A stretch of 64,000 nucleotides of DNA. It comes from Armatimonas rosea. Lineage in GTDB: Bacteria > Armatimonadota > Armatimonadia > Armatimonadales > Armatimonadaceae. Each line of letters starts with the position of its first letter. The first letter of the stretch is position 1. Below, in pieces: positions 1 through 64,000 of this stretch. The notes beneath the pieces were generated by a model, which saw nothing but the letters and a program-made list of their open reading frames with translations, made no database searches and had not been told where the DNA came from. Position numbers and translations under genes: made by a program. The stretch spans positions 1 to 64,000 of the forward strand of contig NZ_JACHGW010000010.1 in the NCBI RefSeq assembly GCF_014202505.1, read 5' to 3'.

Positions 1-32
1 GTTTTGTGGTGCACCGATTCTATCGTCAATTC

Positions 33-1052
33 TTACCTGGGGGCCAAGATGGGATTCCTTAGCGTATGTTTTGCCCGAAAAACTAAAGTCGCCCCATAGT
101 AGATTTGAGCAGGCGTAGCGTTCCCTAACGCCTGGTGGGGACGGCGCTCATTGTAAAAGGATAGGTACCAGCTCAGCCCTTGTCGGACGTCGCGGGGACA
201 GGTGTACTCCTTCAGGTAGACCTCCTCGTATTTGACCGAGCGCCACAAGCGTTCGGTGAAAATGTTGTCCACATAACGGCCTCGACCGTCCATGGAGACT
301 CTGGCTCCCGCCGCCGTGAAGCAGCTGGTGAAGCGCTCCGTCGTGAAGTGGCTACCTTGGTCTGAGTTGATAATCTCCGGCACGGTCTTGCCCAGCGCCT
401 CGTGGCAACAGTCCAGCACGAAGGGTAGCTCCAGGGTTTCTGAGACCTCCCAAGCAACGACGTATCGGCTGTACCAGTCGAGGAAGGCCACGAGGTACAT
501 CCAGTTGGATGCCATCCGGATGTAGGTGATGTCGACTCCCCACACTTGATTTGGCCTGTCAATGGTGAGGCTTCGCAGGAGGTAGGGATAGATTTTGTGC
601 TCTGGCCCTGCCCCTGGTTTAGAGAGATTTGGCCTCGGATAGAGGGTTTCAAGCCCCATTTGGGTGCGATAGTCTCGTATTCTGTGCCTTCCGACGTGGA
701 TTTGCTCATTTGCCAAGAGGGTGACGATCTTGCGTGATCCGAGAAAGGGAGCCTCGGTGTAGATCTCGTCGAGCCGCCGCTTGATCTTGAGTTCTTCTTC
801 CCCTGGCGGACTAGGCTTGTAGTAGAGGTGGGTACGCGAGAGGGTGAGTAGCTCGGCTTGCTGAGTGAGGGGTAGCTCTGCTGCCTGCCCCCGTTCGAGC
901 AGATTGACTCTTTCATTTCGTGTCAGCTCCGATGCCAGCTTTTTTTTTGATCCAGGCGAGCTGTGCGCTGAGCCTTCCGATTTGTTCGTAGAGTTCTGTG
1001 GTTTGCTTCTCGTGTTCCTGTGCGCTCTTGTCTTTGTTGGCTCCTCGCTCAA
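33..1052 (-). CDS. IS3-family transposase OrfB (DDE catalytic half)
   Basis: This frame carries the retroviral-integrase-like DDE domain that cuts and joins IS ends. The triad is visible as Asp in WGVDITYI, Asp in INSDQGSHFT and Glu in NIFTERLWRSVKYEEVY, and the C-terminus has the family motif YNERRPHQALG. An HTH_21-like segment precedes the catalytic core. The first 35 or so residues after the ATG at 1052 are merely OrfA read in another frame; the real OrfB part begins near 945, so the protein is expected to be made as an OrfA-OrfB fusion. The required frame change is unusual (see findings). Confidence 0.85.
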   Translation of the reverse strand: MSEEPTKTRAHRNTRSKPQNSTNKSEGSAHSSPGSKKKLASELTRNERVNLLERGQAAELPLTQQAELLTLSRTHLYYKPSPPGEEELKIKRRLDEIYTEAPFLGSRKIVTLLANEQIHVGRHRIRDYRTQMGLETLYPRPNLSKPGAGPEHKIYPYLLRSLTIDRPNQVWGVDITYIRMASNWMYLVAFLDWYSRYVVAWEVSETLELPFVLDCCHEALGKTVPEIINSDQGSHFTTERFTSCFTAAGARVSMDGRGRYVDNIFTERLWRSVKYEEVYLKEYTCPRDVRQGLSWYLSFYNERRPHQALGNATPAQIYYGATLVFRAKHTLRNPILAPR

Positions 1053-1209
1053 AGACTTCGGGCAGTGAGTTGACAGCTTCGCTCTTCCACTTGGTGAGCA
1101 GTGCGGGATGGACTTCGTTCTCTGCTGCGATCTGTGTGAGTGGCTTTGTTTCGCGTAGTGCCTCCAGGACGAGCTTGGCTTTGAAGGCGGGGCTATGTTG
1201 CTTTCTCAT
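913..1209 (-). CDS. IS3-family transposase OrfA (HTH half)
   Basis: A 98-residue protein starting MRKQHSPAFKAKLVLEAL, the usual opening of IS3-family OrfA. It holds a helix-turn-helix of the transposase_8 type (TQIAAENEVHPALLTKWK) that recognises the IS ends, followed by a leucine-zipper-like helix (ELYEQIGRLSAQLAWIKKKAG) used for multimerisation. It overlaps OrfB by 140 bases. A run of nine A residues on the coding strand (plus-strand positions 940-948) sits in the overlap and is the expected recoding site. Confidence 0.85.
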   Translation of the reverse strand: MRKQHSPAFKAKLVLEALRETKPLTQIAAENEVHPALLTKWKSEAVNSLPEVFERGANKDKSAQEHEKQTTELYEQIGRLSAQLAWIKKKAGIGADTK

Positions 1210-1424
1210 GGTGTCTATTTTGGCTTTCCGAATTTCTTAGAAAAGCCCGTCCGACTGTCCGATTTTCCCGGACCACTATATTCTGACTCCCAAAGCGGAA
1301 ACTAGATTTTTGGGATCAATCCTCATTCAGACGAATGAGCCAATATTTTATCAAAAGCCAACTCTTTGATCACGAACAGAGGTAGTAGCGACAAACTATT
1401 CTTGCTTCAAATTTGTCGCGATAG

Positions 1425-2120
1425 TCAGCACTTCCAAATCCAGTTAGAACGATAAATTGTTTTATTTGCCATTGCAGTCCAGCTTCGAGCTTCCCACATT
1501 GACGTCTTGTCTTTACCGCCATATTTCGTAGAATCATCAAGCATACTGAAGACATCGGATGAAATAAATACATATCCATCAGCAAGATCACTCATCTTTG
1601 CCGCATGATTAGCTGCTCTTCCTACCCAGGTTAAATCATTATCATTCCGTACTCCTACACGACTAACAAATAACTCACTCGTATCAATACCTACAGTATG
1701 ATTCATTGAGTATGTTGTTTTTGGATACCGGATCTTAATAGCAGGATTGATAATCTTATTAACTGCGTAATTTATTTTTAATCCTGTTCTGACTGCGCTT
1801 ATGTCTTTTTTATCACCCAAATAAACAGCCATGATGCGATCTCCATCATATGCTGTAATCGTACCACCCTCATCTTTGATAATCCTCGCAGCACATTCTA
1901 GATATGACTTATAGATCGCTGCTGCAAAGTGCTGTTTAAAATTATCTACGAGACTTGTCGATCCAGACATGTCTGCATAAAGAACAGTCCCATTTATTTT
2001 AACTGCATCATTACCTAATTTTAGACTGTCAAGATCAGGAACTACTCTACCTTGGCGCTCAGTCCATTGCTCTTTTAGAGTCGAGGCTACAGATTCTTTA
2101 AGTTTTTCTTCAAGCGACAT
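1425..2120 (-). CDS. pycC: Pycsar pyrimidine nucleotide cyclase (PycC)
   Basis: A 231-residue class III adenylate/guanylate-cyclase-fold protein. The two metal-binding Asp motifs are visible: YADMSGST (Asp50) and YDGDRIMAVY (Asp92/Asp94), and TVGIDTSELFVSRVG is the usual third core strand region. Tyr48 before the first Asp and Arg95 after the second match the pattern of Pycsar cyclases, which make cCMP or cUMP on phage infection. The next gene upstream, 8 bases away, is a cyclic-nucleotide-binding TIR effector, which is the defining Pycsar partner. Which nucleotide is made cannot be read from the sequence. The C-terminus (YRSNWIWKC) looks complete. Confidence 0.85.
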   Translation of the reverse strand: MSLEEKLKESVASTLKEQWTERQGRVVPDLDSLKLGNDAVKINGTVLYADMSGSTSLVDNFKQHFAAAIYKSYLECAARIIKDEGGTITAYDGDRIMAVYLGDKKDISAVRTGLKINYAVNKIINPAIKIRYPKTTYSMNHTVGIDTSELFVSRVGVRNDNDLTWVGRAANHAAKMSDLADGYVFISSDVFSMLDDSTKYGGKDKTSMWEARSWTAMANKTIYRSNWIWKC

Positions 2121-2128
2121 GAGCGTCC

Positions 2129-3043
2129 TCAGTTATTAGTTCCTAGATCATGAAAGATAGCACGAAGCCTATTGCAGACTGGAGCAATCGCAGCAGGTAG
2201 TTCCTTGACTTCTCCTGACCATTTATAAGAAAGCGTTGTAAAACCGGCAAGGTCGGAAGGTAATTTTGGCTCTTCACCTCGGCGTTCTATCAATATCGAT
2301 CGCTTCTTGCCAATTCTGCCCATAAAGAAGCCTAGCTCAAAGACAACATTATCTCGAACTGTAGGCCAATCTTTGCGTCGCGTCATGGTGCTATCGTCCG
2401 CTTGTGCTATGGCGATTGCAAAATCCGCTAAGTCGACCTGTTCTTCAAGGGATTCAAGAGGGTACGATGATGCACAGAATACGCCATCTGTCCAAATAAC
2501 AACATGGAAAGGGTCATGCTCTAAAGCATTTTGAACTGCGCGGGCAATCTCTAGTGATTCTGCAGATGACATGATGAATACTCTGATTTTATCGCGTGTT
2601 GCTGCAACGTGTGAATTACGTTGCTCTAGACGTCTCGCTAGAATTTTTGCAATACTCTTCCATATTTCAGGATTTTTATCTGCTGCTTCTTTAAATTGGG
2701 GTTCTGTGATACGTAGTACCACAGACTCTTCTGTAGCAAGGAGAGTAGCCGATCTTTTAAGGGATTTATCAGCTAATACCATTTCCCCAACATGTGTCCC
2801 ACTTGCTCGGAAGGCCATTTTCTTTCCATTAACGATGACATCAAAAGAGCCAGTGATAATGAAGTAAAGGTCGGTATCACTGTTCCCCTGTTCGATCAGA
2901 ACGGTTCCCGCAGTTATCGGAACTAGCTCACCGCATGAGGCTAGATAGTCGGCTAGGGAGGTATTGTGCCCAACGAGTGTCTGCTCAAGTAGTAACTCAG
3001 CTAGCCGCCTTTTCCCATCTACGCCTTCAAATCTCTCAATCAT
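2129..3043 (-). CDS. pycTIR: Pycsar effector: cNMP-binding domain plus TIR (PycTIR)
   Basis: A 304-residue protein. Residues about 30-140 are a CAP-type cyclic-nucleotide-binding domain (GTVLIEQGNSDTDLYFIITG, then GTHVGEMVL). Residues about 152-280 are a TIR-like domain of the CAP12/PycTIR kind, beginning KIRVFIMSS and containing DNVVFELGFFMG, where Glu236 is the likely NADase catalytic residue. In this family binding of a cyclic pyrimidine nucleotide activates NAD+ degradation and stops growth of the infected cell. It is the first gene of the two-gene operon with the cyclase 8 bases downstream. A TGaTATAAT extended -10 lies 55 bases upstream. Confidence 0.88.
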   Translation of the reverse strand: MIERFEGVDGKRRLAELLLEQTLVGHNTSLADYLASCGELVPITAGTVLIEQGNSDTDLYFIITGSFDVIVNGKKMAFRASGTHVGEMVLADKSLKRSATLLATEESVVLRITEPQFKEAADKNPEIWKSIAKILARRLEQRNSHVAATRDKIRVFIMSSAESLEIARAVQNALEHDPFHVVIWTDGVFCASSYPLESLEEQVDLADFAIAIAQADDSTMTRRKDWPTVRDNVVFELGFFMGRIGKKRSILIERRGEEPKLPSDLAGFTTLSYKWSGEVKELPAAIAPVCNRLRAIFHDLGTNN

Positions 3044-3097
3044 ACATCATACCTAATGATAAGCACTAACCCAAAGCAAACTATAGCAAACACTAGG

Positions 3098-3106
3098 ATT
3101 ATATCA
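3098..3106 (-). promoter_or_regulatory. Extended -10 promoter of the Pycsar operon
   Basis: On the minus strand the sequence reads TGATATAAT, a perfect -10 hexamer with a TGn extension, 55 bases before the effector start codon. No good -35 is seen, which is tolerated for extended -10 promoters. Confidence 0.45.
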
Positions 3107-3360
3107 TGCCATACTCTTGAGGCTGATGCGCCTTTCCAAGAAGAAGCATGCCGATGTATATGACCGTTTTTGGCGGTGGTCTCCGGTCCACGGCAGTTGC
3201 TCGATCTCTAAGTTGTCGCCAAAAAGGAACGTTTTAATGCACAACATGGAGAGTTCAGGCTGCATAGTTCTTTGTGAGATTTAACTCCTAGCGCGTGGCT
3301 GGAGAGCCAGCCGCGACCCGAGAAATCGGGAGCCGAGTAACGCTCCTGTTGGACCTAAAC

Positions 3361-3705
3361 GGTCAATACCTTGCAACGGAACGAAAAGTACTAATAAGGG
3401 CAAACACAGGCAAACGTTCAAACACCTTCTTGGGGAGCCACAGGCAGATTTCTGGGTGACCAAAAACCTCCTTCCATCTACGGGCATTGCTCCATCAAGA
3501 AATTGGGCATCTGAGGCATGACCAAAAACTACTCTTTTTGGACGCTTCACTTGCCCTGGAACGCTGGGGGCTAGGGAGAGGCAGTTGGTGTGAATCCGCG
3601 CCTCCAGAGCCTTGTTATGCCTGCTCCTACATCTACATCTAGAGGTTGTTTGCCTAAAGCGTTTGCCCTTATTAGTACTTTTCGTTCCGTTGCAAGGTAT
3701 TGACC
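3361..3705. repeat. 45-bp perfect inverted repeat flanking 255 bp
   Basis: Positions 3361-3405 are exactly the reverse complement of 3661-3705. Just inside each arm an AGGCAAAC octamer continues the symmetry with a small gap. The 11-mer GACCTAAACGG occurs in direct orientation at 3352-3362 and 3702-3712, overlapping each outer edge and looking like a target duplication. No transposase is encoded between the arms. It could be a non-autonomous mobile element, a remnant of a larger one, or a transcribed long hairpin. Confidence 0.8.
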
Positions 3706-3994
3706 TAAACGGGGGGCGGGTCATTTCCTAGACCACTATAGTGCCTTATAGATCTAATTCAAGGGAGCCGACCATCGAGGCTTCTTAGGTAGCGAGTTGA
3801 GCAGACTTGGTCATAATCCAACACTATACCCTCTCACTTCGAGTAATGAGCACACAGTAACAGGTGGCCATGGGCTACCAAAGCCAGTGTGAGTTCGCGA
3901 CCTATTAAAGGGTAGACATCTGGAGACGTATTACCGTCACGCTTGGAGTGGGAGACCAGCTCGAAAGAGGATGCCAGCTTAACGTTGGCGAGAA

Positions 3995-4329
3995 GTGGTA
4001 GGGCGTGAGGACTCTGGTGATATAAAAACGGGGGTAGCCCATGTACGGCACTTCACTAGGGCGATGGGAGCAAGCTACAACCAAGTTCAGGTGTCCGGTC
4101 GCAAGTACCACTGGGGCTCCTGCACGTCCAGCAACAACCTCAACTTCGACTGGCGCATTATCAAGGCTCTCACCTACGTGATCGACTATCTCATCGTGCA
4201 CTAGCAAGCCCATCTGCTTGTGTCCACCCCCCACGCTTCTGGAACATTGTGACTGTATAAGTCCCGCGTTACGAGCAGGCCAAAGATTGGCTACGCGAGC
4301 ACGGGAAACTGATCGAAGTAGATCTTTAA
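3995..4329 (+). pseudogene. Broken YgjP-like (DUF45) zinc metallopeptidase gene
   Basis: The frame starting near 3995 reads VQVSGRKYHWGSCTSSNNLNFDW, then VIDYLIVH, which is the hallmark segment of YgjP/DUF45 metal-dependent hydrolases just before their HExxH zinc motif. The next codon, expected to be the catalytic Glu, is TAG, followed by QAHL. After one frame change the sequence resumes as HPPRFWNIVTV, meets a second stop, and continues VPRYEQAKDWLREHGKLIEVDL to the native stop at 4327-4329. The start is also unclear. The gene is dead through at least two nonsense changes and a frameshift. These genes often accompany type I restriction systems. Confidence 0.8.
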
Positions 4330-6110
4330 GAGAGAAAATATCTGACATTTATTAAAAATCAACAATTATTATAGTTTTATCATCACTTCTTATACTATAT
4401 AGATTTTCTAATTCTATAGATTTTTTTATTATTTCATCACATTTTCCATTTTTTAGCATATCTAAATTATGATCTATTACGGGACGTATCCCATCCGAAC
4501 ATAAAACAAGCCTATCTCCTTCCTCATATTGAAAGACTCCCTCTTTTAAAAAATTCATTACTTCAAAATCTCCATTTAAAACCCCATATCCGTATTCAGA
4601 TTCAATATTATTTCGTAGATCTCTCCTTATGACTTCAGTCAAATTTTTCAAACTCTTATTATTTCTTTTGAAGATGTCCACAACATCGGTTTGAAATTCT
4701 GTAAATACATTAATCCTATTTTTCCCCAAAAAAACTCCTATGCAATCACCCACATATGAAAAATATATACAATTGTTATAAACAAAGACTGAAATACAAA
4801 CTAATCCAGCGTAATCCTCTTCATTATAATTCATCACAGGAAATTTCAGCTGATTAAATTTTCTCAACTCTGGAAATATACTCACATATAAATCTTTTTG
4901 ACTCATACTTTCGCTGATCTCTTCTGCCTTTAGAGTCATTAATTGGTATAATTTCTCCGAAAAGATCTTAGCGATTTCAGCAGATGGGCTAGGATTTGGA
5001 TATTTACCCATTTTAGGACTTCGACTAACTCCATCAGACACTATATAAATGCCTTTATCTATATCAGTTATCATAAAATCTTCGTTAGGCTTCTCATAAG
5101 CATATTCGTTGTTTTTAATAGTGCATTTTTCGATTTTCATTTATTTTTCATACCTTCCAATATTTTATTATACTGCTCCATTGTTCGTCTCGAATTAGTT
5201 TCCAAGGCGGCTTCGTATGCACAGTCAAGAAATAATTTATAGTCACTATGAGATCTTCTACAATAAGAACTTGCCAGTTGCAAATTTGCGTGACATATCC
5301 CAAATTTGTTGTTAATTTTTTTATACTCTTTTAAACAATCATTCATATATTGATCACCTTTTTCATCATCTTCATAAGCATATGATATTTTACCTAGTCT
5401 AAACAAACTATTTGCAAAATATCTTATATCTTTCCCCGAAAAACCATCACGACACCTTAAAAAAATATCATTTGCCTCTCCGAAATCCTTTTGGATTTCA
5501 TAAGTCACACCTATTTTATATTCAAGGTGCAGTTTTTCAAGTTCTCTATTATCACGAAGTAATTCAATAGCTTTTTTATAGCCATATATAATGAGATCTT
5601 TTTTCCTAAATTTAGTAATCACTTTTTTTCCGAATAAGTTCTCTTCTCTTCTGCGCAAAATATCATACCTACCACGTACTGACGCGGAAATTAGTAAATC
5701 AGAATGTACATAATCTTCCGAACAATCATTAATATCAGTAAAGCATTTTTTAAAATATTTCTTGGCATTCAAATTATCTGATTTATGGTAGTAAGATTCA
5801 GCAATTCTGTAATATATATTAGCAATAAGAATGTTATTATTAGATAATTTTAACATATCAGTCATTATTTCTTCTTCATAGAAACCATTGGTATAAAAAA
5901 TCTCCGCAATTTTATTAAAAAAGACTAAGCATCTAGAATCATCATTACGTATGCAATTCTTTATTGCATGCACGACGTTCTCTTTTTCTTTTAATATTTC
6001 AAAAATAGTATTTTTATCAGAATTGATCATATATTTGATAAAATAATCAGTCTTTTTACCTATTAAAATACTTTCATCAGATTTACGAATTTTTTCACGT
6101 GCATATTCGC
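4330..6110. other. A+T-rich segment with sharp borders
   Basis: From about 4330 to 6110 the sequence is very A+T-rich, with codons such as AAT, ATA, AAA and AGA dominating. At about 6110, in the middle of an open reading frame, it changes abruptly to the G+C-rich style of the rest of the window. The segment covers the PP2C-like gene and the TPR part of its partner. This is direct evidence of recent acquisition or of a recombination junction inside the gene. Confidence 0.85.
4352..5140 (-). CDS. PP2C-like protein phosphatase, STAND-coupled
   Basis: A 262-residue protein with the motif order of PPM/PP2C Ser/Thr phosphatases: NED near residue 20, IYIVSDGVS near 32-39, a middle strand ending YVGDCIGVF, LVLCSDGI and a terminal SDDKTIIIVDF. 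The Asp residues of these motifs bind the catalytic metal pair, so the enzyme appears active. Its ATG overlaps the stop codon of the upstream STAND gene by four bases (ATGA), so the two are translationally coupled and probably work together. I infer that it removes phosphate from the STAND protein or from a shared target. The gene is strongly A+T-rich. Confidence 0.75.
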   Translation of the reverse strand: MKIEKCTIKNNEYAYEKPNEDFMITDIDKGIYIVSDGVSRSPKMGKYPNPSPSAEIAKIFSEKLYQLMTLKAEEISESMSQKDLYVSIFPELRKFNQLKFPVMNYNEEDYAGLVCISVFVYNNCIYFSYVGDCIGVFLGKNRINVFTEFQTDVVDIFKRNNKSLKNLTEVIRRDLRNNIESEYGYGVLNGDFEVMNFLKEGVFQYEEGDRLVLCSDGIRPVIDHNLDMLKNGKCDEIIKKSIELENLYSIRSDDKTIIIVDF

Positions 6111-7884
6111 GCACGAGGGAGAGGAGGAAGCGGCGGGTGGAGTTGGGGGTGGTGTCACGCTCGACTAGCGAGCGTTGCCACCAACGCTGGAGATCTTCGA
6201 GGGAGACGCCGCAGATTTCCTGGGCGGCCTCCGGGCTGAAGTCGTAGGGGAAGACGCCTAGCTTGAGGAACCGTGCCCGCTCGTCCTCCGGGAGCAGGTT
6301 CAGCGACCACTGGAAACATGCCCCCATGCTCTCGTGGCGCTCCGGCCCGCCCCCGGACTCGTCGAGGTCGTGGCGGTAGGCCAGCTCCTTCACCCCCAGG
6401 CCACTTGCCAGCGATGCCAGGGTGCCCTCCCAGTGGAGCAGGTTCGCCGCGACCATCTGAATCGCCAGAGGGAATCCTTCCGTCACCTGGAGAATCCGCA
6501 CCAGTGCCGCACGGTCGGAGTCGGAGAGGGTAGCGTAGGGAGCGAGTGCCACCTCAGAGTCTAGGCGGTCGCGAAAGAGCTGGACGGCGAATAACATATC
6601 GAAGTCTCGGGTGGGGGAGGAAGGCACCACTAGCCGCTTGACCAGCACATCCCGGGCTATGTTTCGCACCGTCCAGCGCTTGCGGCTCGTCACCAGGCAC
6701 TTGATCCCCGTGAGCGCAAAGTCCTTCAGCCAGGTCCGGGTCGCCTTCGTATCGGCGCTCTCGAAGTTATCCAGGATCAGCAAGAGCTTCTGCCCTACCA
6801 GCAACCCGGCCAGCTCCTTATCCGGCTCCTTCAGCCCCTCGCTCAGCCCTAGCGTCTGTGCCATCGCACTAGCAACGAGCGCTGGAGTCACCGTCTCCAG
6901 GCTCTGCGACTCCAAGTTCACTAGACAGATGCGATCGAACTGCCCCCGGAGCGTGCGCCCCGCCTCGCGCGCAAGTCGGGTTTTGCCCACCCCACCCGGC
7001 CCACGAAGACAGAGAATCCACTCCACCGTTCGGTCAGTGGCCCACACCTGGACCGTTTCGACCAGCGCCTCACGCCCAATAAACGCATTTTCAGACTCCC
7101 CCAGATTGGATTGCGGCTCTGGGAGGGCCGCCTGCTCAAAAGGGTTCGTTACTCGCTTTAGTGGCGCGAGCTGAAAGGCTGTCGCCACAAAGCGTGCCGC
7201 GTTTCGTGCGGCTAGGGCTTGGCGTGCGTCTTTGTCCTCGCCCTTATTGCCATCCGCCCAGTCACAGATCCCCTTGACCAAAATCCAGTCGACTTTTCGC
7301 TTTTGGCAGGTAACATAAAGACCCGCCCCCTCCATTTCGCCGCCAATAGCCTCAGGCTCTTGTGCCACAAGCTGGTCACGAAATTCAGGGCTATCCACCA
7401 GCTTCTCTCCCGAGAGCGCCAAGCCGATTCGAACTTTGGCTTCGCTCCAGTAAAGCTGTGTATTGCTGAAGTAGTTCACCAACTCTGCCGAAGCGTGCGG
7501 CTTATCGCCACGAGCAATGTTTGTCTTAGCCCCGACTCGTGCTTGCTCGTATAGAGAGAGCTGTCGAGAAACCAACACATCACCGATTGCTTGCTTCTTC
7601 GGGTTCACCCCAAACGCAACTCCCACCATGATTACCGAGTGGGGCTGGAGATCAGTAATACTCTCATCAATCGCTTGTTGGGCGCTGCCCAGCCCTGAGG
7701 TTCCCATCTCGCAGAGTGTGTGCAGAACGCGCATCCCATTGATCTCACCAAAATCGTTGTAGGTTCGTGACCTAGGGCGAAGCGGATTAGGGGTCACTTT
7801 ATGGATCTCATTGAAGGCTTCAAAAAGTTGTCGTGTCTCGTGAGAATTGACCGTAACCAACAGAACATCAGCAGAAAGGTGCAT
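5137..7884 (-). CDS. PNP-like nucleosidase / NB-ARC / TPR STAND protein
   Basis: About 915 residues in three parts. The N-terminal 240 residues are a PNP/MTA-SAH-nucleosidase-like domain, with IGGEMEGAG (about 182-188) and KGICDWADG. Next comes an NB-ARC-type ATPase with Walker A LRGPGGVGKTRL (about 293-304), Walker B LLLILDNFES and sensor TSRKRW. The last 300 residues are helical TPR-like repeats (YYRIAESYYHKSDNLNAKKYFKKC). In STAND immune proteins the repeats sense a trigger, the ATPase oligomerises and the N-terminal enzyme acts as effector. I chose the ATG at 7884 because TATACT sits 7 bases upstream; an in-frame TTG/ATG region extends to 7962. G+C content breaks near residue 590. Confidence 0.8.
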   Translation of the reverse strand: MHLSADVLLVTVNSHETRQLFEAFNEIHKVTPNPLRPRSRTYNDFGEINGMRVLHTLCEMGTSGLGSAQQAIDESITDLQPHSVIMVGVAFGVNPKKQAIGDVLVSRQLSLYEQARVGAKTNIARGDKPHASAELVNYFSNTQLYWSEAKVRIGLALSGEKLVDSPEFRDQLVAQEPEAIGGEMEGAGLYVTCQKRKVDWILVKGICDWADGNKGEDKDARQALAARNAARFVATAFQLAPLKRVTNPFEQAALPEPQSNLGESENAFIGREALVETVQVWATDRTVEWILCLRGPGGVGKTRLAREAGRTLRGQFDRICLVNLESQSLETVTPALVASAMAQTLGLSEGLKEPDKELAGLLVGQKLLLILDNFESADTKATRTWLKDFALTGIKCLVTSRKRWTVRNIARDVLVKRLVVPSSPTRDFDMLFAVQLFRDRLDSEVALAPYATLSDSDRAALVRILQVTEGFPLAIQMVAANLLHWEGTLASLASGLGVKELAYRHDLDESGGGPERHESMGACFQWSLNLLPEDERARFLKLGVFPYDFSPEAAQEICGVSLEDLQRWWQRSLVERDTTPNSTRRFLLSLVREYAREKIRKSDESILIGKKTDYFIKYMINSDKNTIFEILKEKENVVHAIKNCIRNDDSRCLVFFNKIAEIFYTNGFYEEEIMTDMLKLSNNNILIANIYYRIAESYYHKSDNLNAKKYFKKCFTDINDCSEDYVHSDLLISASVRGRYDILRRREENLFGKKVITKFRKKDLIIYGYKKAIELLRDNRELEKLHLEYKIGVTYEIQKDFGEANDIFLRCRDGFSGKDIRYFANSLFRLGKISYAYEDDEKGDQYMNDCLKEYKKINNKFGICHANLQLASSYCRRSHSDYKLFLDCAYEAALETNSRRTMEQYNKILEGMKNK

Positions 7885-7891
7885 GCATAAA

Positions 7892-7897
7892 AGTATA
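7892..7897 (-). promoter_or_regulatory. -10 element for a leaderless STAND transcript
   Basis: TATACT on the minus strand ends 7 bases before the ATG at 7884, so transcription would begin at or next to the start codon. No Shine-Dalgarno sequence is present, which fits a leaderless message. Confidence 0.5.
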
Positions 7898-8075
7898 CAA
7901 CGTGAGCTCGAGATAGTGGTCGTTTTAGCAGATGATTGCCCCAGCAGGTCAAGGCGACTCACGACAGTCTAGAGGTGTACCATAAAAACGGTCGTTAAAA
8001 TGAACGGTTTGGATGTTGAGTGAGAAAACGGCAATTACACAAACACTTGCGGAACTCTTGTTTACGAACCGATGG

Positions 8076-8081
8076 TATACA
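8076..8081 (+). promoter_or_regulatory. -10 element for a leaderless transcript
   Basis: TATACA ends 10 bases before the ATG at 8092 and overlaps TACAAT one register on. No ribosome binding site precedes the start. The imperfect inverted repeat AAACGGTCGTT...AACGGTTT at about 7985-8010 lies upstream and could be an operator. Confidence 0.4.
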
Positions 8082-8091
8082 ATACATAACC

Positions 8092-8502
8092 ATGCGACGA
8101 CTTTTGGCGATCTTACTGGTGACGCTTCTGGTGGTGAACTCCTTCCCGCTAGCTGCTCAAGCTCGCCTCGTCTGCCGCGTCTCCGGTCAGGCAATGCAGC
8201 CCGTTGCCGTGGAAGATGATCCCAAGTCCTGTTGTGCCATCCGACCAACTCCCTCAGGCCAGCTTGAACTTGCAAATCGCTCTTGTTGCGAGATCAAGAC
8301 CACGCCTGGTCATGCACCACTTCCTGGTGCACTGACACAAGAGCCCGTAGCGGGCATCGCTATTCTGACGATGGCTACTGTGCCAGTGCCTCGTCCTGAG
8401 TACCTTGAGGTCGTTCCTCCCGTTGTCTACGAAGGCACTCCCCAGTACCGAGGCCCACCGCCTTCTCCAGCTTCTCCCCGCGCTCCTCCAACCTTCTCCT
8501 GA
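8092..8502 (+). CDS. Exported Cys-containing protein with YRGPP/RAPP C-terminus (first copy)
   Basis: A 136-residue protein of unknown function. It opens with a signal peptide (MRRLLAILLVTLLVVNSFPLAAQA), has a short Cys-bearing region (SCCAIR, SCCEIK) and a hydrophobic beta-like stretch (VAGIAILTMATVPVPRPEYLEVVPP), then ends YRGPPPSPASPRAPPTFS. The gene at 10815 has the same architecture and the same C-terminal YRGPP...RAPP motif. Both lie at the head of metal-resistance genes, so a periplasmic role in metal handling is inferred. The start at 8092 is chosen because the signal peptide begins there and a -10 box precedes it closely. Confidence 0.7.
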   Translation: MRRLLAILLVTLLVVNSFPLAAQARLVCRVSGQAMQPVAVEDDPKSCCAIRPTPSGQLELANRSCCEIKTTPGHAPLPGALTQEPVAGIAILTMATVPVPRPEYLEVVPPVVYEGTPQYRGPPPSPASPRAPPTFS

Positions 8503-8571
8503 AACTATCGTCATTTTGTGTTCGGGGCTCCGACGCTCTAGAACCCACCGATTTCGTTTTGGAGAAAATCT

Positions 8572-8847
8572 ATGAAACGTTCGACCTTCTTTCTCGTGGC
8601 AGCTTGCCTTGCCACGCTTACCCCTCTTGCCACGCTTACCCCTGCGGCTTTCGCCGCGTCCTGCTGCGAGGGTGGCAACTGCTGCGTTGGCGGCAAGGCC
8701 TGCTGCTCGATGAAGGGTTGCTGCAAGCCCCATAGCAAGTGCTGTGACGCCAAGAAGAAAGCCTGTAAAGACTCTTGTGGCTGTAGCAAGAATAAGTGCT
8801 GCGATGCCAAGAAGCCGCACACTGGCACCAAGCCCCACGGCAAGTAG
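8572..8847 (+). CDS. Exported metallothionein-like Cys-rich protein
   Basis: A 91-residue protein with a signal peptide (MKRSTFFLVAACLATL...AAFA) and a mature part of about 62 residues containing 15 cysteines, mostly as CC pairs (SCCEGGNCCVGGKACC, GCCKPHSKCCDAKK, CGCSKNKCCDAKK). The C-terminus adds two His residues (HTGTKPHGK). The spacing suits binding of soft metals such as Cu, Cd, Zn or Hg outside the cytoplasm. No named family is recognised. A GAGAA-type ribosome site (TTTTGGAGAAAATCT) precedes the ATG. A terminator hairpin follows at 8862-8898. Confidence 0.75.
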   Translation: MKRSTFFLVAACLATLTPLATLTPAAFAASCCEGGNCCVGGKACCSMKGCCKPHSKCCDAKKKACKDSCGCSKNKCCDAKKPHTGTKPHGK

Positions 8848-8861
8848 CGTAAGCTGAGACG

Positions 8862-8905
8862 AAGCCGGGCTGAGTGAGATTATCGCTCGGTTCGGCTTTG
8901 TCTTT
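8862..8905 (+). terminator. Rho-independent terminator
   Basis: AAGCCG pairs with CGGCTT, and the inner stem continues with G-U wobbles (GGCTGAG with CTCGGTT) around a TGAGATTATCG loop. TTTGTCTTT follows. It separates the exported metallothionein gene from the repressor promoter. Confidence 0.65.
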
Positions 8906-8915
8906 CCCAAAAAAT

Positions 8916-8975
8916 CTTTCGATAGATGTTGAAGTATTCACGGGGGCGCGATATAACTTCGACAGTTATCGAAAG
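8916..8975 (+). promoter_or_regulatory. Metal-responsive promoter with two inverted operators
   Basis: A sigma70-type promoter is readable: TTGAAG at 8929-8934, 17 bases, then TATAAC at 8952-8957. CTTTCGATAGATGTTGAAGT (8916-8935) covers the -35. ACTTCGACAGTTATCGAAAG (8956-8975) follows the -10 and is nearly the reverse complement of the first. Each is itself a TTCGA-N7-TCGAA-like palindrome, as expected for dimeric ArsR/SmtB repressors. The pair would let the gene just downstream repress itself until metal is present. Confidence 0.75.
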
Positions 8976-8984
8976 GACTCGCCC

Positions 8985-9296
8985 ATGCCAGATGTTATCG
9001 CGATCTTCAAAGCACTCTCCGATCCCACCCGGCTCGCGGTCTACAACTGCATCCGCTGCTGTGGCCCTACCTGTGGCTATAGCACCGACTCGGGGCAGTG
9101 CTGCGGCTCGTGCGACGGCACGGCGATCTGTGCGATTCGCTGCCAGGTGCCCTGTGCTCCTAGTACCCTCACGCACCATCTCAACGAGCTGCGCGACGCG
9201 GGCCTGATTGAAACGGAGAAGCGCGGTCGAGTTGTCTACTGCAAAGTAAAGCCTGACGCCCTCGGAGCCATCGCCACCTTCGTGAGTGGCAAGTAA
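8985..9296 (+). CDS. ArsR/SmtB-family repressor with Cys-rich insertion
   Basis: A 103-residue winged-helix repressor (start MPDVIAIFKALSDPTRLAVY). The recognition helix and wing are clear: CAPSTLTHHLNELRDAGLIETEKRGRVVYCKV. Between the first helices and the recognition helix, where ordinary ArsR proteins have a short linker, there is an insertion with about ten cysteines (NCIRCCGPTCGY, GQCCGSC, ICAIRCQVPC). This is probably the metal sensor, and it looks like a miniature metallothionein. It should release the two operators directly upstream when metal binds. The ATG at 8985 lies 9 bases after the second operator. Confidence 0.85.
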   Translation: MPDVIAIFKALSDPTRLAVYNCIRCCGPTCGYSTDSGQCCGSCDGTAICAIRCQVPCAPSTLTHHLNELRDAGLIETEKRGRVVYCKVKPDALGAIATFVSGK

Positions 9297-9314
9297 ACAA
9301 AGAAGGAAAAGACC

Positions 9315-9446
9315 ATGAATACCGAAACTAAAAATAGCTGCTGTGATTGTTGTAGTGATGCCTGCTGCGCCGCCAATGGTTGCTGCACCGATGGCGTTTG
9401 CAACTGCACCTGTGCTTGTTGCCAGACCGATGGAGCCAGTAAGTAA
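9315..9446 (+). CDS. Small cytoplasmic metallothionein-like protein
   Basis: A 43-residue protein (MNTETKNSCCDCCSDACC..., ending QTDGASK) with 13 cysteines arranged as CC, CxC and CxCxC clusters, and no signal peptide. AAGGAAAAG just upstream is a good ribosome site. It sits 18 bases after the ArsR-type gene and is probably expressed from the same metal-controlled promoter, buffering metal inside the cell while the exported relative at 8572 acts outside. It is easy to miss because of its size. Confidence 0.75.
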   Translation: MNTETKNSCCDCCSDACCAANGCCTDGVCNCTCACCQTDGASK

Positions 9447-9448
9447 GA

Positions 9449-10120
9449 ATGCGATGCCGTTTTCTTGCGGCAGCGTTCCTTGCCGTACTGGTCGCTCCTG
9501 CCTGGGCTCAGGAAGAAGGCGGCCAGTCTATCAAGGACAAGCTGCATTCCACACTCCCCCCGTGAACCGGCTGACCCGGTGAGGGGTCGCCGCTCCGTGC
9601 GAGTGGCGTGCAAGGTAAGTTTCAGTTCGCTCAGCGTTATGTGGACTCCGTGCAGGAGCGCCCCCGCTGGCGCACGACATTGACAGAGAGAATCTCGCCT
9701 AAGTTTCAGATCGGAGTGGAGTACAACGCCAATGCGCCCGATGCGAAGCTCAATCCGGTGGGAAACTACTTCATTCAGACAGAGAATGAGAGCCGCCCAG
9801 GAATCATCGCGGGCTTCTCCAGTGATAGGATCGGAACACCTCATGGCATGAGCTACTTCGTCTCCGCGCAGAAGCAGCTCAGCGGAGAAAAGGGACGGGT
9901 AGCACCCTATCTTGGGCTCTCCTACTCGGAGTTCGGTAAGGAGGTGCTCACACCCTTTGGGGCTAGTCTCGCCTTGAAGGACAATTTGGTGCTCCTGCCA
10001 ATGTGTGATGGTAAGTACGGCCACACAACTCTTTCATGGTTTAGCAAGCGCGGCGAGAGCATCAGTCTCATCGCGGCGTTTAACAAGCGCATCGGTATCG
10101 CCTTTGCGAGGAACTTTTAG
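9449..10120 (+). pseudogene. Exported beta-barrel-like protein interrupted by two TGA codons
   Basis: The ATG at 9449 opens a signal peptide (MRCRFLAAAFLAVLVAPAWAQ) and a short stretch ending STLPP, then TGA at 9563 and TGA at 9572. In the same frame the coding sequence resumes near 9608 and runs 170 residues with alternating beta-strand pattern (FQIGVEYNANAPDAKL, GMSYFVSAQKQL, APYLGLSYSEF) to a terminal Phe, typical of small outer-membrane barrels. The frame is the same before and after, so either two nonsense changes occurred, or a short frameshifted segment lies between. No homologous family is recognised. Confidence 0.55.
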
Positions 10121-10121
10121 G

Positions 10122-10790
10122 ATGAAATACGTTATTGCGGCACTGGCCGCTCTTTGTATCGTCGTGGGAGCTTTTGCTCAGGAGAAGGCCCAGCGCGTCA
10201 CGGGCAAGCTTCCGGCGAAGGCAGTTTGCTTCATCTGCTCCCAGAACGGGGAAGCTGAGGAAGAGAAGCCTGCGGGGGCCGTGGCCTACAAGGGCAAGAC
10301 TTACTATTTCTGCAACAAAGGCGAGGTCGAGAAGTTTCTCAAAGACCCGGAGACATTCATTCCAGCGCCCGTCCCACGAGCCGCGCCCGCTTTCACACTC
10401 AAGACCCCAACGGGCGAGACGGTGACGCTGGAATCTCTCAAGGGAAAACTGGTTTTGGTGGACTTCTGGGCGACCTGGTGCGTCCCGTGCGTCAAGGCTA
10501 TGCCCGACATGCAGAAGCTCCAAGAAAAGTACGCTGCCAAGGGCTTAACCGTCGTTGGCATCTCCATTGACGAAGAGGGAGCTAAGAAGGTCTCTCCGTT
10601 TCTTGCCAAGTCCAAGGTCAAGTTCACCTACCCGATCTTGCTAGACAGTGGCGATACCTGGAAGCAATGGGGCGTGAAGTCGGTGCCCTCGGTGATGCTG
10701 GTTAAAGACGGGCAGATACTGAGGCACTGGAGCGGCAAGATCGATGTAAAAGAGATCAAGAGCACTATCAAGGAAACGCTCGCTCCCTGA
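10122..10790 (+). CDS. Exported YHS-domain / TlpA-like thioredoxin fusion
   Basis: A 222-residue protein. A signal peptide (MKYVIAALAALCIVVGAFAQ) is followed by a YHS-type metal-binding segment (AVCFICSQNG... VAYKGKTYYFCNKGEVEKFLKDPETF) and then a TlpA/ResA-like thioredoxin domain (APAFTLKTPTGETVTL, FWATWCVPCVKAMPDM, GVKSVPSVMLVKDG). WCVPC holds the redox cysteines. It probably reduces disulfides in periplasmic Cys-rich partners, or handles metal-thiol exchange, in the same compartment as the exported Cys-rich proteins nearby. The ATG follows the previous stop by one base. Confidence 0.85.
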   Translation: MKYVIAALAALCIVVGAFAQEKAQRVTGKLPAKAVCFICSQNGEAEEEKPAGAVAYKGKTYYFCNKGEVEKFLKDPETFIPAPVPRAAPAFTLKTPTGETVTLESLKGKLVLVDFWATWCVPCVKAMPDMQKLQEKYAAKGLTVVGISIDEEGAKKVSPFLAKSKVKFTYPILLDSGDTWKQWGVKSVPSVMLVKDGQILRHWSGKIDVKEIKSTIKETLAP

Positions 10791-10797
10791 CAGCCGG

Positions 10798-10803
10798 TAT
10801 ACT
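10798..10803 (+). promoter_or_regulatory. -10 element with very short leader
   Basis: TATACT lies 11 bases before the ATG at 10815 and only 8 bases after the previous gene's stop. It marks a second start point inside the metal cluster, giving a leader of a few bases. Confidence 0.45.
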
Positions 10804-10814
10804 AATCATAATCG

Positions 10815-11255
10815 ATGCGAAGACTTGGGTCCTGGAGACTGTTCGTGGCCTTGCTGCTGGTGCTCTCAGCCAGCGCGCCTTCGCTCGCCTCGACGATAAG
10901 TTGGTTCTGTGACGGGCGGCTCTGTGGCACTCTGTCTTGTTGCTGCGATCAGCTCGACACGAAAAAGAACGACAAGAACTGCCGAAAAGTCACAACCGAC
11001 ACCAAGGCCCCCGGTCTCTGTCAGGCAGGTTGTGGCTGTACCCCCGTTTGGACAAGTGCCAGCGACCATCAGGGATCGCTGGCAACTGCTGCACCCTTCC
11101 CCAGCGTATTGTTTGTCCTGGTTCCCACACCACTCTTACTTGAAGCAGTCCCTTTCGTTGCTGTCCGCTTCGTTCGTATTCCCGATTATCGCGGCCCCCC
11201 CGCCTTGCAGCATGACCTGCTGCCCTCTGGCCTTCGCGCCCCACCCGCTTCCTGA
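10815..11255 (+). CDS. Exported Cys-rich protein with YRGPP/RAPP C-terminus (second copy)
   Basis: A 146-residue relative of the protein at 8092. It has a signal peptide (MRRLGSWRLFVALLLVLSASAPSLAS), a denser Cys region (FCDGRLCGTLSCCCDQ, CQAGCGCTPVW), a hydrophobic middle (FPSVLFVLVPTPLLLEAVPFVAV) and the C-terminal YRGPPALQHDLLPSGLRAPPAS. Gene order places it directly before the outer-membrane channel of the efflux pump. Function is unknown; a periplasmic metal-binding accessory is the simplest inference. Confidence 0.7.
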   Translation: MRRLGSWRLFVALLLVLSASAPSLASTISWFCDGRLCGTLSCCCDQLDTKKNDKNCRKVTTDTKAPGLCQAGCGCTPVWTSASDHQGSLATAAPFPSVLFVLVPTPLLLEAVPFVAVRFVRIPDYRGPPALQHDLLPSGLRAPPAS

Positions 11256-11320
11256 AAACGATCTACGTCACCTTGCGAGTCGCTTCTGCTACTCGCTGAC
11301 TTCGTTTTCGGAGGCATTTT

Positions 11321-12514
11321 TTGTTTGTCCTTACCTTAACTCACGAAGCCCCTGCCCCCATCCTCTCGCTAGAGGCGGCGGTGCAGGAGGCACTCTTAAA
11401 CCATCGGCGGCTTGCAGCAGCTCGCAAAGAGACCCAAGCGGCCCGACTCTCATTACGCGCTGCAAGGGCGCTCTCCAACCCGGAGATTAGCTTCGCGCCT
11501 GCTCTGGATCAGTTCAACGGCACCACCGAGGAGCTGCTCATTACCCAGCCGCTGGAGATCAATGGCACGCGTACTGCCCGAACTCGCGGGGCACTCGCCC
11601 AAGTTCAAGCTGCTGAAGCCAGCCTAACCACAGAGCTCCGCGAAACCATCGCCTCGGTCAAAAACGCCTATATCGAACTCTGGCGGGAGCGCGAACTCCA
11701 GGCTGTGGCTAAGTCTCTGGTCGAGACCGCCCAAGAGGTGCAGCGCCTCGCACAAAGGCAGGTCGATCTAGGGAGCCGTCCGGGAGTAGACATTGCCCAG
11801 ACGGGCCTAGAAGTCACTCGCGCCCAGCAGCAAGAGATCCTCTCTCTCTCCAAAGTTCGACAAGCAGAAGCTGCACTCAATGTCGCTCTTGGTCGCGCCC
11901 CTTCCTCTCCCATTCCTACGGTTGAAGTAGTCCTCATTAAAATGGAGCTTCCCTCCGTAGAGGTCGCCCTATCCGGTGCGCTTGTCGCTCGCTCTGAAGT
12001 GGCTGTTGAGAGTGCCCAACGTGAGATTTTAGTGCAAGATGCCGCTCTGGCTCGTGCTGAGGGTAAGCCCGACATCGCTCCTCAATTCCGGTCCCAGTAC
12101 GTCACGTTCCAGACTCCCAAGCGAAGCGACTATGGCTTCTCCATCGCCATGCGCCTTCCTCTCATTGACTGGGGGGCACGCAAGAACAAGATTCAGCAGG
12201 CAGAAGTGGCAACGCTAGCACAGGAGGACCGGATCGAGCAGGCAAAACAGGCGATTCGCCAAGAGGTCGTCCAAGCGCTTGCACGGCTCCAAGGAGCAAA
12301 TGGGATTCTTGCCAGCTTTGCCGAGGCACTTCCCCAGGCACAAAAGCTCCTGAGAGCCTCCCAGCTTGGATTTGCCGAGGGCAAGACCTCGGTTCTTGCC
12401 GTCCTAGAAGCGCAGCGAACCTACCGAGCCACACTCACCCAGTACACCGAAGCTCAGGCGGAGCTGGCGCTTGCCCAAGTAGAGCTCACCCGCGCCATGG
12501 GAGGCCAAAAGTGA
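11321..12514 (+). CDS. czcC: CzcC-like outer membrane efflux protein (TolC family)
   Basis: A 397-residue outer-membrane factor. It has the doubled long-helix pattern of the family: SLEAAVQEALLNHRRLAAARKE early in each half, LGSRPGVDIAQTGLEVTRAQ and GFAEGKTSVLAVLEAQRTY in the coiled coils, and PLIDWGARKNKIQQAE. It forms the channel through which the RND pump expels divalent metal. The start is TTG at 11321, with GGAGG six bases before it. A recognisable signal peptide is absent from this start, so part of the N-terminus may begin elsewhere. It overlaps the next gene by four bases. Confidence 0.85.
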   Translation: MFVLTLTHEAPAPILSLEAAVQEALLNHRRLAAARKETQAARLSLRAARALSNPEISFAPALDQFNGTTEELLITQPLEINGTRTARTRGALAQVQAAEASLTTELRETIASVKNAYIELWRERELQAVAKSLVETAQEVQRLAQRQVDLGSRPGVDIAQTGLEVTRAQQQEILSLSKVRQAEAALNVALGRAPSSPIPTVEVVLIKMELPSVEVALSGALVARSEVAVESAQREILVQDAALARAEGKPDIAPQFRSQYVTFQTPKRSDYGFSIAMRLPLIDWGARKNKIQQAEVATLAQEDRIEQAKQAIRQEVVQALARLQGANGILASFAEALPQAQKLLRASQLGFAEGKTSVLAVLEAQRTYRATLTQYTEAQAELALAQVELTRAMGGQK

Positions 12515-14154
12515 CCCTACTCAAGTATAGAAACCTTATCATCCTTGCGCTGGTGCCCATTGCATTACTCTCCGGCTGTCAGCCGAAGGAAACTGCCGTC
12601 CAGAAAGCCACTGAAGAAAAGGGCGCTACAAAAACGGAAGGTGCTGGTATCGAGCTCTCTGAATCGGCCAGGAAGAGCGCAGGGATTCGCACGGAACCGG
12701 CGACTCTCCAGTCTCTCCAAGCCACTCAGGACGTTCCAGGTGTGGTCGAGGTCGCGGCAAATCGGGCGATTAAGCTCACCCCAAGCGCACCGGGAAAGAT
12801 CATCTCCCTCCTTGCAAAGCCCGGCGACAGCGTGTCAGTAGGCCAAGTGCTGGCGACGCTCGATAGCTTCGAGGTGGCACAAGCCCATGCCGCCGCAGAG
12901 CAAGCACAGGCCAATATCGCCCAAGCGAGCGCGGCTCTCCAGACCGCACAGGCCGAGGTGCGGCAAGCGGCAGCGGGAGTCAAGGTCGCCGATGCCGCTA
13001 TCGACCAAGGTCAGGAGCGTGTCAAGGGCGCACGCCAAGCGCTCGCACGGCAGAAGGAGCTCGCAGCGGCGGGGGCGTTTGCACAGGCTCCCCTCCAAGC
13101 CGCTCAGAGCGAGCTGTCCGAAGCCCAGAGTGAGCTGCTCAAGAGCCAGACCGAGCTTCAGGGGCACCTCGTTGTCCTTCAGCGTGCCGAGCGGCTCTTT
13201 AAGGAAGATGTCGTCAGTCGGGCTGAGTTGGAGCAAGCACAGCTAGAGCACCGGCAAGACGAGGCCAATGTCGAGAAGGCAAAACGCCGGGTCGAGAACG
13301 CCCGCCTGACGCTAGAGCGCGAGCAAAAGATCGCCTCGGCGGGTCTGCTCAATGCCCGTGAGGTACAGACGGCGGAGGCAACCTTGCGCGATACAGAAGC
13401 CGATGTACGCAAGGCGCAGAGCGAGCGCAGCCAGAGCGTCGAGGTGCTACGAAAGGCGGAGCGGGGTGTCGCCGCAGCCCGCACGATGCTTGTGGGAGCA
13501 CAAGCAGCCCTCCGAGCATCCCAAACCAATCTCTACTCCCTCGAAGGGCCAGATCATGCCCCCGGTCAGGGGGGACGGGTTGTGGTGAAAGCGCCTATTA
13601 GTGGGATCGTCGCCGAGCGGAGCGTCACGCAGGGGGAGACCATCGAGCGCACCACGGTGCTCTTTACCCTTCAGAATGAGAGTGTTGTGCAGGTCACCGC
13701 GCAGGTTCCCGAGGCGCAGATAAGCGCAGTGCGAATTGGCCAGCAGGCCAGCATCTTTGTCACTGCCTTCCCCAAGATGCGCTTCACTGGGACGGTGCAG
13801 AGCATCGGGAGCCAAGTGGACGACAAGACCCGCGCCCTGCCGGTCCGCCTTTTGGTGAGCAACCCGGAGGGCAAGCTCAAGACCCGTATGTTCGCCCGTG
13901 TCGCGCTCGGGCTGGGCAGCGCACGGAAGGTTCTTGCAGTGCCAGAGTCCGCACTCGTCGAACTGGAGGGCAAGCCCCATCTCTTTGTGGAGGAGAGCGG
14001 CAAGTTTGAGAAGCGAGAAATTGTACAGGGAGTAAAGTCGGGCGGGCTTGTCGAGGTCAAGAGCGGCCTCAAAGCTGGAGAGGCCGTCGTCGTGGAAGCG
14101 GCTTTTGTTCTCAAGAGCGAGAGCAAAAAAGATGAGCTGAAGGGAGAAGAGTAG
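12511..14154 (+). CDS. czcB: CzcB-like RND periplasmic adaptor lipoprotein
   Basis: A 547-residue membrane-fusion protein that joins the inner-membrane pump to the outer-membrane channel. GTG start overlapping the previous stop (GTGA). The N-terminus is a lipoprotein signal with lipobox LLSGC. A lipoyl-like half (SAPGKIISLLAKPGDSVSVGQVLATL) is followed by an unusually long alpha-helical hairpin rich in Ala, Gln and Glu, then a beta-barrel (VVVKAPISGIVAERSVTQGETIE) and the membrane-proximal part. Typical CzcB proteins are about 380-520 residues, so the hairpin is extended. Confidence 0.88.
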   Translation: MTLLKYRNLIILALVPIALLSGCQPKETAVQKATEEKGATKTEGAGIELSESARKSAGIRTEPATLQSLQATQDVPGVVEVAANRAIKLTPSAPGKIISLLAKPGDSVSVGQVLATLDSFEVAQAHAAAEQAQANIAQASAALQTAQAEVRQAAAGVKVADAAIDQGQERVKGARQALARQKELAAAGAFAQAPLQAAQSELSEAQSELLKSQTELQGHLVVLQRAERLFKEDVVSRAELEQAQLEHRQDEANVEKAKRRVENARLTLEREQKIASAGLLNAREVQTAEATLRDTEADVRKAQSERSQSVEVLRKAERGVAAARTMLVGAQAALRASQTNLYSLEGPDHAPGQGGRVVVKAPISGIVAERSVTQGETIERTTVLFTLQNESVVQVTAQVPEAQISAVRIGQQASIFVTAFPKMRFTGTVQSIGSQVDDKTRALPVRLLVSNPEGKLKTRMFARVALGLGSARKVLAVPESALVELEGKPHLFVEESGKFEKREIVQGVKSGGLVEVKSGLKAGEAVVVEAAFVLKSESKKDELKGEE

Positions 14155-14156
14155 CT

Positions 14157-17100
14157 ATGTTAGAGCGCATCTTAAACTTCAGCCTCGCGCAACGCTTTCT
14201 GGTGATCCTTGCAGCGCTTGCTCTCGTTGGCTTTGGCGTTGTCAGCTGGCAGCAGCTCACGCTCGATGCCGTCCCCGACATCACGACCAATCAAGTGCAG
14301 ATCAATACCAATACTGGTGGCATGGCTCCACCGGAGGTCGAGAAGCTCGTCACCTTCCCGGTCGAGACCGCAATGGGTGGGCTACCAGGAGTGCAGGGCG
14401 TTCGCTCTCTTTCCCAGTACGGCCTCTCGCAAGTGACCATCACCTTTAGCGACCACACCGACACTTACTTCGCACGCCAGCTCGTCACCGAGCGCCTGAA
14501 CAGCGTCCGAGAACAGCTCCCTGCGGGCGTCGCTGCGCCAGAGCTTGCGCCGGTCTCGACAGGCCTGGGCGAGGTCTTCATGTTCAGCGTGGACAGCGAC
14601 CGGCTCACTCCCATGGAGCTTCGCACCCTCTTTGACTGGCAGATAAAGCCCCAGCTCCGAACGGTTATCGGAGTGGCGGAGGTGAACGCGACCGGCGGCT
14701 ATGAGAAGCAGTACGAAGTCCAGCCCGACCCGCAGCGCCTCCGTGCACGAGGGGTTTCTTTAGATGCACTCCTGGAGGCGCTGAAGAAGAACAACGCCAA
14801 TGTCGGAGGGGGCTTTATCGAGCGCCAGGGCGAGCAACTTCTCGTCCGTAGCGTCGGAGCTGTCACGGGAATCGAGGACATCGAGAAGATCGTGGTGACG
14901 GCGGAGCGAGGGACGCCGATCTTCGTGCGCGATGTCGCAAAGGTGGGGCTGGGAACTCCTGCTCGCACCGGTCTCGCGACCCGCGATGGTAAGGAAACCG
15001 TGCTAGGAATCGTCATGATGCTCAAGGGAGCCAACGGGCGCACCGTGGCGAGCGCGGCGCGGGAGCGCCTGGCTACCATCCAGAAGCAGATGCCTGAGGG
15101 CGTGACGCTTACCCCCGTCTACGACCGCTCGCACTTGGTGAACCAGGCGGTCGGCACCGTCCAGAAAAGTCTTGTTGAGGGCGGTATCTTCGTCCTAGCG
15201 GTTCTTCTCTTGCTACTGGGCAATGTGCGAGGCGCGGTGATTGTTGCACTAGCGATTCCTCTCTCGATGCTCTTTGCCTTCATCAACATGAACCGCTTTG
15301 GCATCTCTGGGAACCTGATGAGCCTGGGGGCAATCGACTTCGGGCTTATCGTCGATGGCGCAGTGGTGATGGTCGAGCACGCGGTTGCGGAGCTTGCCCA
15401 TGCACGGCAGAAGCTCGGTAGAACCCTCACCCGTGACGAGGTTCGCTTCGAGGTAGGGAAGGCATCGCGGGACGTAGCCCAGCCGGTGGCGTTCGCGGTG
15501 ACGATCATTACGGTTGTCTACCTGCCCATCCTGGCGCTGGAAGGCACAGAGGGCAAGATGTTCCACCCGATGGCCTTCACGGTGATCTTCGCCCTCATCG
15601 GTGCCCTGATCCTCACCATGACGCTCGTTCCTGCCCTCTGTTCGCTCCTGCTCTCCAGGGATACGCGAGAAGGCAAGAACCCTGTCATGGGCTTCTTTGC
15701 CAAGGTCTACCAGCCCGCTCTGGAGGGCGCACTGCGCCTGCGCGGGCTCGTGGTCGGGCTAGCCATCGGCTTGGTGGCTCTTTCCCTGATCCTCTTTTCT
15801 CGGCTGGGCAGTGAGTTTGTTCCCCAGCTCGACGAGGGAGATGCCGTTGTCCAGCCCGTACGGCTTCGCACCGTAGGCGAGAAAGAGACCATCCGCCTTG
15901 TGACGGCCATGGAGAAGCGCCTGAAGGAGTTTCCTGAGGTCATCACGGTCTTCTCCCGCTCGGGGACGCCGGAGGTCGCCACCGACCCGATGCCCATGAG
16001 CCTGACCGATAGCATTATCGCACTTAAACCCAAAAGTGAGTGGCGCAAGGGGCTTACCAAGGAGAAGTTAATTGCGGAGATGGAAGAAGCCCTCAAGGAC
16101 GTTCCCGGCCAGGGCTACGGCTTCACCCAGCCGATCCAGATGCGCTTCTCAGAACTGGTGGCGGGCGTGAAAGCAGATGTGGGCATCAAGGTCTTTGGTG
16201 AGGATCTCGACACGCTCAAGAAGAACGCCGATGCAATCGCGTCGGTTTTGGGTAAGGTTCCCGGTTCGGCAGATGTGAGTGTGGAGCAGGTAGACGATGT
16301 GCCCGTGCTCCAGCTAACGGTGGATCGGGAAGCCGCGGCGCGGGTCGGAGTGAGTGCCGCGGAGGTTCAGGAGTGGATCGGGTCGGCGTTTACCGGTGAG
16401 CCGCTGGGCCAGGTCATTGAGGGCGATAAGCGCTTCGATCTCGTGGTTCGCTTGCCCCAGTCGGTGCGCGGTGACCCAGAAGCGGTAAAAAACCTCCCCA
16501 TTGTCACGCCGTCTGGTGGCACAGTAACCCTAGGAAGCCTGGCAAGCTTTGAAACGGTCGGCCAGCCCGCGCAGATCAGCCGGGAGAGCGGGCGGCGGCG
16601 TGTCGTGGTGCAGTGTAACGTCCGAGGCGCGGACCTAGGCAGCTTCGTGCAAGCGGCGCAAACAGCTATCGAGAAGCAAGTCAAGCTTCCCTCGGGCTAC
16701 TACCTGGAGTGGGGCGGTCAGTTCGAGAACCTCCAGCGGGCACGCGCAAGGCTAACCGTGGTCGTCCCTCTCGCACTGTCTTTAATCTTCCTGCTGCTCT
16801 TTCTCTCGTTTGGGAGCCTGAAGCAAGCCGCCCTGATCTTCACCGGAGTGCCGCTTGCTGTTACCGGTGGTGTACTCGGCCTCGTCGTGCGGTCTATGCC
16901 GTTCTCGATCTCGGCAGGTATTGGCTTTATCGCACTCTCGGGTGTCGCTGTCCTGAATGGTGTCGTGCTGGTCAGTGCGATTAACCGCCTACGGAGAGAG
17001 GGGCTGGATATACCAGAGGCCGTGCGTGAAGGAGCCAGGAGTCGTCTGCGTCCGGTGCTGATGACCGCGCTGGTGGCGTCGCTGGGCTTCGTACCCATGG

Positions 17101-17276
17101 CGCTCAATATGGGAATCGGGGCGGAGGTGCAGCGCCCACTCGCTACCGTCGTTATCGGGGGAATTGCTTCCAGCACGCTCCTCACTCTCCTCGTCCTACC
17201 AGTGCTCTATATCCTCTTCGAGAAGCAGCAGAGCGTCGATGTCGAAGTGTCCCCCGAGAAAGGAGACGTACTGTGA
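14157..17276 (+). CDS. czcA: CzcA-type heavy-metal RND efflux pump
   Basis: A 1039-residue proton-driven inner-membrane pump, full length for the family. It opens MLERILNFSLAQRFLVILAALALV and shows DAVPDITTNQVQINTNT and ALIGALILTMTLVPALCSLLLSR. In TM4 the motif LGAIDFGLIVDGAVVMVEH (Asp near 395 and 401) is the CzcA-type signature for divalent ions (Co, Zn, Cd) rather than the monovalent Cu/Ag CusA type. It follows the adaptor by two bases and overlaps the PII-like gene by four. Confidence 0.92.
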   Translation: MLERILNFSLAQRFLVILAALALVGFGVVSWQQLTLDAVPDITTNQVQINTNTGGMAPPEVEKLVTFPVETAMGGLPGVQGVRSLSQYGLSQVTITFSDHTDTYFARQLVTERLNSVREQLPAGVAAPELAPVSTGLGEVFMFSVDSDRLTPMELRTLFDWQIKPQLRTVIGVAEVNATGGYEKQYEVQPDPQRLRARGVSLDALLEALKKNNANVGGGFIERQGEQLLVRSVGAVTGIEDIEKIVVTAERGTPIFVRDVAKVGLGTPARTGLATRDGKETVLGIVMMLKGANGRTVASAARERLATIQKQMPEGVTLTPVYDRSHLVNQAVGTVQKSLVEGGIFVLAVLLLLLGNVRGAVIVALAIPLSMLFAFINMNRFGISGNLMSLGAIDFGLIVDGAVVMVEHAVAELAHARQKLGRTLTRDEVRFEVGKASRDVAQPVAFAVTIITVVYLPILALEGTEGKMFHPMAFTVIFALIGALILTMTLVPALCSLLLSRDTREGKNPVMGFFAKVYQPALEGALRLRGLVVGLAIGLVALSLILFSRLGSEFVPQLDEGDAVVQPVRLRTVGEKETIRLVTAMEKRLKEFPEVITVFSRSGTPEVATDPMPMSLTDSIIALKPKSEWRKGLTKEKLIAEMEEALKDVPGQGYGFTQPIQMRFSELVAGVKADVGIKVFGEDLDTLKKNADAIASVLGKVPGSADVSVEQVDDVPVLQLTVDREAAARVGVSAAEVQEWIGSAFTGEPLGQVIEGDKRFDLVVRLPQSVRGDPEAVKNLPIVTPSGGTVTLGSLASFETVGQPAQISRESGRRRVVVQCNVRGADLGSFVQAAQTAIEKQVKLPSGYYLEWGGQFENLQRARARLTVVVPLALSLIFLLLFLSFGSLKQAALIFTGVPLAVTGGVLGLVVRSMPFSISAGIGFIALSGVAVLNGVVLVSAINRLRREGLDIPEAVREGARSRLRPVLMTALVASLGFVPMALNMGIGAEVQRPLATVVIGGIASSTLLTLLVLPVLYILFEKQQSVDVEVSPEKGDVL

Positions 17277-17575
17277 AAGAGATAAAAGCGATCATCCAGC
17301 CCTTCCGGTTGGAGCAAGTCCTTGCAGCTCTACATGAAATAGAGGGCTTGCCAGGCGTGACAATCTCCGAGGCGCGAGCTGCGAGCGTCACCCGAGGACA
17401 CTACGAGCAAGTCGTCAAGTCTAAGCTAGAGATCATTGCACCCGACGAACTGGTAGAGACAATCGTTACTGCAATCCAATCGAGCGCTCACACGGGCAAC
17501 CCCGGTGATGGTGGTATCTTCGTCATTCCGATTGAGAGGGCGGTGCGCATTCGTACTGGTGATCAGATCTTATGA
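17273..17575 (+). CDS. Short-loop PII-like protein of the efflux operon
   Basis: A 100-residue GlnB-fold protein: MKEIKAIIQPFRLEQVLAALHEI, a C-terminal GNPGDGGIFVIPIERAVRIRTG. Ordinary PII proteins are about 112 residues with a long T-loop carrying a modified Tyr; here the loop (RGHYEQVVKSKLEII) is shortened and lacks the usual site. Such variants occur with metal efflux pumps and may gate them in response to a small ligand or metal. The GTG start overlaps the pump stop (GTGA), and its own stop overlaps the ATPase start (ATGA), so all three are coupled. Confidence 0.85.
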   Translation: MKEIKAIIQPFRLEQVLAALHEIEGLPGVTISEARAASVTRGHYEQVVKSKLEIIAPDELVETIVTAIQSSAHTGNPGDGGIFVIPIERAVRIRTGDQIL

Positions 17576-19722
17576 ACCAGACCCGTTACTACATTTCTGC
17601 GATGGACTGCCCTACCGAGGAGCAGATCATTCGTAATGGCCTCAAAAGCCACCCGGCAGTCGAGCGGCTGGACTTCGACCTCATCAATCGGGTGCTCACG
17701 GTCACCAATATCGAAGGCAGCGACCCAGCCACCGTCGAGGCTGCGCTTACCAAACTTGGCATGCCTCCTCAGATCGCAGACAGCCACGAGAGCGTCCAGA
17801 AGGCGCAGGAAGAGACCAGTAAAGGCCACAAGCTCAAGTGGGTCTGGTTGGGACTCTCCGGGGCGCTGGCGGGCGGCGCGGAGCTGACAGCCTGGCTCAC
17901 GGGCAACGAGAAAAGCGTTGTGGTTATCGGGATGGTGCTCGTCTCGCTAGCGCTTGGTGGACGCGATACGTTCCGTAAAGCCTTCACTTCCCTCAAGACC
18001 CTGACCCTCAATATTAACTTCCTCATGGCACTGGCGGTCGTCGGGGCGATGGTGGTTGGGCAGTGGCCGGAAGCCGCGATGGTGACGTTTCTCTTTGGCG
18101 TGGCCGAGCTGATCGAGTCCTACTCGCTGGAGAAAGCCCGTGGCGCGATCTCGGCGCTTATGCAGCTTGCTCCCGAGACTGCGAGCGTCTGGGACGTTCA
18201 CGAGGGTGAGACTGAAGGCCACTGGCACGAGATGCCTGTTGGAGAGGTAGCTCTTAGTCAACGCATCCGGATTAAACCTGGTGAGCGTATTCCGTTGGAT
18301 GGCAAGGTGATGGAGGGAGCCTCGGCGGTGAATCAGGCTCCCATCACCGGCGAGAGTCTTCCCGTCGAGAAGCAAGTAAACGATGCTGTCTTTGCGGGGA
18401 CGATCAACGGGCGCGGGCTTCTGGTTATCGAGGTCACAGCGGTCAAGGGCAACACGACGCTGGATCGCATCGCCAAGGCCGTTCGGGACGCCCAAAGCGA
18501 GAAAGCCCCTACCCAGCGCTTCGTGGACAAGTTCGCCTGTATCTACACACCTGCTGTGGTCGTGCTGGCACTCCTGGTGGCAGTTGCTCCTCCGCTTTTT
18601 GGCTATGGGACATGGAGCGTGTGGCTCTATAAGGCGCTTGTCATGCTGGTTATCGCTTGTCCCTGCGCCCTCGTGATCTCCACTCCCGTCACGGTCGTTT
18701 CGGCGCTGGCAGCAGCAGCGCGTCAGGGAATCTTGGTCAAGGGCGGCGGCTACCTGGAAGCAGGCAAGAACCTGAAGGTCATCGCGCTCGACAAGACCGG
18801 AACGCTCACGACGGGCAGACCGGTGGTAACGGACGTGATTCCCCTAGGCGATGGCTCTCCAGAATACCTGCTGCACCTCGCGGCAAGCCTCGATGCAGGA
18901 AGCGAGCATCCCGTTGCCTCCGCTATCGTGGCCTCCTGCGCTCTGGGCCACGACTGCAAGCCGCTCCCCGTCATGGAGTTTGAGGCGCTGGTAGGCCGGG
19001 GCGTCACGGGAACGCTGGAAGGACGGCGCTACTACGTGGGTAACCATCGCTTGACCGAGGAAAACAAGGTCTGCGGCCCGCACGTTGAGGAGGTGATGGC
19101 GCGGTTGGAGTCGGAGGGAAAGACACCCGTGATCCTGACCGATGACACGCAGGCGCTCGCGGTTCTGGGAGTCGCGGACACGCTCAGGGAAACGAGTATT
19201 GCTGCGGTCAAGGAGCTTCACGCTCTTGGTATTCGCACCGTGATGCTCACGGGCGACAACCAGCGCACCGCCGAAGCGATAGCCAAGGAAGCAGGCGTGG
19301 ACGATCCCAAGGGAGACCTGCTGCCAGAGCACAAGCTCACGGCCATCGAGTCGCTGCTGAAGGAGTTTGGGCCGGAGAGTATCGGGATGGTGGGCGATGG
19401 GATCAATGACGCGCCCGCACTGGCGAAAGCGTCGGTGGGCTTCGCGATGGGCGCTGCGGGCACGGATACGGCAATAGAGACCGCCGATGTTGCCCTGATG
19501 GAAGATGATCTAAGGAAGCTCCCGGCATTCGTGCGGCTCTCCCGAAAGACCGGGCAGGTACTCGTGCAGAACATCAGCTTGGCGCTCGGGATAAAGGTAG
19601 TGTTCTTCGCCCTGGCTCTAGCGGGGACAGCGACGCTCTGGATGGCAGTCTTCGCTGACATGGGTGCGAGCTTGCTCGTGGTGGCTAATGGCCTAAGGAT
19701 GCTACGTCGCCCTACGAGGTAG
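17572..19722 (+). CDS. zntA: P1B-type Zn/Cd/Pb-transporting ATPase
   Basis: A 716-residue heavy-metal P-type ATPase. It has a short N-terminal HMA-like domain with a single Cys (YYISAMDCPTEEQ), membrane CPC motif in VIACPCALVISTP (about residue 363), phosphorylation site DKTGTLT (about 407), HP locus in SEHPVASAIVA, and GDGINDAPALAKASVGFAMG. The last membrane segment contains FADMGASLLVVANGLRML, typical of the P1B-2 (ZntA/CadA) group for Zn2+, Cd2+ and Pb2+. It exports cytosolic metal to the periplasm, from which the Czc-type pump removes it. Confidence 0.92.
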   Translation: MNQTRYYISAMDCPTEEQIIRNGLKSHPAVERLDFDLINRVLTVTNIEGSDPATVEAALTKLGMPPQIADSHESVQKAQEETSKGHKLKWVWLGLSGALAGGAELTAWLTGNEKSVVVIGMVLVSLALGGRDTFRKAFTSLKTLTLNINFLMALAVVGAMVVGQWPEAAMVTFLFGVAELIESYSLEKARGAISALMQLAPETASVWDVHEGETEGHWHEMPVGEVALSQRIRIKPGERIPLDGKVMEGASAVNQAPITGESLPVEKQVNDAVFAGTINGRGLLVIEVTAVKGNTTLDRIAKAVRDAQSEKAPTQRFVDKFACIYTPAVVVLALLVAVAPPLFGYGTWSVWLYKALVMLVIACPCALVISTPVTVVSALAAAARQGILVKGGGYLEAGKNLKVIALDKTGTLTTGRPVVTDVIPLGDGSPEYLLHLAASLDAGSEHPVASAIVASCALGHDCKPLPVMEFEALVGRGVTGTLEGRRYYVGNHRLTEENKVCGPHVEEVMARLESEGKTPVILTDDTQALAVLGVADTLRETSIAAVKELHALGIRTVMLTGDNQRTAEAIAKEAGVDDPKGDLLPEHKLTAIESLLKEFGPESIGMVGDGINDAPALAKASVGFAMGAAGTDTAIETADVALMEDDLRKLPAFVRLSRKTGQVLVQNISLALGIKVVFFALALAGTATLWMAVFADMGASLLVVANGLRMLRRPTR

Positions 19723-19956
19723 ACTCCAAATACGAGACCTTTGCGAGTTAGGTATTAGACAAGTAGACAAAAATACGCAAAAACGTTCGTTTTCATGGTA
19801 CGTCAGATTTTCCAAGAGACGACTCACACTCCCACCGACAGGATCAGCAAAAAGTGTTCACGAAACTAGTATACTAAATCAAAGTACCAAGAGCCTCAAA
19901 AAAAGTGAGTATCGTGGTACAAATGACTTACCAGAACCCAAAGGACACTTCCGACC
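19723..19956 (+). promoter_or_regulatory. Upstream region of the resolvase, possible res site
   Basis: This 234-base gap holds AAAACGTTCGTTTT (about 19783-19796), a palindrome with a TT centre, and a TATACT hexamer at 19870-19875. A resolvase recombination site or autoregulatory site is plausible, but three clear subsites were not found. Confidence 0.3.
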
Positions 19957-20640
19957 ATGCTAATTGGCTACGCTCGCGTCTCGACCACCGACCAGAACCT
20001 CGATCTCCAGCTGGACGCGCTCAAGGCCGCGGGTTGCGAGAAAGTCTTCACGGACACGGCAAGCGGCGGAAAAGCCGAGCGCCCTGGTCTTACCGCCGCT
20101 CTGGAGCTCTGCCGCAAGAAAGACACACTCGTGGTCTGGAAGCTGGATCGGCTCGGGCGCTCCCTGCCGCACTTGGTCGAGACGGTGCGCGATCTGGAAA
20201 GCAAGGGCATAGGCTTCAAGAGCCTCCAGGAGAGCATCGACACCACGACCAGTGGCGGCAAGCTGATCTTTCATATTTTCGCATCTCTGGCCGAGTTTGA
20301 GCGTGACATTATCAAAGAGCGAACGAATGCGGGGCTAGCGGCAGCTCGTGCTCGTGGGCGCACTGGTGGCCGTCCCAAGGGGATCATGGACACCAATAAA
20401 CAGAAGGCGGCACTGGCGCTCAAGAACGACACGAGCCGCTCTGTGGCTGAGATATGCAAGATTCTGGGGGTCTGTCGCAACACCTATTACAAGTACATTC
20501 GTACTGAGGAAGAAGTAGCTCAGAAAACAGAGGCTCGCAGTGGAAAGAGCATAGTTAAGCGTAAAGCGCCTGTGGGGAGGGCGGCGGCTGAGCTACCGCC
20601 AACTCCCAAGAAGGCTGCTTCATCAGAGAGCTATCACTGA
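19957..20640 (+). CDS. Small serine recombinase (resolvase/invertase)
   Basis: A 227-residue serine recombinase beginning MLIGYARVSTTDQNLDLQ, with catalytic Ser9 and the Arg-rich region WKLDRLGRSLPHLVETV. It has HIFASLAEFERDIIKERT and a C-terminal helix-turn-helix (SVAEICKILGVCRNTYYKYI). The last 40 residues, rich in Lys, Ala and Pro, extend beyond the usual 185-residue resolvase. It cuts and rejoins DNA through a covalent serine link and may resolve plasmid multimers or invert a segment. It has its own TATACT element and is not part of the metal operon. Confidence 0.88.
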   Translation: MLIGYARVSTTDQNLDLQLDALKAAGCEKVFTDTASGGKAERPGLTAALELCRKKDTLVVWKLDRLGRSLPHLVETVRDLESKGIGFKSLQESIDTTTSGGKLIFHIFASLAEFERDIIKERTNAGLAAARARGRTGGRPKGIMDTNKQKAALALKNDTSRSVAEICKILGVCRNTYYKYIRTEEEVAQKTEARSGKSIVKRKAPVGRAAAELPPTPKKAASSESYH

Positions 20641-20655
20641 TCGATCTTATCGTAG

Positions 20656-23600
20656 TTAAGCACTGGGCTTAAATTCAGCCTTGATGGTTTTTTCCAAAGT
20701 GTTGCCTACGAATCGGCATGCTCCAGAAATGTTCAGCCTGCCTTTATGGTCTCTTGAGAAACTACCTGGCATAATAATTTTCTCTCCAAGCACCGTCCAG
20801 AACATTTCATAGTCATTTTCTTTTAGAAAGTGTAAAAGAGCTTCTCGTCGTATTAATAAAGTACTAGGTCCAGATTTTCTAATAGAAGGATCATATGCTA
20901 CAAGTGTTTTATCCTGTGCGAAAAATTTACCTTCTTGACCACACCAAGAAAGTTGCATCCTGTCAGCGAGTCCTTTTGAGGGTAGAGTGATAGTATATCC
21001 CGAGGCAATAGAACAGTCGTAATCGTTTCCCTCAGCCGTGTATTCTATGGTGGTAATACTAACTTGACCAGGTGCACCGTGACTGACATCATGCCATTCT
21101 TGTATGCCATAGTACTCATTACTATGGTAAAGATACGCAGGTGACCAGTGAAATTCTCCAAGAAAGACATCGTGGAGTGATTTTACCTCTGGCATCCACC
21201 TCCCCATAAAATCTTGGTCGCAAGCCCACGTAAAAAAAGACTCAGCTTCATCCTTTTTTACCACATAGGCTCTTGTCATGTACCAAAGTTGACGACGGGC
21301 GACTTCATTTGGGTCTTCTTCAGGTGGAACAGGCTCCTGCCATTTTAGGAATGTATCCATCACAATCCACTGGGTTCCGTCATTTGGATCAACTACATTG
21401 ATGAGTGCATCAACATCTGGCAGGTCACTACTTTTCTGGAGCCACTCTAAATCAGCTGAGGTTTTATCCCATGCATCGTACCGAACAGCAGCCCACCAAG
21501 GTAACTTATCCTGCTGCTCGGAACTTGAAGCCTTTGTTTCGGCAAGAAGACATGATGGATCAATGTCACGTCGGCTCATCTGCCATGGGCCGATATAATC
21601 GCTATCCTCATTCCCAAAGCGACGATGTATTTGAAGATTGTCGGCTGCGTAGGCAAGAAATTCATGCCAAGCAAGCCACTGATATTTTTTCCCAATCCTT
21701 TCAGGTTTATGAGAAGATCGATCTGATCGGCTTATATTGAGATAACCATCGAAATCAGCAAAAAGATCTGGTGTCCAGCCGAGGTCATATACCCGCTTTA
21801 AAACCCAGCGTTGCGCGTTTTTTAAATCAAAAAGATCTTCTTGCTCTTGTTGAGGCCAGAAAGGCATCGTACCAAGAGACTCATAGAGGCTCAATTTTTC
21901 TTTATCCAGCGAACTAAAAAACATAGACTTAGCCAAAGTGATTTCATCATCCTCAGTGATATATTCTTCGTCGCTTGCTTGCTTTTCCTGGTCTGATAAC
22001 TGAGATACAGTATCGTTGTCTTCTGTGTCTATGTAGACAATCTCTATTTGTGCTCGTATTGTAGTTAGAATTGACTGGGATTGAACTTTTTCTAATTCGT
22101 GAAACAACTGTAGTTGTTCTTCCGTGAGAACTGCTTCAAAGGCAGATTTTCGCTCTTGCCAGGTTGGTATGCGTGGAGAACTCAACGATGAAGGGCTCCA
22201 AAAGAATGCATCAGAATTAGTACCAATGATGTATCGTGCAAAGTCTTCAAATCCCATCACTGAGTAATAGAGTGCTCTACTTGCTAGGCTTCTGGAAGAT
22301 CGCACATCGCTTGATTGGTATTTATTGAGACTCTTTATTTCTTCTTCGGTGGGAAATGTCTCAGGCCAATTACTACAGTACGGCGGACGGATTTTTGATA
22401 CATCTATTTCATCGATTTCTCCATCAAGGTGAATGCCAGTTTCCACAACACCCCGTGCATAATCTCGAATAAGCAGATGTGGTATCGGTTTTCCATCCGC
22501 AAATATCCACTGATAAACATTCTTCGTTAGAGATGCTACCTCTGGTGCATCTGTACTTCGTAGGACACAGCCGTACGCAACAGCATAAAGACGTTCCGTA
22601 ATATAAAGATCATTCACATTATGGAAGCGCTCCATAAGCAAATTTAGTATATGGATTCGGTGAGTCAGTAAGGATACTAATGCTTTGGTTGCTCGATCTC
22701 TTACAAATCTGTTTGAAGATGTCAAGAACCAGGTAAGTGCTGTACTCGCAAGCAGTAATGCTTCATCACTAATATGGCTTTTGTCCTCTATTTCCCAAGA
22801 CCATTCAATCAATCGGTCTACAACTCCATGTTCGCCATACTGATTGTGAAGAAAAATAGACCACAAAGCATCTCTTTCTGCGAGCGTAAAGCCATGTAAA
22901 TACTCATGCAATTTGTTAGCATTATAGGGATGGTTTGGTGTGGCAGCTAAGGTAAGGAATGCATTGAACAGTTCACTTTGCCCTTCTTCTGATTCTAGAA
23001 CATGTGTATTGATATATTCTAAAGTTGTTTCCGAGAAAGCGGTCAAAGAACGCCAAATTAGACTTTGAACAAAACTCGATCTTACGGACTCGTAACTTGC
23101 TATGCGGGGGACTATTTCGGCTAGCTCTTTGCCGGTCCGTTCTGGTAACTGGATAGAGAGTGCATCCAAAATTCCTTTATTTTGGTAGCTTGTGTATTCA
23201 TTATCGAGTAGTTTGCCGAGTGGCGTTTCAGGATTAAATGCACTTCCTATTGATCTCTTACTATATCTGTTAATTGCGTCTGAAAAGCCTGGTATATAAG
23301 AAGCTAATTGTCTCAACAGGGACAGTCCTCTCTGAAACTTACGCCATTTATAAGGGATTAATATGTAGCGGTCGAGATAGTTTTTCACAATAAGATGGTC
23401 GGCAAATCGCTCGTAAGTGAGCCGGATTACCTCCGCATATTCGTACTCACCAGTTTTTTCATTTTTTCCAACGTATGTATAATCTTCTGCCAGAAGTCCT
23501 TCGGAGATGAGATGTCGAAAAAGAGATTGCTGATAGCCACCTGTTGTCTTCAAAACTTTTCCAACTACCTCTATAGCCGAATTTCTGGGAAGCATTTGGG

Positions 23601-25386
23601 TTCCTGCATCAGACATCGCTTCCGCAATATGATTTAGTGCCGTTTGCACGATATTTAGTTTCTCATCATAGTCTAGGAAATCCTCATTTGCAAGCTTTTT
23701 GTTTACTGTAGCAAGAAGGGTGTCAAACACTGCTGTAACACCGTGAAAACCTCTTGGTATTTCTGTTAAGCCACTACCCTTTAATCCTTTACAAAAGAGT
23801 TTCAAAAAAAGTGGATTTTGGAACTCAGGGTTCAGGAGGGGAATTGCAGGTCGAACAATTCCATAGGCATCAAAAAATGTTTTGGTCGCTTCGTATTCAT
23901 GTTCTGCAAAACCTGTATGTTTCTCACGGATGATATTCTCTTCTGTAAGATGTGTTGGGACTATAACGGGCTCGTATGAGGTTCTAACACTAACAGCGAC
24001 GCTAATCCATGGGTATTCTCGGGTGAGTGTGAGGAAACCTGGTAAGTGATTCTTCCAGATACGTCTTCCTTCTCCTTCGTTGAGGGCATCGATCAGCAGA
24101 AGTGCCTTCTCACCCGAGGCTTGCCCTGATGAATTAAGTGCACCTAAAAACTCTTCAGGCGAGCAGGTAAGTTTGAGCAACCCGAGCAACTGCGGCCATG
24201 GATCTCCATATGATAAGTGTTGCCCCAAAAGAAGTACCGTTGGTGCTCCACGGGCAATCCGGTGTTTAGAAATATCGCAAAAAAGATGTGTCTTTCCGGT
24301 ACCTGCATCTCCAAGCAGAAGTAGAGCAGGTACATTAGCAAGTTGAGATTCTGTGCTTGCCGCTAGATGTATCAGCGTATAAAGTGATCTTCTAAGTTCG
24401 TCGGCGGAGTAACGCTCGCGTGCTAAATCTTCACGTTGCGTATTTGGCTCGATGGCTCGCCCTGGTTCAAATTTCTTCTTATCTACTATTCGCCTGAGAG
24501 CAGATTGGTACTGATATGCAGCAGCTTCTGCCTCAGTAGATAAATTTTCAATATCTTTAAATGGGATATGTGCAAGTTCACCGGGCTCAATTGCCTCAAG
24601 CAAACCTAGTAGGCGTGCCATAGGCGCACGGAGTGCTTCGTATTCAGTAGGTACGACTTCAGTAATATATATCCCCGTGGTATCTTGATAAGAACGGCGG
24701 ATATTTCCATAGAGTGATTTCAGTCTGATAAAAAATGATTTTGTTCTTCCTAAGCCATCAAAAAGCTGAGTCACCGGTAGGTCGACATTCAATTCTGGAG
24801 TATATCGCTCGCCAGCATTTGCAATCGCTTCATTCAACCGCTTCTCGAACCATGAGATGCTAAGAACCTCTTGATTAAACCAAAATAAATAACGTCCCTT
24901 GTGCTGCTCACTGCTCAAGCGCAGGAAAATTTCGTGCTCTCCCCAATAATCAAAAGAAACGGTTTTTCCTTTGGCAGTAGCCCAGCCTTGCCATTCTGTA
25001 ACCTTCTCGTTCCAACGATCCATAAACCATCGCTTTTGCTTGCCATTCTTATCAGTGATACGTGGGTCTGCGCGATCAATAGGAAGACAAACGATGTAGC
25101 GAGTTAAATTTGGATGCTTATCCAGTGCTGCTCTCACTGACTCATCAAGCTGATTCCATTGAGGAACGCCGGGGCTCTCAGTGAAAAACTTTGCCTGCCA
25201 AGCCACCTCCTCTCCAGAGGGGGATACCCAGTAGCACTCAATCCCCGCATCAGGAGTTCCTTTGCGGATAAAACGTGCGCTGCTTCCAAAGGGTGCTTCA
25301 CATGCGGCGAGTTGACAGCAAATCTCCTCGAAAGCTGTTTGTTGTGACCCGTCCCAAGGACGAAGACTATTCCAGTTGATGCTCAT
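20656..25386 (-). CDS. Avs4-like STAND NTPase with N-terminal nuclease
   Basis: A 1576-residue protein. The N-terminus (NWNSLRPWDGSQQTAFEEIC) leads into a PD-(D/E)xK Mrr-like nuclease core, with GTPDAGIECYW (Glu50) and AWQAKFF (Gln64, Lys66). A STAND ATPase follows, with Walker A LLGDAGTGKTH (about 357-367) and Walker B LLLIDALNEG (429-438). The remaining 1000 residues are helical repeats, probably the sensor. Size and order fit the Avs4 branch of Avs phage sensors, which recognise phage portal protein and then degrade DNA. Assignment to Avs4 rests on architecture only. It is more A+T-rich than hsdR upstream and lies 45 bases after it. Confidence 0.65.
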   Translation of the reverse strand: MSINWNSLRPWDGSQQTAFEEICCQLAACEAPFGSSARFIRKGTPDAGIECYWVSPSGEEVAWQAKFFTESPGVPQWNQLDESVRAALDKHPNLTRYIVCLPIDRADPRITDKNGKQKRWFMDRWNEKVTEWQGWATAKGKTVSFDYWGEHEIFLRLSSEQHKGRYLFWFNQEVLSISWFEKRLNEAIANAGERYTPELNVDLPVTQLFDGLGRTKSFFIRLKSLYGNIRRSYQDTTGIYITEVVPTEYEALRAPMARLLGLLEAIEPGELAHIPFKDIENLSTEAEAAAYQYQSALRRIVDKKKFEPGRAIEPNTQREDLARERYSADELRRSLYTLIHLAASTESQLANVPALLLLGDAGTGKTHLFCDISKHRIARGAPTVLLLGQHLSYGDPWPQLLGLLKLTCSPEEFLGALNSSGQASGEKALLLIDALNEGEGRRIWKNHLPGFLTLTREYPWISVAVSVRTSYEPVIVPTHLTEENIIREKHTGFAEHEYEATKTFFDAYGIVRPAIPLLNPEFQNPLFLKLFCKGLKGSGLTEIPRGFHGVTAVFDTLLATVNKKLANEDFLDYDEKLNIVQTALNHIAEAMSDAGTQMLPRNSAIEVVGKVLKTTGGYQQSLFRHLISEGLLAEDYTYVGKNEKTGEYEYAEVIRLTYERFADHLIVKNYLDRYILIPYKWRKFQRGLSLLRQLASYIPGFSDAINRYSKRSIGSAFNPETPLGKLLDNEYTSYQNKGILDALSIQLPERTGKELAEIVPRIASYESVRSSFVQSLIWRSLTAFSETTLEYINTHVLESEEGQSELFNAFLTLAATPNHPYNANKLHEYLHGFTLAERDALWSIFLHNQYGEHGVVDRLIEWSWEIEDKSHISDEALLLASTALTWFLTSSNRFVRDRATKALVSLLTHRIHILNLLMERFHNVNDLYITERLYAVAYGCVLRSTDAPEVASLTKNVYQWIFADGKPIPHLLIRDYARGVVETGIHLDGEIDEIDVSKIRPPYCSNWPETFPTEEEIKSLNKYQSSDVRSSRSLASRALYYSVMGFEDFARYIIGTNSDAFFWSPSSLSSPRIPTWQERKSAFEAVLTEEQLQLFHELEKVQSQSILTTIRAQIEIVYIDTEDNDTVSQLSDQEKQASDEEYITEDDEITLAKSMFFSSLDKEKLSLYESLGTMPFWPQQEQEDLFDLKNAQRWVLKRVYDLGWTPDLFADFDGYLNISRSDRSSHKPERIGKKYQWLAWHEFLAYAADNLQIHRRFGNEDSDYIGPWQMSRRDIDPSCLLAETKASSSEQQDKLPWWAAVRYDAWDKTSADLEWLQKSSDLPDVDALINVVDPNDGTQWIVMDTFLKWQEPVPPEEDPNEVARRQLWYMTRAYVVKKDEAESFFTWACDQDFMGRWMPEVKSLHDVFLGEFHWSPAYLYHSNEYYGIQEWHDVSHGAPGQVSITTIEYTAEGNDYDCSIASGYTITLPSKGLADRMQLSWCGQEGKFFAQDKTLVAYDPSIRKSGPSTLLIRREALLHFLKENDYEMFWTVLGEKIIMPGSFSRDHKGRLNISGACRFVGNTLEKTIKAEFKPSA

Positions 25387-25431
25387 AAATTTTTGTTCTA
25401 GGGTTTACAAAGAGTACTATAACTGGGCTTT

Positions 25432-28400
25432 CTATGCCCACTCCGCGGCGATCACTTCCGCCTGCTGGATCACGGTGTCGACCGCCTTCTCCTGCTTGTC
25501 GGGCGGGTAGCCGTACTTACGAAGAACCCGCTTCACCATCGCTCTTAGCTTAGCCCGAGCAGTCTCTTTCACCGTCCAGTCCACGCTCACGTTCTCACGA
25601 ACCGACTTCACCAGGTCACGGGCTATGATCTTGAGAATGTCGTCACCCAGCACCTTTACAGCACTGTCGTTGACCTCCAGCGCGTCGTAGAAGGCCACTT
25701 CGTCCTCAGTAAGCCCCAGCTCCTCACCACGGCTCTTGGCCGCTCGCATCTCCTTGGCGAGGTCTATCAGCTCCTGGATCACCTGCGCCGTCTCAATGCC
25801 TCGGTTCTGGTACTTCCGGATTGCCGCCTCTAGCAGTTCGGAGAACTGCTTTGACTGAACCACGTTGCCCCGAGCTCGGCTCTTTATCTCGCCCTCCAGC
25901 AGCTTCCTGAGGGCCTCGACCGCCAGGTTCTTGTAGGGCAGCCCCTGCACCTCAGCCAGGAACTCGTCGGAGAGGATCGAGACATCGGGCTTCTGGAGAC
26001 CTGCTGCCGAGAAGATGTCCACCACCTCGTCAGAGATCACGGAGCGCGACACGATCTGCCGCACTGCGTGGTTTATCTCCTCGCTAGTGGGCTTGGCTGT
26101 ACCCTCGGCATCTTCGTCGGCTTTCTTCCAGAGAGCCGCTCGCACAGCTTGGAAGAAAGCCACGTCATCGCGCACCCGAATAGTGAAGTCATGGGCGACG
26201 GCCAGCGCGAAGGCACGGCTCACGGCCAGGGCGTTCTCCATGAAGCGCTCGCGCAGACCCGGCTCCTCATGGTCACGAGCTAGCAGGTGCTCCTGACCTT
26301 GGGGAAGTACAGAAAGGCGCTCGCTTGGTGTCCCCGTGGAGAACTTGCGCCAGTCGAAGCCGTGGAAGATGTCCGCGCAGACCTCTAGCTTTTCCATCAG
26401 GAGCGCCACCGCCTCGGCTTGGTCAAGAACCCCCTCGCCCTTACCACCGCTACGGGTGTACTCGGCCATGGCGCTTTTGAGCTCGTCGGCGATGCCGATG
26501 TAGTCCACGATCAGGCCGCCGGGCTTGTCTTTGAAAACACGGTTCACGCGGGCGATGGCCTGCATGAGGCTATGCCCCTTCATGGGTTTGTCTACGTAGA
26601 GGGTGTGCAGACACGGCGCGTCAAAGCCGGTGAGCCACATATCGCGCACGATCACGAGCTTGAGCGGGTCGCTAGGGTCTTTGAGCCGCTGGGCCAAGGC
26701 GTCGCGCTCGGCCTTGTTGCGGATATGTCCCTGCCAGTCGAGTGGGTCGGAGGCAGAGCCGGTCATCACGATCTTGATCGCGCCGGTCTTGTCATCGTCT
26801 GTATGCCACTCGGGGCGCAGCTTTACGATCTCGTCGTAAAGAGCCACGGCGATTCGGCGGCTCATGGCCACGATCATGCCCTTGCCCTCGATGGCCTCGC
26901 GCCGCTTCTCAAAGTGCGTCACTAGGTCTGCCGCAACCAGCTCCAGCCGCTTGGGTGTGCCCACCATTGCCTCCAGCTGTGCCCACTTGCGCTTGGCGGC
27001 TTCCTTCTGGGTGGCCTCTGCCTTTTCGGTGACTTCCTCGAAATCGGGGTCGATCTTGGGGCGCTCGGCTTCGCTCAGGGCGAGCTTGGCAAGCCGTCCT
27101 TCGTAGTAGATAGGTACGGTGGCTCCATCTTGGACGGCGCGCTGGATGTCGTAGACGGAGATGTACTCCCCAAAGATTCCCTTGGTTGAGCGGTCGGACT
27201 GCTCGATGGGCGTTCCGGTGAACCCGATAAAAGTTGCCTGAGGGAGCGCGTCGCGCAGGTGCCTTGCGAAGCCGTCGATGAAGTCGTACTGGCTGCGGTG
27301 GGCTTCGTCGGCGATAACCACGACATTGCGCCGGTCGGTGAGCAGTGGGAAGTCGGTGCCCTTCTCGTCTACGCTGAACTTCTGAATCGTGGTGAAGACG
27401 ATCCCGCCCTGGGCGACCTTGAGCAGCCCCTGCAAGCTATCGCGGCTCTCAGCCTGGCCGGGTGTTTGGCGCAGAAGATCCGCACAGGAGGAGAACGTCC
27501 CGAAGAGCTGGTCGTCGAGGTCGTTTCGGTCGGTGAGCACCACGAGCGTGGGGTTCGCCATGGCGGGGTGCTGAGCTATCTTGGCGGCGAAGAAGGCCAT
27601 GGTCAGGCTCTTGCCCGATCCTTGGGTGTGCCAGACAACGCCACCGCGCCTGTCTCCCCCCTGCCCTGATGCCTTCACCGTCTCGGCAACAGCAGTACGA
27701 ACGGCGTGGAACTGGTGGTAGCCTGCGATCTTCTTGATGGTCTTCTCCCCGTCGCCCTCGTAGACGGTGAAGGAGTAGATGAGATCCAGCAGGCGCTCTT
27801 TTTCGAAAGCGCCCTTGAGCAGCACTTCTAGCTGGCTAAGGCTGGCTGGTGCCAGCTCCTCGCCCTCGATGGTGCGCCATGGCAAGAAGCGCTCCTTGTC
27901 CGAGGTGAGCGAGCCGATACGGGCGCTGGTGCCGTCTGAGATGACCAAGAGGCTGTTGGTGAGAAACAGGGAGGGAATCTGCAGCTTGTAGGTCTGGAGC
28001 TGGTCAAAGGCTTTCCAGATCGTGGCGTCCTGATCTGCTGGGTTCTTGAGCTCGATAACCGCGATAGGGAGTCCGTTGATAAAGAGCACTACGTCGGGGC
28101 GGCGCTCTTTCTTCTCCTTGACGGTGTACTGGTTGATAGCCAGAAACTCATTGGCTGCTGGATTCTCGAAGTCTACGACCTTGACTCGCGCACCGCGGAT
28201 CGTGCCGTCCTTTTGGGAGTATTCCACTTCCACGCCGCTGACGAGCATCTTGTGGAAGACTCGGTTGTTGACAATGAGCGACTGGCTAACAGGGGCGAGG
28301 AGCTTCTTGCGGGCATCTACGAGCGCTGCGGGAGGGATTCCAGGGTTTAGCTCTCGGAGCTTGTCGTCAAGGCGGTCGGTGAGGACGACTTGTTGGTAGC

Positions 28401-28551
28401 TCTCGCGCTCCTGCGCCTCGCCGTCTGGGGCGATGTCGGGGCCGTGGAGTATGATGTAGCCCAGAGCATCGAGCCACTCTAAGGCAGCCTCTTCAACAAC
28501 GGACTCAGTAAAGAATGCCAATTTGTGTGTGTCCTCAGTTCGAGCGAGCAT
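25432..28551 (-). CDS. hsdR: Type I restriction enzyme HsdR subunit
   Basis: A 1039-residue restriction and translocation subunit. The nuclease core shows [20 protein letters not shown] (Asp153, Glu167, Lys169). The SF2 motor has Walker [12 protein letters not shown] (about 308-318), DEAH in [23 protein letters not shown] and [11 protein letters not shown]. It pumps DNA toward the bound complex and cuts when translocation stalls. hsdS and hsdM lie about 2.6 to 6 kb upstream on the same strand, separated by a DUF4365 pair and a DUF488 gene. A GCCCATT/AATGGGC palindrome lies at 28553-28574, directly before the start. Confidence 0.93.
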
Positions 28552-28591
28552 ACGCCCATTATTTCAAAAATGGGCCACGGCGTATAGGTTA

Positions 28592-28597
28592 AGAATA
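28592..28597 (-). promoter_or_regulatory. -10 element upstream of hsdR
   Basis: TATTCT within GGGTATTCTTA on the minus strand, 40 bases before the hsdR start. The same GGGGTATTCTT block stands before hsdM (34800-34805) and before the gene starting at 61354 (61367-61372). hsdR therefore seems to have its own promoter. The palindrome at 28553-28574 falls in the leader and could block the ribosome or bind a regulator. Confidence 0.45.
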
Positions 28598-28675
28598 CCC
28601 TACCCCTTTCCTGCTTTTTACTCCGTTGATCCCAACAGAACCGGCAATTTCTCTGCCAGACTTTGTGAAAAGGGG

Positions 28676-28681
28676 TACAAT
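28676..28681 (+). promoter_or_regulatory. -10 element of a leaderless DUF488 transcript
   Basis: TACAAT ends exactly 6 bases before the GTG at 28688, the spacing expected when transcription starts at the start codon. This supports GTG 28688 over longer or shorter starts. Confidence 0.45.
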
Positions 28682-28687
28682 CGGGGC

Positions 28688-29155
28688 GTGGAATTGATGA
28701 CGATTGGGTATGAGGGCTTGAGCCTGGAGGAGTTTTTCGGGCTCCTGCGCGAAGGCCGCGTGGAGCGGATTGTAGATGTGCGGCAGATGCCTCTCTCTCG
28801 AAAGAAGGGTTTCTCGAAGAACTCGCTCCGCGAAGCAGCTTGTGCGCGTGGCTTTGAGTATATTCATCTCTCCGCGTTTGGCTGCCCCAAGTCCATTCGG
28901 GACACTTACAAAGCGGATGGTGACTGGGCCCGCTACACGCGTTCATTTCTTGCCTATCTGGTGACTCAGCAGGAGCCTCTGCAGCACCTTGCCCAAATTG
29001 CGAGTAGTAAGCGCTGTTGCTTGCTTTGCTTTGAAGCCGATCCTGATACCTGCCACCGGCTCTTTGTTGCCGAGCACGCAGCTCGCAGTTCTGGTGGGCG
29101 GCTTCGTGTGCATCACTTGGGGGCTGCTTTTACAGCTCCAGCACTAGCGGCGTAG
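28688..29155 (+). CDS. DUF488 family protein
   Basis: A 155-residue DUF488 protein. Recognisable pieces are LMTIGYEGLSLEEFF, IVDVRQMPLSRKKGFSKNSL, YIHLSAFGCPKSIR and CCLLCFEADPDTCHRLFVAE, the last carrying the conserved Cys and His cluster of the family. Its biochemical role is not established; members are frequent in defence islands. It runs opposite to all neighbours in the type I locus. The start GTG is chosen from the closely placed -10 box; ATG at 28697 is an alternative. Confidence 0.8.
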   Translation: MELMTIGYEGLSLEEFFGLLREGRVERIVDVRQMPLSRKKGFSKNSLREAACARGFEYIHLSAFGCPKSIRDTYKADGDWARYTRSFLAYLVTQQEPLQHLAQIASSKRCCLLCFEADPDTCHRLFVAEHAARSSGGRLRVHHLGAAFTAPALAA

Positions 29156-29319
29156 CTACGGGAGCTACTTGCTGCCGAGGTGGATAGACGACACTGACAG
29201 TTGGCAAATAATCCCCAATAGGGAATCGCTGGATTCGGTGCTCTAAATTATCTCCGTGGTCTCGGATGCAATCCTCTCCCCATCAGGCTGTAGTCAGTAA
29301 CGAGATGTGTACAAATCTT

Positions 29320-30477
29320 CTACTCTATTTTCTCTATAATGAGGTTTCGCGGGTTGCGTAATTTGAAGCCTGCTGTCTCACGGCTGAGTTCCCCCTCAAC
29401 GGAGAGTATAGCCGTTTGTCTATGCGCCTCTATTGCAAGTTCGTAATCTTGGCCCCAAAGTTCGACAGTGACGCGGCGAAGATATCCTTCCACAACCCCA
29501 TCAATAGTTACCTGTCCAACAGCTGTAGCGTCAGGACGATGTAGCTTTATGACAGGACCGCGTAGTTCGAACGACTCATGAACCGCTCTCTCACGCAGAA
29601 CACGGGCAACCTCACGGAGAATAGGAAGGTGATCCGAAGGGAAATGAATGAAACTCGGTGTTTGAGTAGGCACTTTACGAGTTGGTGACCATGAAAGACT
29701 GATAGAGATATCACGATCATAGTTGTCCAGTGTCAATCCTGCCACTGCATCGCACAGGTTGGCACTTACGCCAGCCTCAGTGGCCCTGAGAAAGCTTTCA
29801 ACTGATCGAGTAGTCAGGGTCTCTGTCAAGGCATTGTGGGTTTCCATGAGCGCCCGTGCAAGGGTCCGAGTAACACGACGCTCAAAAGGATCTGCGGAAT
29901 CGGCGACCTCTACCGAAAGATCAGGAAAAAGCTCTTGTTGTCCACTGTCGAGTTGTGGGGCAACCTCAGATTGCATCGTAAGAATAAAGCTTCCCCGCTC
30001 TGTCTGTCCCATGCGAACCCGTTTGATATACTCAACTGCCTCAGTTGGCTTGCGCCCCGTGTGAATGGTGCGCCTGCGGACTGTAGAGCATGCAGCAGCC
30101 ATCATCATATCTCGAGCGTGACCAATTAGATGCGCTGCTTCTTCTAGAGGTATTGCACCATCTTCAAGGTCGTCACCAGAGAGGCGAATTCGGATCACGT
30201 CTTTAGTCGCTTCATCTATGTCTCTAAGAACTTGCTCCTGTGAGCGCCGCTCTACTCTAGCCAAGACTGCCAAAATGTCAGCAACACCCTCAGCATAATC
30301 GTCTAGCGTACTCGAGTGAGGTAGCACAAGTTTTGATTGATCATCGGGTCCCTGCCAGACAGTTCCCGTGTCAAAATAGCGACTTATATATTTCCAGTTT
30401 CGTGACCCTAGATAGGCTGCGATTTGACTAGTTCCCACTGAAGAAAGCACTTCACGGTCGGTGATTGTAACTTTCAT
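29320..30477 (-). CDS. Unknown protein coupled to DUF4365 in the type I locus
   Basis: A 385-residue soluble protein that I do not recognise. It starts MKVTITDREVLSSVGTSQIAAYL at the ATG overlapping the upstream gene's stop by four bases (ATGA). The N-terminal half is mostly helical, including DDYAEGVADILAVLARVERRSQ and a His-rich helix (HLIGHARDMMMAAACST). The C-terminal third looks like beta strands (VTIDGVVEGYLRRVTVELWGQDYELAIEAH). No membrane segments or nucleotide-binding motifs are seen. Tight coupling to a nuclease-like partner inside a restriction locus suggests a defence or regulatory partner. Confidence 0.7.
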   Translation of the reverse strand: MKVTITDREVLSSVGTSQIAAYLGSRNWKYISRYFDTGTVWQGPDDQSKLVLPHSSTLDDYAEGVADILAVLARVERRSQEQVLRDIDEATKDVIRIRLSGDDLEDGAIPLEEAAHLIGHARDMMMAAACSTVRRRTIHTGRKPTEAVEYIKRVRMGQTERGSFILTMQSEVAPQLDSGQQELFPDLSVEVADSADPFERRVTRTLARALMETHNALTETLTTRSVESFLRATEAGVSANLCDAVAGLTLDNYDRDISISLSWSPTRKVPTQTPSFIHFPSDHLPILREVARVLRERAVHESFELRGPVIKLHRPDATAVGQVTIDGVVEGYLRRVTVELWGQDYELAIEAHRQTAILSVEGELSRETAGFKLRNPRNLIIEKIE

Positions 30478-30983
30478 GGGCGCTGACCTTGGTTTAGACG
30501 TCCCATCAGGTAGCTCAATGAAGCCACATCGAAAATCTGAGCGCGTGGTAGGTAGACTGTCTGGGCAGTCGTATTGGTGCTCGCGGGTTCCCCTTCTAAA
30601 GATTTCCAGTACGCACAATGTCGCATGATTAGCTCATCCTCGGTTTGTGACACCCAGGCTCCTTGGTCTCTTGGGACAGTGACAACAACCAGGATACGAG
30701 GGTGGAGAGTTCTGTTGCTCCGTAGCCTCTGGTAAGTATCAATGTCGAGCGAGTAGACCAAAGCATTATTCTGAAACTTAAAGTCGCTATCACACTTAAC
30801 TTGCAGCGTGAGTTTTGGAAGTGCATCATGTAAGTGTTCATCTATGGCCGATATTTCAAGGTCAATTTTGCAGAAGTCCATCTCCGGTTTGGTCACCTGA
30901 AACCCCGCCGCCGCCGCGACCGCGCGGAGGTACGCATAGCTGAACTGTTCCTGCCACTGGTTTTGCATCAGGCTTAAATTCAC
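30474..30983 (-). CDS. DUF4365-like nuclease-fold protein
   Basis: A 169-residue protein resembling the DUF4365 domain. It opens NQWQEQFSYAYLRAVAAAAGF and contains a predicted PD-(D/E)xK-like core, FCKIDLEIS followed by LTLQVKCDSDF, where Asp and Gln-x-Lys would be catalytic. It ends QIFDVASLSYLMGRLNQGQ. Such domains occur with defence genes. It lies between hsdS and the unknown gene with which it overlaps by four bases. An internal ATG at 30968 is an equally likely start. Confidence 0.65.
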   Translation of the reverse strand: MNLSLMQNQWQEQFSYAYLRAVAAAAGFQVTKPEMDFCKIDLEISAIDEHLHDALPKLTLQVKCDSDFKFQNNALVYSLDIDTYQRLRSNRTLHPRILVVVTVPRDQGAWVSQTEDELIMRHCAYWKSLEGEPASTNTTAQTVYLPRAQIFDVASLSYLMGRLNQGQRP

Positions 30984-31158
30984 AACGGGACTCCCGTTTC
31001 CCTCCCCAAGGCGGAATGCCCCTAGGAATGGACTATGTTAAAGCCTCTCTTCTAGGTGTGGCGAAAGAGGTGTCTTCAGCCCTATAATCCCACTGGAGGC
31101 TCGGCCTTGGACTTAAGTCCTGTGTGCGTTGCCTCCTTCCGTTTTTGTAGCTACCTTC

Positions 31159-32475
31159 TCAGGCGCTCTCCGCTCCCGATGCAAACTCCGCGATCATGTC
31201 CTCAGGAAGTCTAATCTCCCCAGAGATGAGCTTAGGGAGTAGGCCATCACGGAGTTCGTGGAGCTGCTTTGCCTCCAGATTGTTCTGGATAATCTGATCT
31301 ATGATTGGAGCAATCATCCCATCCGCCGCTTTCACTACCGCCGATTCTGGGACAATAACCTTTGCGTCCGCCAAGTGGTGTCGTTGAATATGCCCCATTG
31401 TAGTTGCTTTTGAGGCAGCAATACTTTGGAACTCTGGCAGATGGTATTGCACCCAGCTCAGATAAAACCATTTTGGAAACTCGGCTGACGTTACTTTGAA
31501 CAGGTGCTGATTCAAAGCTCCCTGTCCCCCACACCAAACGGCGACTTCAAGACTGCCTGACCAAGAGAAAAGCACATCGCCATCTTGAACAACATAGGCG
31601 CTAGGTACATCACAGTTGGCCTTATCGCTACCCTCACTATCTCCCTTCCTGAGCTGGGCAATCTTAATCACAGGAAGATCGGTGGTGTCTTCACGCGGTG
31701 GGTATTTTTGGAGCGCAAGCCCATTGAGAAACTCCGCGATTTTATCGAGGGAGCGCACCTCCCATCCTTTCGGAATCATCCCCAGCTCAGACTCCACGAA
31801 CTCCGAGGGAAACAGCGCCGCCATCTCTGCGTCCATCCCCTCGGGCTGGCGGCTTTCGGCTTTGGCGTGAACGGGATCGAAGTCCACGAACCAAGAGCGG
31901 AAGAGAGTGCGGGCCATCTCCTCCAGCGTCTCGTTCATCTGACGGTTGAGTGTAACCTTCCCCTCAATTGCTTCCAGTAGCTCAACGATTTGCCTATTTG
32001 CCTCCGTTAGAGGCGGCACGGGATAGCTGAGGAAATCACCACGACTGAGTGCCACTACCGCACTGCCCGTCGCATGGCCAGCACAATAGCTCCGGTACTG
32101 TGGTGTGCGGAGAATCCAGTAAATGTAGCTCACTGTCTCCTTATCCGCATCACTGAACTCGAGTTTTACGGTGTCTTGAGTTAGACGACCGGATGGAACC
32201 GTGACCGGTACACGTGCCACCGATCCGATCATCTCTCCGTCTTTCGTTGCTCCTTTGAGCGATACAAAGAGATCGCCAGGGGTGAGCATGAGTTTCGGCG
32301 GACAGTCTCCTCCGTAGGTCTTGTAGTCAGATTCCCTAAACCCACCTCCGGGCTGAATTGAGCCGAGCCCTAGTAAGGCAGGGCCTGGCTTTCCTACCAA
32401 CATTCCTTTGTACGTTGTTCCACGCTGAAGGGTAACGTAGTCGCCGATCGTAGTCTTATTACTCATGATCGACAT
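31159..32475 (-). CDS. hsdS: Type I restriction-modification specificity subunit HsdS
   Basis: A 438-residue specificity protein with two target-recognition domains. The first conserved repeat is visible at about 150-200 (YPVPPLTEANRQIVELLEAI, RQMNETLEEMARTLFRSWFVDFDP) and the second at the C-terminus (IIDQIIQNNLEAKQLHELRDGLLPKLISGE). The first domain runs from GDYVTLQRGTTYKG, the second from GWEVRSLDKIAEFLNGL. The two domains each read one half of a split DNA target. An ATG three codons in (32466) may be the real start. Confidence 0.9.
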   Translation of the reverse strand: MSIMSNKTTIGDYVTLQRGTTYKGMLVGKPGPALLGLGSIQPGGGFRESDYKTYGGDCPPKLMLTPGDLFVSLKGATKDGEMIGSVARVPVTVPSGRLTQDTVKLEFSDADKETVSYIYWILRTPQYRSYCAGHATGSAVVALSRGDFLSYPVPPLTEANRQIVELLEAIEGKVTLNRQMNETLEEMARTLFRSWFVDFDPVHAKAESRQPEGMDAEMAALFPSEFVESELGMIPKGWEVRSLDKIAEFLNGLALQKYPPREDTTDLPVIKIAQLRKGDSEGSDKANCDVPSAYVVQDGDVLFSWSGSLEVAVWCGGQGALNQHLFKVTSAEFPKWFYLSWVQYHLPEFQSIAASKATTMGHIQRHHLADAKVIVPESAVVKAADGMIAPIIDQIIQNNLEAKQLHELRDGLLPKLISGEIRLPEDMIAEFASGAESA

Positions 32476-32608
32476 CCTTTGTGTTTGCGGGCGTGACTAG
32501 CGGAATATGAAATTTGTGACATAATTAATTCTGTAATACTTGACGTAGCTTTTGAGCGAAATCGAGTCCGAGCCTTGACTGGGTCGCCTCTGGGCGGCCC
32601 TTTCTTGC

Positions 32609-32944
32609 TTATTCTGCCTCCTCATTGGACTCCCGGTCTTCACTGTCGCTGTCCCACAAATCCCGGTATGCATGGATATAGGAGACTGTTGCCTCGGGAT
32701 CGAGGGGGAAATAGTACCGACACAGACGCTTGTAGAGCACCAGCATTTTGGCGTCATAGCAGAAGTCCAACAGATGATCCAAGGTGTATTCGATCTGGTG
32801 TCGGTCGCGGCACTCGTCACGGATGAGCGTGTTTACTGTGTCAGTGTAGAGAGGAAGGGCTTGGCGAGCCAGAGCTTGGAAGCTTTCTGCATACCCTCGA
32901 AAGACTTCTAGTTCTTCTGATGAAGGGGCGTGTGCTTGGCTCAC
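32609..32944 (-). CDS. Small unknown protein between hsdM and hsdS
   Basis: A 111-residue acidic protein of unknown function starting MSQAHAPSSEELEVFRGYAESF. It is largely helical and ends in an acidic tail (DSDSEDRESNEEAE). It begins 84 bases after hsdM and ends 133 bases before hsdS, so it is in the modification operon. Position and acidity would fit an accessory or antirestriction-type regulator, but nothing in the sequence proves this. A GC-rich hairpin (GGGTCGCC/GGCGGCCC) follows at about 32580-32600. Confidence 0.6.
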   Translation of the reverse strand: MSQAHAPSSEELEVFRGYAESFQALARQALPLYTDTVNTLIRDECRDRHQIEYTLDHLLDFCYDAKMLVLYKRLCRYYFPLDPEATVSYIHAYRDLWDSDSEDRESNEEAE

Positions 32945-33028
32945 CGGTCACTTCCCAGGAAGATCACATGTATAGAAAAGAGCCGTTTCCTTTGCATGTT
33001 TGAGCCGACGTGTAAAGGAAAAGCCGGA

Positions 33029-34771
33029 TTACTTTGCATATCCCATCCTCCGCAGGTTCTCTTGAATCGTCGCCTCCAGCTGATCTGACTTGGCAAACTG
33101 CTCCGTGAGCTTGCCTGCCAGCCGTTGCATCTTCGCATCGAAGGGCTCGGCGTTCTCGTCCACTTCCTCCTCTGCCGCACCGACATAGCGCCCCGGAGTC
33201 AGCACAAAGCCCTGCTTCTCCATCTCCTCGATGGTCGCGCTGAAGCAGAATCCCGGCTCGTTATTGTAGTCTTCGCTGTCCTCCTGCCAAGCGTGGTAGG
33301 TCTTAGCGATCTTCTCGATGTCCGCATCATCCAGCGTCTTGAGCGTTCGATTCTCCATCCGCCCCAGCTTGCGAGCATCAACGAAGAGCGTCTCTCTGGG
33401 GAACTTCTTCTTGCGGCTCAGAAACCACAGACACACAGGGATCTGGGTCGTGAAGAAGAGCTGACCAGGGAGCGCGACAATGCAGTCCACCAAGTCGGCC
33501 TCGATCAGTGCTTTGCGAATCTCCCCCTCCCCTCCTGAGTTGCTGGACATGGAGCCATTCGCTAGAACGAAACCTGCCTTCCCCTTGGGCGAGAGGTGCG
33601 CCACCATGTGTTGAATCCAGGCATAGTTCGCATTCCCGGTCGGCGGGATGCCATACTTCCAGCGCTTATCATCCTTGAGATGCTCCCCACCCCAGTCGGA
33701 GATATTGAAGGGCGGATTGGCGAGAATAAAGTCCGCCTTGAGATCGGGGTGCAGGTCCTGGTGGAACGTGTCGGCATGGGTTGGCCCCAGGTTGTTCTCG
33801 ATGTGCCGGATCGCCAGGTTCATCTTGGCAAGCTTCCAGGTGGTTGCGTTCATCTCCTGACCGTAGACCGAGATGTCGCCCAGCTTCCCGCCGTGGCTCT
33901 CCAGGAACTTCTCGCTCTGCACAAACATTCCGCCTGAGCCGCAACAAGGGTCGTAGATGCGCCCCTTGAAGGGCTGGAGCATCTCCACCAGCAGGCGCAC
34001 GACAGGAGCAGGCGTGTAGAACTCACCACCACGCTTACCTTCAGCCGAGGCAAAGCGCCCGAGGAAATACTCGTAGGCCCACCCGATCAGGTCACCGCGC
34101 TTGCCCTTGCCCTCGGCGTCGTCCTGGCCGATGTTGCCGATCAGGTCCACCATCTCCCCAAGACGGCGCTTGTCTAGCGCGGGCCGGGCGTAGTCCTTGG
34201 GGAGCACTCCCGTAAGGCTTGGGTTCTCACGCTCCAGAGCCACCATCGCCCCGTCGATCACTTCCCCGATTTCAGGTAGTCGTGCTTTGCTGGCAATGAA
34301 GCTCCAGCGCGCCTCCTGCGGCACCCAGAAGATCCCCTCAGAGCTGTACTCGTCGCGCTCCTCGGCGACGTAGGAGCGGCTGGCCTCGTCCTTCACATAC
34401 AGATCGCTCTCCGGGTTGGCAGCTTCTGCCAGCAGCACCGCGTGGCGGCGCTCGAACGCCTCGGAGGTGTGGCGTAGAAAGACCAGCCCCAGCACGACAT
34501 GCTTGTACTCAGCGGCGTCCATGCTCCCGCGCAGCTTGTCCGCCGCGAGCCAGAGCACGGTCTCCAGCGAGGGGGCAGAGCGCTCCTTGTTGCCGTATTT
34601 TCGAGGCGTCCAGGCTTGCACCTCAGCCTCAGAGAGCATCTTCTTGCCATCGACAAGGTACTCCACCAGCTCCTTGCCCTTGATGGCGTTGTAGAGGGCA
34701 GCCGGGGTAACGTCTTTCATCTCGGCGGCTGCCTTGACGGTGATATAGGTGACAGGGTTATAGTCGCTCAT
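33029..34771 (-). CDS. hsdM: Type I DNA methyltransferase HsdM with N-terminal HTH
   Basis: A 580-residue N6-adenine methyltransferase. S-adenosylmethionine motif [16 protein letters not shown] and catalytic motif [15 protein letters not shown] are plain; the helical N-terminal domain characteristic of HsdM begins at [29 protein letters not shown]. Ahead of it is an extra module of about 60 residues ([43 protein letters not shown]) that looks like an excisionase or MerR-type winged helix-turn-helix. Standard HsdM lacks it. TATTCT lies 28 bases before the ATG. Confidence 0.93.
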
Positions 34772-34799
34772 GGGTTTTATGAATCTTGAATCTGTTTCA

Positions 34800-34805
34800 A
34801 GAATA
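34800..34805 (-). promoter_or_regulatory. -10 element upstream of hsdM
   Basis: TATTCT within GGGGTATTCTTG on the minus strand. Downstream, TTGAAACAGATTCAA is a small palindrome within the leader, a possible operator for the HTH-bearing HsdM itself. Confidence 0.4.
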
Positions 34806-34825
34806 CCCCATCAGGTCAGCGGTCG

Positions 34826-35500
34826 TCAATAGGTCACGGAGTCGTTTTTCGACCCTCGGGCGCAGTGTTTTTTGGCAAGGGCTTCCGTGCGTACGGTGAA
34901 CTCATCAGGCCGCAGGCGCTCTATGGGGGAACGTTGCGGCCATACAGGGAGAATATCGGCTGGCCGCAGCTCCATCGGGACACTCCCTAGTGAGGAACCA
35001 ATGATCCAAGTAGGCAGGTTGTGGTGTATGTACTCAGGGTACATCAGGCGAGCACAGTCCTCAAAGTGAGCAGGCTCCGTTGCTTCTGGCGCAAAGATCA
35101 GCAAGGCGACAAAGGCATCACATCTCTCGCACTGTACCAGCCTGCACTCGATGGGCTCACTCTGCCTGGGCGGTGCTGGTGCTGACCAATTCCACTCAGA
35201 AGGGGGTACCGAGCCCGTTTGCTGCTCCAGTAGGTTCGTAATCTCTATTCCCAGCGGCTCGAAGATGCGGGCACGGACCACTGTCATGGGGTCTTCTGGA
35301 TCGCCCGCCACCTCGCAGGAGATCTGACTTTGATCGGGTCCAAGACTTTGCACTAGGATTCTTCCCAGCTCCCCCAGCTCTTTGTGTCTGAAGACGTAGG
35401 CAAGTGCCCCTGGGAGCGTCTGCTTGCTCACGGTGATACCAGGCGGTAGCTGAAATGGGCTTTCGGCCCCATTTCTTGGTTTCTGTTTTGGTTGCATCAC
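34826..35500 (-). CDS. Unknown protein
   Basis: A 224-residue protein with no family that I recognise. It has a beta-rich N-terminal half (GITVSKQTLPGALAYVFRH, RILVQSLGPDQSQISCEVAGD) and a segment with Cys pairs (CRLVQCERCDAFVALLIFAPEA). It ends in a basic tail. It starts 18 bases after the WGR gene and is probably in the same leftward operon. ATG at 35497 is an alternative start. Confidence 0.6.
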   Translation of the reverse strand: MMQPKQKPRNGAESPFQLPPGITVSKQTLPGALAYVFRHKELGELGRILVQSLGPDQSQISCEVAGDPEDPMTVVRARIFEPLGIEITNLLEQQTGSVPPSEWNWSAPAPPRQSEPIECRLVQCERCDAFVALLIFAPEATEPAHFEDCARLMYPEYIHHNLPTWIIGSSLGSVPMELRPADILPVWPQRSPIERLRPDEFTVRTEALAKKHCARGSKNDSVTY

Positions 35501-35518
35501 TCTTTCCCAGATAGCCGA

Positions 35519-36082
35519 TCAGAACTCAAGGGCCAAGGCGGGCGGTGGCTTGGGTGTCGAGAGGGAAACCTGAGGTATAGGTTGCATCTGCATCTGCATC
35601 TCAGTCTCGTCCCTCGCCTCGTCAAAAGACAGGGTGAGTTGCTGCAAGCCCACAACCAGAGCTTTCCCCGAGCGGCGGGACTTGGGCTTGACGTGCGCAG
35701 TCCCGGCGTCGGATCGCTCCGCTTCGTGTGCTGCTGTGGCTTCATTTTCTGAGACCTCGCGGTAGCCCTTACCCAGCTTCTCTGCGATGAGCTTCTGTGT
35801 GGCTTTGCCCGCCGCCACTGGCCCCTCGAAGGTCTTGACCAACTCATGCCCCTCGGTGCCGATTCGGCCGTAGCGAACCTTCTGAATACTGCCCGCAACC
35901 TTCACACGCCAGAACTTGCTGGCATCGCCCTCGGTGCACAGGAAGATCCGCTCTGGACTAGGATTGGGATCAGGCGATGTTGCTTCTTTCTCTCTTGATG
36001 TGGCTTCTGGCACGGGATACTCTTCGACACTCGTCCAAGGAAAACCTCCGTTTGCACAGGGAGGATCATAGGCGGATGGCAC
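35519..36082 (-). CDS. WGR-domain protein
   Basis: A 187-residue protein containing one WGR domain at about residues 40-110 (RIFLCTEGDASKFWRVKVAGS, VRYGRIGTEGHELVKTFEGP, AAGKATQKLIAEKLGKGYREV). WGR domains bind nucleic acids or proteins and occur in PARP enzymes and in bacterial conflict systems. The flanks are low-complexity. It starts 7 bases after the lipoprotein gene and lies in an operon with it. No catalytic domain is attached. Confidence 0.8.
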   Translation of the reverse strand: MPSAYDPPCANGGFPWTSVEEYPVPEATSREKEATSPDPNPSPERIFLCTEGDASKFWRVKVAGSIQKVRYGRIGTEGHELVKTFEGPVAAGKATQKLIAEKLGKGYREVSENEATAAHEAERSDAGTAHVKPKSRRSGKALVVGLQQLTLSFDEARDETEMQMQMQPIPQVSLSTPKPPPALALEF

Positions 36083-36089
36083 TTAACCT

Positions 36090-36860
36090 TTATGGATCTC
36101 TATCGAGTCGGTGCTCGGCGAAGTGTAAGCCCTTTGGCTCTAGGTGTTCAAAGACCTGCTGGATCGTGAATGGCGTGTCCTTGAGGGCGTGACGGCTGCC
36201 GGGATTACTCGGTGAGAGGGTATCCCAGACAGTTCTAAGAGCATCTTCACGGGGTATCCCTAACTCTCTGAGAGCAGTCTCGTACTTCTGGGGATCGACA
36301 GCGTATATCGCTATCCGCTTGTAGGCTCCCACAAACACCTCATCGTTGTTGACGTGAGACCCATAGCCGAAGTTGATCTCGCCGTCGCAGAATAGGGTCT
36401 CTTCAAACCTTTCGATCAGGGGCTTAACAGTGGCCCATGTCTGGCCGTCGAGGTAGTAGACATCCACATGGAGAGGATCACTGGGGCGTTTCCGCAGCTT
36501 TTCTTCTACCGCCTTTGGCGTGCCCCTCTCCAGGACTAAGAAGCCTCTGCCCGAGACCTCTCCGGCAAGCCGGTAGAAGTCCCTCTTGAGATTCTCGGCG
36601 GAGACGTTCACCGTAAAGACCCAGTAGCCTTCCTGCGCGTGAAGAAGCGAGTAGCCCTCATGAACTCCCGAGAGGTCGGCGACTTTGACGCCTCGTACGA
36701 GCTGAAACGGTGTCTCATGCTTCTGTGACACAGTCCCGTTCCCCTGTGGTTGATGGTTACACCCCAGGAGGGGCATGGTCAGCAGAAGGGCAAATGGCGA
36801 GAGGAGGGATATTGTTCTAATTGGGAGCCTCGGTAGAGCCAGTATAGCACTTGGTGCCAC
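36090..36860 (-). CDS. Unknown lipoprotein
   Basis: A 256-residue protein with a lipoprotein-type signal (FALLLTMPLLGC, lipobox Cys near 34). The mature part has two similar halves: one around VADLSGVHEGYSLLHAQEGYWVFTV and one around GYGSHVNNDEVFVGAYKRIAIY. No family is recognised. It would be anchored on the outside of the cytoplasmic membrane, odd for a gene beside nuclease genes. It ends 7 bases before the WGR start. Confidence 0.65.
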   Translation of the reverse strand: MAPSAILALPRLPIRTISLLSPFALLLTMPLLGCNHQPQGNGTVSQKHETPFQLVRGVKVADLSGVHEGYSLLHAQEGYWVFTVNVSAENLKRDFYRLAGEVSGRGFLVLERGTPKAVEEKLRKRPSDPLHVDVYYLDGQTWATVKPLIERFEETLFCDGEINFGYGSHVNNDEVFVGAYKRIAIYAVDPQKYETALRELGIPREDALRTVWDTLSPSNPGSRHALKDTPFTIQQVFEHLEPKGLHFAEHRLDRDP

Positions 36861-36892
36861 TGGCCCTTTCTAGGCGACGTAAACATCCCTGT

Positions 36893-37432
36893 CTACGCGG
36901 CTTGTTTGAGGGGAGTGCCCTTCTGCCTGAGGAGCTGAGACACGAGTTGCTCACGATCCACGAGCGTGACTTTGTTGGCTCTTGCCAGCTCTACCGCCTG
37001 CTTGGTGAAGGTGCTATTGGTCACCACCATCGCCTCGGAGCATCTGTACTTGGCCTTCGCCGCGACCGCCTCTTGTACCGCCCGCACCCCGACGCTCTTC
37101 TTGTAGCGCTTGGCCTGAACCACGGTGCGAACTCTCCCCTTGACCAGAACCAGATCCGCGCCCCAGTCGCCGCGATAGGGCGTTACTTCGACAGCGTAGC
37201 CTTGGCGGGAGAAAATCGCCCCAAGGCACTCCTCGAAGGTCTTACCGTCCATCTGGTCGATGTCGTGGATTCCCGATGCCGCGAGGCGACGGCCTTTGAG
37301 GATGCCGGGAACGAGGGTGAGGAGCTTGACACCGGCAAGAAGCAAGAGCATCGGCCAGACTTGTTTGAGTACGGGCACAATTAGAGAGATAGGATCGAAA
37401 GCAACAGGAGTAGCTGGCATGATAGAAATCAT
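36893..37432 (-). CDS. Membrane-anchored Mrr-type restriction endonuclease
   Basis: A 179-residue protein. A hydrophobic N-terminus (VLKQVWPMLLLLAGVKLLTLVPG) is followed by an Mrr catalytic domain: FEECLGAIFSRQGYAVEVTPYRGDWGADLVLV (Glu and Asp) and TVVQAKRYKKSVGVRAVQE (Gln-Ala-Lys), then YRCSEAMVVTNSTFTKQAVELA. Enzymes of this kind cut DNA, often methylated DNA. The membrane anchor would keep the nuclease at the cell surface where foreign DNA enters. Confidence 0.85.
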   Translation of the reverse strand: MISIMPATPVAFDPISLIVPVLKQVWPMLLLLAGVKLLTLVPGILKGRRLAASGIHDIDQMDGKTFEECLGAIFSRQGYAVEVTPYRGDWGADLVLVKGRVRTVVQAKRYKKSVGVRAVQEAVAAKAKYRCSEAMVVTNSTFTKQAVELARANKVTLVDREQLVSQLLRQKGTPLKQAA

Positions 37433-37516
37433 CGGCGAGTCTCCCCGCCCTACTGAAGTCGCTCCTTTGTATTCTGGTAATACTGCGGGCTTCCCTCTAT
37501 GCCGACGGCCTCCAGC

Positions 37517-37780
37517 CTATGTTTTGAGTGGATCGGCTTTTCTGGGTACGGCGGTCACCAAAAGTTCTAGACCAAGAGCATGGGCAATGGTAAGGATCGT
37601 CTCGATCTCTGCCAAGCGATATTTGCCTCCCTCCCATCTAGCGATTGCTGCCTGGTGACTGCCGATGCGCTCGGCAAGTTCGGTCTGGGTTATACCCTGC
37701 TGCTTACGAACAGCGATCAGTAGATCACCAAGCCAAGGGAAAGGAACAGGCTCAGGGGTAGAGATGAGTGGCGTAGGCAT
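37517..37780 (-). CDS. XRE-family transcriptional regulator
   Basis: An 87-residue helix-turn-helix protein. The HTH is WLGDLLIAVRKQQGITQTELAERIGSHQAAIARWEGGKY, followed by a short helical tail. The Pro-rich N-terminus (MPTPLISTPEPVPFPW) resembles that of the regulator starting at 42421. It probably represses the promoter with a palindromic operator at 38050-38079; its own leader has a strong hairpin at 37803-37837. Confidence 0.82.
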   Translation of the reverse strand: MPTPLISTPEPVPFPWLGDLLIAVRKQQGITQTELAERIGSHQAAIARWEGGKYRLAEIETILTIAHALGLELLVTAVPRKADPLKT

Positions 37781-37802
37781 GACAATGAATGTTAGTTAGA
37801 TC

Positions 37803-37837
37803 GGATTAGCTCCCCCCTTGACAGAGGGAGCTAATCC
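37803..37837 (-). promoter_or_regulatory. Strong hairpin in the leader of the XRE regulator
   Basis: GGATTAGCTCCC (37803-37814) and GGGAGCTAATCC (37826-37837) form a perfect 12-bp stem around an 11-base loop, 23 bases before the regulator start. No T run follows on either strand, so an operator or RNA leader structure is more likely than a terminator. Confidence 0.55.
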
Positions 37838-38049
37838 TAGTAGAACTCGCTACGAGCGTGTTTCCTTCCGGGTTCGCGCTCTTTTTTGTTGTGTTTTTTG
37901 CTCGGATGATAGTTGCATCCAGATACCGACGGCTATTGCTAGTGCAAAGGAAGGGTACATCGCTTCCATGTCAGATTGTTAATGAGCTTGTAGGTAAATA
38001 GTTACTTGGATAAAATCTGGATGATCGACCTTGCCTCATCCATCAGAAG

Positions 38050-38079
38050 TAATATAACATAGAAGTTATATTATGTCAA
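38050..38079 (-). promoter_or_regulatory. Repressible promoter reading leftward
   Basis: On the minus strand TTGACA (38079-38074), 17 bases, then TATATT (38056-38051) is nearly a consensus sigma70 promoter. The spacer is occupied by TAATATAAC-N6-GTTATATTA (38050-38073), a perfect 9-bp palindrome, the classic position of a repressor operator. It overlaps the end of the methyltransferase gene and reads toward the XRE regulator about 270 bases downstream. Confidence 0.7.
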
Positions 38080-38813
38080 TACTTTAAGCGCTTTTTTGCA
38101 ATCTCATAGTAGATATGACTTGCTTCTATGCCGATGTAGCCTAACTGAAGATTTCTTGCTGCTAGTAAGGTAGTTCCAGAGCCAGAGAATGGGTCAACGA
38201 TGATTCCACCCGGCTTTACAATCCGGAGGAGATCCTCCATAAGTGCGAGTGGCTTGCCCGTCATATGGAGCTTCACACCTGGCACCTCAACCCGATAGCG
38301 AAAGACTCCAGGAAGGCTTCCAACGTGCCGCTTTGGAGGGAGCCTACCTTTAGCCCCCCAGACGATGTACTCGGCTTGCGCTGCAAACCTTCCTCTCTGC
38401 GGCCTACAAGCTTCGGTCTTGTCCCAGACCGCGACGCCAAGCCAGCGCCACCCCGCCCATTGCAGGAGTGTAGTCATGAGGGGTAGTTGACGCCAATCTA
38501 TGAAGATCACGATGGGCGCTCCGTCTTTGGCGACCCGCTTACACTCCTTGAGCCAGCGGTATGTCCACTGCGCCCATGCGTTCTGATCCATGCTCTCGCT
38601 TTCAAAGTCCGGCCAAGTCGTTTTCTGGCGGGTCTGAACGTACTTGACTGAGGCAGGTCGTGCTCTTTCGCTTGCAGTGAGCCCTCCTGAGCAGTAAGGC
38701 GGGTCGGTCACAATGGCATCGAAGCTGGCGCTCTCAAGGGTGGCAAGCAGCTCTAGAGCATCTTCATGGTAGAGGATGCCACCCGGAAGCTCTGTTTTAA
38801 CTTCCCCGCTCAT
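38076..38813 (-). CDS. DNA methyltransferase (N4-cytosine/N6-adenine type)
   Basis: A 245-residue beta-class type methyltransferase: catalytic FDAIVTDPPYCSGG near residue 40 and, near the C-terminus, S-adenosylmethionine motif IVDPFSGSGTTLLAA. No restriction partner is adjacent, so it is probably a phage- or plasmid-type solitary enzyme that protects the element. The ATG at 38813 overlaps the stop of the upstream gene (ATGA) and is preferred over the ATG at 38828. Confidence 0.88.
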   Translation of the reverse strand: MSGEVKTELPGGILYHEDALELLATLESASFDAIVTDPPYCSGGLTASERARPASVKYVQTRQKTTWPDFESESMDQNAWAQWTYRWLKECKRVAKDGAPIVIFIDWRQLPLMTTLLQWAGWRWLGVAVWDKTEACRPQRGRFAAQAEYIVWGAKGRLPPKRHVGSLPGVFRYRVEVPGVKLHMTGKPLALMEDLLRIVKPGGIIVDPFSGSGTTLLAARNLQLGYIGIEASHIYYEIAKKRLKY

Positions 38814-39397
38814 TTCTCGATCCCCCAACTCCGGAAAATCCCTCTTCCTTCCTTGCTGGCTCGTGCAAGGTTTGTGCGGATCATGACTTGCAGCTCCGCG
38901 CTAGTAGCTCCCTCCTCAGGCAATTCCCACCACTCGGGCAGCGGCAGACCTGTCTCCCGCCCGACCTTGCAACCCTCTGGCAGCTCTTGTGCTGGCTGGC
39001 TGGTGGCCGTGAGTCTGCTGGTCGGGTCGTCGAGGTACATAGGGCGCTTGCAGGCATCGAGCAGCTTCTGGTAAGCCACCGCCCCCATGTGCCCGGTATC
39101 TATCTCACTACGCCGCCCGAACACGTCCACGCTGTAGAGCTTCTGCCGGGCTGGGAAAACCAACCGGGCCTCGCCCAGCAGCTTCCCCTCTCCTGCGGTC
39201 GAAGAGGAACGGGAGGAGCCAGCCTCCCCAAGGGGGCTGCTCTCCCGTTTCCGATTACCGGAATCTATGTATTTAGTTTCTTTTGTAGTTTCCGATAAAC
39301 GGAAACCGTTCATCGGAAACAGAGAGGTTGTGCTCAAGCCTTGCTGCACCCCATTAAAGCCTTGCCGCCTTTGGCGCTGGTGCTCAGAGAGCGTCAC
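38810..39397 (-). CDS. Replication-associated protein with embedded palindromes
   Basis: A 195-residue protein not recognised by family. The N-terminal coding part holds three copies of GTTTCCGAT in palindromic arrangement (listed separately), which forces the residues around FRLSETTKETKYIDS. The rest is Glu- and Pro-rich with LYSVDVFGRRSEIDTGHMGAVAYQKLLDACKRP. It overlaps the phage-O-like HTH gene upstream by four bases, as if the two were halves of one replication protein. Its function is inferred from this context. Confidence 0.55.
   Translation of the reverse strand: MTLSEHQRQRRQGFNGVQQGLSTTSLFPMNGFRLSETTKETKYIDSGNRKRESSPLGEAGSSRSSSTAGEGKLLGEARLVFPARQKLYSVDVFGRRSEIDTGHMGAVAYQKLLDACKRPMYLDDPTSRLTATSQPAQELPEGCKVGRETGLPLPEWWELPEEGATSAELQVMIRTNLARASKEGRGIFRSWGIEK
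39248..39321. repeat. Origin-like palindrome cluster inside a replication gene
   Basis: GTTTCCGATAAACGG (39289-39303) and CCGTTCATCGGAAAC (39307-39321) are 14/15 inverted repeats around AAA. A third related unit, GTTTCCGATTACCGGAA, lies at 39248-39264, and A+T-rich sequence fills the gap. Repeats inside a gene next to an O-like protein resemble the lambda origin inside gene O. Confidence 0.6.
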
Positions 39398-39783
39398 TGC
39401 TCACCCTCCCCTGTGGGGTATGGGAGCTGCCCGAGCCGGTAGTAAAGCCTGTGGCGAACTCTGCGCCGCTCTTGGGCATTGGTGACGACGCGCCCGTCCT
39501 CGCGCTCGACGACGATCAGGCCATAGCGCACGAGGCTGTCGATGGAGCGGCTTATCGCATCGCCCCCCTTGCCCGTTCGAGCCTTGAGCTGGCTGTGAGA
39601 GAGCCAGTCGCGCTCTTTGCGAGCTGGCGAGCCGCCCTCCTCAAAAACCCAGCCGATAGTCTGACGGATCACGACCAGCAAGACGCGCCACTCAACGTCG
39701 GTGAGGGCGGGCATGACATAGTCGATGTAGATCGCGGGAACTGGCACCACAGGGGTTAATTCATCCCAAGTAGTTCCGCTCAC
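39394..39783 (-). CDS. Phage O-like winged-helix replication protein
   Basis: A 129-residue protein resembling the N-terminal domain of phage replication protein O. It contains ALTDVEWRVLLVVIRQTIGWVF, then WLSHSQLKARTGKGGDAISRSIDSLVRYGLIVVERED, a winged helix that binds origin repeats. It overlaps both neighbours by four bases (ATGA type). The C-terminal helicase-loader half of lambda O is missing here; the next gene may supply other functions. Confidence 0.72.
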   Translation of the reverse strand: MSGTTWDELTPVVPVPAIYIDYVMPALTDVEWRVLLVVIRQTIGWVFEEGGSPARKERDWLSHSQLKARTGKGGDAISRSIDSLVRYGLIVVEREDGRVVTNAQERRRVRHRLYYRLGQLPYPTGEGEQ

Positions 39784-40526
39784 GCTCCACCCCTTCTTCG
39801 CGCTTCAGGTGAGTCATAGGTGCCTCGGATCGCCGCGACAATGAATCGGGCGGGGTTTCTCGCCCCACGCTCGGGTAGCCAAGCGAGCTGCTGCTCGATG
39901 CTCTCTAGCTCGTACTCGCCCACAAGCTCCCGAGCATCCGGCTCAGGCACCCCAATTTTCAGCAAGGCGCGGTAAGCGTCGCCATGCCTGCCTGGTGGGG
40001 GCGATTCTTCGGGAATGGTGCCAAGTTGCTCGGCGACGATGGCCTCAGCCTCAGAGATGGGGGTAGCGTAGCGCTCACGTGAGAGGGCGATGAGCTGCTC
40101 TTTGGATGCAGTCTTGTAGCTCCGCTCACTTTGAGGTGACTGGGGCACCTCATTGATGGGCACGCCTACCCGCTTGGAGAGGCCGTAGCCTTGCTCTCCA
40201 TGTACAAAAGTCGTCTCGTAGATCATGGGAGCACCATCGAAGGTATAGCCTGCCAGTGTCTGAAGCAGTGCGGCGGCCTGGTCGCTGTGGAGCCTTAGCG
40301 CATCTGCCACTTGGGCGACACTGGCGCGAACCTCGCCGCCGCCCTCCTGAAAGGTCAGAAGGGCGATAAAGACTTGTAGCAGGTCTGCGGGGAAGATGTG
40401 TAAGAGCCCCGACAGCCGTAAGTTGGGAGAGAGCACAACTTGCGGCGCGAGCCCTACTCGATGCTGTAGCTGAAACAGCGCTATCTCTGGGTTTCCTGGG
40501 GTGGCGTAGAGAGGGAGGGGGTTCAT
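39780..40526 (-). CDS. Replication-initiator-like protein
   Basis: A 248-residue protein. The N-terminal half has a winged-helix-like segment (EVRASVAQVADALRLHSDQAAALLQTLAGY). The C-terminal part, LLKIGVPEPDARELVGEYELESIEQQLAWLPERGARNPARFIVAAIRGTY, resembles the C-terminal segment of the replication protein at 62850 (EAGVGKLVAQKLAS...QLDYLPF...GAYLRTAIEQGF). I infer a plasmid- or phage-type replication factor. Its ATG shares one base with the preceding stop (TGATG). Confidence 0.62.
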   Translation of the reverse strand: MNPLPLYATPGNPEIALFQLQHRVGLAPQVVLSPNLRLSGLLHIFPADLLQVFIALLTFQEGGGEVRASVAQVADALRLHSDQAAALLQTLAGYTFDGAPMIYETTFVHGEQGYGLSKRVGVPINEVPQSPQSERSYKTASKEQLIALSRERYATPISEAEAIVAEQLGTIPEESPPPGRHGDAYRALLKIGVPEPDARELVGEYELESIEQQLAWLPERGARNPARFIVAAIRGTYDSPEARRRGGA

Positions 40527-40750
40527 CAGCGAGGAAGGGTTATCAGCTCGTGCACATCCCCTGCGACCTTCTCCAAGCGAACGAGAAGGCGAGCGAGGCG
40601 CTGGCGGTCTCTAAAGCGCAGTTCGCCCAGGTCCAGGGTCGCGAGAATTCGTAGGGTCAGCCTTGCCGACTGTCCGAGTGCAACAAGGTCAAGATGATTG
40701 ATGGATAGTTGATTGGTATTGGGTGATGAAAGGTGATGTCGTTGAGTCAT
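40526..40750 (-). CDS. Small helical protein
   Basis: A 74-residue protein starting MTQRHHLSSPNTNQL and mostly helical, with a basic Leu/Arg pattern (RFRDRQRLARLLVRLEKVAGDV). Its 5' end overlaps the 3' end of the upstream gene, and its stop shares a base with the next ATG. Function unknown. The frame is open further upstream, but that part reads as a shadow of the membrane protein gene. Confidence 0.5.
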   Translation of the reverse strand: MTQRHHLSSPNTNQLSINHLDLVALGQSARLTLRILATLDLGELRFRDRQRLARLLVRLEKVAGDVHELITLPR

Positions 40751-41282
40751 TTGAGATACGGTTGGATGAGGTGAATAGCTGCCCCAGCAAGAAGCCGGTA
40801 GCGGCGAAGGTAAGTAGCAGAAAGACGAGATCCTCTTGCCAGGAGCCAGTGACGACGCGGAAGCCCGAAGGAAGCAGGTGAATTTTGCCAGGCTTGGGCC
40901 AGTAGAGGGGAATCCCACTCTTGGTGCAGGCATCGAGCAGTAGATGAGACAGGTAGCCCAGAACCAGCCCAATTCCAGCTAACGGATCAAGGAAGAGCCC
41001 AAGAGGAATGCCAAAGATGACGGCGACAAAGAACAGTCCTAGAAGCGAGTGCATCGGTCCCCTATGGCCGAGTCGTCGGTTCAGGGCATAAGCCGCGGGC
41101 TTGAGGGGGGTGATCCCGCCAACTTGGACGTTGGAGAGCTTAGACTCTCTGGCATCCAGATCAGGCAAGAGGCTCCCTATCGAGGCAAAGACGATAGCCA
41201 GCGCGACCGACCAGTAAGGGGTGCCCAGTGGCAAGAGCCAGAGGCTCACGATCCCGCCCATGAAGTGCGTCCGCCAGGTCAC
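40689..41282 (-). CDS. Membrane-bound metal-dependent hydrolase (DUF457/YdjM-like)
   Basis: A 197-residue inner-membrane protein with four or more hydrophobic segments. The family signatures are MTWRTHFMGGIVSLW, SLLPDLDARESKL, LGHRGPMHSLLG and GYLSHLLLDACTKSGIPLYWP: His and Asp residues that make up a metal site. YdjM-like proteins are membrane-bound hydrolases of uncertain substrate. It overlaps the Mrr-type gene upstream by four bases. Position in a replication operon is unexplained. Confidence 0.85.
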   Translation of the reverse strand: MTWRTHFMGGIVSLWLLPLGTPYWSVALAIVFASIGSLLPDLDARESKLSNVQVGGITPLKPAAYALNRRLGHRGPMHSLLGLFFVAVIFGIPLGLFLDPLAGIGLVLGYLSHLLLDACTKSGIPLYWPKPGKIHLLPSGFRVVTGSWQEDLVFLLLTFAATGFLLGQLFTSSNRISNDSTTSPFITQYQSTIHQSS

Positions 41283-41854
41283 AGACGCTTTTTAGGTACG
41301 TGCTTGAGGGCGACGGTAAGCAGTAGCTCCGACGAGCCGATGCAGTCGCTCTGGCGGTTGCCCTTAGCTTCTCGCTCCAGCTCCTTGAAGAGCGCCTCGT
41401 CGAGCTCGCCGCTTGGCGTGACCCCGATCTGGTGCTTGACGAGAAGCTCCAGAAGTTGCTCCCCACCCATGAGGCGAATGGGCAGGATGGGTAGGCAGAG
41501 CCCTACTGCATCAATGGACTTGGAGATGGGGCCACTGGTGATGAGAACGGCTTCGGCAGCGCTTACCCGAATGGCAGCACCACGCAGCTCGTCGGCATGG
41601 CGCTGAAAGATGCGCGAGTCCTTATCAAACTGCTTTGCCTGAATGACAATGCGACGGGGGTAGAGACCGCCGGGCAGAGTTGCCGTGAGGTCGTAGCCAC
41701 CGCCCTTGTTTCGCCCTTTCCAGTCGGTTCGGCCTGCGAGCTGAACGTCTTGGTAGCCAAGGCGAGTTAGGAGAAGGGAGAGTAGTCTTAGGTAGGCATC
41801 GAAAGGGAGCCTCAGCAGTCGTTGCTGGAGTTTGTTTGGGATAGGCAAGTTCAT
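41279..41854 (-). CDS. Mrr-type restriction endonuclease
   Basis: A 191-residue nuclease-fold protein: FDAYLRLLSLLLTRLGYQDVQL, GGGYDLTATL and RRIVIQAKQFDKDSR give the Asp and Gln-Ala-Lys of the Mrr catalytic core. The C-terminal 60 residues are variable. There is no accompanying methylase apart from the solitary one at 38076. It probably acts on modified or foreign DNA and is coupled to the membrane hydrolase gene by a four-base overlap. Confidence 0.78.
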   Translation of the reverse strand: MNLPIPNKLQQRLLRLPFDAYLRLLSLLLTRLGYQDVQLAGRTDWKGRNKGGGYDLTATLPGGLYPRRIVIQAKQFDKDSRIFQRHADELRGAAIRVSAAEAVLITSGPISKSIDAVGLCLPILPIRLMGGEQLLELLVKHQIGVTPSGELDEALFKELEREAKGNRQSDCIGSSELLLTVALKHVPKKRL

Positions 41855-41872
41855 GAAATATCAGTTAAATGG

Positions 41873-42421
41873 TCAGACCAGGTGGGTTGGGTCAGCTTCG
41901 AGGCGGGACCACTCCCCTGGTTTTGTGTTGTCTCCTATCGAAATTGGTTTGTAATGCGTGGAGATTGGAATCTCTCCCATAGCGATTGGTTTTGTTTTTG
42001 ACCAATCTCCCGGCTTTTGGTGCCTCCACTGGGGCTTGAGCCTGTCCGTGCACTCGTTCCATGCCTCAGATGGTAGACAGCCCTGACATCCCATCAGAGA
42101 GCAGGTAGACGCCGTTGGGTAGCTCCCATTTGTGGAGAAGATCTCCTCTAGAGGAATCCTCAGGCGACTTCTTTTCTGGATGGCTCGGCAGATGAGCTGG
42201 GCAGTGAAGTAGCTTGGCTCTAGCTTCCCCCGAACGATGCGGGAGATAGCGTTCTGAGAGAGTTCCGTATCGCTGGCGAGCCGTGCCTTAGGAGCGATGG
42301 AGTAGTACGGGACATGGATCAGAACAGCCCGCAGGCGATTAAAGGCAAGTAGCGGCGGTGGCTCTTGAGGTGGGGTTGGTTGTGATGCCAATTTTGGCAT
42401 GAGAACTCGTGGTCTGGGCAT
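41873..42421 (-). CDS. XRE-like regulator with Cys cluster
   Basis: A 182-residue DNA-binding protein. The HTH is APKARLASDTELSQNAISRIVRGKLEPSYFTAQLICRAI. A Cys motif, CSLMGCQGCLP, follows and may bind metal or an Fe-S cluster, which suggests redox sensing. The C-terminus has two GEIPIS/KPISIGD-like repeats. The start at 42421 is chosen because MPRPRVLMPKL matches the Pro-rich opening of the regulator at 37780; the frame is open to 42580. It is the first gene of the leftward operon and likely regulates it. Confidence 0.6.
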   Translation of the reverse strand: MPRPRVLMPKLASQPTPPQEPPPLLAFNRLRAVLIHVPYYSIAPKARLASDTELSQNAISRIVRGKLEPSYFTAQLICRAIQKRSRLRIPLEEIFSTNGSYPTASTCSLMGCQGCLPSEAWNECTDRLKPQWRHQKPGDWSKTKPIAMGEIPISTHYKPISIGDNTKPGEWSRLEADPTHLV

Positions 42422-42648
42422 GGGTACAGACGGGTTAGGGATAAGGGAAAGGCTCCTTTTGGGGAGCCAGTGTCTTGCGCGCGACTTGCCTATCTTGCCC
42501 GAATAGATACCGAACATGCAACGAGGCTGAACCTGTTGAGGCTCTTTGTCGCCCATCGAGGCATTCGATTGGAGCTCCACAAACGCCTTTAGATTTTCGG
42601 GGTGTTTAGGCTTGGTTCAGCCACGTTGCATATCTCCGCAAACTCTCT

Positions 42649-43416
42649 ATGATGTCTCCGCTCGGGCTTAGCTCTATCCCCAGGGTAGGGCTTGCTGAGA
42701 CACCACAAAAAGGAGGCCATACCCCCTTGGCCCGATCCCCAACATCAAAAACGAGGCGCTCCTCAGCAGGAGGCAAGCGCTACACGACCTTCGCGCCTGG
42801 CGAGCTTGAGAAGGCTCTAAAAGCCCTCGCCCTCAAAACAGGCGTTGTCGCCGACGTGCCCAACTCGTGGGAAGTCAAGCGCCACAACCCGCTACACCAT
42901 CGCTGGTATGACTGCCCCGTCACCTACCCCGATGGCACCCAAGGTACCTGCCACTACACGCGGCAAGGCCCCAGGTGGCATATCTTCCGCTGTGACTATG
43001 GTGGCGGTCAGCTCCCCTATGCCTACCACATGGACGAGCTGGGCCGTGATGCCGCCAGCATCGAGGCGATGGCTCAGGAGAAAGCTGTGGTCGCGTTTCG
43101 ATATGCCATCGTCGAGGAGCAGCGCCTAGCGAGGCGCATCCAGCCACCACACGGGAGCAAGGGCGACCCGAGTCGCTACCAGATCCCAATCAAGCGGCTC
43201 AAGGTCGTGGCAGGCAAGTACGCCCTCTGCGCTCCGCTGGGCGACAAGATGGTTCCTGCGGCGTTTGGTCTCTACGACACGCTGGAGGCGGCACACGCCG
43301 CTTGGAAGGAGCTGGGCAAACCTGGTCTGTCTATCGCCATTGCCTGTCGGTGGACGCGTCGCTGGGAGCCTCTACGCTTCAACTGGCCTCTCGGAGAATA
43401 CACCGTGACACTCTGA
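42649..43416 (+). CDS. Unknown protein
   Basis: A 255-residue protein, divergent from the regulator at 42421. After a basic, low-complexity start it has KRYTTFAPGELEKALKALALKTGV, then HHRWYDCPVTYPDGTQGTCHYTRQG and WHIFRCDYGGGQLPYAYHMDEL. The aromatic- and Cys-rich middle may bind nucleic acid or metal, but no family is recognised. The exact start is uncertain because the first 40 residues look unstructured. Confidence 0.6.
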   Translation: MMSPLGLSSIPRVGLAETPQKGGHTPLARSPTSKTRRSSAGGKRYTTFAPGELEKALKALALKTGVVADVPNSWEVKRHNPLHHRWYDCPVTYPDGTQGTCHYTRQGPRWHIFRCDYGGGQLPYAYHMDELGRDAASIEAMAQEKAVVAFRYAIVEEQRLARRIQPPHGSKGDPSRYQIPIKRLKVVAGKYALCAPLGDKMVPAAFGLYDTLEAAHAAWKELGKPGLSIAIACRWTRRWEPLRFNWPLGEYTVTL

Positions 43417-43826
43417 TCTTGTGCCCTTGGCAACTTTGCTGAGGGCTTTTCTTCTATCACCCTAGAAAGTTGTCTCAAAAGTCTGGAGGGGGCCGAGGAA
43501 TTGGCCGGGTCTTCCGCACTTTTGGTGATGGCCTACTACCGGTTGAGTTTTCCCACAAGAATCTTCTACAGGCAGTAGCTCTAAACCGATTTTCGCCAAA
43601 TGTTCGGGAGAGCCAATTGGCCCCTTGATTTAGAGATGGGTTTTGGTTCACGTCCAGAGGTGGGGGGAGCAACATCTGCCTACCCCACTTGCACCGTCTC
43701 ACAAAGGAAGGACTCATGGAGATTGATGAGTCCTTCTTCGGCCATCTACTTGACAGGAATCTCTACTGTTTTCTGGAAAACTCCCTGCTCAACCGAGTGG
43801 GGTGAGTAGCGTTGACAGGTTTGCCT
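43417..43826. other. Spacer with possible transposase remnant
   Basis: About 410 bases without a full gene. At 43716-43805 a frame opens MEIDESFFGHLLDRN and stops after 29 codons. EIDESFFG is the catalytic-site signature of IS1595/ISXO2-type transposases, so this may be a relic. The rest shows no gene or strong repeat. Confidence 0.45.
43716..43805 (+). pseudogene. Possible IS1595-type transposase fragment
   Basis: A 29-codon frame begins MEIDESFFGHL, matching the E-x-DESYFG signature around a catalytic Asp of ISXO2-like transposases. What follows does not continue the domain. The match is short and could be chance. Confidence 0.3.
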
Positions 43827-45182
43827 TCAAGTGGCAACAAACATTCCGTGCGAAGGTCTAGGTTGGAGTTTTTCATCGATATTCTTAATTGCATAGTAGG
43901 ATTCCTTGGAATTTTTGCCCACAGCATTCGATGTATAAACATATAATATCACCATGAATATTCCTCCCCAATATGCCATATTATTAGAAATAGGTGTAAA
44001 GTACCCCGAAATAACATAGAGAATGAAGATCGGCAAGAGTATCGGATTAACATCTGTATAGTGATAAGGATCTGGCGTGCCTAACTGGATACATCGTTTT
44101 ATCCAGTTGGCACGGTATGACACCTGGCGGAAGCGCGGATCGGTTGATTTCATACTATGTTTTTCATCAGACAATCTCATGAAGAGATTTTGAGCTCTTA
44201 CCTTCCATTTGTCATTATCTAGGAAATCGGGATGCCTCATGGCAATGGAATCTGCCATTGCTTCCGCAGTGCCAGGTGCGATATCGGCTTCCAACTTGTC
44301 CGCGTAAAATCGAAGAAAGCTAGCAATTATGACCGCGATAACCGATATATCGGATCCGATACTCCGCTGAAAACAAGCAAGCGCGATTGACCCCCATATC
44401 ACAGGATTCATCGTTATTCGGTTGAGAGGATGTGCCAGATCCCATCGGAGTCGTCGCAAATTGATCTGTAATCCGTCATAGGAGCCATGAGCCAACTCGT
44501 GATACAGCTGGAACCGTTGAGCATCGTTGAGATCGGCTATTGAATTCTCGACAAATATCAAGCTGGGATATTTCAAGAGGGGAAATGCAATGGCAGCACC
44601 AGCCAATTCACTGGGGTTTTTACAGATATAACGAAACACTCGGATTGGCTTTTCGAGTGATGCCCCAGACAAACCTATAATACCGGCCGCACCTGTAATA
44701 TTGGCCGCGCGAACCCAGGCTGATTGATTTGTCGCTTTGCGTTGGAGAACTTCAAAAGATTTTAATAATTCCTGCGGTACATCGATCTCCTCAAACTCGT
44801 ATTTGCTGTTAGCATCTAAGATCCCTGAAAGTAAATACGAGGATTGTCGTTTAGTATGTTCTGAATTACATAATGACTCCAAATGTATTAGCATCCCTGT
44901 CAATATAAGGAAGATAGCTATCCACCCATCCCTCAGTCCGATAATCGGTATCGACACGAGAAAAGTGAGGCACCCAAAGACAAAAAAGAAGCGGGTAATT
45001 ATGAGTACAACCAGCCCTACGGCTAGAAACCACGGTGCTTCCCGCATTGCAGCTCCCATGGAATAGGCGAGCAAAGGAAGGATCGTAGCTGGGACAAAGA
45101 ACGTTAAGATTCTTGCGACTTCCTTGATGCTTGTGTCCTGAGCCGCAGGAATCGGTCGTCTACCTGCGGCTGGCGGGCTCAT
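43827..45182 (-). CDS. Membrane zinc metallopeptidase
   Basis: A 451-residue integral membrane protein with about eight hydrophobic segments, some paired at each end. A cytosolic loop holds a gluzincin motif RFQLYHELAHGSYD (HELAH near residue 227-231); EAMADSIAMRHP near 304 supplies a likely third ligand, as in M48-type ExxAD helices. It therefore looks like a membrane-embedded protease. It does not match HtpX or CAAX proteases in overall order. Its ATG overlaps the stop of the small membrane gene upstream (ATGA), forming a coupled pair. Confidence 0.7.
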   Translation of the reverse strand: MSPPAAGRRPIPAAQDTSIKEVARILTFFVPATILPLLAYSMGAAMREAPWFLAVGLVVLIITRFFFVFGCLTFLVSIPIIGLRDGWIAIFLILTGMLIHLESLCNSEHTKRQSSYLLSGILDANSKYEFEEIDVPQELLKSFEVLQRKATNQSAWVRAANITGAAGIIGLSGASLEKPIRVFRYICKNPSELAGAAIAFPLLKYPSLIFVENSIADLNDAQRFQLYHELAHGSYDGLQINLRRLRWDLAHPLNRITMNPVIWGSIALACFQRSIGSDISVIAVIIASFLRFYADKLEADIAPGTAEAMADSIAMRHPDFLDNDKWKVRAQNLFMRLSDEKHSMKSTDPRFRQVSYRANWIKRCIQLGTPDPYHYTDVNPILLPIFILYVISGYFTPISNNMAYWGGIFMVILYVYTSNAVGKNSKESYYAIKNIDEKLQPRPSHGMFVAT

Positions 45183-45532
45183 CTTTGCACCTGTTCAATA
45201 ATATCTTTGATTCGGTCAATTACTATTTGCGGCGTCGACTCGTCGATACGAGAGTTAATATCCTCTATGATTGCCGCTGTCTTTTCTTTACCCTCAAGCT
45301 TGCTTAACTTCTTGTAAAGCTGAAATGCCCAACGCGCAATGCGCATTGTCCAAAGCAAAATGAGAAGAGAGGCAAAATAAGCATCTTGATTGTCTCCTTT
45401 TGGCACATTCAGGCTTTCACTTACAGGTCTCTCATCCTCGATAAGCTCCGAAAGAGCAATCCAATTACGCTCAGAAAGCATTTCCGCATGCTGTGGCCAA
45501 AAAAATTCGGCAATCTCGCGTTCAAAAGTCAT
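45179..45532 (-). CDS. Small membrane-associated partner of the metallopeptidase
   Basis: A 117-residue protein starting MTFEREIAEFFWPQHAEML. A single hydrophobic stretch (AYFASLLILLWTMRIARWAF) is followed by a charged coiled region (YKKLSKLEGKEKTAAIIEDINSRIDES). No family is recognised. The four-base overlap with the metallopeptidase gene indicates that the two proteins function together, perhaps as regulator, sensor or substrate of the protease. Confidence 0.65.
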   Translation of the reverse strand: MTFEREIAEFFWPQHAEMLSERNWIALSELIEDERPVSESLNVPKGDNQDAYFASLLILLWTMRIARWAFQLYKKLSKLEGKEKTAAIIEDINSRIDESTPQIVIDRIKDIIEQVQR

Positions 45533-45665
45533 GTTAGTCCTCTCTAATCATCTTATCCCATAGTGTCAAGGCGCCAATGGCAAAAGGGCGCGACTACTTT
45601 GACACCGTTACGGGTGTTAATCGTAATACCAATAATGGTCGTTTTCGAGACTGGCAGGGCAGCTA

Positions 45666-46055
45666 CTAGGCTGCCCTGAAGGTTATCGCTCCCACCTCGT
45701 TCACATCGATAGCTAGGGCTCCAGAGAGCACCCCATCGAGAAGAGCCTGGTTCACCCCAAGGGCTATCTGACGCTCCGCAGCGTTCTCAGTTTTGGCTCG
45801 GCGTACACGGGTGGTAAGCGCCTTCAGCTCGGCGGCTTCTGCATGAACACCACGCGCCCAGGTCACGACAGCAAGCGCCTCTTCTTGGGTGGCTCCACGC
45901 TCACCACGAGACTTCAGTAGGGACTCGATCAGAATCTGTCCCTGAGCATTATGATCCACCGTTGTAGAACGGCGGCGGCGGCGCACTATCGGAGCGGCCA
46001 CGGCCTCGGCTGTTGCTTCTGTACCCTCTGTCGCTGCTTTAGGTCGTCTTCCCAT
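45666..46055 (-). CDS. Unknown basic protein
   Basis: A 129-residue protein opening MGRRPKAATEGTEATAEAV with a basic patch IVRRRRRSTTVDHN, then a helical middle (GERGATQEEALAVVTWARGVHAEAAELKALTTRVRRAK) and a short beta-like end. It resembles DNA- or RNA-binding accessory proteins in composition only. A CAGGGCAGC/GCTGCCCTG hairpin at 45655-45678 overlaps its stop codon and may be the terminator. It diverges from the DUF932 operon. Confidence 0.6.
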   Translation of the reverse strand: MGRRPKAATEGTEATAEAVAAPIVRRRRRSTTVDHNAQGQILIESLLKSRGERGATQEEALAVVTWARGVHAEAAELKALTTRVRRAKTENAAERQIALGVNQALLDGVLSGALAIDVNEVGAITFRAA

Positions 46056-46363
46056 CTCTCAAACTCCTTGATTTTGGCGAGATCACCCACGGAGAAGTGG
46101 TTCATCACCCGCCCAATTTTGACACTTTATACCTGATCTCAATCCAAACGGCGATAGCCCTCAAATCTGTTATTTTCAGTGCCTTTCTACTAAAGCTGAG
46201 AGGTTTAGTTCAGTCTCGTTGGAGATTTTCCCCAAGTCCATTACTCTTGCCTGGCGCGGCGAGGCAACGCCTCTCCACCAAATCCAAAGAGGCCCCACGC
46301 CGCGTGAATCTTTACAATCACCCCCTTCCCCAACTTTGGGGAAACTTGAAAGGAAACTCTCCC
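46056..46363 (+). promoter_or_regulatory. Leader of the DUF932 operon
   Basis: This 308-base gap contains TACAAT at 46313-46318 and a TTCCCC/GGGGAA hairpin at 46326-46343 between that hexamer and the ATG at 46364. AAAGGAAA follows as a ribosome site. The hairpin could control translation. Nothing else is evident. Confidence 0.4.
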
Positions 46364-47401
46364 ATGAACCTCGATGAGGTCTGCGACCGCGTGAGCGCAG
46401 ACGATGCAGGTAAGCACGATCACCTCGTAGCTATCCATGAAGTCTCCATGCAGCACGGACGCCTCTATTGGCCTGGTGCTGATGACGATGGTTTCGGCTT
46501 TGCCCTCTCCCCCTGGGCGATGGGCCAAGCCTGTACCAAGCTCGGAATGCCTGCCGCCTACTTCGGGCGTTGCCCCAAGGAGCTGCAAGATACCCAGTGG
46601 AATTTTTGGAAAGGCATTCCCGAGGAGCTACGCAAGAAAGCTGGTGGTGATGGTGGGCAACAGTGGACCATCCGAGCCAAGAACTCGGAGGTACGCGGCG
46701 TGCTCTCTGCTCGCTACGAGAAGCTCGATAACCGTCAGCTCCTGAACGCTCTCTTGCCAGCCATCGCGGGAAGCGGCCACGAAGTGAAGCTCTTTGACCT
46801 AACCAGCGAGAGCCTCCACCTGCGCCTGATTGATCCTCGCATGTCTCGGCTTGCCCTACCTGGAGACCCACTCATCGTTGCGATCCATATCGCAAACAGT
46901 GAAGTAGGACTTCGGGCCGTGACGGTGGACGCCTGCATCTTCAGGGAAGTCTGCACCAACGGTATGGTTCGCAAGATCGCGGGGCGAAGTATGCTCAAGC
47001 AGCGGCATATACATGTCGTGGGTGAGCAGTTCGTTCCTCTTTTGCAAGATGCCATCGCGCAAGCTCGGCTTGTCGCGGCGGCCTTCATCGAGCAGATGAT
47101 CCTCTCTACCAAGACCATCGTTCCTGACCCAGCCCGTGCTATCGAAGTGCTGGCGGATGCCTGGAAGCTCTCCAAGCAGACCGCCGAGTACATCAAGTTC
47201 GGGCTGTACGGCGAGACGCATCAGGACACGCTCTACGGGCTAGTAAATGCCGTTACCAACGCCGCTCAGCGGTTGTCGGTGGAAGGGCGCTACGAGCTTG
47301 AAACGCTGGCGAGTGTCCTTATCGACACAACCAGCGAGAGCCGAGCCGACCAGGCGCTACGCACCCGGATTCTCTCCCCCAAAGGAGGGCTACTCGTGTG
47401 A
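46364..47401 (+). CDS. DUF932 (phage/plasmid-like) protein
   Basis: A 345-residue DUF932-type protein. It has FALSPWAMGQACTKLGMPAAYFGRCPKEL, then WTIRAKNSEVRGVLSARYEKLDNRQLLNAL and ACIFREVCTNGMVRKIAGRSMLKQRHIH. The family is common on plasmids, phages and ICEs; its role is not established. The ATG at 46364 has AAAGGAAA upstream and opens MNLDEV. The same leader and MNLDE start appear at 47892. It overlaps the next gene by four bases and heads the operon. Confidence 0.82.
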   Translation: MNLDEVCDRVSADDAGKHDHLVAIHEVSMQHGRLYWPGADDDGFGFALSPWAMGQACTKLGMPAAYFGRCPKELQDTQWNFWKGIPEELRKKAGGDGGQQWTIRAKNSEVRGVLSARYEKLDNRQLLNALLPAIAGSGHEVKLFDLTSESLHLRLIDPRMSRLALPGDPLIVAIHIANSEVGLRAVTVDACIFREVCTNGMVRKIAGRSMLKQRHIHVVGEQFVPLLQDAIAQARLVAAAFIEQMILSTKTIVPDPARAIEVLADAWKLSKQTAEYIKFGLYGETHQDTLYGLVNAVTNAAQRLSVEGRYELETLASVLIDTTSESRADQALRTRILSPKGGLLV

Positions 47402-47769
47402 GTGCCGTTTCCCCCACGATAGATAAGCGGCTCGCCGCCGTCTGCCAGCGCCTCCGTGGACTGGCAGCAGAGATCGAGGAGAAATGGCACTTTGGTGTCG
47501 TGCATCTCTTTACCGAGCAGCACGTCATTCAAGCGCACAGAGGGTGGCGTATAGAAGTCCCCGTTCCCGAGCTAGACGACTACATCGGCCAGCCCGAGGA
47601 CGGAGAGCTCGTACCGCTGCCTCTGGGCATCGAGGAGACCTCCCTGATGCTTAGGCGGGTCGTGGAAGAGTGCAAGGGAGTACGAGGCATCACCTCGCCC
47701 TGTGCTCCTAACCCCGAGTTGCTCCAGGACATTCTTGATCTCCTCAAGCGACAGCCAATAGTGGGATAG
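47398..47769 (+). CDS. Unknown small protein
   Basis: A 123-residue protein starting at GTG overlapping the previous stop (GTGA). It has AVCQRLRGLAAEIEEKWHFGVVHLFTEQHVIQAHRGWRIEVPVPELDDYI and ends in a helical region. No family is recognised. It is coupled to the DUF932 gene. Confidence 0.65.
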   Translation: MSAVSPTIDKRLAAVCQRLRGLAAEIEEKWHFGVVHLFTEQHVIQAHRGWRIEVPVPELDDYIGQPEDGELVPLPLGIEETSLMLRRVVEECKGVRGITSPCAPNPELLQDILDLLKRQPIVG

Positions 47770-47891
47770 ATTTCCCAGATCACACACTTCTACTCTGGGA
47801 TCACACACTAAATCCCTACCTTACGGGCCATGCCGCCCATGAGATGGGACTTCATGGCATGGCCCCTTCACCAAAGAAAGGACACCTCCCC

Positions 47892-48260
47892 ATGAACCTA
47901 GACGAGGCGAGGCAACTTGCCAACGTCAACAAGCGGGCGCAGCGGCTCTTCGAGGACGGATACCGAATCCGCTCCCTCGACGGGAACCTGCACCTGATTC
48001 ACACACAGCATGGAGCCACCTACACCCTCAACCGAGCTGAAGGAAGCTGCACCTGCCCGTTCTTCACCAAGAACAGCGGGCGATACTCCTGCAAGCATGT
48101 TTTAGGATTCAAGAAGCTCCTCATCACTCAGCGCTTCCACTTGGCGAGTCTATCGGCTCGCTGGGAGACTCATGAGCAAGCGGCCACCATCGAGCAGGTG
48201 CTCCTGAGCGCGTCTCGTGCCCTGTCCGCTCGTCTGGAGGTACCACTGTGTCTCTCCTGA
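47892..48260 (+). CDS. SWIM zinc-finger protein
   Basis: A 122-residue protein with a SWIM motif, CTCPFFTKNSGRYSCKHVLGF (CxC...CxH), which binds zinc and contacts nucleic acid or protein. The ATG at 47892 follows AAAGAAAGGACACCTCCCC. The leader and first residues MNLDEA echo the DUF932 gene, showing local duplication of an expression signal. It is the only member of the operon with a clear gap (122 bases) before it. Confidence 0.82.
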   Translation: MNLDEARQLANVNKRAQRLFEDGYRIRSLDGNLHLIHTQHGATYTLNRAEGSCTCPFFTKNSGRYSCKHVLGFKKLLITQRFHLASLSARWETHEQAATIEQVLLSASRALSARLEVPLCLS

Positions 48261-48451
48261 CAATCTCCCGCTACAAGGGCGGGAGGCACTGGGCGGTACG
48301 TGAAGCCGACACGGGCACTATCGTCGTCGTGGCAGTCTACCGAAAGGGCGCTGCCGAAGTTGTGCGGAGGCTCACGGGACAAGTCCCCGAGCCCACCAAG
48401 CGCAAACGACGCGAGACGTTCGTCTACGAGGCCAAGGGAGAAACCACATGA
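48248..48451 (+). CDS. Unknown small protein
   Basis: A 67-residue basic protein starting at GTG (48248), overlapping the SWIM gene by 13 bases: SLLTISRYKGGRHWAVREADTG, VVVAVYRKGAAEVVRRL, ending TKRKRRETFVYEAKGETT. It is beta-rich with a basic tail and overlaps the next ATG by four bases. Function unknown. Confidence 0.6.
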   Translation: MSLLTISRYKGGRHWAVREADTGTIVVVAVYRKGAAEVVRRLTGQVPEPTKRKRRETFVYEAKGETT

Positions 48452-48741
48452 GCGCCTACCAGCGGCCCATCAAGTTCTCTCTGGGCAAGGTCTATGTCAC
48501 CCAAGCCGCAGTCGAGGCCCTGATCCGCAATGAGGAGGAGCTCATGCACCTACTCAAGCGGCATCGGGAAGGCGACTACGGAGCGGAGATGTGCTACGAC
48601 GACCGAGTCGTAAACGAGGAATCCATCAAGCGCGGAGGGCGCGTTCTCTCCAGCTACACGCTCAAGGATAAGACAGTCATCTGGATCATCACGAGCGCAG
48701 GCTGGCAAGAAAGCGTCGCCATGGTCAGGGAGGATTACTGA
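48448..48741 (+). CDS. Unknown small protein
   Basis: A 97-residue protein starting at the ATG overlapping the previous stop. It opens MSAYQRPIKFSLGKVYVTQAAVEAL and has LLKRHREGDYGAEMCYDD followed by GGRVLSSYTLKDKTVIWIITS. This resembles the short plasmid-type proteins of about 90 residues that precede ParB-like genes, but I cannot name the family. Two bases separate it from the next gene. Confidence 0.62.
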   Translation: MSAYQRPIKFSLGKVYVTQAAVEALIRNEEELMHLLKRHREGDYGAEMCYDDRVVNEESIKRGGRVLSSYTLKDKTVIWIITSAGWQESVAMVREDY

Positions 48742-48743
48742 AA

Positions 48744-49202
48744 ATGTCCTCTCCCACAACCAAGCAGATTCCCAAAGTGATCGAGTTGAATCTGAGTGAT
48801 CAGGTCTTCACCTTCACTGACGCGACCGGCACAGAGTGGCACTGGAACGCCTCCAAGGGCTATCGGCTTATCGAGCAAGCTCCCCGCGAAGCTTTAGAGT
48901 TGCACCCGAGCGACCACGGGATAGACCTGGTGCACCTTCGCCACCGCTACCCCGACCTCGACGAGCAGTATGCACGGACGGTCGATCTGTCCAAGCCCAT
49001 TCTGTTCCTTCCCTTCCATGATGGCACCTCGGTGCTCATTGATGGCTGGCATAGGTTGGCTCGTTGCGTGATGGAAGGCATTCCCTTCCTCCCCTGCTAC
49101 GAGCTCACCCCACAGGAAGCCCAGCAGGTGCTCGTCATGAAGATTCCGCCACGCCCCAAGCTGGCACCGATGGACACCAAGAAAGGACGGCGAAAGCCTT
49201 GA
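48744..49202 (+). CDS. ParB-like nuclease-fold protein
   Basis: A 152-residue protein whose C-terminal half is ParB/sulfiredoxin-like: ILFLPFHDGTSVLIDGWHRLARCVMEGIPFLPCYELTPQEAQQV. DGWHRL corresponds to the G-x-HR-type motif of ParB N-terminal domains, which bind CTP or act as nucleases in relatives. The N-terminal half is specific to this gene. Its stop overlaps the next start (TTGA). Confidence 0.75.
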   Translation: MSSPTTKQIPKVIELNLSDQVFTFTDATGTEWHWNASKGYRLIEQAPREALELHPSDHGIDLVHLRHRYPDLDEQYARTVDLSKPILFLPFHDGTSVLIDGWHRLARCVMEGIPFLPCYELTPQEAQQVLVMKIPPRPKLAPMDTKKGRRKP

Positions 49203-49657
49203 AAGAAGGAACGGCCTTACATGAGGCCACTGACCGTGAGGCGCTTATCGCCTCCAAGACTCTTGAGTACGGAGCCTTTGGCGACGTGATCCTCAGAGAA
49301 GATCTCTTTGGCCACACCTACCTGTGGAACGTCGGGCACGCTGCCCACATTGTCACCACAAGCAAGAGACCAGAGAGCCCACTGGTTCTAGCAGACTACA
49401 GCATCACAGAGGAGCTTTGTCGGCAGTGGCGACCAGACATGGATGAGGGACGGGCGATGAGCCTTGACCTCACCGTGCCACACATCGTCGCAACGCTGGA
49501 AGATCGAACCGTGATTCTGTGCTGCTGGATGCGGCTTTTCAGAGCGGTGCGCGAGGGAGTCTTAGAGCTTCCCGCCTACTGGCTCAGCGTCGAGGACGCG
49601 GAAGGCTGTCTGGTCTTTCACCTTGCACCCGAGCAATCGGAAGGAGGGGACTCGTGA
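49199..49657 (+). CDS. Degenerate ParB-like paralogue
   Basis: About 152 residues from a TTG start at 49199, which overlaps the previous stop. AAAGGACG lies upstream. The C-terminal half repeats the previous protein's layout (PHIVATLEDRTVILCCWMRLFRAVREGVLELPAYWLSVEDAEG), but DGWHRL has become CCWMRL, so the Asp, Gly and His of the motif are lost. It may be a non-catalytic partner of its neighbour. Overlaps the next gene by four bases (GTGA). Confidence 0.68.
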   Translation: MKEGTALHEATDREALIASKTLEYGAFGDVILREDLFGHTYLWNVGHAAHIVTTSKRPESPLVLADYSITEELCRQWRPDMDEGRAMSLDLTVPHIVATLEDRTVILCCWMRLFRAVREGVLELPAYWLSVEDAEGCLVFHLAPEQSEGGDS

Positions 49658-50211
49658 AGAAGACACTGGATCAGCGCTTCGAGCTGGAAGACAGCAAGCA
49701 GCGCAAGGCCGATTGTCGGGTTCGGGTCTTCGTACCCGTGCCTGATGAGCAGATGTCCGAGGCGGTCGTGCTGGTGAGCTGGGCACCACAAGTGCCCGAC
49801 TTTCCCACTGGCCCCTGGCTGGAGACCATCGTCACTAGCTTCCGTGGTGGCCTGGCCGACGTGCAGAGTGAGCTGGACTTCCTGCTCATCGAGCACTATG
49901 CGGGTCGCAAGTACCAAATGGGTAGCATCCTGATGGACTTCGACGAGGAGCTGGGCTTGGTGCTCTTTAAGAACACCGTGCCCAACTGCAACAGCCCCGC
50001 CACTAATCTACGGACAGGACGGCGCAAGCCCAAGGCGGCAGACAATGCCCCTGCGGTGCGCGAGCGTCGCCTGCTCCACTGGACTCCCCTTTGCCGTGAG
50101 GCGGTCGAGGATGTAGTGGGCGAGTCGCTAGATTCCCCAGTGCCACCTGAAGCTCTTACTGACAGCTCCGAGATCACCTATACGGTTCTGGAGAGGTTGG
50201 TAGCAGCTTGA
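49654..50211 (+). CDS. Unknown protein
   Basis: A 185-residue protein starting at GTG overlapping the previous stop. Features are KKTLDQRFELEDSKQRKADC, an acidic middle (VSWAPQVPDFPTGPWLETIVTSFRGGLADVQSELDFLLIEH) and a Pro-rich tail. No family is recognised. It overlaps the following TTG start by four bases. Confidence 0.62.
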   Translation: MKKTLDQRFELEDSKQRKADCRVRVFVPVPDEQMSEAVVLVSWAPQVPDFPTGPWLETIVTSFRGGLADVQSELDFLLIEHYAGRKYQMGSILMDFDEELGLVLFKNTVPNCNSPATNLRTGRRKPKAADNAPAVRERRLLHWTPLCREAVEDVVGESLDSPVPPEALTDSSEITYTVLERLVAA

Positions 50212-50669
50212 ACGAGTCTGAACCCGCCGTAGTGATCTACGCGGGAGGTTGGCACTATAAGGGCTACCATAACACTCCATCTGTCTGCATCCTGAGGCTC
50301 TACCAGCCACGGGCCGAGGACGGAGCGCTAGACACCCCTGAAACTCTTCCTCCTGCTGTCGCCCTCTTCACCGAGGCACATAACAACGAAGGCACTTCGA
50401 TAACCAATCGGATCGAGGTGCTGGCAACGTCTGCCTGGGAATACCTCCAAAAGCCGGAGAAGCCCCCTATCGTCATCGAGCACTACCTCAATCGCGGGGT
50501 CTACAATCCGACCCGTGACAGATGGCAGTTCCCCGAGAGCTTCGACATCGTCGAGTTCGACAGGAAGCCTGATGGCAGCTTTGAGAAACCAAGGTGGCGC
50601 AGAATCCCGCGCACCGAGGTCGAGAAACTCGTCGGATCAGACTTACTAAAACTATCCACAGATACGTAA
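50208..50669 (+). CDS. Unknown protein, last gene of the DUF932 operon
   Basis: A 153-residue protein from a TTG start overlapping the previous stop. It reads AVVIYAGGWHYKGYHNTPSVCILRL, TSITNRIEVLATSAWEYL and HYLNRGVYNPTRDRWQFPESFDIVEFDR. No family is recognised. A palindromic, repeat-rich site follows immediately at 50665-50703, then a terminator at 50720-50756. Confidence 0.62.
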   Translation: MNESEPAVVIYAGGWHYKGYHNTPSVCILRLYQPRAEDGALDTPETLPPAVALFTEAHNNEGTSITNRIEVLATSAWEYLQKPEKPPIVIEHYLNRGVYNPTRDRWQFPESFDIVEFDRKPDGSFEKPRWRRIPRTEVEKLVGSDLLKLSTDT

Positions 50670-50703
50670 ATCCGCATCTACGCATTTACGGAGATGCGGA
50701 AGC
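50665..50703. repeat. Palindromic site sharing 12-mers with the 62.5-kb partition gene
   Basis: TCCGCATCT (50671-50679) and AGATGCGGA (50692-50700) are perfect inverted repeats. CGTAAATCCGCA (50665-50676) recurs exactly at 62543-62554 and AGATGCGGAAGC (50692-50703) at 62461-62472; AATCCGCATCTACG recurs with one mismatch at 62523-62536. A shared protein-binding site, such as a centromere, is inferred. Confidence 0.6.
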
Positions 50704-50719
50704 GCAAAACCAACAACTC

Positions 50720-50756
50720 GCCTGCACTATGACACACGTCGATGTGCAGGCTTTTT
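50720..50756 (+). terminator. Rho-independent terminator of the DUF932 operon
   Basis: GCCTGCAC (50720-50727) pairs with GTGCAGGC (50744-50751), followed by TTTTTC. Confidence 0.8.
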
Positions 50757-50807
50757 CTTAACATTTATTGCCATGCAACACATCATTATTACTATTTATT
50801 TCTCGAC

Positions 50808-50942
50808 ATGCTTTCCCCTGAGCTCATAGATAACTTTATTATTATTGCTCAAGAAGAGTGGGGTCGCTCGTTCTCTAAAGAAGAAGCAGCAGCGATGGCT
50901 GAATGGCTTGTCGAACTATACCAAGCCCTATTAGGGGCATAA
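50808..50942 (+). CDS. Small acidic protein
   Basis: A 44-residue frame starting MLSPELIDNFIIIAQEEWGRSF and ending AAMAEWLVELYQALLGA, an amphipathic helix pattern. It lies between two hairpins in an A+T-rich stretch just before the integrase. No clear ribosome site is seen. Small proteins of this kind occur beside phage integrases, but it could be chance. Confidence 0.35.
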   Translation: MLSPELIDNFIIIAQEEWGRSFSKEEAAAMAEWLVELYQALLGA

Positions 50943-51002
50943 ATAATTTGCTATCTTTTTTTTGCTATCCCAATCCTTAAGCTACACAATTTTCTGCCTC
51001 TT

Positions 51003-51070
51003 AAGGGCAGCTCTGCCAGAAAGCGTACGAGAGTCGTTGGATGGGATAGCACAGAGCTGCCCTTTTTTGG
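51003..51070 (+). terminator. Hairpin with T run before the integrase
   Basis: AAGGGCAGCTCTG (51003-51015) and CAGAGCTGCCCTT (51052-51064) form a perfect 13-bp stem with a 36-base loop, ending in TTTTTT. It works as a terminator by shape; the large loop also allows a small RNA or recombination site. Confidence 0.6.
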
Positions 51071-51098
51071 CGATTAATTATTATTTAATTTAGATTAT

Positions 51099-52808
51099 AT
51101 GAATCAAACAGCAGCAATTATATGTCGAGTTAGTTCAAAAGAACAAGAAGATGGTTATAGTCTCGATGCCCAAGAGCATCTCTTGCGTGATTTTAGTACA
51201 AAACGAGGCTTTGATGTACCACTCATGTTAAGACTTTCGGAGACAGCATCAAAACATCTACGCCGAAAGAAGTTCAAGGCATTCATGGATGAGGTCAATA
51301 GGACTAAAATCCAGCACATTGTGGTCGAGAAGGTAGATCGCCTGACTCGCTCAGGATTAAAAGAGGGGGTAATGATCGATGACTGGCTTGAGACCGATGC
51401 AAATCGCCACCTCCACTGCGTAAAGGATGGTATCGATCTGCACAAATTCTCCCGATCAGGAGACAAACTTAACTGGGGAATGCGCGTCGTCCTTGCAAAG
51501 AACTACACTGACAATCTGCGCGAGGAAATACGCAAATCTACTGATGCCATGCTCAGACAAGGGATCTGGCCTAACAAGACCCCCATCGGCTATATCCGCA
51601 ATAAAGCAAACCCCAGAAGCCCTATTCAACTAGACCCTGTGAGGGCTCCCTTGATTGCTCAGATGTTCTCTCTTTATGACACGGGGGAGTGGTCTGTTCA
51701 GCGCCTATCAGAGCACCTTTATAAAGAAGGGCTCAGAACAAAGATGGATCGCCAGATTTACTCAAGCCACATTCATCTCATGCTCAAGGATCCTTTCTAC
51801 GTCGGAAAGATGTTATTTGAGGGCAAGCTTTGGGAGGGTGTTCATCCTCCAATCGTGTCCCACGAGTTGTTTGACCGAGTACAGCGCAGGATCAATCGCC
51901 CTAACATGGGAGTGGGTGCAACCCTAAAGCAGCGCCACGACCATCTCTATCGCGGCCTCGTCTTTTGCTCAGGGTGTGGAAAACGCCTAACTTGGGAAAT
52001 CCAAAAAGGACACACATATGGCTATTGTCGGCAGAAAAAGAGCTGTACAGAGCGAGCCTCTATTCGTGAGGATGCTCTCGATTCAGAGCTGCTACCTTAT
52101 CTAGATGCTTTTACTTTGACAACTCCAAAGATGGCCGAATGGCTACGTATTGCACTAAAAGCAGCACACCAAGATGAGCGATCACGACATGAGGAAAGCC
52201 GAGAAGAACTCGAGCGATTGCTCTCTAAGGCCGATCAACGGCTGAGCCGTCTACTCGATATGCGAATCGATGATTCGATCACCGAGCAAGACTTTGATCG
52301 CAAAAAACACGAGATCTCCCACGATAAAGAACTCATTATCGAACGTCTTAGCAACGTCTCTGAGAGGCAGATGGGCTTTATGGATGACATATCAACCTTG
52401 ATTAGCCTGACGCAAAACTGCGCCATACAGTTTTCTCAAGCATCACCAGACAGAAAGCGAACAGTTCTACGAAAAATGTTTTCCAGTGTAAGCATTTCCC
52501 CAATGGGAACGGTTGTTGAGTATACGGAACTATTTAGTAACCTGTTAGATGTAATACAGGATATAAAAAGTTCGAAAACCTTATTTTCACCCCAAAATAA
52601 AATTATAGATTTCGAACCGGAAGAAATTAGCTCTGAGAAAGAAAAAAAGGACAACCTAGACCTAGGTCATCCCTTTTGGCTGAGGATGAGGGATGAGTTT
52701 CGAACTTTTACCAATGAATCTACCAATTGGAAAAAATTAGTTACTAATATTCTTTGTATTTCTCAAAAAGATATAGACTCAGTATTTTTAGATTTTCATG
52801 AACTTTAA
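51099..52808 (+). CDS. Large serine recombinase (phage-type integrase)
   Basis: A 569-residue serine integrase. The catalytic domain opens AAIICRVSSKEQEDGYSLDAQ (Ser12), with VEKVDRLTRSGLKEG. The recombinase domain has IWPNKTPIGYIRN and HIHLMLKDPFYVGKMLFEGK, and a zinc ribbon follows (FCSGCGKRLTWE, GYCRQKKSC), then a long coiled coil (EESREELERLLSKADQRLSRLL). It integrates and, with a partner, excises an element between att sites. The A+T-rich upstream region or the gap at 52809-52857 could hold attP. The adjacent CHAT gene converges on it. Confidence 0.92.
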   Translation: MNQTAAIICRVSSKEQEDGYSLDAQEHLLRDFSTKRGFDVPLMLRLSETASKHLRRKKFKAFMDEVNRTKIQHIVVEKVDRLTRSGLKEGVMIDDWLETDANRHLHCVKDGIDLHKFSRSGDKLNWGMRVVLAKNYTDNLREEIRKSTDAMLRQGIWPNKTPIGYIRNKANPRSPIQLDPVRAPLIAQMFSLYDTGEWSVQRLSEHLYKEGLRTKMDRQIYSSHIHLMLKDPFYVGKMLFEGKLWEGVHPPIVSHELFDRVQRRINRPNMGVGATLKQRHDHLYRGLVFCSGCGKRLTWEIQKGHTYGYCRQKKSCTERASIREDALDSELLPYLDAFTLTTPKMAEWLRIALKAAHQDERSRHEESREELERLLSKADQRLSRLLDMRIDDSITEQDFDRKKHEISHDKELIIERLSNVSERQMGFMDDISTLISLTQNCAIQFSQASPDRKRTVLRKMFSSVSISPMGTVVEYTELFSNLLDVIQDIKSSKTLFSPQNKIIDFEPEEISSEKEKKDNLDLGHPFWLRMRDEFRTFTNESTNWKKLVTNILCISQKDIDSVFLDFHEL

Positions 52809-52857
52809 TTATCCACATACAAATCATTTCAATATAAAAATATCACATTTTTTAATA

Positions 52858-54978
52858 TCAATTAATAAAATTCATCGTAATTTTCTCTGGCCAACCTATC
52901 ATTATATAAAAAAGTGTTTCCGGAGCATAACCTGGCCTCGACAGCCAAGCATTAACTTTATCTAATGTTTTATTTTCAACTGCAATCTCTTTCAGAACTG
53001 TAATTGTATCATTATATATATGTGCATTACGTAATCTCCCCACAGAGCGCTCCTGAGTAAAAAGTTCCAATATAGATTTACCTTCATGCTTCATCGAAGC
53101 CCATTGAGAAATTCCTGTACTACTAAATAAAATATCATTAACTGCATTTGAAGTCGTTACATGATGCCAGATTTCTGCAAAATTTTTCATTGAATTCTTA
53201 CCTGACATTGTTTCATTGATATACACAAACAAGCGATTAATCAGAATGGCATTATGTCTTATGTCTACAGGTACTAATGTTCCAATAACTGCTAATGCAC
53301 CTTGTCGCATTAGTAAATCTGCAATATTAACAGCTCCAATACCACGAGGTGCAACATTACAAGCACTTAATATCACTAAAGGAGGCATGTCGCCTAAATC
53401 ATCGCCCATACAAAAATCTTTTCCAATCATTATTCCGGCACTATTACTCTCTTGAGCATAATGTCCATGTGCACTTATGATCAGTACATTAGGATCATAT
53501 TCACTCAACAGTGAAGCAACATCTGATGATGATTCAGCTTCCACATAAATAATTTTTATATTTGCGTTATTAGCATATTCTTTCGCAATATGTTTCCATA
53601 TACTTCTTGATAACTTTCCAATACGATCACTTTCACTTATACACTCGACAATCAGAATTGAAATTGTTTCACTCCATTCAATATATGGAGGATTTAGTAA
53701 TTCTACCTGCAATGCTCTTGTGAGTGGCAATATGGGACGGTATGCTATAGGAACACGACAGCAATAGGGAGATGTATCACCAGGTAAGATTGCCAATCCT
53801 AGAGGAAAATTAGAAAAAATATTTACAAAAGATGCACGTTTTAGAGTATCCACCGATTCTTCATCAAATAAACTAGCAGCTGAATTTCCCATATCATTTA
53901 TCCAACGCCACACATGTCTACGTTTTGTCAATGAAGAATCTAAATATTGCTTTTCAATATTATTCAATTTCTTAAAAAGAGTATTTGGAATATCCATAGT
54001 CGATATTACAGTTCCATTACGTGCTATTGCACGGTGAGTCGCAATAAAATTTATAATTGCATTTTCTATCTTACTATCATCAAACTTTTCAACATCATTC
54101 CAAGTTAATAATGGATCCAAAAACAGATTACTACGCGTTAATACCGTTCCATCTTCATATATGCTATCAATATATAACGATGGAACACCCGGAGCGACGA
54201 TACTGAGTGGAAGTTTTAAAGATCGAGACTCATGCTCGATGAATTCACCGATTGCCTCTTCTGCTTCCACTACACTCATCTCAGCATCTTCACAGCGTGC
54301 AATGGCCGCAACTGCGATATGGTTATCTATAACTATGTTTTTGAGATTTTTTATTTCTTCAATACCGTTTGGTTCAACTAACATATCCTGTTTAAGTCGG
54401 CGTCTCAAAATGTTATTAGTCAGTAAAATTGGTGCAATATCTAGACGGTTTATAAAGCCAAAATTCATATCTAGAAAATCTGATTCATAATTCATATTTT
54501 TATGAATTTCTTTCCAAATATCAGTAATTTTTCCCGGATTTAATTCAGAATTCTGAATTACAAATACTCCATTACCAATCTCTTCGGCCAGTTTTTTTGC
54601 TGAATCAACTAAATAATCGGGACAAAAAATAGTAACAGGAACAAACTCGGAATCATAAAACTTAATAATTTTATTTGCTTCAGCAATTAGAGTTAGAGGC
54701 ATCAAAATAATCTGATGAGCAATATTCGCTTCTTTAAAAGAAATAATGTGTCTCGCCTGCAGATCAATTAAATCAAAAAATGAAGCCGGTAAATGAAGGC
54801 AGTACCATATAGACTTTATACACGAAACTAATTCTTTAGATAATCCATGTGGCACTGTTATCGAGCTTATGCTTTCCCTAACCTCTTCGCGAGATATATA
54901 TGGCATATATACATCTCTTTTATTTTTAAAATCATCAAATAAAACAACATACATCGGATTTTTTTTATTCATAACCAT
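52858..54978 (-). CDS. CHAT-domain caspase-like protease
   Basis: A roughly 706-residue protein whose C-terminal 250 residues form a CHAT protease: catalytic His in NVLIISAHGHYAQES (about 503) and Cys in LVILSACNVAPRGI (about 538), followed by DLLMRQGALAVIGTL. The N-terminal 400 residues have no family that I recognise and may sense or bind a partner. CHAT proteases act in immunity when a trigger activates cleavage of a target. No usual partner (TPR regulator, gasdermin) is next to it. The gene is A+T-rich. Start at ATG 54978, with AAAGAGA upstream. Confidence 0.82.
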   Translation of the reverse strand: MVMNKKNPMYVVLFDDFKNKRDVYMPYISREEVRESISSITVPHGLSKELVSCIKSIWYCLHLPASFFDLIDLQARHIISFKEANIAHQIILMPLTLIAEANKIIKFYDSEFVPVTIFCPDYLVDSAKKLAEEIGNGVFVIQNSELNPGKITDIWKEIHKNMNYESDFLDMNFGFINRLDIAPILLTNNILRRRLKQDMLVEPNGIEEIKNLKNIVIDNHIAVAAIARCEDAEMSVVEAEEAIGEFIEHESRSLKLPLSIVAPGVPSLYIDSIYEDGTVLTRSNLFLDPLLTWNDVEKFDDSKIENAIINFIATHRAIARNGTVISTMDIPNTLFKKLNNIEKQYLDSSLTKRRHVWRWINDMGNSAASLFDEESVDTLKRASFVNIFSNFPLGLAILPGDTSPYCCRVPIAYRPILPLTRALQVELLNPPYIEWSETISILIVECISESDRIGKLSRSIWKHIAKEYANNANIKIIYVEAESSSDVASLLSEYDPNVLIISAHGHYAQESNSAGIMIGKDFCMGDDLGDMPPLVILSACNVAPRGIGAVNIADLLMRQGALAVIGTLVPVDIRHNAILINRLFVYINETMSGKNSMKNFAEIWHHVTTSNAVNDILFSSTGISQWASMKHEGKSILELFTQERSVGRLRNAHIYNDTITVLKEIAVENKTLDKVNAWLSRPGYAPETLFYIMIGWPEKITMNFIN

Positions 54979-55066
54979 TACCAATCTCTTTCACTTCATG
55001 CCCAGTTTAGCCGCTCGATTCCATATTTTGGATCAATGGAAACGGACAATATAAAAACGGAGTCGC

Positions 55067-55345
55067 CTAATTATGACTAGTCAAAAGCACTACCAATTCC
55101 TCACGCCCCGGAAAGAGCTCCCCTACCTCAACATCTAGCGCCACGGCGATTTTGGCAAGGTTGATCGCTGTCGGGCTGTATTTGCCGCGCTCGATCCCAC
55201 CGTAGTAGCTCCGATCTATCCCCGCCTCGTAGGCAAAGACCTCCTGAGCAATCCCCTTCCCTTCACGAAGCGCTCGAATTCTTGTCGCCACCGCCTGGAG
55301 AAGCGGATCGCGATTCTCCAAGGTTTTTCTCTTTTGCATCCCCAC
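55067..55345 (-). CDS. XRE-family transcriptional regulator
   Basis: A 92-residue helix-turn-helix protein: LLQAVATRIRALREGKGIAQEVFAYEAGIDRSYYGGIERGKYSPTAINLAKIAVALDVEVGELF. It probably controls itself and the divergent gene at 55472. The 126-base gap between them holds ACCACGG and ACCCACGG copies and a TATATATAC stretch. ATG at 55339 is an alternative start. Confidence 0.85.
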   Translation of the reverse strand: MGMQKRKTLENRDPLLQAVATRIRALREGKGIAQEVFAYEAGIDRSYYGGIERGKYSPTAINLAKIAVALDVEVGELFPGREELVVLLTSHN

Positions 55346-55471
55346 AGGATTGAAGAATTAGCGGATACAAACCACGGGAAAGATCACACAGTATAAAACC
55401 CACGGTATATATACATGGTAAAATGACTAATCTGTTACGGCTCGAAACGAGCGATTTAGAAGGAGCGGGAG

Positions 55472-55684
55472 ATGGTCAGTATCAAAGTGGTTTCAGAGGC
55501 AACGGGAAGCGTTGTGCGTGGGAGCCGGGTAGTAGTCTACTCAGGAGGCAATCATGTGCAGTACACCGATGACAAGGGACTAGCTCACTTTGAAGACGTC
55601 TCGCCAGGAAGCCACACCGTCTACATAGATGGCAAGGAGAAGGGCGTCTTGTACCTGTCGGGCATAACGCCTGTGTACATCTGA
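55472..55684 (+). CDS. Small beta-sandwich-like protein
   Basis: A 70-residue protein: MVSIKVVSEATGSVVRGSRVVVYSGGNHVQYTDDKGLAHFEDVSPGSHTVYIDGKEKG. The pattern resembles a carboxypeptidase-regulatory or Cna-B-type beta-sandwich, yet without a signal peptide. AAGGAGCGGGAG is a clear ribosome site. It is divergent from the XRE regulator and followed 24 bases on by the TPR-like gene. Function unknown. Confidence 0.7.
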   Translation: MVSIKVVSEATGSVVRGSRVVVYSGGNHVQYTDDKGLAHFEDVSPGSHTVYIDGKEKGVLYLSGITPVYI

Positions 55685-55708
55685 GATGTACATTCAAAGG
55701 ACAGATCT

Positions 55709-56383
55709 ATGCAGACTCAAGATAGCCTAAATTTTTCGCGTATTTTTTCACGTATCGAGAAGGTTATAGAGCGATGCGATGCGCTTGAACGGGAGGATGC
55801 TTTCCGTGTTGAGGCTTCAGGTTCTCGTCTCATTAGTAGTGACATTGCCCAAATCCGATCTGACGCATCACGACTCGACGATGCGGACCTACGAAGAACC
55901 GCTACAGCAATGAGCTACGTCCTTGAGAGTCGTGCAAATTATGGGATGGCAGTAGCCAAAAACGAATATGTAGCAGTGGCACGAGAAGTAACAAAGCGAG
56001 ATAAGTATCTTAATGAGGCACGTATAGCTGCCAACACTGCCCTGGGGTACGAGAAGCTGCCGCTGGCCTACTTCACCTTAGGAAGGATTCTTGTCGCCTC
56101 GGGGGATAAGAGTGATGCTACCATCGCATTCCAACAAGTTATCGCAAGCCGAGATTCTGACCTCACTCCCCATGCCCTAGAAGCCATCCGAAAAATTGGC
56201 ACTTCGTCTAGACTGAGCAAGCCTAAGATAATCAAATTTTTGAAGTTTCTTGCAGTGACGATTCTAGTCAATATCGTTCCCATAAATCAATTTATGTCGA
56301 ACATGGGTATGATTCTCGCAATTATCGCCGTTATTTGGATTATCACCATTATCTGGTCAGCACTCACCAATTTTTTCAACTGA
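55709..56383 (+). CDS. TPR-like protein with C-terminal membrane anchor
   Basis: A 224-residue protein. The middle has repeat-like helices (YVAVAREVTKRDKYLNEARIAANTALGYEKLPLAYFTLGRILVASGDKSDATIAFQQVI). The C-terminus has two hydrophobic segments (IIKFLKFLAVTILVNIVPI and GMILAIIAVIWIITIIW). It is probably a cytosolic sensor or scaffold held at the membrane. It forms a short operon with the beta-sandwich gene. Confidence 0.68.
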   Translation: MQTQDSLNFSRIFSRIEKVIERCDALEREDAFRVEASGSRLISSDIAQIRSDASRLDDADLRRTATAMSYVLESRANYGMAVAKNEYVAVAREVTKRDKYLNEARIAANTALGYEKLPLAYFTLGRILVASGDKSDATIAFQQVIASRDSDLTPHALEAIRKIGTSSRLSKPKIIKFLKFLAVTILVNIVPINQFMSNMGMILAIIAVIWIITIIWSALTNFFN

Positions 56384-56407
56384 TCGTCGATGTGCACATC
56401 ACTGCGG

Positions 56408-57325
56408 TTACAGAAGCGTTCGTAGACTCGTTTGGCCGACTACCTGCCACTGTGGATCATGCAAGCCAGTCTGGTTCAGAGCTGGCACCGTTATCAGCCA
56501 GAACTTTCCCGCAAGCCGTTCATCACCCGCGAGCTCGGCGATCAGGGCAGCTAGACGCTCTCGCCGTGCATCGTCAGGACACAGCACCAAAACACGGGCA
56601 TTTTTGTAGCCCGTATGCTCCAGCAGCTTATCGGAGCTGAACAGAGCATGGTAGCGGGTGAGCTTCTCCGCCCAGCGCGTCTTGCCACGCTCTGTTCCTC
56701 GATCCACCTCCACCAGGCCAACCAGCACCAGAGGGCGCTCCTTCTGGGTGATCTCGAAGACAAACCAGGCATCAGGCTTGAGGGTAAGCTTTTCACCAAG
56801 TTCAAGAGCTGCCCCCGTCCCATCCTCCCAACGAAGTGTCTTGCCCACCTCTTGCGAGGCCATCCCCTCCAGCCAGACACGCACATCGCGCACAAGAAGC
56901 TCATGGCGCAGGAAGAGACCGTTCTTCGGGCTATAGGTTGGATAGCCATGCCCGAGATAGCGGCTGTCCACAATCCCCAGTTCGACCAAAGCTCGTACCG
57001 CCGCAGTGGTTGGCACGTACAGGTTAGGTGCACTGCCATAGAGAAGGGTCTCGTCCGCGGGGGCATCCTCTGGCGCAAGCGCCGCTCGTGAGACGGCTAC
57101 AACCTCAACAAGTCCCGCATCGAAGAGCTGGCGCATCTGCCTGCGCGTCCCCTTTGGGGAGAGTTGGCCAAGGGAAATAAGCTGAGGGAGCGAGAGCACT
57201 CGACACTCGACCAGAAATCTCAGGAGCTTACGCTTGATCGGGGTAAGGGCGACCAGCGGTTTTGCCGTTGGGCAGCGGCGATACCTTGATGTGCGCGATA
57301 CAGGGGTATTAGGCGAGGCTTCCAT
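56408..57325 (-). CDS. Replication-relaxation family protein
   Basis: A 305-residue protein resembling the Replic_Relax family: LTPIKRKLLRFLVECRVLSLPQLISLGQLSPKGTRRQMRQLFDAGLVEVV is a winged helix, followed by HELLVRDVRVWLEGM and LKPDAWFVFEITQKERPLVLVGLVEVDRGTERGKTRWAEKL, a nuclease-like fold. These proteins accompany conjugation ATPases on plasmids and integrative elements and assist transfer or plasmid copying. Its start lies within the end of the upstream ATPase gene (17-base overlap). Confidence 0.82.
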   Translation of the reverse strand: MEASPNTPVSRTSRYRRCPTAKPLVALTPIKRKLLRFLVECRVLSLPQLISLGQLSPKGTRRQMRQLFDAGLVEVVAVSRAALAPEDAPADETLLYGSAPNLYVPTTAAVRALVELGIVDSRYLGHGYPTYSPKNGLFLRHELLVRDVRVWLEGMASQEVGKTLRWEDGTGAALELGEKLTLKPDAWFVFEITQKERPLVLVGLVEVDRGTERGKTRWAEKLTRYHALFSSDKLLEHTGYKNARVLVLCPDDARRERLAALIAELAGDERLAGKFWLITVPALNQTGLHDPQWQVVGQTSLRTLL

Positions 57326-59417
57326 CGCTGTCCACCTCCAAGCTTTCTGGCAGTGCTAGAGCCGTCTTTCCAGAGTCCACCCTAGTGGGGCTCCTATAGG
57401 CTATGGGGCGAGCCGCTTGACCTGATCTACCAGAGCGAGACTTCTTGTCGTCTTCTTGTAGCTCCAGTATCTCAGCGCCGATCTCTTCAAGCCGGGCAAC
57501 CTCACTGCGCCGAGCCTCGTAGACCCTCTCCAAGTCAGGAAGTGTCTGACCACTGGAAACCATCGCCCCACTCAGAAATCGCTCAAATCCTGGAGAAGCT
57601 ATTGGATCTGGGACATCTACCACCTTAGTCATCACCGGAGCATCTGGGGCAAGTACAACCACGGCGCGAGCGGTCGGTAAGTCCATTAACCGACGTGTCC
57701 AACGATCTCGCCGCTCGCTCTCTGTGACACGAGTCACTACAGACAGCTTGGATTTAGGGAAGAAAACAGCAAGCCGCACGGGTGCAAACCCAGACACACG
57801 GTATTGATCGGGTGGAAGCTGGGAAATGTACTGTCGCAGTTCTACAGGCTCGCCCGTATCCGGAGCGTGAACATAGAGGCGCTGAATCCTTGACATTCGA
57901 GCCAGCTCCAGGAGCCGCTCTATCGGGTCAAACTCCCACCACTCGGGTTGCTGCATCCAAGACCTGGTAGTGTCTTCCCAGCCATTGGGCAGCCTGTCCC
58001 AAGGCATCACAATATCAATGTCACTCTCAAGTTCCGTTACGCATCGTCCCAAAAGGAAATCCTTCCATGCGTTGCTCGACAGACGCAGCTCGTTACCCCA
58101 TCCATCCAAGATGGGATGCTCAACCGAAACCCAAGCCCCTGTTAGCTCGCCCGTTTTTGAATCCTTTTTCAGCAGGCTTGTTGCCTCAACCGTCGCAATC
58201 TCGCTGCCTGTTCCAGCGGCAAGTGAGGCTGCGATCACACGCGCATCTTCGTAGCCAAGACGGAAAAAGGCTCGAACCGATGTAATGGCAAGCAGCGACT
58301 CGCGAAGCTCATCAGAGAGCTGGGCGAGGTGCTGACAGGCCACTAGCATTCGGAGCTTTCGTGATCGAGCAATGGCCAGAATCTCGCATACGGCACGTCC
58401 GATGAACTGCCCCGACACTCCCATCTCATCCAGTGAAAGACATACGGGCACAGAACCTTCGACACGCATCGCCGTTCTGTAGAGCTGCCAAGCAAGCATC
58501 CCACCGAGCAAACGCGCCCCCTCATCCCCGAGTGTTGTACGATCCAGGTTCACCAGTACCAAGCGCTGCTTTTGCCAGAGCGATGCCAGATCGAGAGTGT
58601 TCTTTTGAGCGCATAAAAGGGAACGTAGAAAGCCCGAGCGCAGAAACTCACGGAGCTTATTCATCACCGGAGCGACCGCTGAAGTACGCTCTGACTTCCC
58701 CCAGTTTGCAAACTCCGATGTGAAAAACTCATAGGCTTCTTGATAGGCGATAGGGTCTGGCTGCTCGACTTCCTGGGCGAGCAGCCCCTCACGATACTCA
58801 TCTCGTTGAAGGAAACGAGCCAGCTCAAGGATGGATAAGCGGTGGGTCGCGATGATCAGAAGAGCGTTGGTCAAGAGATCCTGCATACGTGGTCCCCATG
58901 ACGATGCGCTCTGAGCAAGTACCGAAACAAAGTCCCCTGCCGCCTGTCCTGGGGGCGTTCCTGTCTGCTTATAGTCCAATGGGTTCCAGCCGGGAACACC
59001 GCCAAGATCAGCGTTACCAGGCAGGAGCATCGTGACTTGATCCGAGGTGATACCTGCCTTCTGCGCCATGAGGAGCACGTGCGTTATCGTCTCAAGCTTG
59101 GGATCCATCATGACCACAGAGCAGCCTGCTTTCAGCTGCTCAAAGAGTAGCTGCATAGCCAGCCGAGTCTTTCCACTGCCGGTTGCACCACAGACCACAG
59201 CATGACGAGCAAGCTGGTCATGACTCGCCGCGACAGTCGAAATTTTGTCGTCACGACCTGAGCGATGGGGCATTGGCAGCTCAAGTTTTTCACACGCATG
59301 GGCGCGGAACCATGGCTGATTGACGTGCGGAATCAGCTCGGGGTCGTCGGAAACGACGCGGAATCGCGTAGCGGACTGCTGGGCATCGTGGAATATTCGG
59401 GTGCCGATACGAACCAT
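57309..59417 (-). CDS. TraG/VirD4-like conjugation ATPase
   Basis: A 702-residue FtsK/HerA-type ATPase: Walker A VVCGATGSGKTRLAMQLL (about 75-90), Walker B-like CSVVMMDPKLETITH, and VPVCLSLDEMGVSGQFIGR, as in TraM-recognition and TraG coupling proteins. A winged or C-terminal domain follows, and the C-terminus is basic. It would deliver DNA to, or through, the membrane. No TM segments are obvious, so it differs from classical VirD4. No relaxase is seen in this window. Confidence 0.85.
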   Translation of the reverse strand: MVRIGTRIFHDAQQSATRFRVVSDDPELIPHVNQPWFRAHACEKLELPMPHRSGRDDKISTVAASHDQLARHAVVCGATGSGKTRLAMQLLFEQLKAGCSVVMMDPKLETITHVLLMAQKAGITSDQVTMLLPGNADLGGVPGWNPLDYKQTGTPPGQAAGDFVSVLAQSASSWGPRMQDLLTNALLIIATHRLSILELARFLQRDEYREGLLAQEVEQPDPIAYQEAYEFFTSEFANWGKSERTSAVAPVMNKLREFLRSGFLRSLLCAQKNTLDLASLWQKQRLVLVNLDRTTLGDEGARLLGGMLAWQLYRTAMRVEGSVPVCLSLDEMGVSGQFIGRAVCEILAIARSRKLRMLVACQHLAQLSDELRESLLAITSVRAFFRLGYEDARVIAASLAAGTGSEIATVEATSLLKKDSKTGELTGAWVSVEHPILDGWGNELRLSSNAWKDFLLGRCVTELESDIDIVMPWDRLPNGWEDTTRSWMQQPEWWEFDPIERLLELARMSRIQRLYVHAPDTGEPVELRQYISQLPPDQYRVSGFAPVRLAVFFPKSKLSVVTRVTESERRDRWTRRLMDLPTARAVVVLAPDAPVMTKVVDVPDPIASPGFERFLSGAMVSSGQTLPDLERVYEARRSEVARLEEIGAEILELQEDDKKSRSGRSGQAARPIAYRSPTRVDSGKTALALPESLEVDSDGSLA

Positions 59418-59659
59418 AAAATTTCAGTTTCGGGTGATGAATCTGCGCCTTTGGGGTCTGCCACTACTGGCGAGCTGGATTTGAAAAGACGAGACACGAT
59501 GAACATGAGGACAATTAGAGTCCGAGAGTTAAGAGCTGTGAGGAAAGGAGAAGACAGTTACAAGCCCAAAAAGGCACCTTTCCCTCTATGAGGTGCCCCT
59601 TCAAAGGGGTTATTAACTAACCCCTCGATAGGACACCCCATAACCCACCTGATAGGACA
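59418..59659. other. Intergenic region with hairpins and a direct repeat
   Basis: GGCACCT/AGGTGCC (59573-59579 and 59591-59597) and GGGGTTA/TAACCCC (59606-59612 and 59618-59624) form two hairpins. GATAGGACAC occurs twice, 24 bases apart (59627-59636, 59651-59660). A 30-codon frame (59499-59591, MNMRTIRVRELRAV...) could be a tiny gene but has no clear ribosome site. The region may be a bidirectional terminator or a transfer-origin-type site. Confidence 0.45.
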
Positions 59660-60298
59660 CTAGGACATCGTCCGACGCAGGGCTCGAATCCGTGTCTCAA
59701 CCTCATCCGCAACGTATTTGGGAAGCCGCTGATGGAGCTCAGCAAGGTAAGCTCTCAAGTCTTCTTCACCGGCAACTCCGGAAGGGATGCTCGTCACTGC
59801 ACGAAGCGCGAGGGACTCAATCTGTTGATCCGTAATGTGCATGGTCAGGGGCGGGTCGCCTGGTCTTGGTGGAAACGGTCGAGGTACGCCATCATCTTTT
59901 CCGATCCCCAGGCTGTCCATATCTGCCTGTAGGCGAACCGTGCGCGCTTGGACAACAGCCGTGCGTCCAATCTCGCCGTCTCGCTCGCCTGTGAAGACCG
60001 TGCTGCGCAGATGGATCTGAGCCTCTGCGGTCTGGCGCTGCTCCAGAAGGATTTCCCGTTGTGCCCTGAGCTTACGGATAGCAGGCTCTTTCATTCGCTC
60101 TTCAAGCCATGCTTCCCACTTGAGACGAACCACGCCGAAAAGCCCACTCTTTCGCGCCGCTCGCATCTCTTGCTCCAGGCGCTCAATCCCGCCATCGAGA
60201 TCAAAGGATTCATGTTGCTCAATCACCCTGCCTTGTGGCCGTAGTGTCGGGGCAACGACTGAGAGCTGCCCTTTGGTTTCTGAATCTTTTACTGACAT
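59660..60298 (-). CDS. Unknown coiled-coil protein
   Basis: A 212-residue protein with a long helix (GIERLEQEMRAARKSGLFGVVRLKWEAWLEERMKEPAIRKLRAQREILLEQRQTAEAQ) and a C-terminal helical region (EDLRAYLAELHQRLPKYVADEVETRIRALRRTM). Located beside conjugation genes, it may be a mobilisation accessory, but this is inferred from position. It starts about 100 bases after the end of the gene at 60401. Confidence 0.62.
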   Translation of the reverse strand: MSVKDSETKGQLSVVAPTLRPQGRVIEQHESFDLDGGIERLEQEMRAARKSGLFGVVRLKWEAWLEERMKEPAIRKLRAQREILLEQRQTAEAQIHLRSTVFTGERDGEIGRTAVVQARTVRLQADMDSLGIGKDDGVPRPFPPRPGDPPLTMHITDQQIESLALRAVTSIPSGVAGEEDLRAYLAELHQRLPKYVADEVETRIRALRRTMS

Positions 60299-60400
60299 AC
60301 ACCGCTCCGTCCTGACTGCCCTGTAGGGGCATCAATAGAATGAGCATACTGTTATGTCATCGCAAAACTAAATGCAACGTCTTTCTGTGCTTAAACGTGC

Positions 60401-61354
60401 TTAAACTGCGGCGGAGGCTGAAATAAGCTGATAAATGATCTTCTCATGAAAATGACTCGGGTCAACAAAACTAGCTCCTTCAATCCTGCCATCCATGAGG
60501 TCATGGTACAGCTGAAGATAGCCTTTACGAAACTGGCCATAGAGCTGGATAAAGCGGAAGCTCCCTCCTCCGTAGCTCAGTACCATAGTCTTACCTTGCT
60601 CTTTATCACAGTCATAAACGGTAACAGCACTAAGGCAGTAAGGCGAAGGCAGCAAGGCAAAAAGCAGACTTTTCTTTCGAAACAGAACTTCCATCCGAGC
60701 CCAGACTTTTTGTACTTGCTCCTGTCGGATTGGGCGTCCTCTTTCACCAAGTTCCTCGTACACCGACTCGGAGACAACAGTCGACAAAAATACGAAAATG
60801 TCGGCATCATCGGCAAATGCCAAGATGTGCTTCTGGTTGAAGTGGGCTGGAACGTCACGACCGGAGAGACCATAGGCAGCAATGAACATGCGAACCAAGG
60901 CAAGTCCCCTATCGGTCGCTACGACGTCCCTAACATGTGGGACAATGACAAAGGCTGCTCCGATCAATTCACCTGGGGCGAGGTTCCTTCCGCTTGTTGT
61001 TTCGTAGGGATGACGCCGTACCTTCTCAACGACGTAAGAATAAAAATCAAAGTCTTTGATCAGCTCATCCAAATGCTCGGGAGCTCGGTGTTTAATGCGC
61101 TCAACAACAGCTTGACGCAAGGCGATTCTGCGCTCTTCCTTGAAGGAACGCTTTCCCTTTACCCCCTGCTCAACCATGGATATGAGCGAACTCATCTTGG
61201 TAGGTACAAGCTCGTGCGCCGCGACGGCATGGGCAAGAGCTGTCAAGGATTCAAACAGAGGTTTACCACCAATCCTTTCGTCTTTGTATTCCAGCAGAAA
61301 GTGATGCAAGCGCATCAATTCAGCTATGTCTGGAGGTTTCGGAGGTCTAGGCAT
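60401..61354 (-). CDS. Unknown protein divergent from the partition-like operon
   Basis: A 317-residue protein starting MPRPPKPPDIAELMRLHHFL. Later parts include ERIKHRAPEHLDELIKDFDFYSYVVEKVRRHPYE, HILAFADDADIFVFLSTVVSES and GGGSFRFIQLYGQFRKGYLQLYHDLMDG. No family is recognised. Start chosen at 61354 because the upstream in-frame ATG reads through GGGGTATTCTT, a promoter block seen before hsdR and hsdM. A 355-codon frame on the other strand covers most of this gene; the leftward frame has the more protein-like composition. Confidence 0.62.
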   Translation of the reverse strand: MPRPPKPPDIAELMRLHHFLLEYKDERIGGKPLFESLTALAHAVAAHELVPTKMSSLISMVEQGVKGKRSFKEERRIALRQAVVERIKHRAPEHLDELIKDFDFYSYVVEKVRRHPYETTSGRNLAPGELIGAAFVIVPHVRDVVATDRGLALVRMFIAAYGLSGRDVPAHFNQKHILAFADDADIFVFLSTVVSESVYEELGERGRPIRQEQVQKVWARMEVLFRKKSLLFALLPSPYCLSAVTVYDCDKEQGKTMVLSYGGGSFRFIQLYGQFRKGYLQLYHDLMDGRIEGASFVDPSHFHEKIIYQLISASAAV

Positions 61355-61366
61355 CGCTTTCAAAAA

Positions 61367-61372
61367 AGAATA
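61367..61372 (-). promoter_or_regulatory. -10 element with short leader
   Basis: TATTCT in GGGGTATTCTT on the minus strand, 12 bases before the ATG at 61354. The leader would be only a few bases long. Confidence 0.45.
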
Positions 61373-61423
61373 CCCCATCCTCCTACCCTAAGGGCACCCT
61401 GGCAAAAAGACGATACTATCCGG

Positions 61424-61448
61424 TACAATCCTGCAATCAGATTACAGG
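61424..61448 (+). promoter_or_regulatory. Promoter and 19-bp operator of the ExeA-RHH operon
   Basis: TACAAT (61424-61429) is directly followed by CCTGCAATCAGATTACAGG (61430-61448), a palindrome matching at 8 of 9 positions per arm. It lies about 65 bases before the GTG at 61515. Position and symmetry suggest autorepression, most likely by the ribbon-helix-helix protein of the operon. Confidence 0.55.
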
Positions 61449-61514
61449 TTCGGGCGCAGGGAGGTACGCGAGTTTCGCTTTATCAGACTCCAGCCCACGA
61501 GAAAGGAAGGTAGT

Positions 61515-62393
61515 GTGTACCTAGAGTTTTTTGGACTGACGGAGGCACCGTTCTCCGTACAGCCTGATCCAAAGTTTGCCTATCCGAGTCAGGAGCACAA
61601 AATCGCCATCGCCAAGATGCGCTACGCTGCTGACCAGAAGCGCGGTCTCGCGGTTCTGACTGGTCCTGTCGGCGCAGGTAAGACAACCGTGGCAAATCAG
61701 CTCCTCGTGACTTGGGAAGAGGACAAGGCCAAGACTGTGGCTTTTCTCCCTGCCGCCTCGATGCGTACCCCAGCAGCGTTTTTGCGAGCAGTTCTGGAGG
61801 CGTTCGATCAGAAGCCAACCCGGACAGCAGCAGACAACCAGCGCTTCCTCGAGCTCTTCCTGCTCTCCGAATATAAAGAAGGGCGTCACTGCGTTCTACT
61901 ACTGGACGAAGGGCAGAACGTCTCCCCAGACAACATTGACACCATCGCCGAGCTTACCAACTTCCAGACTGCCAAGAGCAAGCTCATAACGATTGTCATG
62001 CTTGCCCAGGACAATCTCCCCAACAAGTTGGAGCGCAAAGAGGCCTTCCGCTCGCGTATCGCTGTTGTTGGTCACCTCGATCCCCTCTCTTTTGAGGACA
62101 TGTGTGGCATGATCTCTCACCGCCTGAAAACCGCTGGCGGGGACAAGATCAACAAGTACTTCAATGAGGAGGCTCTCCACGAAATCTACGCCACCACACG
62201 AGGAATCCCCAGAGACATCTGCGTTCTCTGTGATGCCTGCATGGTGAACAGCTACGTGAGTAATCAGCGTGTAGCGAATGCAGCTCTGGTAGAGCAATCC
62301 GTCAATGAGATGGCGCGTGAGAAGCGCTGGCCGGTTGAGATCAAGGAAGAAAGCAAAGCCCCCAAGGGCAAGTCAAAGGGAGCTAAGGCATGA
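61515..62393 (+). CDS. ExeA/TniB-like AAA+ ATPase
   Basis: A 292-residue AAA+ ATPase: MYLEFFGLTEAPFSVQPDPKFAYPSQEHKIAI, Walker A LTGPVGAGKTTVANQLL, Walker B CVLLLDEGQNVSPDNIDTI, and SKLITIVMLAQ. The opening FFGLTEAPFS is shared by ExeA/GspA and by MSH- or transposon-type loaders. Here it is coupled (ATGA) to a ribbon-helix-helix protein and followed by a replication protein, so it probably replaces ParA as partition motor or loads the replication machinery. GTG start with GAAAGGAAGG upstream. Confidence 0.82.
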   Translation: MYLEFFGLTEAPFSVQPDPKFAYPSQEHKIAIAKMRYAADQKRGLAVLTGPVGAGKTTVANQLLVTWEEDKAKTVAFLPAASMRTPAAFLRAVLEAFDQKPTRTAADNQRFLELFLLSEYKEGRHCVLLLDEGQNVSPDNIDTIAELTNFQTAKSKLITIVMLAQDNLPNKLERKEAFRSRIAVVGHLDPLSFEDMCGMISHRLKTAGGDKINKYFNEEALHEIYATTRGIPRDICVLCDACMVNSYVSNQRVANAALVEQSVNEMAREKRWPVEIKEESKAPKGKSKGAKA

Positions 62394-62839
62394 GCACACT
62401 AGCAGATCTACGCCGTCAAAATATCGCTGAACAAAAGGGTGAAGCTGAGCCCCTTCCCGCAGATGCGGAAGCACGTACTTCCGCACTTACGCAATCAAGC
62501 GCTGGAGCAGAACCTCTTGAAGAATCCGTATCTACGGAAATCCGTAAATCCGCAAGCACGCAAGCAAGTAAGGACGTGCGCACGGGAGCAAGGAAGCAAG
62601 CACCTAAGCAAGTACGCGCCCAAGCACTTGAGGGCGCACCTACGGGCGGACTTACTGAAGTAGTACGTGAAGCGCTAGAGATGAAACGCAACCATCCTGG
62701 TGGGGTGAAAGCGACAGTGGATATGTCACCCGAGCTCTCCAAAAGAGCGAAGAAATACTGCCTGGAGCATGATGTTAGCTCCGTGCGCGTTCTTTGCTTG
62801 GAGCTGCTCGATGCCTTCCTCACTGACGAGGGATTCTGA
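62390..62839 (+). CDS. Ribbon-helix-helix-type partition protein with repeat-rich 5' half
   Basis: A 149-residue protein. The last 45 residues resemble a ribbon-helix-helix DNA-binding domain (VKATVDMSPELSKRAKKYCLEHDVSSVRVLCLELLDAFL). The first 100 residues are low-complexity (Ala, Ser, Thr, Glu, Lys), and their DNA, 62461-62660, is full of CGGAAGCACGTAC, CCGTAAATCCGC and GCAAGCAAGTA-type repeats. The gene may therefore carry its own binding site, as in small ParB-type proteins. It overlaps the ATPase gene by four bases and precedes the replication gene by 10. Confidence 0.65.
   Translation: MSTLADLRRQNIAEQKGEAEPLPADAEARTSALTQSSAGAEPLEESVSTEIRKSASTQASKDVRTGARKQAPKQVRAQALEGAPTGGLTEVVREALEMKRNHPGGVKATVDMSPELSKRAKKYCLEHDVSSVRVLCLELLDAFLTDEGF
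62461..62554. repeat. Centromere-like repeats inside the RHH gene
   Basis: AGATGCGGAAGC (62461-62472) and CGTAAATCCGCA (62543-62554) recur exactly at 50692-50703 and 50665-50676. CGGAAGCACGTACTTCCG (62466-62483) is a palindrome. AATCCGTATCTACG at 62523-62536 recurs with one mismatch at 50669-50682. Further CAAGCAAGTA-like units continue to about 62640. Repeats within a partition gene suggest a binding site for its own product. Confidence 0.55.
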
Positions 62840-62849
62840 GGACGAGACG

Positions 62850-63953
62850 ATGGAGCCAGATGCCGAAATAGGAATGATCTTAGACCTTCTCATTGGAGAG
62901 GGTGTTGTGGCGTACCAGCGTGGCCTAGCACGGGCTGTTGGTTGCCATTCGGCAGGGCTCCTGCTGTCCCAGTTCTGGTACTGGACACAGCGACTTCCTG
63001 AGGGGCGAGATGGCTGGTTCCACAAGACCATGCCTGAGATTGAGCAGGAGACCGTCATGGGGCGGCGTGAGCAAGATACCGCTCGCAAGAAGCTGCGCGA
63101 TCTGGGACTTCTTGAGGAAAAACGGATGGGCCAGCCAGCAAAGCTCTGGTTCCGCTTGAACCGAAAAGCTGTCGTCGAGCTCCTTCGCAAAGATGTTCGA
63201 GAGCGTCGTGAGCAGATGAGTTTACAGGACTCCCTGCAATCAGATCTTCAGTTTGGCGCTTTCCGCCAAACTAGATTGGCGGAAAGCGCCAAACTAGATT
63301 GTACGAATGCGCCAAACAAGATTGGCGGAAAGCGCCAAACTATTAAGGATACAAAGAATACAGCAAAGAGTACAACAAAGAATACAGCAACAACAACCAG
63401 GCGCGAGCTGGAAAGCGAAGGGCTTTTTGCTGCTGTCATTTCTGAGGAGAGAGAAGGGAAGGCACTCAACAGCAACCCTATAGAGCCTCCTGACGAGGCA
63501 CTCGTAACCCGTCTTGTCGAGGCGGGAGTAGGGAAGCTCGTAGCACAAAAACTTGCTAGTGAACGCCCTGAGGAGTGTAAGCAGCAGCTCGACTATTTGC
63601 CATTTGCTGAGAATATTAAGTCTACCAAGGGAGCCTATCTACGCACTGCCATCGAGCAGGGGTTCAGCCCACCTAAACGTTGGCAGGAGGATCAGGAGCA
63701 CCAGCGCCAAGAAGCCAGCAAGCAGGCAAGAAAATTGGAAGCACAGCGCCAGGGTGAGCTGGAGGCAAAGCGAAAGGCGGAACTGGAGGAGCAACGAAAT
63801 AAGGTACGGACACAAGACCCAGAGCGCTGGGCGGAGTTGACGAGTCAGGCTGAGGCATTGTTGCCAGCGCTCGTCCGCTCTAAGCCGCAGAGTGCCATGT
63901 ATCAAGCCTCGCTCCAAACGAAGATAAACGAGCTGCTGACAGCGAGGACATAG
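62850..63953 (+). CDS. Replication initiator-like protein with embedded origin repeats
   Basis: A 367-residue protein. The N-terminal 110 residues form a winged-helix domain (LARAVGCHSAGLLLSQFWYWTQRLPEG, MPEIEQETVMGRREQDTARKKLRDLGLLEEKRMGQPAKLWF). The middle encodes palindromic repeats (63252-63342). The C-terminal part resembles that of the protein at 39780, then a Lys/Glu-rich coiled coil follows (RKLEAQRQGELEAKRKAELEEQRNKV). I infer a plasmid-type initiator with an internal origin. Start chosen at ATG 62850, with GAGG upstream; 62811 is possible. Confidence 0.72.
   Translation: MEPDAEIGMILDLLIGEGVVAYQRGLARAVGCHSAGLLLSQFWYWTQRLPEGRDGWFHKTMPEIEQETVMGRREQDTARKKLRDLGLLEEKRMGQPAKLWFRLNRKAVVELLRKDVRERREQMSLQDSLQSDLQFGAFRQTRLAESAKLDCTNAPNKIGGKRQTIKDTKNTAKSTTKNTATTTRRELESEGLFAAVISEEREGKALNSNPIEPPDEALVTRLVEAGVGKLVAQKLASERPEECKQQLDYLPFAENIKSTKGAYLRTAIEQGFSPPKRWQEDQEHQRQEASKQARKLEAQRQGELEAKRKAELEEQRNKVRTQDPERWAELTSQAEALLPALVRSKPQSAMYQASLQTKINELLTART
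63252..63342. repeat. Palindromic repeats inside the replication gene (origin candidate)
   Basis: TTTGGCGCTTTCCGCCAA (63252-63269) and its exact reverse complement TTGGCGGAAAGCGCCAAA (63276-63293) flank a 6-base spacer. A second copy of the latter is at 63322-63339; with the flanking AGA and CTA it is a 24-bp direct repeat spaced by 46 bp. A half unit GCGCCAAACAAGA lies between (63309-63321). Each unit is TTGGCG-GAAAG-CGCCAA. Confidence 0.75.
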
Positions 63954-63961
63954 GGCAAGAG

Positions 63962-64000
63962 ATGCAAAAACAAAAGAGTCGTTTACAGCTGATGGATCGA
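63962..64000 (+). CDS. Start of a gene cut by the window end
   Basis: ATG at 63962 opens MQKQKSRLQLMDR in frame to the edge, 8 bases after the previous stop, with GGGCAAGAG upstream. It may be the next gene of the replication operon; the fragment is too short to identify. Confidence 0.35.
   Translation, partial: MQKQKSRLQLMDR

Follow-up and report, generated by a model that had tools for sequence, protein, structure and literature searches.

Gene 62850-63953 on the forward strand of the window (the whole 64,000-nucleotide stretch that was analysed) most probably encodes a theta-type plasmid initiator with its origin inside the coding sequence, in which an iteron array would serve for binding, A+T-rich DNA for opening and a C-terminal domain for replisome recruitment. 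What was observed, and enters this reading, is the anatomy of the gene, the conservation of its repeats at the DNA level in relatives, the predicted fold of its protein and the circular replicon that holds it, while iteron binding, unwinding, helicase recruitment and origin activity are what we infer by analogy with lambda O and the RepA_N initiators. In the proposed mechanism, the N-terminal winged helix, probably dimeric, would bind the four palindromic iterons spaced by 23 bp; the nucleoprotein complex would open the A+T-rich 12-bp repeats at 63339-63391; and the helical C-terminal domain may recruit the host DnaB or DnaG, either directly or via the AAA ATPase of the operon. The plan of an intragenic origin is already known, and what distinguishes this gene is the joining of a phage-type front end to a C-terminus shared with other initiators of the phylum. 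If correct, the reading would extend the lambda-type plan of an origin inside its initiator to a plasmid from a phylum that has been little studied.

Anatomy of the gene, its protein and its repeat array

The start codon at 62850 and the stop at 63953 were confirmed for the initiator ORF (367 aa), the longest version of which would begin at 62769; it is the third gene of a tight three-gene operon. Pfam and NCBIfam scans gave no family name for the protein, and no sequence match was obtained to PDB chains or to Pfam RepA_N (PF06970). By PHROGs profile search, phrog_9773 'replication initiation O-like' matched aa 19-190 with an E value of 2.1e-28, and a full-length homologue of 47% identity was found in the same phylum. 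The profile alignment ended at position 160 of 288, leaving the C-terminal half of phrog_9773 unmatched, and lambda O covers the opposite half of the profile (positions 149-274). The phage and plasmid relatives aligned with aa 4-165 only. No match to PF04492 was seen at E up to 1 (lambda O itself, 5.7e-36), nor any to phrog_277 or phrog_2357, which were used to test for a lambda-type C-terminus and P loader. Judged from sequence, it is through the N-terminus alone that the protein belongs to the phrog_9773 O-like group. A back-translated search for close relatives gave one spurious 60-aa ORF (L004) from the genome contigs and none from the viral contigs.

An N-terminal winged-helix DNA-binding domain was predicted at about aa 17-112 (62898-63185, + strand) and is kept in all relatives; in the AlphaFold model its pLDDT is mostly >90 and its elements run in the order H-H-E-H-H-E-E. 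The nearest solved folds were 4pql, 4pt7, 5kbj and 4pta (Z 8.4-9.9), which we take to be N-terminal domains of RepA_N plasmid Rep proteins, and other winged helices tie with them, unrelated ones falling within 1 Z of the top match (Z 9.9, rmsd 4.1 over 108 residues). Residues 157-214, part of the repeat-encoded linker, were modelled as disordered, and the C-terminus as helical. The AlphaFold model and the relatives therefore both support the layout originally proposed, namely a winged helix, a repeat-encoded linker and a C-terminal domain.

Four 17-bp units were located within the gene in an exact 23-bp register, with starts at 63253, 63276, 63299 and 63322. Three are perfect 6-5-6 palindromes matching TTGGCGGAAAGCGCCAA, at 63253-63269 (-), 63276-63292 (+) and 63322-63338 (+), and the first of these departs from the other two only in its asymmetric 5-bp centre, which is opposite (CTTTC vs GAAAG). 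Iteron 3 (63299-63315, +) is the half-degenerate TTGTACGAATGCGCCAA, in which the right arm alone is retained, and phage relatives show the same half-unit at the equivalent position. The repeats that had been described as one inverted pair and one direct pair 46 bp apart are therefore real, but they make up a single four-unit array rather than two pairs. Even with up to 3 mismatches allowed, the 64-kb window contained no further match to TTGGCGGAAAGCGCCAA (expectation 0.18; 3 reached in 0 of 100 shuffles), and the only exact TTGGCGNAAAGCGCCAA matches in the 6.3-Mb genome were these three, the reversed control pattern giving 0. Codon shuffles of the gene produced duplicated 12-mers in 139 of 2000 cases, so the case for an intragenic array rests on the exact 17-mers and the relatives and not on short repeats. 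The iterons encode the linker between the winged helix and the C-terminus of the initiator.

Directly after the iterons lies an A+T-rich stretch (63339-63391, + strand) with three 12-bp repeats, presumed from its base composition to be the DNA-unwinding element. It is 68% A+T compared with 46% for the gene as a whole, whose most A+T-rich 45-mers (71% A+T) begin at 63337-63341, and the 12-bp repeat is located at 63351-63390; relatives also carry A+T-rich 12-bp repeats after their iterons. These features bear on the reading that the palindromes are operators for autorepression of the operon and that the origin lies elsewhere. Autoregulation is common among winged-helix proteins, and ordinary regulators are among the best-matching folds; however, the array sits some 400 bp into the third gene, far from the beginning of the operon, the A+T-rich 12-bp repeats come after it here as in the relatives, and those relatives are named replication initiators, which makes the operator reading highly improbable.

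The preferred reading of an intragenic origin was compared with two known systems. Gene O of lambda contains four 6-5-6 dyad iterons and an adjacent A+T-rich stretch (PMC6022878, PMC3349717), and lambda O, fetched as a comparator, showed both at the equivalent place in the gene. The likeness to lambda O and ori-lambda thus extends to a winged-helix N-terminus, four dyad iterons encoding the linker and A+T-rich DNA directly after them, whereas the iteron sequence differs, the period is exactly 23 bp here and 20-24 bp in lambda, the N-terminus here lacks PF04492, the C-terminus is unrelated by sequence and no P-type loader gene adjoins. Those proteins of the window that were scanned included no recognisable homologue of DnaB, DnaC or lambda P. 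In the RepA_N family, the winged-helix N-terminal domain of pSK41 Rep binds four boxes central in its own gene (PMC5703833). The present gene resembles that arrangement in having four putative sites centrally placed, and the solved folds of that family are nearest, but there is no sequence match and the fold likeness is tied with that of general winged helices.

Conservation of the array in phage and plasmid relatives

The phrog_9773 comparison set comprised Synechococcus phage Ssp-JY37, a Marinobacter plasmid, and Vibrio and Acinetobacter phages, which share with the present gene the same winged helix, the 23-bp array (often with an identical palindrome) and the A+T-rich 12-bp repeats; the C-termini of these phages and phage-plasmids, in contrast, are lambda-O-like or of other phage types. 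When relatives were read codon by codon, TGGCGGAAAGCGCCA units and, after them, ATTACAGAG-type repeats were found to encode the same central stretch, MAESAKLDCTNAP ... GGKRQTI-EITTETT.

A scan at the DNA level alone, with the bare 15-bp palindrome against 2.9 million viral contigs, returned at least 120 loci. Among the matches listed, the palindrome fell inside an O-like winged-helix ORF at 32 loci, and 11 of the 13 loci with at least two copies had them within such ORFs, which make up 2.6% of the bases; the reversed pattern, run as a control on the viral contigs, matched at 65 loci, of which 0 lay in an O-like ORF. All 50 exact copies within O-like ORFs, again among the matches listed, lay on the strand of the gene and 0 on the opposite one, unlike the present array, in which one iteron has the opposite centre. 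Since 23 is not divisible by 3, adjacent copies are read in different frames, and the palindrome DNA is translated as either MAESAK or GGKRQ. That the viral copies all lie on the gene's strand and yield different peptides in the two frames indicates that selection acts on the DNA and not on the peptide.

The 23-bp period was also measured without reference to a particular sequence. In a set of 38 distinct relatives, self-match just after the winged helix had its highest mean at lag 23 (0.444), other lags giving mostly 0.22-0.33 and lag 23 further downstream 0.272; lag 23 was the best lag in 32 of the 38, and the signal exceeded codon shuffles at p<0.05 in 34. When relatives were picked by protein alone, 14 of 17 showed the 23-bp signal after the winged helix, and the remaining three (L024, L028 and L029) gave no significant signal. 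The nearest full-length homologue (L169/L186), the one of 47% identity mentioned above, has a different iteron sequence at the equal place and with the same 23-bp period. The original prediction had looked to other family members with repeats at the same place, and to homologues lacking repeats but replicating from elsewhere as evidence against it; relatives that carry repeats at the same place were what was found, so the expected counter-evidence did not emerge. Together with the phrog_9773 match and the array itself, these relatives support the proposal of an initiator gene with internal iterons.

The same comparison addresses the idea that a mobile or structural element, such as a REP-like hairpin, a MITE or an mRNA structure, accounts for the repeats and sits in the gene by chance. 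Each unit could in principle fold into a hairpin as RNA or as single-stranded DNA, but the iterons of L169 drift in sequence and yet keep their period; we consider a chance element barely credible. REP, MITE and mRNA-hairpin candidates were rejected, because all three genomic copies lie in the gene and because the repeats hold a fixed place after the winged helix and a fixed period in phages.

Under the preferred reading of iterons that serve an origin, the 23-bp period, the 6-5-6 palindrome and the adjacent A+T-rich 12-mers form a testable DNA signature, which could locate origins in phages and plasmids whose replication genes are labelled hypothetical. The literature that was searched, with partial coverage, contained no description of this 23-bp iteron family. 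The most regular array seen was in a viral O-like gene of L048 (reverse ORF 6691-7966), where about seven 23-bp iterons follow one another and five of these copy the palindrome exactly.

The C-terminal domain and the second module

The helical C-terminal domain (about aa 212-336; 63483-63857, + strand) is common to other initiators of the phylum and to the protein encoded at 39780-40526. Its matches include the C-termini of Phage_rep_O (PF04492)- and RPA (PF10134)-type initiators of the host phylum, which share this domain but differ in their DNA-binding domains, whereas in the Marinobacter relative, which carries the same iterons, the C-terminus is of the lambda type, unlike that of the present protein. 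At a further locus, L009, a different winged helix precedes the same C-terminus, and four repeats spaced 44, 23 and 23 bp, together with 12-bp repeats, lie between the two domains. These domain matches indicate that one constant front end occurs with different C-termini, and that one C-terminus occurs with at least three DNA-binding types. As far as sequence comparison goes, the unusual C-terminal partner is what sets this initiator apart from its lambda-type relatives. Within the phylum, 77 of 291 genomes gave a match to a profile of the domain, partly in short ORFs, so the C-terminal part may be a more general domain; tblastn of the C-terminus against plasmid records gave none at E 0.1. As a side observation, a 60-residue C-terminal motif, GVxxxxAxxLa..eecrrQLeyLp..pgalLvkAIreg..pP, occurs four times in this genome, including 39780-40526 (-) of the window, G000:C9:46670-46882 and G000:C2:996819-997007, and is present in the 77 of 291 genomes just mentioned, also in short ORFs of about 95-170 aa.

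In RepA_N initiators, the C-terminal domain is conserved within genera, and its genus-specific character has been interpreted as host adaptation (PMC5703833). We tentatively propose, at somewhat less than even confidence, that the winged helix and its own site array form a portable 'origin cassette' that moves between phages and plasmids of different phyla and is fused each time to a C-terminus suited to the host. If so, replacement of the C-terminus alone would retarget an intragenic origin to new replication machinery, and C-terminus swaps on a constant binding and iteron cassette would offer a direct route to studying how initiators adapt to the host replisome.

The second module, at 38.8-40.5 kb, had been predicted to parallel this gene in layout and to encode a related C-terminus. 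The relation of the C-termini was borne out, since a C-terminal profile built without the 39780-40526 protein matched it at E 7.8e-8. The layout is not the same: rather than one protein, the module consists of three overlapping ORFs in a different order, all on the - strand. The 248-aa protein with the related C-terminus (39780-40526, identified by profile matches) sits upstream of a separate 129-aa phage-O-type winged-helix protein (39394-39783; phrog_678 E 7.7e-13, and PF04492 E 9.5e-6, just short of the cut-off), and the third is a 195-aa ORF (38810-39397) with two or three weak 6-5-6 palindromes at 39247-39320. The repeats of this module are only suggestive, because TTCCGN5CGGAA at up to 1 mismatch was found 2 times in the window against 2.2 expected. 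The module could be the initiator in use on the replicon.

Operon and replicon context

The first gene of the apparent operon (61515-62393, +) encodes an AAA_22 (ExeA/TIGR03015-like) ATPase, with PF13401 at E 1e-18 and TIGR03015, the XrtA/PEP-CTERM ATPase model, at E 9.8e-57, which is below the cut-off of that model. From its place in the operon it is possibly a partner of the initiator, such as a helicase loader or a partition protein. The second gene (62390-62839, +) encodes a small protein for which no family was found in Pfam, PHROGs or NCBIfam, and its position would be like that of a ParB-type partner. In L009 the initiator gene is immediately preceded by that of an ATPase homologue, and the place matching the upstream operon genes is taken in L186 by a ParA ATPase plus a small ORF; a plasmid maintenance operon therefore fits.

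Contig C10, which contains the window, is 65,150 bp long, and both its ends are 38-bp GGGG...TAAG inverted repeats with the transposon side outward. These Tn3-family ends (window 1-95 and C10:65056-65150) are flanked on both sides by the same 5 bp, ATAGT, and the matching duplication indicates that C10 is a circular replicon; the simplest reading of its sequence is a single circle, about 69 kb in size, that includes one copy of the transposon. Contig C17 (4,220 bp) carries the Tn3 transposase (PF01526, E 2.4e-132) and both transposon ends. Tn3-family ends were likewise found on C14 (C14:1-94 and C14:29311-29405, with the 5-bp duplication CTGTG), so that C10 and C14 look like separate circular plasmids, each interrupted by the same 4.2-kb transposon (C17); C13 and C18 carry more Tn3-type ends, unpaired. 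C10 also encodes a coupling-protein-like ATPase and a Replic_Relax protein.

Since C10 is a circular replicon, the two initiator modules lie on one plasmid, which is ordinary in that 11% of staphylococcal theta plasmids carry two rep genes (PMC5703833). The further step from two modules to a fusion of two replicons, as originally suggested, is compatible with an intragenic origin and possible. The presence of two modules with related C-termini on one circle speaks for it, yet no junction or separate parental replicons were found, and it fits equally well that a second rep cassette was acquired or that the C-terminal module was duplicated; we regard fusion as a history to be doubted more than believed.

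The second module also raises the alternative that gene 62850-63953 is part of an inactive module left over from a second plasmid or an integrated phage, with replication proceeding from 38.8-40.5 kb. The phage type of the winged helix and iterons would agree with this, and inactive second rep genes have been described on other plasmids (PMC5703833). The ORF, however, is intact and its iterons are perfect copies, the gene stands third in a tight operon for which a relative has parA and a small ORF at the matching place, and the window yielded no phage structural genes. A remnant is therefore an unlikely explanation, and the gene is better read as a plasmid initiator.

Other cargo of the window was noted in passing. 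A cyclic-nucleotide-binding domain fused to a CAP12/Pycsar TIR effector (2129-3043, -), a PNP/NB-ARC protein (5137-7962), a type I restriction system (25432-34771) and Mrr-like nucleases make the plasmid rich in defence genes. A large serine recombinase beside a CHAT-domain protein (51099-54984) lies in DNA of about 33% G+C, far under its surroundings, and this stretch is probably a recent insertion. Finally, a heavy-metal efflux set (OEP, HlyD, an ACR_tran pump and a P-type ATPase) is encoded together with a resolvase at 10005-20640.
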